From a virus, in the IMG/VR virus record IMGVR_UViG_3300007775_000380, positions 1 through 23,815 of that record: DNA of 23,815 bases. One strand, 5' to 3'. The position numbers and the translations under genes are program-made. Positions 1 to 23,815 of this stretch are shown piece after piece. The notes below the pieces were generated by a model. The model searched no databases, was not told where the DNA came from, and saw only the letters and a program-made list of their open reading frames with translations. Every line of letters begins with the position of its first letter. The first letter of the stretch is position 1.

Positions 1-936
1 TTAATTGGCAGAGTGGACGACTGCTGAGGATTGGTTTTCTTGAATAATGTTGTGCAACACCGCTTTCGCGGGAACTAATTTGTTTTTTTTATCCATTTTA
101 TAAAGAACTGTCACGTCACTGTAAATTGAATTTTTCCCGAAGAGAAGGGCGGGCTTAATTCCCAAGCCAAGTTCCATTGGAATCCTCTTCTCGCCAATGG
201 AGGGGATTATAACGCCCCACCCTCTTTTTGAGCTGTCAAGGTCAATGGCTCTGATTAAAATTTCAGTATTTTCTAAATCAACCGTTTCAATTTCATTCAA
301 GTCCTCTTGAAGATATGTCGGTATAGCTTTAATTGTTTTATTGTTTATTGTTAGGTCGCTTGTTTTGTCGAGCTCTATAGTAGACTCTGGGTCGCTCTTT
401 GCCGGACGAATTATTTTAACAGTATTTTTTGCAGCTTCAGCCTTGTTTCCAACTGCCGCGTCAATAATGGCTTGATAGTCTTCCGGCTCCATTCCAGCAG
501 ATTTAGCACCTATGTTTATAATGATATTGTTGTTGGCTTCAATGGTTGTACGACTTTCAGGGGGCGCTCCAAAAAACGATAAGGCATAGGCTCCTCCAGC
601 CATAACTAATGCAAGCACTATGGCTGGCAAAATAGGGCTCTTATCCCCTAGAGTTTCCATCCCGGTTACCTTCCTAAGCTTATCAATGCCTTGGTCCAAG
701 TTTTCCTGGCTTCTAAAAAAATATCTAACGATAATCTTTTCAAGAAGGCTGCCGCTTTCAATGGTCTCTATGAATAGATCAACTTTTTCTATCTTTGTTC
801 CTGGAAATATCTTTTCTAGGGCTAAAGGAGTCCTTTTAACGATATTATCCAGAGCTATCAATGCCTCGGCTACTTGGGCTATTGGGATCGGATTTTTGTT
901 GGAATAGTAGATTTGGTGGGTTGTGGCGACTTGCAT
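1..936 (-). CDS. Hypothetical single-pass membrane protein (311 aa)
   Basis: I do not recognise a family. The protein has a soluble, mixed-charge N-terminal part of about 100 residues, one clear hydrophobic segment at about residues 101-124 (SPILPAIVLALVMAGG), then a polar C-terminal part of about 185 residues. It has no obvious signal peptide, so one transmembrane helix splitting two soluble domains is the simplest topology. The ATG at 934-936 is preceded by a strong Shine-Dalgarno sequence (GGAGGGGG), and the TAA stop lies at the window edge (1-3), so the gene is complete. It is the last visible gene of the leftward block, 26 nt after its neighbour, so co-transcription is likely. Its codon use is more AT-rich than the packaging genes. 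A lysogenic-conversion or exclusion role would fit the position but is inference. Confidence 0.75.
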   Translation of the reverse strand: MQVATTHQIYYSNKNPIPIAQVAEALIALDNIVKRTPLALEKIFPGTKIEKVDLFIETIESGSLLEKIIVRYFFRSQENLDQGIDKLRKVTGMETLGDKSPILPAIVLALVMAGGAYALSFFGAPPESRTTIEANNNIIINIGAKSAGMEPEDYQAIIDAAVGNKAEAAKNTVKIIRPAKSDPESTIELDKTSDLTINNKTIKAIPTYLQEDLNEIETVDLENTEILIRAIDLDSSKRGWGVIIPSIGEKRIPMELGLGIKPALLFGKNSIYSDVTVLYKMDKKNKLVPAKAVLHNIIQENQSSAVVHSAN

Positions 937-962
937 CTAATGCCCCCTCCTTCTCGGGTCAG

Positions 963-1505
963 CTATTCTCCGTACACCTTCACCATGGCCACACTGATCA
1001 AGCCGAATCCTTCGCGGATCTCCAAGGCCTGGACTTCTTCAACGCCTCCCTTGGCTTGGGCAATTTCTGCGCTGGCGGGCTTGGCTTCGATCCCGAGGAC
1101 CTTTACCCCCCAAGCCTGGCCTTCTTTTGCTGGTCCGTTGTCCCGCAGGAAGGCGAGAATGTCCTGATGGTCGCCGTTAAAGAACGCCGGGCTGCAGCCG
1201 GAGAGGATCGAGGTACAGGCTAAGGCGGCGAGGGCAAGTTTGAATTTACGGGACAGGTGAGCAGAGCTTTTCCGGGCGAATCGCCAGAGATGGATGCCGA
1301 CCAACATGGCGGCGATGGAGCACACGGTGCTGATGGCGGGTGAGGGAAGCATCGTCCCGATCACCAGGACAATCAAGGTGGTACCGAGGATCGAAAGGCG
1401 GCGGTTGATTTCGGGTGGTGGTGATGCAGCATCTTTGATGAGACGGATGATTTGCTCTTTCTTTTGTTGGCGTGAACTTCCGTGTTTCATTTGGGCCCTC
1501 TCCAT
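963..1505 (-). CDS. Hypothetical membrane protein with an internal lipobox-like motif (180 aa)
   Basis: No family is recognised. After a basic, cytoplasm-like N-terminus (residues 1-37) come two hydrophobic stretches at about 38-72 (LSILGTTLIVLVIGTML and ISTVCSIAAMLVGIHLW). A third follows a basic patch (RKFK) at about 87-104 and ends in LSGCSPAF, which looks exactly like a lipoprotein signal with its lipidated cysteine, but lies 100 residues inside the protein. The C-terminal ~75 residues are soluble. Two starts are possible: the ATG used here (GAGGGTG upstream) or the ATG at residue 6 (GAGAGGG, 5-nt spacing); the product hardly changes. It sits 12 nt after the DUF1737-like gene on the same strand. 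It could be a multi-pass protein whose last helix only resembles a signal, or a fusion of a membrane protein with a former lipoprotein. Confidence 0.7.
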   Translation of the reverse strand: MERAQMKHGSSRQQKKEQIIRLIKDAASPPPEINRRLSILGTTLIVLVIGTMLPSPAISTVCSIAAMLVGIHLWRFARKSSAHLSRKFKLALAALACTSILSGCSPAFFNGDHQDILAFLRDNGPAKEGQAWGVKVLGIEAKPASAEIAQAKGGVEEVQALEIREGFGLISVAMVKVYGE

Positions 1506-1517
1506 TAAACTTCACCC

Positions 1518-1703
1518 TCATTTCTTTGCGTACCTTACCATAGCTTGCGAGAAGAGCGGGGAAGGGCTGCCGCCTACGACCGGAGCTACAACCTGAAAAT
1601 CTCCGAACGGCTGCCAGCCCTTGGAAATGAGGTTGTTTACTTCGGTGACCAGTTTTTTGAGGTCGTGTTCAGAAATGGCCCGGTATTCTTCAATGCCTTG
1701 CAT
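1518..1703 (-). CDS. DUF1737-type small protein (61 aa)
   Basis: The sequence has the layout of DUF1737 proteins: an N-terminal YRAIS strand, a helix with a LEELVNxxIxxGW-like pattern (here LKKLVTEVNNLISKGWQPFG), and a final QAMVRY strand. These are short proteins of unknown function, often found in phages and near bacterial defence or regulatory genes. The open frame continues upstream to 1844, but the ATG at 1701-1703 has a well-placed AAGGGG ribosome site and begins just before the conserved YRAIS, so the longer version is rejected; it would also overlap the immA-like gene. A gap of 115 nt separates it from that gene, and 12 nt from the next membrane protein gene. Confidence 0.7.
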   Translation of the reverse strand: MQGIEEYRAISEHDLKKLVTEVNNLISKGWQPFGDFQVVAPVVGGSPSPLFSQAMVRYAKK

Positions 1704-1818
1704 AGAATTCCCCTTATTTTGGTTTTGTAATGCGTTCCTGTGGTTTTTTCTTGGTTTGTGTGATTGCGTCTCCAAAGAGATTAGAGCCGACTTTAGGCAA
1801 TTGTTTAAAATGAGATGT

Positions 1819-2391
1819 CTAAAGCCTACCTTTGATAAAGCCAAGATTAACCAGGCGATATTTCATTGCTTGCTTAGACACCTTGAAAAGGTTCGACATT
1901 TGCTCAATGAAAAAATTTACTGGGACTTTGTCTACGTTGTTTTCGCCTTTATATGTTTCTATGATTTTTTTCCCATGTTTTTTTATTAATTCGTGAGGCA
2001 TAAGTAGTTGTGCAGCAAAGTTGTTTGCTTCATATTCTTTAGAATCCCAATATGTTTCACTTCTGCTAAGAGAATTTTTGCTATCGACTATTTTATTTGA
2101 TCCTTCATTTTTATCCAAATGCAAAATGTAGTGACCTATTTCATGTGCTATTGTGAACCTTCTTCTGTTTTCATAGTTGTTTTCTGCTGGATTTAACCAA
2201 ATTTTAGGTCTATTGTTTGCAAAAGATATTGAGCCTATTTTGTCTAAGAGTTCCATATCTATTGTTTCAACAATTTTTATTTTTAGAATATCGCAAATCT
2301 TTTCTACATCAATTGGGGGACAAAATTCAAAGTCAAAATTTTTGGTTAAGAACTTTAATAACATCTTTGGAGTGATTTCATTCCTATTCAT
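1819..2391 (-). CDS. immA: ImmA/IrrE-family metallopeptidase (190 aa)
   Basis: Residues 80-90 contain the zinc-protease motif HEIGHYILH (HExxH at 83-87), and KEYEANNFAAQLLMP around 119-132 supplies the third ligand, Glu121, in the typical E-A-x-x-F-A-A-x-L-L-M-P context. This is diagnostic of the ImmA/IrrE (DUF955) family. Family members such as ImmA of ICEBs1 cleave a cognate repressor to induce the element. I chose the ATG at 2389-2391 (MNRNEITPK) because GGAGGAGG lies directly upstream; the longer frame to 2436 has no such site. Its start lies inside the upstream gene, an 8-base overlap suggesting translational coupling. The gene is markedly AT-rich. Family members usually sit next to an Xre/CI-type repressor; here the nearest repressor is about 1.1 kb upstream on the same strand, with two genes between. 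Confidence 0.9.
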   Translation of the reverse strand: MNRNEITPKMLLKFLTKNFDFEFCPPIDVEKICDILKIKIVETIDMELLDKIGSISFANNRPKIWLNPAENNYENRRRFTIAHEIGHYILHLDKNEGSNKIVDSKNSLSRSETYWDSKEYEANNFAAQLLMPHELIKKHGKKIIETYKGENNVDKVPVNFFIEQMSNLFKVSKQAMKYRLVNLGFIKGRL

Positions 2392-2896
2392 TTTTGGAAT
2401 CCTCCTCCAATTCAAGCTGGACAGACAAATCTCCAATTTCTTTGTCAGCTAAATCATGCTCTCGATTTTTTATTTCATCTTTTACTTTTGCATCAACAAG
2501 GCTTTCTAGCCTCTCCTTGGTGGCCGTGTGTTTAAATAGTTTTTTTGTGAACGAATCGGCCAGAGTGCTATCGGTGTTTAAGTTGAAAAAGAAATCATGC
2601 ATATTATCTTGAATTTCTCTTTCTTTTACGGCCCCGAACCATTTCGCAAAGTATAGCCCAACTGCCGTCACCAGCAAGGTGATAACAACGAAAATAAAAG
2701 TGGTATATACAATATAGGTATTTGCTGTTGCCATTACGTCGGATGAAGAAACTGCCCAGCTCGCAGGTGAAGTGTGTCTTGAGTGGGCAGCGGCTGCATC
2801 TTGGAAAAGATCAAAAGTTAGCCCACCCAAAAGGCCTGCAAGGTATGCAACGCACAAAAGCCCTGTGAAATTAAGTATTTTGATTATTTTTGCCAT
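2384..2896 (-). CDS. Two-helix membrane protein coupled to ImmA (170 aa)
   Basis: No family is recognised. One hydrophobic segment lies at about residues 7-27 (ILNFTGLLCVAYLAGLLGG), followed by a ~35-residue loop containing a His/Ser/Ala-rich stretch. A second long hydrophobic segment spans about 60-85 (TYIVYTTFIFVVITLLVTAVG), followed by ~85 charged residues likely to form a cytoplasmic helical tail (many E, K and D). The loop between the helices would therefore be periplasmic. The ATG at 2894-2896 has an AGAGGT ribosome site. The stop overlaps the start of the ImmA-like gene by 8 bases, so the two products are made from one message. It might anchor or sense signals for ImmA, or act in exclusion; both are inference from the overlap only. 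Confidence 0.75.
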   Translation of the reverse strand: MAKIIKILNFTGLLCVAYLAGLLGGLTFDLFQDAAAAHSRHTSPASWAVSSSDVMATANTYIVYTTFIFVVITLLVTAVGLYFAKWFGAVKEREIQDNMHDFFFNLNTDSTLADSFTKKLFKHTATKERLESLVDAKVKDEIKNREHDLADKEIGDLSVQLELEEDSKNE

Positions 2897-2972
2897 ATTG
2901 ACCTCTACGTAGCCGATCTAGCCAGTCGCAGTACCGTCTATTTATTGACATCTTTCTAGTAATAAATGTGAA

Positions 2973-3503
2973 TCAGTCTTTGCAAAGCCTCTCTCGTTTC
3001 CGCCGCAAAGAACTATCCATTCGAGTTTTTGCTGTATGGCAATCATCACATAGGGTTGCCAAATTAGCGATGGAATTGTCCCCGCCATTTTGCAGCGCCC
3101 GCTTATGATCGACTTCCAGCTTGTAGGTGCTGCCGCAGATAACGCATTGATTTCCGTCCCTTGACTTGATGAATTCCTTGACGGATTGCGAGACGTCTCT
3201 TTCGTAAATGGTTTGGTCGCAGGACAGGGCCCCAACATTTTCATTTGCCTGCCGAAAATATTCGTTGAGCCGCTGTTCGCGAATTGCGGAAGAGATCTGT
3301 GTGGACTGGCGCGGGGATTTTTCCTGGCGGGTCGCTCTGGCAGAAGAATTGGCTCGCTTCTGGTGGTAATGGTATTCGCCCGTTTTTCTGTTGTGGTGGC
3401 CACCGTTGGCATCCAAGCCACCTGGGTGCGAGAAAACCAAGCCGGGAAGAGTAATTAAAATGAGAATTGAACCGAGAAGTCTTCGTCCCCCTCGAACAAG
3501 CAT
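2973..3503 (-). CDS. Secreted YHYH-domain HNH nuclease (176 aa)
   Basis: The N-terminus is a good Sec signal peptide: basic RGGRR, hydrophobic LLGSILILITLPGL, probable cleavage after about residue 26 (VFS). It is followed at once by a YHYH-type motif (HPGGLDANGGHHNRKTGEYH, about 26-46), a short metal-binding-like module found after signal peptides in many bacterial proteins. The C-terminal half carries an HNH endonuclease: CVIC at 120-123, LEVDHK with His133 as general base, NLATLC and CDDCH at 152-156, giving a complete four-cysteine zinc site. The ATG has an excellent AAGGAGGG site. It lies 17 nt after the repressor gene, same strand. A non-specific exported nuclease acting on DNA in the periplasm or outside is the best reading, possibly for exclusion of incoming DNA; the substrate is unknown. 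Confidence 0.85.
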   Translation of the reverse strand: MLVRGGRRLLGSILILITLPGLVFSHPGGLDANGGHHNRKTGEYHYHQKRANSSARATRQEKSPRQSTQISSAIREQRLNEYFRQANENVGALSCDQTIYERDVSQSVKEFIKSRDGNQCVICGSTYKLEVDHKRALQNGGDNSIANLATLCDDCHTAKTRMDSSLRRKRERLCKD

Positions 3504-3520
3504 TGTTCCCTCCTTGCCCC

Positions 3521-3925
3521 CTACGCCGCCAACCTGATCAGCCGCAGCACCGTCTTCTTGTCGACGTCTTTTTCTTCCTCGTACATCTCGTAAATGTGAA
3601 TGATGAGTTCGGCTTTTTTGTCGGGCTTGAGTTCCAGGTTGAGCTGGCCAAGGCCTTCTTCCACGGCCTCGATGATCACCTGGAGGAGTTCCTTGTCGAG
3701 AGGTTTCCCTTCCGATCGCTTTTCCCCCACACCAGTTTTTAGCCAGTGGAAGTTGATTCCTGAAAGGTCAGAAACCTTTGCAATACTGCCATCTGGCACC
3801 GATCCTCTTTTTTTCCATTTGCTAGCTGTCCCAAGCGAAAAACCAGCCAAGTCCTGCATATCCTGCTGGTTTTTGGCGTTTAACGCCTCGATCATTCGAT
3901 CAATAATTTCTTCAACAGATGACAT
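3521..3925 (-). CDS. CI-type phage repressor, HTH domain (134 aa)
   Basis: Residues about 5-65 match the bacteriophage CI repressor HTH type: IIDRMIEALNAKNQQDMQ, LAGFSLGTASKWKKRGSVPD and the closing INFHWLKTG, a signature of this domain (usually N-x-x-WLxTGxG). The rest (about 66-134) is charged and helical, with no S24-type Ser/Lys autoproteolysis domain visible, so RecA-driven self-cleavage is unlikely; the ImmA-like protease encoded in the same block could be the inducer route. I use the ATG at 3923-3925 (MSSVEE); the longer frame to 3955 runs into the operator region and lacks a ribosome site. The gene is transcribed away from the rightward early promoter, as expected of a lysogeny maintenance gene. 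Confidence 0.85.
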   Translation of the reverse strand: MSSVEEIIDRMIEALNAKNQQDMQDLAGFSLGTASKWKKRGSVPDGSIAKVSDLSGINFHWLKTGVGEKRSEGKPLDKELLQVIIEAVEEGLGQLNLELKPDKKAELIIHIYEMYEEEKDVDKKTVLRLIRLAA

Positions 3926-3940
3926 TTGGAATTTTTTCCG

Positions 3941-3969
3941 TTGACAAAATGCCAAACGGCATTTATTGT
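3941..3969 (+). promoter_or_regulatory. Rightward early promoter (sigma70-type)
   Basis: A perfect -35 box TTGACA (3941-3946) is followed after 17 nt by TATTGT (3964-3969, four of six matches to TATAAT). It reads toward the 84-aa early gene at 4003 and lies in the 77-nt gap between that gene and the divergent repressor gene. An inverted repeat fills its spacer, so repression by the CI-like protein is likely. Confidence 0.65.
3947..3964. promoter_or_regulatory. Candidate CI operator: 18-bp inverted repeat
   Basis: AAATGCC-AAAC-GGCATTT is a perfect 7-bp inverted repeat with a 4-bp spacer, lying between the -35 and -10 boxes of the rightward promoter and 21 bp from the repressor start. A looser outer pair, GACAAA and TTTGTC, brackets it. 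Size, symmetry and place are those expected of a repressor operator; binding is inferred. Confidence 0.6.
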
Positions 3970-4002
3970 TTGTCCCAACAGTTAGACACGAAAGGGGACG
4001 TT

Positions 4003-4257
4003 ATGAGTAAGGCAAAAATAATCTTGATCAACGGTGCCGGTCGCGGAAAGAGCTTCTTGGCCTCCATTTTGGCTAAGGAGTATCTCAGGAACGGCATCGA
4101 ATGCCAGGTGGAGCATGTGGCCTCTCAGCAGGAGGCCGAATCCCTGACTCCTCCTGCTTCGGGCTATCTGATCATCGTTACCAATACAGTCCTCATGATG
4201 GAGGAAATTTGGCAAACGATTACTGTCGAGGGCGGTTATCTCTTACCAGCGGCCTGA
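4003..4257 (+). CDS. Small P-loop-like early protein (84 aa)
   Basis: The protein opens with KIILINGAGRGKSFLASILA, a strand followed by a Walker A-like loop (GAGRGKS) and helix. A later hydrophobic strand, YLIIVTN (about 54-60), resembles the second strand of small P-loop NTPases. The classical first glycine of GxxxxGKS is Asn here, and 84 residues are too few for a full NTPase, so it may be a minimal or degenerate nucleotide-binding protein. The ATG at 4003 has AAAGGGGA upstream and lies about 33 nt downstream of the -10 box; the longer frame from 3919 crosses the operator and is rejected. It occupies the place of cro, the first rightward gene, but I see no HTH in it. Its 3' end overlaps the convergent gene by 22 bp. 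Confidence 0.65.
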   Translation: MSKAKIILINGAGRGKSFLASILAKEYLRNGIECQVEHVASQQEAESLTPPASGYLIIVTNTVLMMEEIWQTITVEGGYLLPAA

Positions 4258-4631
4258 TATACCGGACATCTTTTCGATACGCCGATCCCCGGGTTGGGGG
4301 AGTCGTCGAAAGCCTTCATCGGAACACCGAGATAGAGGGCAGCGGCGATCATGGCCCCATTGCAGATGTAATCCCCGGTGGAATATTCGGCGCGGTGTTT
4401 CAAGTTGTAGCTGGAGGGGGAGGTTCGAGTGACTGTTTTGGTCGTTTGGCATTGACGAAGCCAACCAACCGATCTCTTGAACTCGTCAAACCGGAGGGTG
4501 AGGGAAGCGCGATTCCCCTCAAGGTCGATTTTCATCAACCGGCCTTGGTGAGGGTTCCACCATCCCCATGCGCACAAGGGAGGGTGTTTTACGATGAGAG
4601 CTAGGAACTGCTGTTCGGTAGGTTGATTCAT
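4236..4631 (-). CDS. Conserved phage-type protein with SSYxLKH...GDYICNGAMIAAA motif (131 aa)
   Basis: I cannot name a function. The central motif (SSYNLKHRAE, then TGDYICNGAMIAAALYLGV, roughly residues 72-103) resembles a family of uncharacterised proteins of phages and plasmids with S-Y-x-L-K-H, followed about 10 residues later by Y-x-S/C-N-G-x-x-I-A-A-A. The N-terminus is rich in aromatic residues (CAWGWWNPHQ). The ATG has GGGGGGAAG upstream. It is the only minus-strand gene right of the repressor and points back at the early P-loop-like gene, so the two messages overlap at their 3' ends by 22 bp and could interfere with each other. The 62-bp gap to the next gene must hold its own promoter and that of the rightward neighbour. 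Confidence 0.7.
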   Translation of the reverse strand: MNQPTEQQFLALIVKHPPLCAWGWWNPHQGRLMKIDLEGNRASLTLRFDEFKRSVGWLRQCQTTKTVTRTSPSSYNLKHRAEYSTGDYICNGAMIAAALYLGVPMKAFDDSPNPGIGVSKRCPVYQAAGKR

Positions 4632-4693
4632 TACTTCCCCCCTTCTTAGTCAGACAATTAGGACAGTTTTACCAATCTTCGGAGAGTTTTTCA

Positions 4694-4921
4694 ATGACAA
4701 AGTCTGTAGCCAACATCGTGATCTCCCGGATGCGTTTGAACAACGTGACGGTGAAGGGTTGGGCCGAGGTCAACGACCACAAGCCGGACACCGTCTACAA
4801 GACCCTCTACGGTACCCGTGGCAAGGCCGATCGAGGCGAATCGCTCAAAATCAAGGAGGGCCTGCGGCGCGACGGCTACTGGCCGACTGATAAGGAGAGT
4901 GAGGCGGCCTCGAATGGCTAA
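4694..4921 (+). CDS. BcepMu gp16-like phage DNA-binding protein (75 aa)
   Basis: The core VTVKGWAEVNDHKPDTVYKT with LYGTRGKADRGESLKIKEGL and the final RRDGYWP matches the small phage-associated gp16 family first noted in the transposable phage BcepMu, where a helix-turn-helix (W-A-x-x-x-x-x-x-x-x-x-V-Y-x-x-L-x-G) is followed by R-G-x-x-x-x-I-x-x-x-L. It is probably an early transcription regulator. The ATG has GGAGAG seven bases upstream. It is the first gene of the long rightward series and lies divergent from the 131-aa gene. About 70 nt separate it from the CII-like gene. Confidence 0.65.
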   Translation: MTKSVANIVISRMRLNNVTVKGWAEVNDHKPDTVYKTLYGTRGKADRGESLKIKEGLRRDGYWPTDKESEAASNG

Positions 4922-4989
4922 TTCCCCCTGTCGTAACAGTAGCGGAGCAGGCATGAACTCGACATTAAAAACGAGGGTGGTTTTTTAGT

Positions 4990-5460
4990 ATGAGATCACA
5001 CGAGGCAATTCGCCGCATGGTCGGCGAGCATCATGAGGAGATCGCGAAGGCGATTCACAGGAGCGCGAACCTGGTCTATCGCTGGACGCTGCCGACGACG
5101 GACTACACGGACTCGGGAGCGTTCAACGACCTGGACCGGATCGAAAACGGAATGCGCCGGGCTCTGGAGTTAGAAGTGCCCCACGTCGACGCACTGGCGC
5201 CGATTCACTACTTGGCCTTGAAGTTCGGCGGCCGCTTCCTGCCGCCTGTCCCTCACGCCTGTGGATTTAAGGACCTGAGCCGCCAGCTGACCCGGGCGAT
5301 GAAGGAGACGAGCGAGGCCTTCGCGATCGCGGCGGAGGCGCTGGAGGATCATGAACTGACGCCGGCAGAGCGGCGGCGGATCATCAAGGAAACCTACGAG
5401 GGGATCCACGAGCTTTCCCAGATCATCAGCATGCTGGAAAGCGGGGAAGGGGAGGGGTAG
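4990..5460 (+). CDS. CII-like phage regulatory protein (156 aa)
   Basis: The N-terminal ~90 residues (HEAIRRMVGEHHEEIAKAIH, RSANLVYRWTLP, then NDLDRIENG and ALKFGGRFLPP) follow the layout of a phage regulatory family common in proteobacterial prophages: an H-x-x-I helix, an HTH of the type A-x-x-x-x-x-S-x-x-x-V-Y-K-W, N-P-L-D-R, and a closing G-G-x-F. The C-terminal ~65 residues are helical and acidic, with LTPAERRRIIKETYEGIHEL. A CII-like activator or replication-associated DNA-binding role is likely; the exact subfamily is uncertain. The start has GAGGGTGG upstream. It leads a tightly spaced group with the next two genes (3-nt gap, then direct abutment). Confidence 0.65.
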   Translation: MRSHEAIRRMVGEHHEEIAKAIHRSANLVYRWTLPTTDYTDSGAFNDLDRIENGMRRALELEVPHVDALAPIHYLALKFGGRFLPPVPHACGFKDLSRQLTRAMKETSEAFAIAAEALEDHELTPAERRRIIKETYEGIHELSQIISMLESGEGEG

Positions 5461-5463
5461 GGC

Positions 5464-5703
5464 ATGGCAGCGAATCGGCCGGGAGACGCAACCAGGGAAC
5501 TCGAGGAAGCCCTGGACTTCCTGATGGGCTGGGAAGAGATGAGCGGGGTGGCCTTCGCCATGATCTCCCAGCGGATCGAGCGAATCCTGAACGCGACAGG
5601 TAAGACGGCCAGGGACTTGACCCTGGGGGAACTCAAAAGAGAGTTCGACTGGGTACGCGAGACGATGGCCGCTAATCATGACCGGTTTGTGGGTGAGGGG
5701 TAG
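5464..5703 (+). CDS. Hypothetical small helical protein (79 aa)
   Basis: No family is recognised. The sequence is mostly charged and helical (RELEEALDFLMGWEEMSG..., later LTLGELKREFDWVRETM), with no cysteine cluster, signal or membrane segment. It starts 3 nt after the CII-like gene and ends directly against the AlpA-like gene (TAG immediately followed by ATG). A GGGGAGGGG run at the end of the upstream gene serves as ribosome site. This packing supports it being a real gene expressed with its neighbours. Confidence 0.6.
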   Translation: MAANRPGDATRELEEALDFLMGWEEMSGVAFAMISQRIERILNATGKTARDLTLGELKREFDWVRETMAANHDRFVGEG

Positions 5704-5913
5704 ATGGAAGTTTTGCGAGAACGGCATCTTTGCGAAAAGCTCAAGGTCTCGCCGAACACGGCGCGGAAGATCCGCCGCGAGGACCCGACTTTCCCGAAAG
5801 CGCGGGTTATCGTCGGCGACGTCGAGGGCTGGCTGTCAGAGGAGATCGAGGCTTGGCTTCGCCAGCGGCCTGTTGCACCGAAGTCCGTGCGGGAGGCCGG
5901 CAGAAGAGCTTAG
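5704..5913 (+). CDS. AlpA/excisionase-type MerR-like HTH protein (69 aa)
   Basis: The protein has the AlpA/HTH_17 pattern: LCEKLKVSPNTARKIRRED (winged HTH), FPKARVIVGDVEGWLSEEI, then EAWLRQRP. In the family, the strand containing F-P-x-P-x-x-x-x-x-x-x-x-W is followed by an E-x-x-x-W helix, and both are present. AlpA-like proteins of phage P4 and related elements control excision or integrase expression. No integrase gene lies nearby in this window, so here it could control another promoter. It starts on the base after the preceding stop. A 109-nt spacer with no obvious gene follows. Confidence 0.75.
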   Translation: MEVLRERHLCEKLKVSPNTARKIRREDPTFPKARVIVGDVEGWLSEEIEAWLRQRPVAPKSVREAGRRA

Positions 5914-6022
5914 TGAAAATGGCCCGGCGATAGTCAGGGCCATGCGCTGCCGGCGGGGACTCCCCCCTCCACTCCGCCGGCAGCTCTTTTGATCGGGGGG
6001 ATGATTTATCGAGGGTATTGCC

Positions 6023-6178
6023 ATGAGGAGCGTATTGTGCGTGGTCAAGCGGGCGCCGGGAAGTGTCCGCTCCTGGGTAGAGAGGCATCCGGAGGATGTC
6101 GCGGCGGTGGCCGTTACGATCCTGGCGGGTGTTTTTTTATACCTCTGGCTTACCTGGTGGGGGTGGCCATGCGAATGA
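6023..6178 (+). CDS. Small single-pass membrane protein (51 aa)
   Basis: The product starts with a basic, Arg/Ser-rich 25-residue part (MRSVLCVVKRAPGSVRSWVE), followed by a hydrophobic helix at about 28-48 (VAAVAVTILAGVFLYLWLTW) ending in WGWPCE. GAGGG lies seven bases before the ATG. Its stop overlaps the start of the next small membrane protein by 10 bases, which argues for coupled translation. I do not recognise a family. The pair is too early in the phage programme, relative to replication genes, to be called lysis proteins with any confidence. Confidence 0.5.
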   Translation: MRSVLCVVKRAPGSVRSWVERHPEDVAAVAVTILAGVFLYLWLTWWGWPCE

Positions 6179-6318
6179 TGTTCGTGACGTTGATTTTCGT
6201 TTTGCTGCTGATGATCGTGGGATGGGCCCAGGAGCAGGACCGTCTGGACGAGCTGCGATACGAGCCGGTGCGGGCGGAGATTATGGCCTCGGCGCCCCAT
6301 TGGGCGGTGACGGAATGA
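6169..6318 (+). CDS. Small membrane protein paired with the preceding one (49 aa)
   Basis: A very hydrophobic N-terminus (MRMMFVTLIFVLLLMIVGWA) is followed by a charged tail (QEQDRLDELRYEPVRAEIMA). It could be a signal anchor or a cleaved secretion signal. The start overlaps the preceding gene by 10 bases, with GGTGGGGGTGG just upstream. A longer frame from 5989 exists, but its extra 60 residues look like shadow sequence of the preceding gene. Function unknown; inner-membrane location inferred. Confidence 0.5.
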   Translation: MRMMFVTLIFVLLLMIVGWAQEQDRLDELRYEPVRAEIMASAPHWAVTE

Positions 6319-6331
6319 CGAGGAGAAGCCA

Positions 6332-6556
6332 ATGGTCCAAGTCGAGTGCACGACATGCCGGTCTGAGCCGCGTTGCTCGAAGAAGGGCGAGCACCATCGC
6401 AGCACAGCGTTTGCCTGGGCCAACGACCGGCCGATCGAGGACTGCAGGGGCTACGAGCCTCGTTGGTCTCGGGGTGTCCCAGGCGTGCTGGATCTCCCCG
6501 CGCCCCACCGCAGGCTCTTCTCTGGCGAGCAGGACAATCATGCCCAGCGCCGCTGA
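6332..6556 (+). CDS. Small Cys/His-containing protein (74 aa)
   Basis: The first half (VECTTCRSEPRCSKKGEHHR ... IEDCRGYEP) has cysteines spaced CxxC-x5-C and a later C, with an HH pair, as in a small zinc-binding module. The second half is low-complexity and uninformative. A GAGGAGA site lies five bases before the ATG, 13 nt after the preceding membrane protein gene. Other frames through this GC-rich stretch are also open, so I hold this call at moderate confidence; the ribosome site and the cysteine pattern favour this frame. Confidence 0.45.
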   Translation: MVQVECTTCRSEPRCSKKGEHHRSTAFAWANDRPIEDCRGYEPRWSRGVPGVLDLPAPHRRLFSGEQDNHAQRR

Positions 6557-6642
6557 ACGGGAAGGGGGCCAGCCTTTGCCGGCACCTTTGCGCCGCTCCC
6601 CGCGCCCCTCCCGAAGGGAATGCTCCAGAAAGATAAAAGGTC

Positions 6643-6774
6643 ATGAACGGACGGCGGGGCAGGGCAGGAGGCCCTCGCAAGCTGCGGGTCCTTCCGGCGA
6701 GTATTCCGGGATACGGGTGCGAAAACCCCGGAATTCGAGTCCATTTGATTTTTGATTCGAAAGTGAAAAACTGA
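6643..6774 (+). CDS. Possible 43-aa ORF
   Basis: An ATG with AAAAGG seven bases upstream opens a 43-residue frame, basic at the start (MNGRRGRAGGPRKLRV) and mixed later (HLIFDSKVKN). Nothing in it is recognisable. It overlaps an imperfect hairpin (arms ATTCCGGG 6703-6710 and CCCGGAAT 6727-6734), so the stretch may instead be non-coding leader or terminator sequence between 6557 and 6814. I list it because the ribosome site is reasonable. Confidence 0.2.
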   Translation: MNGRRGRAGGPRKLRVLPASIPGYGCENPGIRVHLIFDSKVKN

Positions 6775-6781
6775 ATTTTAT
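6752..6781 (+). promoter_or_regulatory. Weak promoter candidate before the replication genes
   Basis: TTGATT (6752-6757) and TTTTAT (6776-6781) are separated by 18 nt in a locally AT-rich stretch about 35 nt before the zinc-ribbon/HTH gene. Each box matches the sigma70 consensus at four of six positions, so this is only suggestive. Confidence 0.25.
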
Positions 6782-6814
6782 CGATAGCTTATGCAGTAAT
6801 AGAGAGGGTTTGTT

Positions 6815-7222
6815 ATGGAGTCAGGAGCGGCAAGTCTTTCTCGGGGTATCCCCCAGGAGGCTAGAGAGGCCTTTTCTGCGGACTTTTTGGATGACGAATA
6901 TTGCCGCCAATGGTTTTTGAGCCGGTACTATCCCGACGGCCCACGGTGTCCGGAGTGTAAAGCCCCGATCTCCAAGCGGTCGCTACAAAATTTTCGTTCC
7001 TTGCGCCGTTTCACCTGTGGTTCCTGTGGCACTCAGCCAAGGGCCACAAAAGGAACCGTCCTCCAGGATTCCCCCTTCACACCGAAAGAGCTTTTCCTCC
7101 TCGCCGTGCTGATCGACCTCGACGTCGATGATCGACAGATCGCCCGGATCGTGGACGTCTCCAAAGAGACCGTCCGGACCTGGCGGGAAAAATTCTCAGC
7201 CCTTGCCGAGGTCGGCCACTGA
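6815..7222 (+). CDS. Zinc-ribbon/HTH DNA-binding protein, IS1595-transposase-N-terminus-like (135 aa)
   Basis: The order of elements copies the N-terminus of IS1595-type transposases: an FSxDFLDDEYCRQWFLSRYY helix with YPDG before CPEC (residues 45-48), a second CGSC knuckle (about 68-71), TKGTVLQDS where those proteins have G-T-x-F-x-x-T, and then an HTH (DVDDRQIARIVDVSKETVRT). The DDE/DDN nuclease domain is absent; the protein stops after the HTH, at 135 residues. I read it as a phage DNA-binding regulator derived from or sharing this module, not as an active transposase. A GAGAGGG ribosome site precedes the ATG. Its stop shares one base with the start of the helicase gene (TGATG), so the two are translationally coupled and it may act in replication. 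Confidence 0.7.
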   Translation: MESGAASLSRGIPQEAREAFSADFLDDEYCRQWFLSRYYPDGPRCPECKAPISKRSLQNFRSLRRFTCGSCGTQPRATKGTVLQDSPFTPKELFLLAVLIDLDVDDRQIARIVDVSKETVRTWREKFSALAEVGH

Positions 7223-8943
7223 TGACCACAGAGAATTCCGACAACGTCGTCGACCTGCGCGAAAAATCCGAGCAGCGGGCCAAGGAAGAAGCCGAGAAGC
7301 TCGACGCCCAAGAGGCCGAAAAGAAATCCGGCACGGGCGGGCCCGACGACCCGCGTTTCGTCCGAGAGTGCTTCAAGCACAACGAGGTCGGCGACGGGAC
7401 GCTCTACGCCAGTCTTCACGACGGGAAATTTCTTTTCAACAAGATTCAGGGCAAGTGGTACGCCTGGGCCGGCCACCACTGGATCAAGGACATCATGGGG
7501 ACCTCCGTCGACGCCGTCGAAGCGGTCGCCCTCAAGTACGAATTCGCAGCCGACTCCATCTCTCCGGAGATCGCCGACGCCACGGAAAAACGCAACGAGG
7601 CCGAAGAACGGGCCAAGGATTGTGAAGCCGCCGAAGACGAGGAAGGCAAGCGGGCCGCCGAGGCCGAGAAAGCAAAATATCAAGGCCGGATAAACCGCCT
7701 CACCGGGGAACGCAACTCCCTGCGAAAGCGGGTCAACCAACTTCGCGGCAAGACCCGGGCCGAGAAATGCCTCTGGTGGGCCCACCACGGCCCGGCCCGC
7801 ATCGCCATCAAGGGCGACGAGTTCGACCAGAAGCCGATGCTTCTGCCTTGCCCCAACGGCGTCATCGATCTCGAAACGGGCGCCCTTCGCGACGGAGAGC
7901 CCAAGGACCTGCTGCTGCGGGCCATCCCCATCCCCTACGATCCGAGCGCCCAGGCGCCGACCTGGAAGAAATTCCTCCTCGATATCCATCAGGGGAACGA
8001 GGATGTCACGAACTTCGTGCGCCGGCTCCTGGGTTACTGCCTCACCGGCCTCACCGTCGAGCAGTTCATCGCCGTCTTCATCGGAGAGGGAGCAAACGGC
8101 AAGGGAACGCTCTTCGAGCTCATGCACCACATCCTCGGGGAACTCGCCTGGAGCATCAACCCCGAGCTGATCCTCGAGCAGAAGGCCCAGCGCAGCAGCG
8201 CCGGGCCCTCGCCCGACATCATCTCCCTCTACGGCCGCCGTCTCGCGATCGCCTCCGAGACCGATGAAAACCGAAAGATCGGCGCCGCGGCCGTCAAGCG
8301 CTTCACGGGAGAGGACACTCTCACCGGCCGTTCCCCCTTCGACAAGGACGATACCAACTTCGAGCCGACCCACAAGATGGTCCTGATTACCAACGAGGCC
8401 CCCATCGGGCTGACCAAGGACTTCGCGCTTTACCGCCGGTTGGTCTATCTCGAATATCAGTTGCGCTATGTCGACGACGTCGACGCCATGAAGCGTTCCG
8501 ATCCACAGAACGCCCACCTCTATCGGCAGAAGGACCCGGCCCTGCCGGCGAAGTTGCGCAAGGAGGCCCCTGGGATCCTTGCCGATCTGGTCAAGGCTTG
8601 CCTGGAATACCAGAAGATAGGTGGACTCAAACCTCCTCCCTGTCTGCTGGCCGCCAAGGAGGAGCATCGGCGCAAGGAGGACCACCTCCAGAGATACATC
8701 GAAGAGGTCTGCACCCGGGTTCCCGAAGATGAGGACAACAAGATTATCCTCGGCGTTTTCCACGATCGGTACATCGATTGGTACAAGCGCGAGGTCTCCA
8801 GCAAGGAGCGGTACTGGCCCAGCAAGATCATGCTCGGCAAAGACCTCGTCAAGAAGGGGTACCGGAAAGAGACCAAGGGCGGTCAAACGTGGCTCTACGG
8901 CCTCAAGCCGCCGGTTCCACCGGACAAGCCCTGGCTCGACTGA
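7222..8943 (+). CDS. P4-family phage primase/SF3 helicase (573 aa)
   Basis: The C-terminal half is a clear D5/P4-type superfamily 3 helicase: Walker A GEGANGKGT at about residues 288-296, the strand GRRLAIASETDEN (Walker B region) at about 338-350, and VLITNEAP (sensor/motif C) at about 387-394. The C-terminal ~100 residues look like the winged-helix tail (YWPSKIMLGKDLVKKGY). Residues about 115-175 are a charged coiled coil. No archaeo-eukaryotic primase motif is visible at the N-terminus, so priming may be supplied by the separate primase gene downstream. Hexameric helicases of this type melt the origin and unwind the fork, as phage P4 alpha does. The gene overlaps its upstream neighbour by one base; the origin-like region follows. 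Confidence 0.9.
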   Translation: MTTENSDNVVDLREKSEQRAKEEAEKLDAQEAEKKSGTGGPDDPRFVRECFKHNEVGDGTLYASLHDGKFLFNKIQGKWYAWAGHHWIKDIMGTSVDAVEAVALKYEFAADSISPEIADATEKRNEAEERAKDCEAAEDEEGKRAAEAEKAKYQGRINRLTGERNSLRKRVNQLRGKTRAEKCLWWAHHGPARIAIKGDEFDQKPMLLPCPNGVIDLETGALRDGEPKDLLLRAIPIPYDPSAQAPTWKKFLLDIHQGNEDVTNFVRRLLGYCLTGLTVEQFIAVFIGEGANGKGTLFELMHHILGELAWSINPELILEQKAQRSSAGPSPDIISLYGRRLAIASETDENRKIGAAAVKRFTGEDTLTGRSPFDKDDTNFEPTHKMVLITNEAPIGLTKDFALYRRLVYLEYQLRYVDDVDAMKRSDPQNAHLYRQKDPALPAKLRKEAPGILADLVKACLEYQKIGGLKPPPCLLAAKEEHRRKEDHLQRYIEEVCTRVPEDEDNKIILGVFHDRYIDWYKREVSSKERYWPSKIMLGKDLVKKGYRKETKGGQTWLYGLKPPVPPDKPWLD

Positions 8944-9071
8944 CTATGACGTTTTATGTCCTGGCCGAGCCGTCCGGAGGGGGTGCGGGGCATGATGATT
9001 ATCTTTTGAGGATGTTTTTCTAGGGGCGGCCCGAAAATATAACCGTCCGGCATCGTTAAGAAAAAGCACCC

Positions 9072-9196
9072 AAAAATGATGGAATGATGTTTTTCCCTCG
9101 CGTGCGCGTACATGCGCGCGCGTGAAGGGAGTATGGGGAAAAAATAAAAAATAAAAAAACTCTCTTATATGGAAAAAAGATCATTTCATCATTTTT
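9072..9196. repeat. 17-bp inverted repeat around the origin core
   Basis: The left arm AAAAATGATGGAATGAT (9072-9088) and right arm ATCATTTCATCATTTTT (9180-9196) are inverted copies with 16 of 17 matches, 91 bp apart. Each arm itself contains two AATGAT-like units, as in iterons bound by a replication initiator. Binding by the P4-type helicase or by the zinc-ribbon/HTH protein is inference. Confidence 0.6.
9095..9129. other. GC hairpin with 26-bp alternating Pu/Py run
   Basis: CGCGTGCGCG and CGCGCGCGTG (9099-9108 and 9115-9124) pair fully, counting two G-T wobbles, around a TACATG loop. CCCT/AGGG extends the stem with one bulged A. Every base from 9099 to 9124 alternates pyrimidine-purine, a sequence able to form Z-DNA. 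No T-run follows on either strand, so it is not a standard terminator. Confidence 0.55.
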
Positions 9197-9273
9197 GAAT
9201 AAAAAAATAAGCAAATCCGGCCACTTGTTTACATGATGATACTTTCCAACGGAAAAACGAAAACATCTTTATC

Positions 9274-10797
9274 ATGGCTATAGACCTTCTCCAACTCGCA
9301 CAGCAGCACGTCCCGATGCGCAAAGTCGGCACCGAATGGCACGGCGCCTGCCCCGCCTGCGGCCCCGGCAAGTCCGGTCCCGACAAGACCGACCGGTTCA
9401 GCGTCAAGGGCGACGGCCGTTTCTTCTGCCGGATCTGCACGCCTCGCGGGGGCGATGCCGTCACCTTCCTGCGCAAGTTCGAGAACAAGAGCTGTCCCGA
9501 GGCCCATCGCCTTCTGGACACGGAGTGTGATTCCACAACCTGCCCGGTTGCCGGAAAGTGTTCCCAGGGCAAGAAGGGCGGCCCCGTAGCTCCCCGGCCG
9601 CTGCGGGCGCCGAAGAAAAAAGCCTCTCCCGAGTTCACCCCGGCCACTGCCACCACGCCGGAAGAGAAGTGGCGGGCCCGGGCCGAAAAGCTCATCGCCC
9701 AGGCCAACGCCGCCCTGCTCGACTGCCCCGAGCAACTCGCCTACTTGGCCAAGCGCGGCCTGCCCCGCGAAGCCGTCGAGCGTTATCGCCTCGGCTGGCT
9801 CGAAAAGGACATGTACCGCCCCCGCGCCGCCTGGGGTCTTCCCGAGGAAATCAGCCCTCGGACCAGGAAACCGAAGAAACTCTGGATCCCGGCCGGGATA
9901 GTAATTCCCTTCTTCTCCGCCGACGGAGCACCCGAGCGCATCCGCGTCCGCCGGCACAAAATTAACGAAGGCGATGCCCGCTACTACTGGGTGCCCGGAT
10001 CGGGCAACGACGTCCCCGTCATCGGGGAAGACGCCCGCGGCTTCGTCGTCGTCGAGTCCGACCTCGATGCCTTCCTGGTCCACTGGCATGCCGGCGACCT
10101 GGTCGGCGCCATCCCCCTCGGCAGCTGCAGCCCCAAGCCCAAGGAAACGGCCATGGCCGCTCTGCGCCATGCCCTCGCCATCCTCGTTGCCCTCGACTTC
10201 GAACCCCGCGAAAACGAGCGGACCGGCCGACATGAGAACCCCGGAGGGCAGGCCGCCCGGTGGTGGCTCGAACAGTTCCGCCGGGCCGTTCGCTGGCCCG
10301 TCCCCGCGGGTAAGGATCCCGGCGAGTTCTATCAGGATCACGACGGCGACATCCGCGAGTGGGTTCTCGGCGGACTTCCCCTCGTTTTCCATGTCGATGT
10401 TCCGACCCAGCAGGAAGAGCCGGCCCAACCCGTCCCCGCTCCCGACGTCGAAAAACCGGAAACACCAGCCCCCGAGTCAAACCCCGAAGGCCTGCAGGGC
10501 GGCTACATCCGCGGAGTCAGCGAAGGCGGCCGCCCCTACCTGGTCGCCGAGGCCCGGGACGATCTGCCGAAGTTGCGGGAGGAGTTTCCCGACGACATCC
10601 CCTTCCACCGCCAGGAGCTCAACGTGCTCAAGGGGCGCAAGCCTGAAGGTGCCGTCGCTTTGCTCGGCAAGAGCGTATTTTCCGAAGGTGTCGTCGTCGC
10701 CGTCAGACCCGTGAGCGGCGACGGCCGCCCCGAATCGGCGAAGTTCGATCCTTCCGTGCAGCGTCGCAAGAGATGGGAGGGCTGTCATGGCGCTTGA
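9274..10797 (+). CDS. CHC2 zinc-finger/Toprim DNA primase (507 aa)
   Basis: The N-terminus is a CHC2-type zinc-binding domain: CPAC at 26-29, DRFSVKGDGRFFCRIC with C52 and C55, then GGDAVTFLRKF, the usual continuation. Further in, AYLAKRGLPREAVERYRLGW (about 160-180) is the primase linker element seen in DnaG-like phage primases. VVVESDLDAFLV (about 258-269) is the Toprim glutamate motif, and LVALDFEPREN (about 302-312) stands at the acidic second motif, where only one Asp plus a Glu is seen. The C-terminal ~130 residues start with a Pro/Glu linker and are unrecognised. The ATG at 9274 has a poor ribosome site; no better in-frame start exists upstream. It ends 11 bp inside the small-terminase gene. 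Confidence 0.85.
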   Translation: MAIDLLQLAQQHVPMRKVGTEWHGACPACGPGKSGPDKTDRFSVKGDGRFFCRICTPRGGDAVTFLRKFENKSCPEAHRLLDTECDSTTCPVAGKCSQGKKGGPVAPRPLRAPKKKASPEFTPATATTPEEKWRARAEKLIAQANAALLDCPEQLAYLAKRGLPREAVERYRLGWLEKDMYRPRAAWGLPEEISPRTRKPKKLWIPAGIVIPFFSADGAPERIRVRRHKINEGDARYYWVPGSGNDVPVIGEDARGFVVVESDLDAFLVHWHAGDLVGAIPLGSCSPKPKETAMAALRHALAILVALDFEPRENERTGRHENPGGQAARWWLEQFRRAVRWPVPAGKDPGEFYQDHDGDIREWVLGGLPLVFHVDVPTQQEEPAQPVPAPDVEKPETPAPESNPEGLQGGYIRGVSEGGRPYLVAEARDDLPKLREEFPDDIPFHRQELNVLKGRKPEGAVALLGKSVFSEGVVVAVRPVSGDGRPESAKFDPSVQRRKRWEGCHGA

Positions 10798-11539
10798 TTT
10801 CGACAAGGTGAAAAAACTCCACGAAATGGCCGGCGCCAACGACAAGGCGGAGATCTCCGTCCTTCACAGCGCCGTCCTCGAGGGGATGAACGCCTATAAG
10901 GCGAAAGCCACGGCTGCCAACAAGAAGAACTGGGATGCCGCCAAGGAAGGCCTGGAGGAATGCGTCGCCCGTCTCTGGCCGAAATATTTTCCCGGAGAGG
11001 GGGAGTTGCTGGAGCCGGAGATTTTCACCAAGCAGAAAGATGCCCTCGAATATCTCAAAAACCGCGGCTGCAAGCTTTCCGCCGGCAAGTTCAGCAAGGA
11101 TTGGCGAAACGGTGCCGTGCGCCTGCAGAAGGACAAGAGTGTCACCCGGGCCGACCTGCTCGCCTACGCCGCCACCCTCGACCTTGACCAGCAGGCCCTC
11201 GATGAGGCCCAGCGCAGGGCGGCCAGGAAGGATGAACTCGAAATCGAGGAACGCGAGCTTCGGGTCGAGAAGCTGAGGCGGGAAAAGCGCAAGGACGATC
11301 GTGACTGGCTGCACCGTGAAACCGTCCACGAGAGGGAAGGGGCGTTGATCGGACAGCTGCTCGGCGAGATCCGTTTCCAGCTCGGCAAGATCGTTCCTGC
11401 CGTTATCACCATCTCCAAGGGGGATCACGGACGCAAGACCGAAGTCGCCAGCGCCCTCGACGAGGCCGCCTTTGCAGCATTCCGCGCCCTGTACGAAACC
11501 GGCGAGGTCGACATTGTTTTCGAAGAGGATGAGGAATGA
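10787..11539 (+). CDS. Probable small terminase subunit / DNA-packaging protein (250 aa)
   Basis: The assignment rests on place and architecture: it directly precedes and overlaps (ATGA) the large terminase gene. It contains a Nu1-like stretch, FTKQKDALEYLKNRGCKLSA followed by GKFSKDW and VTRADLLAYA (about 80-128), resembling the winged-HTH that reads the packaging site. A long charged helix then runs from about 130 to 185 (ELEIEERELRVEKLRREKRK), likely a coiled coil for oligomerisation. The tail is acidic (VDIVFEEDEE) and may contact the large subunit. Length is somewhat above lambda Nu1 (181 aa), within the range of the wider family. It starts 11 bp inside the primase gene, with GGGAGGG upstream. 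Confidence 0.6.
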   Translation: MALDFDKVKKLHEMAGANDKAEISVLHSAVLEGMNAYKAKATAANKKNWDAAKEGLEECVARLWPKYFPGEGELLEPEIFTKQKDALEYLKNRGCKLSAGKFSKDWRNGAVRLQKDKSVTRADLLAYAATLDLDQQALDEAQRRAARKDELEIEERELRVEKLRREKRKDDRDWLHRETVHEREGALIGQLLGEIRFQLGKIVPAVITISKGDHGRKTEVASALDEAAFAAFRALYETGEVDIVFEEDEE

Positions 11540-13494
11540 GTCAGGATTCCCTTGCTCACGACCTTTGCGCCCGGCCCCTGCCGAGCTTCCTTCCCGAGCG
11601 TGTCCGGAAGGCCTGCGCCGGCAAGCGGATCAGCTATCGCCTCCCGGCCGCCGTTCGGCAGCGCATGGAGGTTCCCGAGCCGCTCACCGTCAGCGAGCAT
11701 GCCGAGAAATACCGTCGCGTCACTTCTATCGACGCCCATCCCGGCCGCTGGCGCAACGAACTGGTCCCCCATGCCGTCAAGCCGATGGACACCATCAGCC
11801 TGCCCTGGGTGCGCCAGGTCTGGCTGTGCATGCCCGAGCGCGCCTCGAAGACGAACATTGTCCTCAACGCGGCCCTCTGGCAGCTCGACCGCGGCGTCGA
11901 CAGCGGCAACGTCTTCTGGCTCATGCCCAGGGAAAAGGACGCCAAGGACGCCCTCGGCGAGCGGATCATCCCGGTGCTCAAGGAATCCCCGCGGATGGCG
12001 CGCCTCCTCACCCGGTATGCCGACGACACCACGCGCGGCCTGATTCGTTTCCGCACCGGCGCCCGCCTCTTCCCGGCCTGGTCCAATAGCGCCGCCTCCG
12101 TCGCCTCCTACTTCGGGCGGCTCAATATCGCCGACGAGATCGACAAGTTCGAGACAGGCGGGGTAGGGCGCGAAGCCGACATTCTGACCCTTTTCTTCAA
12201 GCGCGGTCGCGACCGCGACGACAGCAAGCACCTCTTCGCCTCCACCCCGGCCCAGGGCTACATCTACGAAGGGACGATGGGCTGCCAGCAGGTCTGGGCC
12301 TTCCGGCCGCGATGCCCGCACTGCGGCGAGCTGGTCGACATGGACGTCGATCACTTCGTTATTCCCGAAGGAGCCACCCCGGAAGACGTCGCTCACGGTA
12401 AACATGTAATTACCTACGCATGCAACGATTGCGGTTCCGAGTGGAACGAAGCTGCTCGCGAGCTCGCCTATCGCATGGGAACCTGGGTCTGCATCAAGGG
12501 CGCCGACGTCGAACGCCCCGAGACCGTCGGTTTCCACCTGACCGCCTTCCCCCTTCCCAACATCCCCATGCGGGAGATCGCCGAGAAGATCCTCAAAGCC
12601 AATACCGGCGAGATCACCGCCAAGAAGGCCCTCGATAACGGCTACAAGGTCATCAACTACGAAGACGCCGTCGCCGACCGCAAGGAAGACGGCATTCTCC
12701 TGCTTCGCGACGACAGGCCCGAAGGCCTTGTCCCCTCCGTCCCGATCGCCGCCATCACCGCCGTCGCCGATATGCAGAAGCGCGGCTTCTGGGTCAAGAT
12801 CACCGCCTGGGGGTTCGGCCTCGAACAGGAAAGCTGGTTGCTCAAGGCGGGCTTCGTCGACTCCTGGGAGGCCCTGCGCAAGCTCTTCTACGAGACCGAA
12901 TTCCGTGACGTCGCCGGCAACCGTTTCGTTATAACTCTGCGAGGCATGGATTCGGGCGGCGGCGAAAGCGAGGAGTACGCCGACCTGTCCCGTACCGCCG
13001 AATCCTACCTCTTCGCCTGCGCCAATCCCGGGATGGTTCTTTTCAAGGGCGCCCGGACGCTGGCCAACCCCTTCAACGTCAAGCCGATGGACCGCCTTCC
13101 CGGGACGAACAAGCCCCTGCCGGGAGCCGTCCAGCTCTACACCCTGAACAGCAAGCACTACAAGGACCGGCTCGCGGCCAAGCTGATGACGGCACCGGAC
13201 AACCCGGGAGCATGGCACCTGCACAGCGGTTATACCGCCGAACAGGCGGGGCTGATGCGTCGCGATCCATCTCTCAAGCTCGACAACAACCTCCTGCCGC
13301 TGGCCCGGCAGATGTGCGTCGAGGTCAAAGACGAAAGGGGGTTCTGGATCAACCCCAAGAAGCGAGACAACCACTTGTGGGACTGCTCCTACATGGAGCT
13401 CGCCCTGGTCGATATCGCACAGGTGAAATTCTGGAAAAACCCCGAACAGACGAAGAAACAATCCGGTCCCCGGGTTCTCGATCCCGGGATGTGA
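11536..13494 (+). CDS. GpA-family terminase large subunit (652 aa)
   Basis: The protein follows the lambda GpA/PF05876 plan: EPLTVSEHAEKYRRVTS at about 48-64, HPGRW and a PWVRQVWLCMPERASKTN block at about 90-107, where the deviant Walker A of this family lies. NVFWLMPREKDAK follows, then the Walker B strand LNIADEIDKFE (about 196-206). STPAQGYIYEGT comes next, with a CPHC...CNDC zinc ribbon at about 259-299. The C-terminal half should hold the nuclease (DSGGGESEEYADLS near 474-487) and ends with a WDCSYMELALVD motif typical of the family. It pumps and cuts concatemeric DNA at the prohead. It overlaps the small subunit gene by four bases. No portal or head gene follows at once, which is unusual. 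Confidence 0.92.
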   Translation: MSQDSLAHDLCARPLPSFLPERVRKACAGKRISYRLPAAVRQRMEVPEPLTVSEHAEKYRRVTSIDAHPGRWRNELVPHAVKPMDTISLPWVRQVWLCMPERASKTNIVLNAALWQLDRGVDSGNVFWLMPREKDAKDALGERIIPVLKESPRMARLLTRYADDTTRGLIRFRTGARLFPAWSNSAASVASYFGRLNIADEIDKFETGGVGREADILTLFFKRGRDRDDSKHLFASTPAQGYIYEGTMGCQQVWAFRPRCPHCGELVDMDVDHFVIPEGATPEDVAHGKHVITYACNDCGSEWNEAARELAYRMGTWVCIKGADVERPETVGFHLTAFPLPNIPMREIAEKILKANTGEITAKKALDNGYKVINYEDAVADRKEDGILLLRDDRPEGLVPSVPIAAITAVADMQKRGFWVKITAWGFGLEQESWLLKAGFVDSWEALRKLFYETEFRDVAGNRFVITLRGMDSGGGESEEYADLSRTAESYLFACANPGMVLFKGARTLANPFNVKPMDRLPGTNKPLPGAVQLYTLNSKHYKDRLAAKLMTAPDNPGAWHLHSGYTAEQAGLMRRDPSLKLDNNLLPLARQMCVEVKDERGFWINPKKRDNHLWDCSYMELALVDIAQVKFWKNPEQTKKQSGPRVLDPGM

Positions 13495-13517
13495 TGACGA
13501 CTTACCGAGGAGGTGTC

Positions 13518-13844
13518 ATGGGAAAAAGAGAAGCGATCGCATTCAAGCAGAGGGAAGAAAAGCCGCACCTGATGCAGGTCACCCGGGAGGAGATTGACCA
13601 GGTCAAGCGCGACTTCATTCTGGCGAACCTGTCACTCTCGCCCGACGAAGTCGGCGCCATCTTCGGCAAGTCCGGCAGGTGGGCGATCGGCAAAGTCAAG
13701 GACGGCGTGTTCGTCGCCGTCGACGGCGATGCGCGGCCAGGTGAAAACGGCCTGCAAGCCTCGCGGGGGATTCGGATCACCGCCGAATCGGTGGCAGAGT
13801 ACCGCGAGTCGATCAGAATTTCACCGGAGAGGTGGGGAGAGTAA
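13518..13844 (+). CDS. Probable DNA-binding protein with HTH-like region (108 aa)
   Basis: The start at 13518 has GAGGAGGTG upstream; a longer frame from 13212 only runs inside the terminase gene. The N-terminus is basic (MGKREAIAFKQREEKPHL). Residues about 50-100 (LSPDEVGAIFGKSGRWAIGK, VKDGVFVAVDGDA, GIRITAESVAEYRESI) have the order of an excisionase-type winged helix: recognition helix, wing, then R-I-T-x-x-S-V-x-x-Y. I do not know a named family. It lies 23 nt after the terminase and 3 nt before the ribbon-helix-helix gene, so the two small DNA-binding proteins are probably made together and may regulate the modification genes that follow. Confidence 0.6.
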   Translation: MGKREAIAFKQREEKPHLMQVTREEIDQVKRDFILANLSLSPDEVGAIFGKSGRWAIGKVKDGVFVAVDGDARPGENGLQASRGIRITAESVAEYRESIRISPERWGE

Positions 13845-13847
13845 CCG

Positions 13848-14018
13848 ATGGGAAAGAAAGTCGAGGAGCCCAGAGAGCACATCGTCTCGGCCCGCCTGAC
13901 GACGACCGAACGCAACGCCCTGAAACGCATCGCCAAAAAGCGCCGCCTGCCGTTGTCCGATATCGTCCGCGAACGTTTACTGGGAACCAGGTTGGTAGGG
14001 GAGTTTTACGAAGAATAA
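13848..14018 (+). CDS. Ribbon-helix-helix DNA-binding protein (56 aa)
   Basis: The sequence EHIVSARLTTTERNALKRIA, KKRRLPLSDIVRERLLG is a textbook Arc/CopG-type ribbon-helix-helix: a strand with alternating residues, helix A starting T-T-T-E-R, and helix B starting L-S-D-I-V. RHH dimers bind short operators with the strand pair. A ribosome site (GGAGAGGTGGGGAGAG) precedes the ATG at 13848. It is the last gene before two strong hairpins and the DNA-modification gene, so it is a candidate regulator of that operon; the palindrome at 16559-16572 is another possible target. Both are inference. Confidence 0.75.
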   Translation: MGKKVEEPREHIVSARLTTTERNALKRIAKKRRLPLSDIVRERLLGTRLVGEFYEE

Positions 14019-14021
14019 AGA

Positions 14022-14058
14022 ACCCCCGACGCTCGGAGGGGGGGAGAGCGCCGGGGGT
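14022..14058. terminator. GC-rich hairpin after the RHH gene
   Basis: ACCCCCGACGCTC (14022-14034) pairs with GAGCGCCGGGGGT (14046-14058) at 12 of 13 positions around an 11-nt purine-rich loop. It begins 3 nt after the RHH stop. A second hairpin follows directly rather than a T-run, so termination rightward would be imperfect; on the opposite strand the stem is followed by TTCTTTATTCTTC, better suited to stop leftward transcription. Confidence 0.5.
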
Positions 14059-14082
14059 CCTGGAGGAGGGAACCTCCGGGAC
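14057..14082 (+). promoter_or_regulatory. Second hairpin in the leader of the modification gene
   Basis: GTCCTGGAGG (14057-14066) pairs with CCTCCGGGAC (14073-14082), with one G-T wobble and a 6-nt loop. It shares two bases with the preceding stem, so the two can compete or stack. It lies 40 nt before the ATG of the modification enzyme. Mom of phage Mu is controlled through an RNA stem in its leader, so a similar switch is possible but unproven. Confidence 0.4.
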
Positions 14083-14122
14083 CAATCATTAAACATTGAA
14101 TCCAGCGAGTCAAGGAAAAATC

Positions 14123-15421
14123 ATGGCCTTCATCGGTTCCATCAGTCAGCCGCTTCGCAAGTTTTTCGGCACCCATGCCCGCCTGCTGAAAGACCGGCGG
14201 GTGTACGTCGGCTGCAGCGGCAACTTCACCATCGAGGCAATCCTCTCCGCTACCTGTCCTAGCGCCGAGCTCCACAGCAACGACGTCTCCCTCTACTCCA
14301 CCGCCGCCGGCTATATGCTCACCTGCCGCCACCTGCCCCTGGAGATCGTCCACCCGGAACTGTCCTGGCTAAACGATTACGCCAAGCGCGGCGCAGCCGA
14401 GCAGGTCGCCTCCCTCATGCTCCTGGTCGAGGCCCTCAAGTTCGAAAAACGCAACAACCGCTTCAAACAGCGCATGTGGCAGGCCTACGTCGACCAGTTC
14501 CCGGGCATGTTCGAGAAGACCCTCGCCAAGGTCCACAAATTCCGCGAGGCCGTCAAGATCCGGGAATACACCACCGTCGACGCCTTCGACTACTTCCCCC
14601 GCCGGGACGGCGTCTCCATCGGTTTCCTGCCCACCTACGTCGGCGGTTACGAAAAGCTCTTCAAGGCCCTAGACGAGTCTATCCGGTGGGAGCCGCCCGC
14701 CTACGATATCCTCACCACCGAGCGGCGCCTCGCCACCATCGAAAAGATGGCCGAGGGCGACTACATCCTGTACGACGACGTCGAGCGCGATCTGCCCTGC
14801 GTCGCCAAGGTGCGGCAGCGGGGCAAGCGGGCCGTCTATATCTACAGCAACCTCCCTTTCCCCGGCGCCCTCATGCGCCAGAGAAGCAACGAAAAGGTTC
14901 GCCACTTTCCCATCCTCATGCCCGATGACGAAATCCCCGCCGATTCCGAGATCACCATCCGGCAGGTCGACCTGGCCACCGTCAACCACTACCGCAACCT
15001 CTACCTCAGCAAGCGGATCGCCCCGGCCCCGGCCGACATCTCTTTCCTGGTCTTCGCCGGCGGCAAGCTGATCGGCGCCATGATGTTCACCGCCTATTCG
15101 GTCAAGATCAAGAGTCCCACCGAGATCTACCTCATGTCCGACTTCGCCGTTCCCAGCAACCGGCACCCGCGCCTATCCAAGCTCATGCTCATGGTCACCC
15201 TCTGCCGGGAGACTCGCGAGGTCCTCGAAAAAACCCAGATCAAGCGATACCGGACCATCCTCACGTCCGTCTTCACCGACAAGCCCGTTTCCATGAAGTA
15301 CCGCGGCCTCTATAAGCTCGCCAAGCGCGGCGACGGCTTCCTCAACTATCGCGGCACCTTCGGAGACATGACCCACAAGGAGGTTATTGCGGCATGGAAA
15401 GCCAAGTACGACAAACGCTGA
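14123..15421 (+). CDS. Candidate DNA-modification enzyme: SAM-MTase-like plus GNAT/Mom-like (432 aa)
   Basis: Near the N-terminus, RRVYVGCSGNFTIEAILSA followed by ELHSNDVSLYSTAAGYML has the form of a SAM-binding loop and acidic strand. I know this motif from phage proteins annotated as putative antirestriction adenine methyltransferases. The C-terminal third (ISFLVFAGGKLIGAMMFTAY, EIYLMSDFAVPSN, RHPRLSKLML, then TSVFTDKPVSMKYRGLYKLA) has the strand-helix order and the P-x-S-x-x-Y-x-x-x-Y feature of GNAT-like Mom proteins, which modify adenine in Mu DNA. The likely role is protecting phage DNA from host restriction. The ATG at 14123 has AAGGAA upstream; the TTG at 14096 is weaker. The 3' end overlaps the ParB-like gene by 28 bp. 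Whether it methylates, carbamoylates or does both is open. Confidence 0.6.
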   Translation: MAFIGSISQPLRKFFGTHARLLKDRRVYVGCSGNFTIEAILSATCPSAELHSNDVSLYSTAAGYMLTCRHLPLEIVHPELSWLNDYAKRGAAEQVASLMLLVEALKFEKRNNRFKQRMWQAYVDQFPGMFEKTLAKVHKFREAVKIREYTTVDAFDYFPRRDGVSIGFLPTYVGGYEKLFKALDESIRWEPPAYDILTTERRLATIEKMAEGDYILYDDVERDLPCVAKVRQRGKRAVYIYSNLPFPGALMRQRSNEKVRHFPILMPDDEIPADSEITIRQVDLATVNHYRNLYLSKRIAPAPADISFLVFAGGKLIGAMMFTAYSVKIKSPTEIYLMSDFAVPSNRHPRLSKLMLMVTLCRETREVLEKTQIKRYRTILTSVFTDKPVSMKYRGLYKLAKRGDGFLNYRGTFGDMTHKEVIAAWKAKYDKR

Positions 15422-16161
15422 GCCAGCTCAACGCCCAGTTGGCCGACCGGTTCCCCTACAAGCTCGACATGGTCGACCCCGGGCGGATCCGGCTTCTCGA
15501 CAAAAATGCCCGCTACATGGAGCACGAGACGTTCCAGAACCTCGTCTCCAACGTCCAGCGCGACGGCGGCCTCTCCTCGATGCCGCTCTGCTTCAAGGAG
15601 GCCGACGGCTCCCTGCTCGTGCTCTCCGGCAACCACCGGGTCCAGGCCGCCGCCCAGGCCGGCGTCGAGGAGATCCTCGTCATGGTCATCGACCGGCCCC
15701 TGTCGCGGCAGGAGCAGATCGCCATCCAGCTTTCGCACAACTCCCTTGCCGGCAAGGACGACATGGTGATCCTGCGCGAGCTATGGCAGGAGATGGCCGA
15801 CGTCGACCTCAAGTATTACGCCGGCCTCGACTCCGACACCCTCGGCGAGATCGACAAGCTCCAGTTCGAGACGCTCTCCGACGTCAAGCCCGACTTCGAG
15901 CAGGTCGTTTTCCAGTTCCTGCCCGAAGAGACCCAGGAGCTCCAGGCCATCGTCGACGACGTCGACGCCATCTTCTCGAAAGACCAGAATTTCATCCTGG
16001 CCCGCGACCATTACGACGACGTCTTCGACCTGCTCACCCAGGTCAAGGGCGGCTACAACATCGTCAGCAACCCGGCGGCCATGGCCAAGGTGATGAGCCT
16101 CGCGCGAAAGGCCATGGACGAAGATCCCGAACTCGACGACGAGGAGGAAGAAGACCTATGA
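15394..16161 (+). CDS. ParB-like nuclease-domain protein (255 aa)
   Basis: Residues about 23-115 form a ParB N-terminal domain: VDPGRIRLLDKNARYME, ETFQNLVSNVQRDGGLSSMP, LVLSGNHRVQAAAQAG (box II with GNHR at 79-82 in place of GERR), then IAIQLSHNSLAGKDD. There is no clear ParB HTH afterwards; the C-terminal half is acidic (QELQAIVDDVDAIF, final DDEEEEDL). Single ParB-domain proteins of this type recur in phages next to DNA-modification genes, and the ParB fold binds CTP or in some proteins cuts DNA. The gene overlaps the modification enzyme by 28 bp with AGGAGG upstream, and overlaps the next gene by ATGA, so the three form one operon. A role in steering the modification enzyme is inference. 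Confidence 0.8.
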   Translation: MESQVRQTLSQLNAQLADRFPYKLDMVDPGRIRLLDKNARYMEHETFQNLVSNVQRDGGLSSMPLCFKEADGSLLVLSGNHRVQAAAQAGVEEILVMVIDRPLSRQEQIAIQLSHNSLAGKDDMVILRELWQEMADVDLKYYAGLDSDTLGEIDKLQFETLSDVKPDFEQVVFQFLPEETQELQAIVDDVDAIFSKDQNFILARDHYDDVFDLLTQVKGGYNIVSNPAAMAKVMSLARKAMDEDPELDDEEEEDL

Positions 16162-16517
16162 ACGCATTCACCCTGATCATGCAGGAGCGCCAGCGCCAGA
16201 TAAAGGAAGAGGGCTTGACTCCCGAGCACGACGACGAACACAGCGCCGGCGAGCTGGCCCAGGCTGCCGAGGTCTACCGGTCGGCCGACTCCGAGGCCTC
16301 CAGCGAGCCGCCTCCCGAGTGGCCATGGCGCCCGGGCTGGTACAAGCCCGCTTCCCGCCTGCGCAACCTGGTCAAGGCCGGCGCCCTTTACCAGGCCGAG
16401 CTCGACCGGCTCGAACGCCTCCGGAGGGAGACTCACCGCCGCTTGCTGGCCGTCATGGTCGAGACCGACACCATTTTGATCGGAGAGAAAATAAAAGAAA
16501 CCGACGCTAAATCGTAA
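16158..16517 (+). CDS. Conserved phage protein, ERQRQI...TPEHDDEH type (119 aa)
   Basis: The pattern QERQRQIKEEGLTPEHDDEH, then GELAQAAEVY, EWPWRPGWYKP, RNLVKAGALYQAELDRLER is well conserved among many tailed phages and prophages of proteobacteria. I know of no proven function. Its helical layout with E/D/H residues recalls MazG-like nucleotide pyrophosphohydrolases, but the full metal motif is not evident. It starts inside the ParB-like stop codon (ATGA) and ends 37 nt before the -35 box of the PRTRC promoter, so it closes the modification operon. Confidence 0.7.
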   Translation: MNAFTLIMQERQRQIKEEGLTPEHDDEHSAGELAQAAEVYRSADSEASSEPPPEWPWRPGWYKPASRLRNLVKAGALYQAELDRLERLRRETHRRLLAVMVETDTILIGEKIKETDAKS

Positions 16518-16553
16518 GTAGCCGAAAAAAGGACGTTTTTTGCATTTTTTTAC

Positions 16554-16581
16554 TTGACTTTGTAATTACAAAAAGTAGTAT
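16554..16581 (+). promoter_or_regulatory. Strong sigma70-type promoter of the PRTRC cassette
   Basis: TTGACT (16554-16559) and TAGTAT (16576-16581) are 16 nt apart, in the most AT-rich stretch of the right half (about 16530-16600). An alternative TATATA overlaps at 16579-16584. It lies just before the RadC/JAB gene and starts a new transcription unit. Confidence 0.65.
16559..16572. promoter_or_regulatory. Operator palindrome in the PRTRC promoter spacer
   Basis: TTTGTAATTACAAA is a perfect 14-bp palindrome lying between the -35 and -10 boxes. A bound dimer would block RNA polymerase. The regulator is unknown; it differs from the CI-type operator at 3947-3964, so a different protein is likely. 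Confidence 0.55.
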
Positions 16582-16622
16582 ATAAATAAATAAAAACACA
16601 GCAAAGTCAAGGAGTTATGAAA

Positions 16623-17060
16623 ATGCGGATTTCGTCGATGAGAGTTGAACTGGTCAAGGAGAAATGGGTGAGCTACGAGGGGCCTTCCCGTGTCGGCAGC
16701 AGCGAGGCGGCAGTCCAGTTGTTTCGGGCACGCATCGGCAACAGCGACCGGGAAAACTTCGTTGTCATCCTCCTGGATGCCAAGAACAAGCCGCTCGGCA
16801 TCCAGACCGTGAGCATCGGCTCCCTGACCGCCGCGATCGTCCATCCCCGCGAAGTCTTCAAGGCGGCGATCGTCAGCAACGCAGCCGCCGTCGTGGCCGG
16901 GCACAACCATCCCTCGGGCGATCCGACTCCCAGCCGCGAGGACCTCGAAATCACGAAGAGGCTCAAGGAATCGGGCGAGCTCCTGGGCATCGGTTTCCTG
17001 GATCACGTGATTCTTGGTGATGACGACTATGTGAGTTTTGCCGACAGAGGCCTTCTGTGA
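16623..17060 (+). CDS. RadC/JAB (JAMM) metallopeptidase-like protein (145 aa)
   Basis: The complete JAMM zinc site is present: Glu44 in SDRENFVVILLD, His94 and His96 in AGHNHPSGDPTPSREDLE, Ser104 and Asp107. It corresponds to the RadC JAB domain alone, without the N-terminal HhH part of RadC. JAB enzymes of ubiquitin-like systems cut modifiers off targets or trim their C-termini, and PRTRC cassettes carry a JAB gene. ATG occurs twice; the second (16623) has AAGGAG at an 8-nt spacing while the first has only 2 nt, so I use 16623. It is the first gene after the PRTRC promoter. A stand-alone phage RadC with an unrelated role remains possible. Confidence 0.85.
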   Translation: MRISSMRVELVKEKWVSYEGPSRVGSSEAAVQLFRARIGNSDRENFVVILLDAKNKPLGIQTVSIGSLTAAIVHPREVFKAAIVSNAAAVVAGHNHPSGDPTPSREDLEITKRLKESGELLGIGFLDHVILGDDDYVSFADRGLL

Positions 17061-17074
17061 AAGGAGAAAGAACG

Positions 17075-17296
17075 ATGACCGAGGGAGCCTTCAACACCGG
17101 CCTGCAGGAACTGCTGGAACTGATGATCGAAAGCGCCGAAACCGAGAACGACAGCACCATGGAGGAATGTTTTGGAACGACCATAGAGAAGGTCAGAACC
17201 TTCGAGGAAGCCGAGGTCCTTTCCAATGTTCCCGGCCTGGTCGTAACCCTTGCCGACGGGAAAGAGTTCCAGGTGGCCGTGGTGCGCAGCTGCTAA
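17075..17296 (+). CDS. Hypothetical small protein (73 aa)
   Basis: I do not recognise it. The sequence is acidic in the first half (LQELLELMIESAETENDSTM) and ends in strands (VRTFEEAEVLSNVPGLVVTL, ADGKEFQVAVVRSC). The ATG at 17075 follows AAAGGAGA and is preferred over an in-frame GTG at 17057 that overlaps the RadC stop. It lies between the JAB gene and the ParB gene with short gaps (14 and 33 nt), so it belongs to the cassette transcript. The strand-rich C-terminus with a D-G turn is the only structural clue. Confidence 0.6.
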   Translation: MTEGAFNTGLQELLELMIESAETENDSTMEECFGTTIEKVRTFEEAEVLSNVPGLVVTLADGKEFQVAVVRSC

Positions 17297-17329
17297 CCGA
17301 GAAAGTCAACCAAAGGAGGAGAGAGAACC

Positions 17330-19171
17330 ATGGCAAGAAAAAGTACGAAGAAAAAAGAGGCTTCGCCGCCAGGCAGCACCGACGGATTCTTTTCCGTCAT
17401 GTCGCTGTCCCTTCTGGCCCCCAACGATTTCAACGCCCGCCGCTTCGAAGAGAACATGACGCCGCAGCGCCGGGCCCGGTTCGAAGAGCTAACCGCCTCG
17501 ATCCGAGAGAAGGGCATTATCCAGCCGCTCCTGGTGCGGATGATCAGCGCCGACCACTTCGAGGTCGTCGCCGGAGAGCGCCGGTACCGCGCCGCCCTCG
17601 AGGTTGTCAAGCGGCTCGGAATATCCCCGGAACAATACGAGGTCCCCTGCATGGTCCGGGAAATCGACGACGATGCCGCCTTTGATCTCATGCTCGTCGA
17701 GAACCTGCAGCGCGAAGACCTCACGCCCTTCGAGAGCGCCCAGGCCTTTCGCGCCTACCTCGACCGGCACGGCAACACGCCCGAGGCCGCGGCCGACCTA
17801 GCCACCCGCACCGGCGTTCCCGTCCACGCCATCCGCCGGCAGGCCCGCCTGATCGATCTGCCCGAAGAAGCTCTCAAGGCATGGCGGGAGGGGGATCTCA
17901 CCCAGTCCCACCTGGAGACGCTCACCCGCTTCTGCGACCGGGAGCGCATCCTCCAGGCCCTGGCCGAGTGTCTGCGCCGCAAGCTCTCCGTCAAGGAATT
18001 CCGCGAATACGTCGCCGGCATCTCGCCCGACCTCGACAAGGGCTTCTTCGACAAGGCCGAGTGCCAGAGCTGTTCGCACAACACCGCCGTGCAAAGCGGA
18101 CTCTTCGCCGACGAGTCGCCCGGCGCCCGGTGCTGCAACCCCGCCTGTTTCGAGGAAAAGCAGGGAGCGTTCCTGACCGAGAACTGGCCGAAGAGCAAGC
18201 CCGCCGAAACCTTCGGCACCCGCGGCTTCCGGTTTGGCCACCGCATCGTCGGCGAGTATCGCGAGATTGTTACGGGCGAGACGGTCGATCGCTGCAGGGA
18301 ATGCGATGCCTTCGTGTCCCTGCTGCGCCTGACCGGCGTCGTCGTCAGCGGATACGACCGGACCTGCATCGGCTCCCGCGAGTGCTTCGAGGAACTGTAT
18401 TGCCCCAAGGCCGCGCCGCCTCCGGAGGAAGAAGCCGAAGAACCGGAAGAAACCTCCAGCCTCGGCGAACATCTGGCGGCCGCCCGCGAGAAGAAAAAAG
18501 AGAGCCAGGCCTCCGAGCCGGTACCGGCTTCGACAACCTCCGGCAGGCTGGAGAAGCCGGCGGCATCGCCGCCCGAAGAGACCGGGCCCGTCTTCAACGC
18601 TCAGCGTGGGGAGAGGTTCCGCAAGGAATTCGTCAAGACCGCGCTGCCGGAGCTGGCCGTGGCCGAGGGGTTCGAGGCACCCAAGTTGCGACTCGCCCTG
18701 GTTGCCCTCGCGCTTTCCTCCTCGGCGGCGAAGACTCATCTGCTCGCCGCCCTCGGGTTGAAGGGCAACGTCAAGCCCGATCGGCTGGCGGAAGAGATCT
18801 TCGAGATCCCGGCCGAGGACGTCCTCGGCGAGCTGATGAAGGCCTCCGTCGCCCAGGTCCTGAACGACTACACCCTCATGCCCGCCGTCTGGGAGCTGGT
18901 CGCCCAGCGCTTCGGGATCGACTTCGCGGGCGACTGGCGCATCACCGAGGAGTATTTGAACACCCTGACCAAGAGCGAGATCGTTCGGATCGGCGAAGAG
19001 CCCGACGTCGACATCTGGACGGATGACAAGGTCAAGGCGTGGCGCAAGGAACACCACAAGGGCAAGGCGCTGCTCTCGCTCAAGAAAGAGGAGCTGATCG
19101 CCATGATCCTCAAGAGCGGCGCGGATCTCGCCTGGCGGGTTCCAGCCGAGGTTGCCGGGAAGAGGAAGTAG
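17330..19171 (+). CDS. Large ParB-family protein of the PRTRC cassette (613 aa)
   Basis: An intact ParB core is visible: NDFNARR at 32-38, SIREKGIIQPLLVR at 57-70, box II GERRYRAA at 82-89, VENLQREDLTPFESAQAF at 123-140, and a KorB/Spo0J-type HTH at about 152-172 (AAADLATRTGVPVHAIRRQA). ParB proteins with this core bind CTP and clamp on DNA. Next comes a likely zinc cluster (CQSC at 245-248, CC at 268-269, C273) and a Glu/Ala/Pro linker at about 360-420. A C-terminal region follows, ending VKAWRKEHHKGKALLSLKKE. PRTRC cassettes are named for such a ParB-related gene. No parA gene is present, so this is unlikely to be a partition system. AAGGAGGAGAG precedes the ATG. Confidence 0.85.
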   Translation: MARKSTKKKEASPPGSTDGFFSVMSLSLLAPNDFNARRFEENMTPQRRARFEELTASIREKGIIQPLLVRMISADHFEVVAGERRYRAALEVVKRLGISPEQYEVPCMVREIDDDAAFDLMLVENLQREDLTPFESAQAFRAYLDRHGNTPEAAADLATRTGVPVHAIRRQARLIDLPEEALKAWREGDLTQSHLETLTRFCDRERILQALAECLRRKLSVKEFREYVAGISPDLDKGFFDKAECQSCSHNTAVQSGLFADESPGARCCNPACFEEKQGAFLTENWPKSKPAETFGTRGFRFGHRIVGEYREIVTGETVDRCRECDAFVSLLRLTGVVVSGYDRTCIGSRECFEELYCPKAAPPPEEEAEEPEETSSLGEHLAAAREKKKESQASEPVPASTTSGRLEKPAASPPEETGPVFNAQRGERFRKEFVKTALPELAVAEGFEAPKLRLALVALALSSSAAKTHLLAALGLKGNVKPDRLAEEIFEIPAEDVLGELMKASVAQVLNDYTLMPAVWELVAQRFGIDFAGDWRITEEYLNTLTKSEIVRIGEEPDVDIWTDDKVKAWRKEHHKGKALLSLKKEELIAMILKSGADLAWRVPAEVAGKRK

Positions 19172-19174
19172 GCC

Positions 19175-20230
19175 ATGAACGCGCAGACCATCGCCGCCCG
19201 CATCGGCACTGCCATTGACGGGGAGCATCTGGTTGCCATGCCCGAACCCGCCGCGGCCCTGGCCGTTCGCACCTTGGGCGACTTGCTGACCCAGTGGAAG
19301 GGAGGGTGTGTTTTGGCGGATGCCGGCTCCTATCTCCGTCGGCCCTGCTTTGCACCCCGGCCCCGTCGCAGCGGCCGTCCCCTGCCGGCTCCTCGTCCAA
19401 ACATCGCCTCCGTCAAGCCGGTCAGCGCCCGTCTTCTCGCCTCCATCACCGGAGCATGGGCCTATTTCGAGTCAGTTGGGAAGACCGACCCCGCTTTGCT
19501 GCAGGGACCTGTCGCCGGAGAAGGACTCGAAAGGCTCGTCGAACTTCTCGTGGAGGAAGTCGGGGAACAGTGGCCCTTGGCCGCATACCTGGAGGAGGTC
19601 GTTTTCGAGGCCGAGAATCTCGCTGCCCATCATGGCCTGTGTTTGGTTCTTCCTCATATGGTCTACGAAGACGAGGCCGCCGGCGTCATCGAGGCCTTCC
19701 TTAGCGGGCCGCAGCACGTACATTCCTGGCTCGCGCATTCCTACGAGCTGATGCAGCACGAGCCGACGTTCGATCTTGAACTTCCTCCGAAAGACCACTC
19801 CCTGATCAAGGAAATCGGTTTCGGCCGATTGGTTGAAACCTACGCTACTTATGAAGGGGAAAAGAGTGTCGACCTGAAGAAGCTGGAGAGTTGGTGGGAA
19901 ACATATTTCGGCAAGGTTGTGAAGGAGTTTCCCGTCCTTGCCGAAGAAGAATGGCCGATCATCTGCGGCAACGGCGGGCAGGATGCGGAACTCGTCATTA
20001 CCTCCGCCAAGGACATACGGTTCGCCGTCGCTTACTCCGATGCCTATTACACGATGATGGACGACCTTCCGGACCCGTGGCAGATGGATCATAACGATGA
20101 TGGAGCCACCGAAACCTTCATTCACGAGATCTGCGAGGTTTGGCGCAAGGCCAACGGAAAACGGTCCGTAAGGTGGACTACTCCAAAGCAACAGAGGCTT
20201 TCATATCTCTATCGGGAGGGGAAGCTATGA
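19175..20230 (+). CDS. Probable PRTRC system protein F (351 aa)
   Basis: The call rests mainly on size and place between the ParB-related gene and protein B; I see no catalytic motif. The N-terminal ~75 residues contain a basic, proline-rich part (PRPRRSGRPLPAPRP). The middle is rich in acidic helices (LVELLVEEVGEQWPLAAYLE), and the C-terminal half has aromatic, acidic strands (FAVAYSDAYYTMMDDLPDPW). It contains several Cys and His residues but no ordered zinc knuckle. It begins 3 nt after the ParB stop and its own stop overlaps the start of the next gene (ATGA), so it is translated with both. Its role, perhaps scaffold or target adaptor, is unknown. Confidence 0.55.
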   Translation: MNAQTIAARIGTAIDGEHLVAMPEPAAALAVRTLGDLLTQWKGGCVLADAGSYLRRPCFAPRPRRSGRPLPAPRPNIASVKPVSARLLASITGAWAYFESVGKTDPALLQGPVAGEGLERLVELLVEEVGEQWPLAAYLEEVVFEAENLAAHHGLCLVLPHMVYEDEAAGVIEAFLSGPQHVHSWLAHSYELMQHEPTFDLELPPKDHSLIKEIGFGRLVETYATYEGEKSVDLKKLESWWETYFGKVVKEFPVLAEEEWPIICGNGGQDAELVITSAKDIRFAVAYSDAYYTMMDDLPDPWQMDHNDDGATETFIHEICEVWRKANGKRSVRWTTPKQQRLSYLYREGKL

Positions 20231-20868
20231 ACGATAACGCCACCACGCAGCGCCAGCTCTACGGCGTCGGCATCTTCGAGGAGGAGATCGTCCTTTCCGA
20301 CTTCACCGGCGAAGCCGAGCGTCGTTTCCTGGTCACTCCGGAACAGCTGATGGATTTCTTCCGGGCCGAGCGGACCTTTGTCCCTTTCCCCGGTTTGGTC
20401 TGGATGAAGGCAGACGGGGTGCGGGAGCGATACCTCTTCACACTGCCGCCCGGGCGGCGCACCATCCTTTACCGGCGAAAGAAGAAGGTCGTCGGCAAGC
20501 GCCTGCAGCTGCCGGCGATCGCCATCGAGGCGGCCGTCGTTCCGGCTGGAAGGATGATCCTCTCCATCCAACTTTGGGGATTCGCCGGCCGGGATCTCAA
20601 GGCGGACAGCATCCTCTACGAGCTGCCGCTTCCGAACCTGGGCGGCTCCAGCCTTTGCCTCGGCAGCACCGAGCGCGCGATTTCCGGCGATGTCCTCGGC
20701 GCCGTCGAGCGAACCATCTTCGATACCCCGTTCAACCACCACAACCACCTGGTCGGGAAAGAGTCCTTGCCGTTCCACGACTATGTCAAGAAATACGACG
20801 GCCGCTGCCCCCTGCGCACGCTCAAGCGCATCGGCCGCGGCCGCGACATCCTGGAGGGAAACCGATGA
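20227..20868 (+). CDS. PRTRC protein B, E2-like (213 aa)
   Basis: The C-terminal half has the PRTRC-B signature: ELPLPNLGGSSLCLGSTERA, where Cys144 sits in the position of the E2 active-site cysteine, followed by TPFNHHNHLVG (about 167-177), matching the conserved F-x-H-x-N element. The N-terminal half is strand-rich. Comparative genomics (Aravind and colleagues) places this family in the E2/UBC-like fold of prokaryotic ubiquitin-like pathways; activity here is inferred. I use the ATG at 20227, which overlaps the previous stop (ATGA) and has GGGAGGGG upstream; the longer frame from 20140 is shadow. It overlaps the E1 gene by ATGA, so E2-like and E1-like proteins are made in step. Confidence 0.8.
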   Translation: MNDNATTQRQLYGVGIFEEEIVLSDFTGEAERRFLVTPEQLMDFFRAERTFVPFPGLVWMKADGVRERYLFTLPPGRRTILYRRKKKVVGKRLQLPAIAIEAAVVPAGRMILSIQLWGFAGRDLKADSILYELPLPNLGGSSLCLGSTERAISGDVLGAVERTIFDTPFNHHNHLVGKESLPFHDYVKKYDGRCPLRTLKRIGRGRDILEGNR

Positions 20869-21617
20869 ACCGCAAGACGCACCTGGCCCCGCAGTTCCGC
20901 CGGCTGGTTCTGGTCGGCACCGGCGGCACCGGCAGCTACCTCGCCCAGGGACTGGCGAAGATGGTCGCCGGCTACCGGCTCGACATCGAGGTCATTCTCG
21001 TCGACCCCGACGTCGTCGAGGAAAAGAACTGCGCCCGGCAGAACTTCATGGCCTACGAGATCGGCCAGCCCAAGGCCGAGGCCCTGGCCTTCCGGCTCAA
21101 TCAGCAGTACGGCATCGGCTTCGGCGCCGTGTCGGCGAAGGGGGAAGAGTTTCTGTGGAACCCGGGATATTCGGGGATCCGCCACTCGCCCCGCCTGATC
21201 ATCACCTGCGTCGACACCGTCGAAGCCCGCAAGCACTACAAGGGCGCCGGGCCCTGGCTCGATCTCGGCAACGGGCAGGAAGCCGGCCAGGCCCTCTACG
21301 GCACCACCGAGGACAAGAAGAAGATCAAGGCCGAGCTCGAAGGGTGGGAGACCACGCCGCACGTCGGCGCCCTGCCGAGCCCCTACCTGGTCGCCAACAT
21401 GGCCCGGCGCCGCACCCGCAAGCGGCAGCCGTCCTGCGCCGACACTCCCTTTGCCGAGCAGGGCGTCTTCGCAAACGAATGGGCCGCCGCCGCAGGCCTC
21501 GCAATCCTGCGCCAGCTCCTGATCAAGGGGCAGCTGTCCACCCCGGCGATCTACTTCGACACCGGCAAGGGCCGGATGACGTCGGGATTTATTACACGGG
21601 AAACTCTAGCCGCTTGA
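20865..21617 (+). CDS. PRTRC ThiF-family protein, E1-like (250 aa)
   Basis: The adenylation site is intact: GTGGTG at 18-23, Asp47 with Asn55 and Arg58 (VDPDVVEEKNCARQN), spaced as D62/N70/R73 of MoeB, Lys70, and Asp117 in TCVDT. RQPSCADTPFAEQGVFANEW (188-206) is the conserved late block of PRTRC ThiF proteins, so Cys191 is a good candidate for the thioester or catalytic cysteine. The protein would adenylate the C-terminal glycine of the ubiquitin-like partner and pass it to protein B. It has no zinc-binding CxxC tail and no extra domain. The start overlaps protein B by four bases. I regard the family call as firm and the reaction as likely. Confidence 0.88.
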   Translation: MNRKTHLAPQFRRLVLVGTGGTGSYLAQGLAKMVAGYRLDIEVILVDPDVVEEKNCARQNFMAYEIGQPKAEALAFRLNQQYGIGFGAVSAKGEEFLWNPGYSGIRHSPRLIITCVDTVEARKHYKGAGPWLDLGNGQEAGQALYGTTEDKKKIKAELEGWETTPHVGALPSPYLVANMARRRTRKRQPSCADTPFAEQGVFANEWAAAAGLAILRQLLIKGQLSTPAIYFDTGKGRMTSGFITRETLAA

Positions 21618-21625
21618 GAGAGGTC

Positions 21626-21958
21626 ATGAAATTTACTGCAGAGCAATACGCCGAGGCCATTAACCGGTTGGAGTTGGCTGCAACGCAACTGGATCCTGAT
21701 GGGAGGTGCTGTGCCATTTGTGGTGACTCCGGCCATCAAGCTTGGGAATGCCATCACAACCCGCTGGTGCAGACAAAACATGTTGAAGCAGCGGAGAGCA
21801 AGTGGCGTTGCTTCCACTGCAATGAGGTCTTCGACGATTACGAGAAGGCGCGCCAGCATTTTGGAAACAATCCTTCGGCAACGCCTCGATGCGTCATGAA
21901 GAAATGTATGTGTCACGAGTGCCCCTGCAATCCAACGGAATGCGCCGGCAGGGGATAA
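21626..21958 (+). CDS. Cys-rich zinc-finger protein (110 aa)
   Basis: Three Cys/His clusters are visible: CCAIC-x5-H-x4-CHH (residues 28-44), a C2H2-like finger WRCFHCNEVFDDYEKARQHF (60-79), and KKCMCHECPCNPTEC (92-106). The middle finger followed by A-x-P-x-C is known to me from many small phage proteins of unknown function. It starts 8 nt after the E1-like gene and precedes the ubiquitin-like gene by three short ORFs, so it is part of the cassette transcript here. Because E3 ligases are often zinc proteins, an adaptor role is conceivable, but a plain phage nucleic-acid-binding protein is equally likely. The ATG at 21626 has GAGAGAGG upstream. Confidence 0.7.
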   Translation: MKFTAEQYAEAINRLELAATQLDPDGRCCAICGDSGHQAWECHHNPLVQTKHVEAAESKWRCFHCNEVFDDYEKARQHFGNNPSATPRCVMKKCMCHECPCNPTECAGRG

Positions 21959-21989
21959 CGAAAAACCAAAACCCAGGAGGAGACAACCA

Positions 21990-22268
21990 ATGGCAGAAAC
22001 CAGAGCACAGATCGCCTACCACTTCAGATTCGACCCGGCCAAGGAGACCCCCGGCCTTGTCCGGCTGCCGGAGATGATCACCCGCACCCTCTCCGTCGGC
22101 GAAGAAATCGTCCCCGAGAAAGTATCGTCGGCCGTCATCCCCGAGGCCGATCGGGCGGCACTGCTGGCCGAGATGGAAAACCAGGTCCGCGAAGCGAACC
22201 GCACCGCCAAGCCGGCCGGAGGATCCGCCGACGCCGAGGCGGATAAAGATGAGATGAGCGCGTTTTGA
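21990..22268 (+). CDS. Hypothetical protein (92 aa)
   Basis: No family is recognised. The N-terminal ~60 residues suggest a strand-rich fold (IAYHFRFDPAKETPGLVRLP, TRTLSVGEEIVPEKV), then a helix (EADRAALLAEMENQVREA) and a low-complexity acidic Ala/Asp/Glu tail ending EMSAF. AGGAGGAGA stands before the ATG, so it should be translated efficiently. It lies between the zinc-finger gene and a small CPYC protein, on the cassette transcript. I considered PRTRC protein E because of the position but see no convincing match. Confidence 0.6.
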   Translation: MAETRAQIAYHFRFDPAKETPGLVRLPEMITRTLSVGEEIVPEKVSSAVIPEADRAALLAEMENQVREANRTAKPAGGSADAEADKDEMSAF

Positions 22269-22284
22269 AAAGGAGAAAATTCTG

Positions 22285-22464
22285 ATGGGAAGCGGACTGT
22301 CACATAATGTGGCACTAGCCTTTATCGTGCGTAAAAGAGCAGAAACCGTAACCGTGAAGTGCCCGTATTGCCTGCAGGAGCATGAGCATTACTCGACCGG
22401 GGTTGCCGTGGCTATCTGCGGGCAGGGGGAATACAGCATCATCGAGCCAATGAAGAGGAGATAG
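22285..22464 (+). CDS. Small protein with a CPYC knuckle (59 aa)
   Basis: An ATG with AAGGAGAAAA upstream opens a 59-residue frame: MGSGLSHNVALAFIVRKRAE, then VKCPYCLQEHEHY and a later cysteine (AICGQGEYSI). CPYC plus H-x-H and C suggests a single zinc knuckle. Function unknown. It is 16 nt after the previous gene and 4 nt before the ubiquitin-like gene, whose ribosome site lies in its last codons, supporting its reality. Confidence 0.5.
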   Translation: MGSGLSHNVALAFIVRKRAETVTVKCPYCLQEHEHYSTGVAVAICGQGEYSIIEPMKRR

Positions 22465-22468
22465 AGAG

Positions 22469-22654
22469 ATGACCCAGCAAACCGACATGATCGTCAAGTT
22501 CGAAGGCAAGGAATACAACGTCCCGGCCGGGTTCACCGCCGAGGAATTCGTCGACTCTCTGGCCGTAACCAACCCCAAGGCGGCGACAGCGAAGCTGATC
22601 AAGGACGGGGAGGGGAAGTTCACCCTCAAGCCGACGTATCAGGACAAGGGGTGA
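22469..22654 (+). CDS. PRTRC protein C, ubiquitin-like modifier (61 aa)
   Basis: The sequence MIVKFEGKEYNVPAGFTAEE, FVDSLAVTNPKAATAKLIKD, then a strand and the C-terminus YQDKG has the PRTRC-C pattern: a beta hairpin with a G-x-x-Y/L-x-x-P turn, T-x-E-E-x-x-x helix, N-P-x-x-A-T-A strand, and a C-terminal K-G. This family is a small beta-grasp (ubiquitin-like) fold. The chain ends in Gly61 with nothing after it, so it would need no trimming before activation by the ThiF-like E1. At 61 residues it is slightly shorter than members I remember (about 65-75). GAGGAG lies before the ATG. It is separated from the E1 gene by three small ORFs, an unusual order. Confidence 0.75.
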   Translation: MTQQTDMIVKFEGKEYNVPAGFTAEEFVDSLAVTNPKAATAKLIKDGEGKFTLKPTYQDKG

Positions 22655-22658
22655 TGAC

Positions 22659-22907
22659 ATGCAGATAGAGGAAATCAGCAAACTGTCCGGAAATGAACAG
22701 AACGACCTCCTAACGCTACAGGCCAAGGTCAACGAGGTGGTCCGCAAGTTCAACCAGATGGTTGAGCCGGTGGTGCTCTCTTCGGATTGCGCATTCGTGC
22801 CGAGCTTGCCGCCGGCAACCGTCTCGGCGGATGCCGACGCTGGCGCCGGACCCGTGGCCATACTCGAGACGTGCCCCCATTGTGGGGGCCTGAAGCTAAA
22901 GGAGTGA
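22659..22907 (+). CDS. Hypothetical protein with C-terminal CPHC knuckle (82 aa)
   Basis: The N-terminus is helical (IEEISKLSGNEQNDLLTLQA, KVNEVVRKFNQMVEP), then an Ala/Pro-rich linker, and the end is TCPHCGGLKLKE, half of a zinc ribbon. No family is recognised. It starts 4 nt after the ubiquitin-like gene, with GGGGTG in that gene's end as ribosome site. It could still be on the cassette transcript, though nothing ties it to the conjugation chemistry. Confidence 0.55.
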   Translation: MQIEEISKLSGNEQNDLLTLQAKVNEVVRKFNQMVEPVVLSSDCAFVPSLPPATVSADADAGAGPVAILETCPHCGGLKLKE

Positions 22908-22911
22908 TGCG

Positions 22912-23109
22912 ATGACAGCAGCAGAATTCAACAGCAGGTACCCGGTCGGAACTCCGGTGTTTTACCACCCCATCATCGGCAAGCCCGAAGGGCGGGAAAC
23001 CCGAACCAGGTCCGAGGCTTGGGAACTCGGGAACGGGGAGCCGGTAGTCAAGATCGAAGGTCTTACCGGCGGAGTCTGTCTCGACGCGCTGACCATTCTG
23101 GTCGATTGA
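22912..23109 (+). CDS. Conserved small phage-type protein, YPVGTPV...TRTRSEAW (65 aa)
   Basis: The layout F-N-x-R-Y-P-V-G-T-P-V-x-Y-x-P, then TRTRSEAWELGNGEPVVKIE and GGVCLDALTIL is one I know from many phage and prophage ORFs without assigned function; it looks like a small all-beta protein. AAGGAG lies before the ATG, 4 nt after the preceding gene. No motif suggests an enzyme. Confidence 0.6.
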   Translation: MTAAEFNSRYPVGTPVFYHPIIGKPEGRETRTRSEAWELGNGEPVVKIEGLTGGVCLDALTILVD

Positions 23110-23146
23110 AGCGAACCCGGCCCAATGGTTAACCCTCGGAGTTGCC

Positions 23147-23398
23147 ATGAAATACGACCCTTTGAAAAACAAGATTGTCATCACGCCAGAAGAAGTACAG
23201 ATGGCCGCCCATTGCCTGATGTACGCATTGCGCAATATCAGGCTTGCAGCCGGCCTGCCGCTGGAAAAGCACGAAAGGCCCGGATGTCTGGAGCCGGCAG
23301 ATCATGCCCAGCGCGGGATTCTCGAAGCCGCAAAGGCCCTCGGGATGGACTTGGGTGCAGAATGGGGGAACGAGTTAGATCTACGTCAAGAGGTTTAA
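23147..23398 (+). CDS. Hypothetical helical protein (83 aa)
   Basis: Not recognised. It is mostly helical (PEEVQMAAHCLMYALRNIRL, HAQRGILEAAKALGMDLGAE), soluble, with one Cys pair too distant to form a knuckle. CGGAG lies upstream of the ATG. It follows the previous gene after 37 nt and may belong to the same transcript. Confidence 0.5.
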   Translation: MKYDPLKNKIVITPEEVQMAAHCLMYALRNIRLAAGLPLEKHERPGCLEPADHAQRGILEAAKALGMDLGAEWGNELDLRQEV

Positions 23399-23428
23399 CG
23401 CTTAAGCTGCCGGACCATGGAGGAATCG

Positions 23429-23815
23429 ATGGATATCAATTTGAAGTGGGGCCGCAAAGGGATTGACTCGATGGCCGAGAAGATCCGCAGAGACGGAGAA
23501 TGCGCTGAACTGTCCGCACTTGTTTGTTTAGACATGATTGTGATGCTGCAAGCAGAGGTAAAACGGTTGGAAACTGAAAACGAAGAACTTGGGCAGCAGG
23601 TTTGCAGCGAGTGTAGCCCCGAAAACTACGGGTGGATCTTTAATCGTGTGGAGGGGAAGGCGGCGTGTGGTTGTATGACGGAAGCGGAACCGTTCCAGAT
23701 TCTACAGGCGGCCTTGGAGAGAATAGCGCAAGGCAATTACTCGGAGTCGCAGCAAAGCAGAATGGCCCGCAAAGCATTGCATGCTGTGCTCCCGCTTGAT
23801 CACCCCGATGTGTTT
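23429..23815 (+). CDS. Partial hypothetical protein with coiled coil and cysteines (at least 129 aa)
   Basis: The ATG at 23429 has GGAGGA five bases upstream, and the frame stays open to the window end, so the 3' end is missing. The visible part has a coiled-coil heptad stretch (MIVMLQAEVKRLETENEELG, about 37-56), a CSEC pair followed about 20 residues later by CGC, and a final helix. Phage proteins with a coiled coil plus small Cys cluster of this kind are common among uncharacterised early ORFs. Nothing more can be said without the rest. Confidence 0.55.
   Translation, partial: MDINLKWGRKGIDSMAEKIRRDGECAELSALVCLDMIVMLQAEVKRLETENEELGQQVCSECSPENYGWIFNRVEGKAACGCMTEAEPFQILQAALERIAQGNYSESQQSRMARKALHAVLPLDHPDVF

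Follow-up and report, generated by a model that had tools for sequence, protein, structure and literature searches.

What would a bacterial virus do with a ubiquitin-like conjugation cassette? The virus record IMGVR_UViG_3300007775_000380, whose 23.8-kb stretch (23,815 nucleotides) is referred to here as the window, raises this question through a set of cassette genes, all on the + strand, in which a sequence-only reading had recognised a PRTRC-type system with an E1, an E2, a ubiquitin-like protein (UBL) and a protease. Here we analyze which of these genes form a conserved unit, how this unit relates to known systems and what function its distribution and genomic position suggest. On balance we favour, by a limited degree, a module constituting a minimal ubiquitin-like conjugation cascade within the core gene set of temperate lambda-like phages. 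The locus comprises the following features.

16554..16581, + strand: promoter-like site TTGACT/TAGTAT, overlapping the palindrome TTTGTAATTACAAA, a possible operator.
16617..17060, + strand: RadC-family JAB-domain protein (PF04002, 149.7 bits), the first gene of the operon in the window only.
17075..17296, + strand: small ORF (73 aa) between RadC and ParB, without family match and without relative in the loci.
17330..19171, + strand: ParB/Noc-like large protein (613 aa; PF02195, PF17762, TIGR03734), heading the conserved module.
19175..20230, + strand: F-like protein (351 aa), fold unrecognised, in the position of PRTRC protein F just before B.
20227..20868, + strand: E2-like protein B (213 aa; PF14460, Prok-E2_D), with Cys144 and His172.
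20865..21617, + strand: E1-like ThiF/UBA-type adenylating enzyme (250 aa; PF00899, TIGR03736), with candidate thioester Cys191.
21626..21958, + strand: Cys/His-rich small ORF in the E1-p2 interval, window-specific, with no family over cut-off and no relative.
21990..22268, + strand: p2 (92 aa), conserved small protein with an invariant core and a C-terminal ...DE(M/L)SAF.
22285..22464, + strand: Zn-ribbon-like small ORF in the p2-UBL interval, window-specific, with sub-threshold zinc-ribbon matches only and no relative found in related loci.
22469..22654, + strand: UBL, the ubiquitin-like tag (61 aa), ending exactly at Gly61.

All the open reading frames named in the sequence-only reading are present at their places, as are Cys144 in B, Cys191 and the GxGGxG loop (residues 18-23) in E1, counting Met, and Gly61 in the tag. 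The ATGA overlaps said to join F, B and E1 were read directly in the sequence at both the F/B and the B/E1 junctions. The proposed single transcription unit is plausible on the basis of shared strand, short gaps and the lack of any + strand terminator-like site, but its promoter is not above chance: one such site was found where 1.5 are expected, and the 16554 site was not accepted as a promoter. That reading overlooked p2, though it is conserved as well as B.

The E1-like protein scores over the cut-off of the Pfam ThiF family (PF00899; 42.8 bits, cut-off 28.1) and displays a GTGGTG loop, NxxRQ and CVD motifs and a PSCADTPF motif around the candidate thioester Cys191; its best solved relatives in the PDB include UBA5, UBA6, NEDD8 E1 and Cap2. 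Protein B is likewise over the cut-off of Prok-E2_D (PF14460; 27.7 bits, cut-off 25), with an active-site motif LPN..CLGS at Cys144 and His172 downstream; its AlphaFold model is too poor (pLDDT 58.7) to judge a UBC fold by, and no UBC chain stands among the structural matches. The tag yielded no sequence match to known UBL families (NCBIfam, Pfam, profile-profile) or to PDB sequences, and its identification as a UBL draws on a fold model, an invariant C-terminal Gly and co-occurrence with E1/E2. AlphaFold2 predicts a beta-beta-alpha-beta-beta arrangement (pLDDT 81) whose tail, at the Gly, is loose. The best Foldseek matches are the BAG6 Ubl domain and many ubiquitins (prob 0.98, TM 0.52, at a weak E of 0.03), and VIA-align ranks protein G and protein L domains first (Z 5.4, rmsd 3.0, 58 aligned), which belong to the same beta-grasp class in SCOP. 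The model supports a predicted beta-grasp fold with a free C-terminal Gly, that is, the fold rather than the descent of the tag. The C-terminus is KG, not GG, and the tag is encoded in mature form, with no extension past Gly61, so that no processing would be needed; the C proteins of Hydrogenophaga and of Burkholderia phage BgVeeders33, in contrast, are extended, in the latter (129 aa) past the Ub domain.

Scans with E1, the tag and B collected as relatives the phage contigs G001 to G007 and G012, the last of which is a 62.7-kb contig of a deltaproteobacterial metagenome-assembled genome (MAG). A complete ordered ParB-F-B-E1-p2-tag set is present in seven of these eight, G005 being the exception, and the core module comprises ParB, the F-like protein, E2-like B, E1-like ThiF, p2 and the tag, in this order. 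The order is kept in eight phages, window included, and in plasmid pGSUB1 of Geoalkalibacter subterraneus (NZ_CP010312, 242 kb), which carries a complete module; its return in a plasmid and in seven phage genomes besides the window argues against a chance assembly. The pGSUB1 copy resembles that of the window in its JAB-less composition (E1 54% and tag 59% identical) and differs in being plasmid-borne, the surrounding 30 kb lacking annotated phage structural genes. Because the searches that gathered the group used proteins of the module, its presence throughout the group is no independent sign of fixation.

Mean identity to the window amounts to 78% for the tag, 67% for E1, 62% for B, 61% for p2, 53% for ParB (about this value in all module-bearing relatives) and 38% for F, compared with 37% for terminase and 32% for primase. 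The tag and E1 are hence the best-conserved proteins of the module, with tag identities of 74-82% in the phage relatives and dN/dS values of 0.08-0.19 for E1 and UBL, at a dS near saturation; the F-like protein is the fastest-evolving (34-42%). Identity of p2 is 50-68% in the phage relatives, including the contig lacking E1, and 41% in the plasmid. The alignments show no substitution at Cys191 of E1, at Cys144 or His172 of B, or at Gly61 of the tag. The terminase of the window is closest to that of G001 (43%) and its E1 to that of G007 (73%), which suggests that the cassette has probably moved between phages as one unit.

These homologies and invariant residues bear out the proposal of an E1-E2-UBL cassette related to the PRTRC/Prok-E2_D type, and we consider the predicted conjugation chemistry of E1, E2 and tag likely. 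E1 would adenylate Gly61 of the tag and hold the tag as a thioester on Cys191, from which it would pass to Cys144 of the E2-like B, and B would attach it to amino groups of target proteins. The tag might instead serve as a ThiS/MoaD-like thiocarboxylate donor, activated by E1, with DNA, RNA or a metabolite as the substrate modified, a scheme that accords with the ThiF/MoeB-type fold of E1, with the beta-grasp fold that ThiS and MoaD also adopt (PMC1779556) and with a DNA-modification (Mom-like) gene pair near the cassette in the window (14117-16158). We regard this sulfur-carrier scheme as very improbable, given that an E2-like Cys protein with invariant Cys and His stands beside E1 in every complete module, that the window genes examined include no recognisable rhodanese or sulfurtransferase, that the Mom-like pair was not found beside the module in relatives, and that, in a tree of 26 E1s, the phage E1s group with PRTRC-type E1s, apart from the other ThiF-superfamily proteins of the MAG, which fall outside (100/97).

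If conjugation is the chemistry, does the cassette also reverse it? The sequence-only reading had credited it with E1, E2, UBL and protease; the first three stand, and RadC, its protease, lies outside the module. RadC is over cut-off in the window only, with no match over cut-off in the module-bearing phage relatives or the plasmid, and that of the MAG lies on another contig; on its absence from the modules of relatives it was rejected as the cassette deconjugase. No cassette JAB of any kind was found in relatives: TIGR03735, PF14464 and PF04002 are absent from the cassettes of all near relatives and PRTRC_A from the phage group and pGSUB1, with positive controls detected throughout, some of the relative records being fragments. 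Among near relatives PF14464 matches only a JAB-NlpC tail protein resembling lambda gpK, in G003, and the Prok-JAB of contig L004 was ruled out as a cassette protease, being a lambda gpK-like tail protein (JAB + NlpC/P60). The combination of a tag made mature and no accompanying JAB suggests one-way tagging, unlike PRTRC, and we place irreversibility at about even chances. The absence of a JAB leaves room for a host or unrelated deconjugase.

The PRTRC cassette (NCBIfam TIGR03734-03738, 03741 and 03742), which we take to be operon type 6d of Iyer et al. 2006, has in common with the module a large ParB, protein B (Prok-E2_D), a stand-alone E1 with a PSC(A/S) motif, a small tag with C-terminal Gly and the F-B-(A)-E1 gene order with ParB. 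Protein A (JAB), however, is absent from the module; the tag follows E1, whereas in PRTRC it precedes F; and the tag, F and p2 are not recognisable as PRTRC C, F and E. ParB, with ParB_N (70.2 bits) and HTH_ParB (50.5 bits) domains, both above the Pfam cut-offs, and a PRTRC-type C-terminal region, scores 181.5 bits against TIGR03734 over residues 48-596 (cut-off 278.6), E1 111.7 bits against TIGR03736 (PRTRC ThiF; cut-off 144.75) and B 16.1 bits against TIGR03737 (PRTRC B; cut-off 131.45), all below the curated cut-offs, so that a PRTRC type in the strict sense is not sustained. A lack of PRTRC family matches for B and C, which the sequence-only reading would have counted as refutation, holds for one of the two. 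B matches PRTRC B by profile-profile comparison (hhalign, 95.5%, E 1e-8, 136 columns), with pairing of the LPN..C(L)G Cys motif and of a downstream His-Asn, and the E2 of operon type 6d has a displaced His like that of B (Iyer et al., PMC1779556). The tag does not match PRTRC C (TIGR03738 and PF14454; hhalign probability 0.8%) and was rejected as such for want of a profile-profile match. The F-like protein is likewise not recognised as PRTRC F (no NCBIfam match, no profile-profile match to PRTRC F and none to PDB sequences), and p2, with no NCBIfam match and no profile-profile match to PRTRC E, is not recognised as PRTRC E and would be a positional analogue at best.

In the E1 tree, the eight phage E1s form one group (92/95) joined to pGSUB1 (98/99), and the canonical PRTRC clade, including BgVeeders33 (100/99), lies beside this phage and pGSUB1 clade, leaving the module E1 outside the PRTRC ThiF clade. 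By sequence criteria the module is most likely a JAB-less sister of PRTRC. E1s of large phages, Salmonella phage Arash included, form a clade of their own (99/97), and the plasmid E1s of Stanieria and Chlorohelix pair with each other (99/97). The occurrence of phage members in separate E1 clades indicates that such E1s probably entered phages at least three separate times. If the proposed tagging is real, the presence of PRTRC-like cassettes in three or more phage lineages would make UBL tagging recurrent in bacteriophages.

The earlier description of such cassettes as mostly plasmid-borne holds for canonical PRTRC, but several cultured phages carry them too. BgVeeders33 (OK665841) resembles the module in its phage-borne UBL-E2-E1 set and F-B-(A)-E1 order; it differs in encoding the whole canonical set (PRTRC E, C, F, B, A and ThiF), each member above its cut-off and the JAB among them, and in an E1 that nests among plasmid PRTRC. 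In Arash (gp246-gp248), Vibrio phage D69, Bacillus phage KLEB27-3 and contigs L016-L021, E1 adjoins an E2-D-like protein and/or a JAB: Arash combines gp248 (E2-D-like, sub-threshold), gp247 (JAB) and gp246 (ThiF/E1), and the E1 of KLEB27-3 has JAB and/or E2-D neighbours. A looser case is crAss001 gp76-gp77 (JAB-like and ThiF). The E1s of large phages are 25-31% identical, those tested fall in a clade other than that of the module, and several are accompanied by a JAB. No tag was recognised in the large-phage cassettes; Arash gp249 (60 aa, before E2) was ruled out because it ends in Val, with no Gly.

What, then, would the module do for its carrier? The sequence-only reading was right in placing the cassette on a phage-like element: the gene content at the left end of the window, which includes a CI-type repressor and a CII-type regulator, suggests that the carrier is a temperate phage. 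Only 2 of 277 genomes of the class to which the MAG belongs contain the tag, namely the MAG and one further genome, evidently Geoalkalibacter, whose match coordinates are those of pGSUB1 and which thus evidently represents the same plasmid. This speaks against chromosomal spread in the class and makes the module rare and mobile, and from the MAG and the Geoalkalibacter plasmid we infer that the phage host probably belongs to Desulfuromonadia. The position reported earlier, between packaging and morphogenesis genes, applies to the window, in which the cassette lies behind terminase with RadC in front, but not to relatives, where it lies between primase and terminase genes. Terminase-bearing relatives present primase, ParB-F-B-E1-p2-tag, a few genes, and the small and large terminase; in G001 and G002 ParB starts within the primase gene, the overlap measuring 4 nt and 11 nt, respectively, and in G001 portal, head maturation protease, major head and tail proteins follow downstream.

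This location in the replication-to-packaging stretch, overlapping the primase gene in two relatives, is the basis for tentatively proposing a role in the replication or packaging of the phage itself. Through its DNA binding, the ParB-like protein may bring the machinery to phage DNA; the F-like protein, overlapping the E2, and p2, which consistently precedes the tag, would probably choose targets or be targets themselves; and the modification would most likely affect phage or cassette proteins during replication and the hand-over to packaging. The full scheme, a self-contained one-way UBL conjugation fixed in the replication-to-packaging programme and tagging DNA-bound or virion proteins of the phage, is a conjecture that we deem rather unlikely. 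If the tagging is real, bacterial viruses would use ubiquitin-like modification for their own reproduction, and not just hosts against viruses.

A ParB at the head of the module in all members could alternatively mark a partition cassette maintaining the prophage as a low-copy extrachromosomal element, with UBL conjugation regulating ParB. The close copy on pGSUB1 and the depiction of PRTRC as a plasmid partition locus (PMC7466150) speak for such maintenance; yet no ParA was recognised in the window, the modules of relatives are embedded between primase and terminase genes, and the CI/CII-type region fits ordinary lysogeny equally. Nor was an operator palindrome common to relatives seen before ParB, the one found being present in the window only. 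Taken together, we judge plasmid-like maintenance quite unlikely.

Conjugation might also be turned against competitors, the phage tagging proteins of rival phages or of the host, or the tag mimicking or clogging host UBL immunity. Bacterial E1-E2-UBL systems already described take part in conflict with phages (PMC11153139, PMC10097602); Bil tags tails (summarised in PMC12135933), and Cap2 tags CD-NTase. In lambda, the tail protein gpI loses its Ub domain through cleavage by gpK (conference report PMC12908700). Bil, Cap2/Cap3 and gpI/gpK resemble the module in UBL, E1/E2 or JAB chemistry linked to phages; Cap3 and gpK belong to the JAB proteases. The PADLOC E1-E2 models match E1 over residues 3-85 (adenylation loop), and the module has probably passed between phages whose terminases differ. 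PADLOC matched no other part of the module, however, with no CD-NTase, effector or other match among the proteins tested; E1 and E2 are separate proteins, unlike the fused E2-E1 of CBASS Cap2, and no Cap2/Bil-type feature (fused E2-E1, known defence partner genes) was found in the module. Moreover, the module occurs in every group member found and in the replication-packaging core instead of an accessory hotspot, and the tag is strongly constrained, not fast-changing. A defence or counter-defence role appears, on this evidence, rather unlikely.

The exceptional contig G005 has a ParB cut after about residue 250, lacks F, B and E1 and retains p2 and the tag, which hints, from this single contig, at joint action of F, B, E1 and the C-terminal part of ParB as a unit. 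Its tag ends in ENG where all others end in KG, changing the otherwise invariant Lys60 in the lone contig without E1/E2, as expected, in this one case, if E1 constrains the tail. The p2 and tag pair may have a further role beyond E1; G005 was not accepted as proof of this, since ParB lies at the very end of the contig and a misassembly is conceivable.

The open-access literature searched yielded no account of phage-borne PRTRC or crAss001 ubiquitin genes, no tested function for PRTRC-type cassettes and no mention of the BgVeeders33, Arash and KLEB27-3 loci as ubiquitin-like cassettes. Arash gp246, gp247 and gp248 are among 116 particle-associated proteins (PMC10585845, Table 2), in a list that includes ordinary enzymes and for which its authors note possible carry-over; this distant JAB-bearing cassette provides the sole proteomic hint. 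Compared with the PRTRC-type cassettes common on plasmids, the form described here is smaller and protease-less, a phage module with a mature tag, and as a minimal four- to six-gene system it lends itself to asking whether this E1/E2 family conjugates, and what it tags. The related cassettes of the cultured phages BgVeeders33, Arash and KLEB27-3 make direct genetics possible; that of BgVeeders33 is mostly annotated as 'hypothetical'.

Cassettes of the ParB-related, ThiF-related (PRTRC) type, or related to it, are also carried by other phages. The cultured Burkholderia phage BgVeeders33 (OK665841, 16213-20699) encodes a canonical PRTRC cassette in full (E, C, F, B, A and ThiF), the proteins of which are mostly designated as hypothetical in the deposited record. 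In Salmonella phage Arash (OQ632216, 1519-4539), gp246 is an E1, gp247 a JAB protein and gp248 an E2-D-like protein, and each of them appears in the virion proteomics list (PMC10585845). In crAss001 (MH675552, 2268-4666), the ThiF protein gp76 adjoins gp77, a JAB-like metalloprotease identified through a sub-threshold match, with a primase and a uracil-DNA glycosylase encoded close by, and this pair possibly constitutes a related cassette in crAss-like phages.

In the related phage contig G005 (1-2256), ParB stops at about residue 250 and F, B and E1 are absent, but the conserved 92-aa protein p2 and the ubiquitin-like tag, here with tail YQENG, are retained; this arrangement could reflect a natural deletion or a misassembly. 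In p2 and its relatives, the acidic C-terminus, ...DE(M/L)SAF (window 22247-22268), resembles the acidic tails of SSB-type proteins; LF or LW is likewise a frequent ending among PRTRC E proteins.

Elsewhere in the window, two regions contain the following genes:

1-5460, minus strand: CI-type repressor, HNH, IrrE-like peptidase
1-5460, plus strand: CII-type regulator
14117-16158: DAM-like and GNAT-like protein (PF22555, PF22559), paired with a ParB-like protein (phrog_7405)

The first, which has low GC, is likely a lysogeny region, and the pair at 14117-16158 is probably a Mom-like DNA-modification system of phage. A perfect 14-bp palindrome, TTTGTAATTACAAA, flanked by promoter-like hexamers (window 16554-16581), lies 5′ of RadC and may be an operator.
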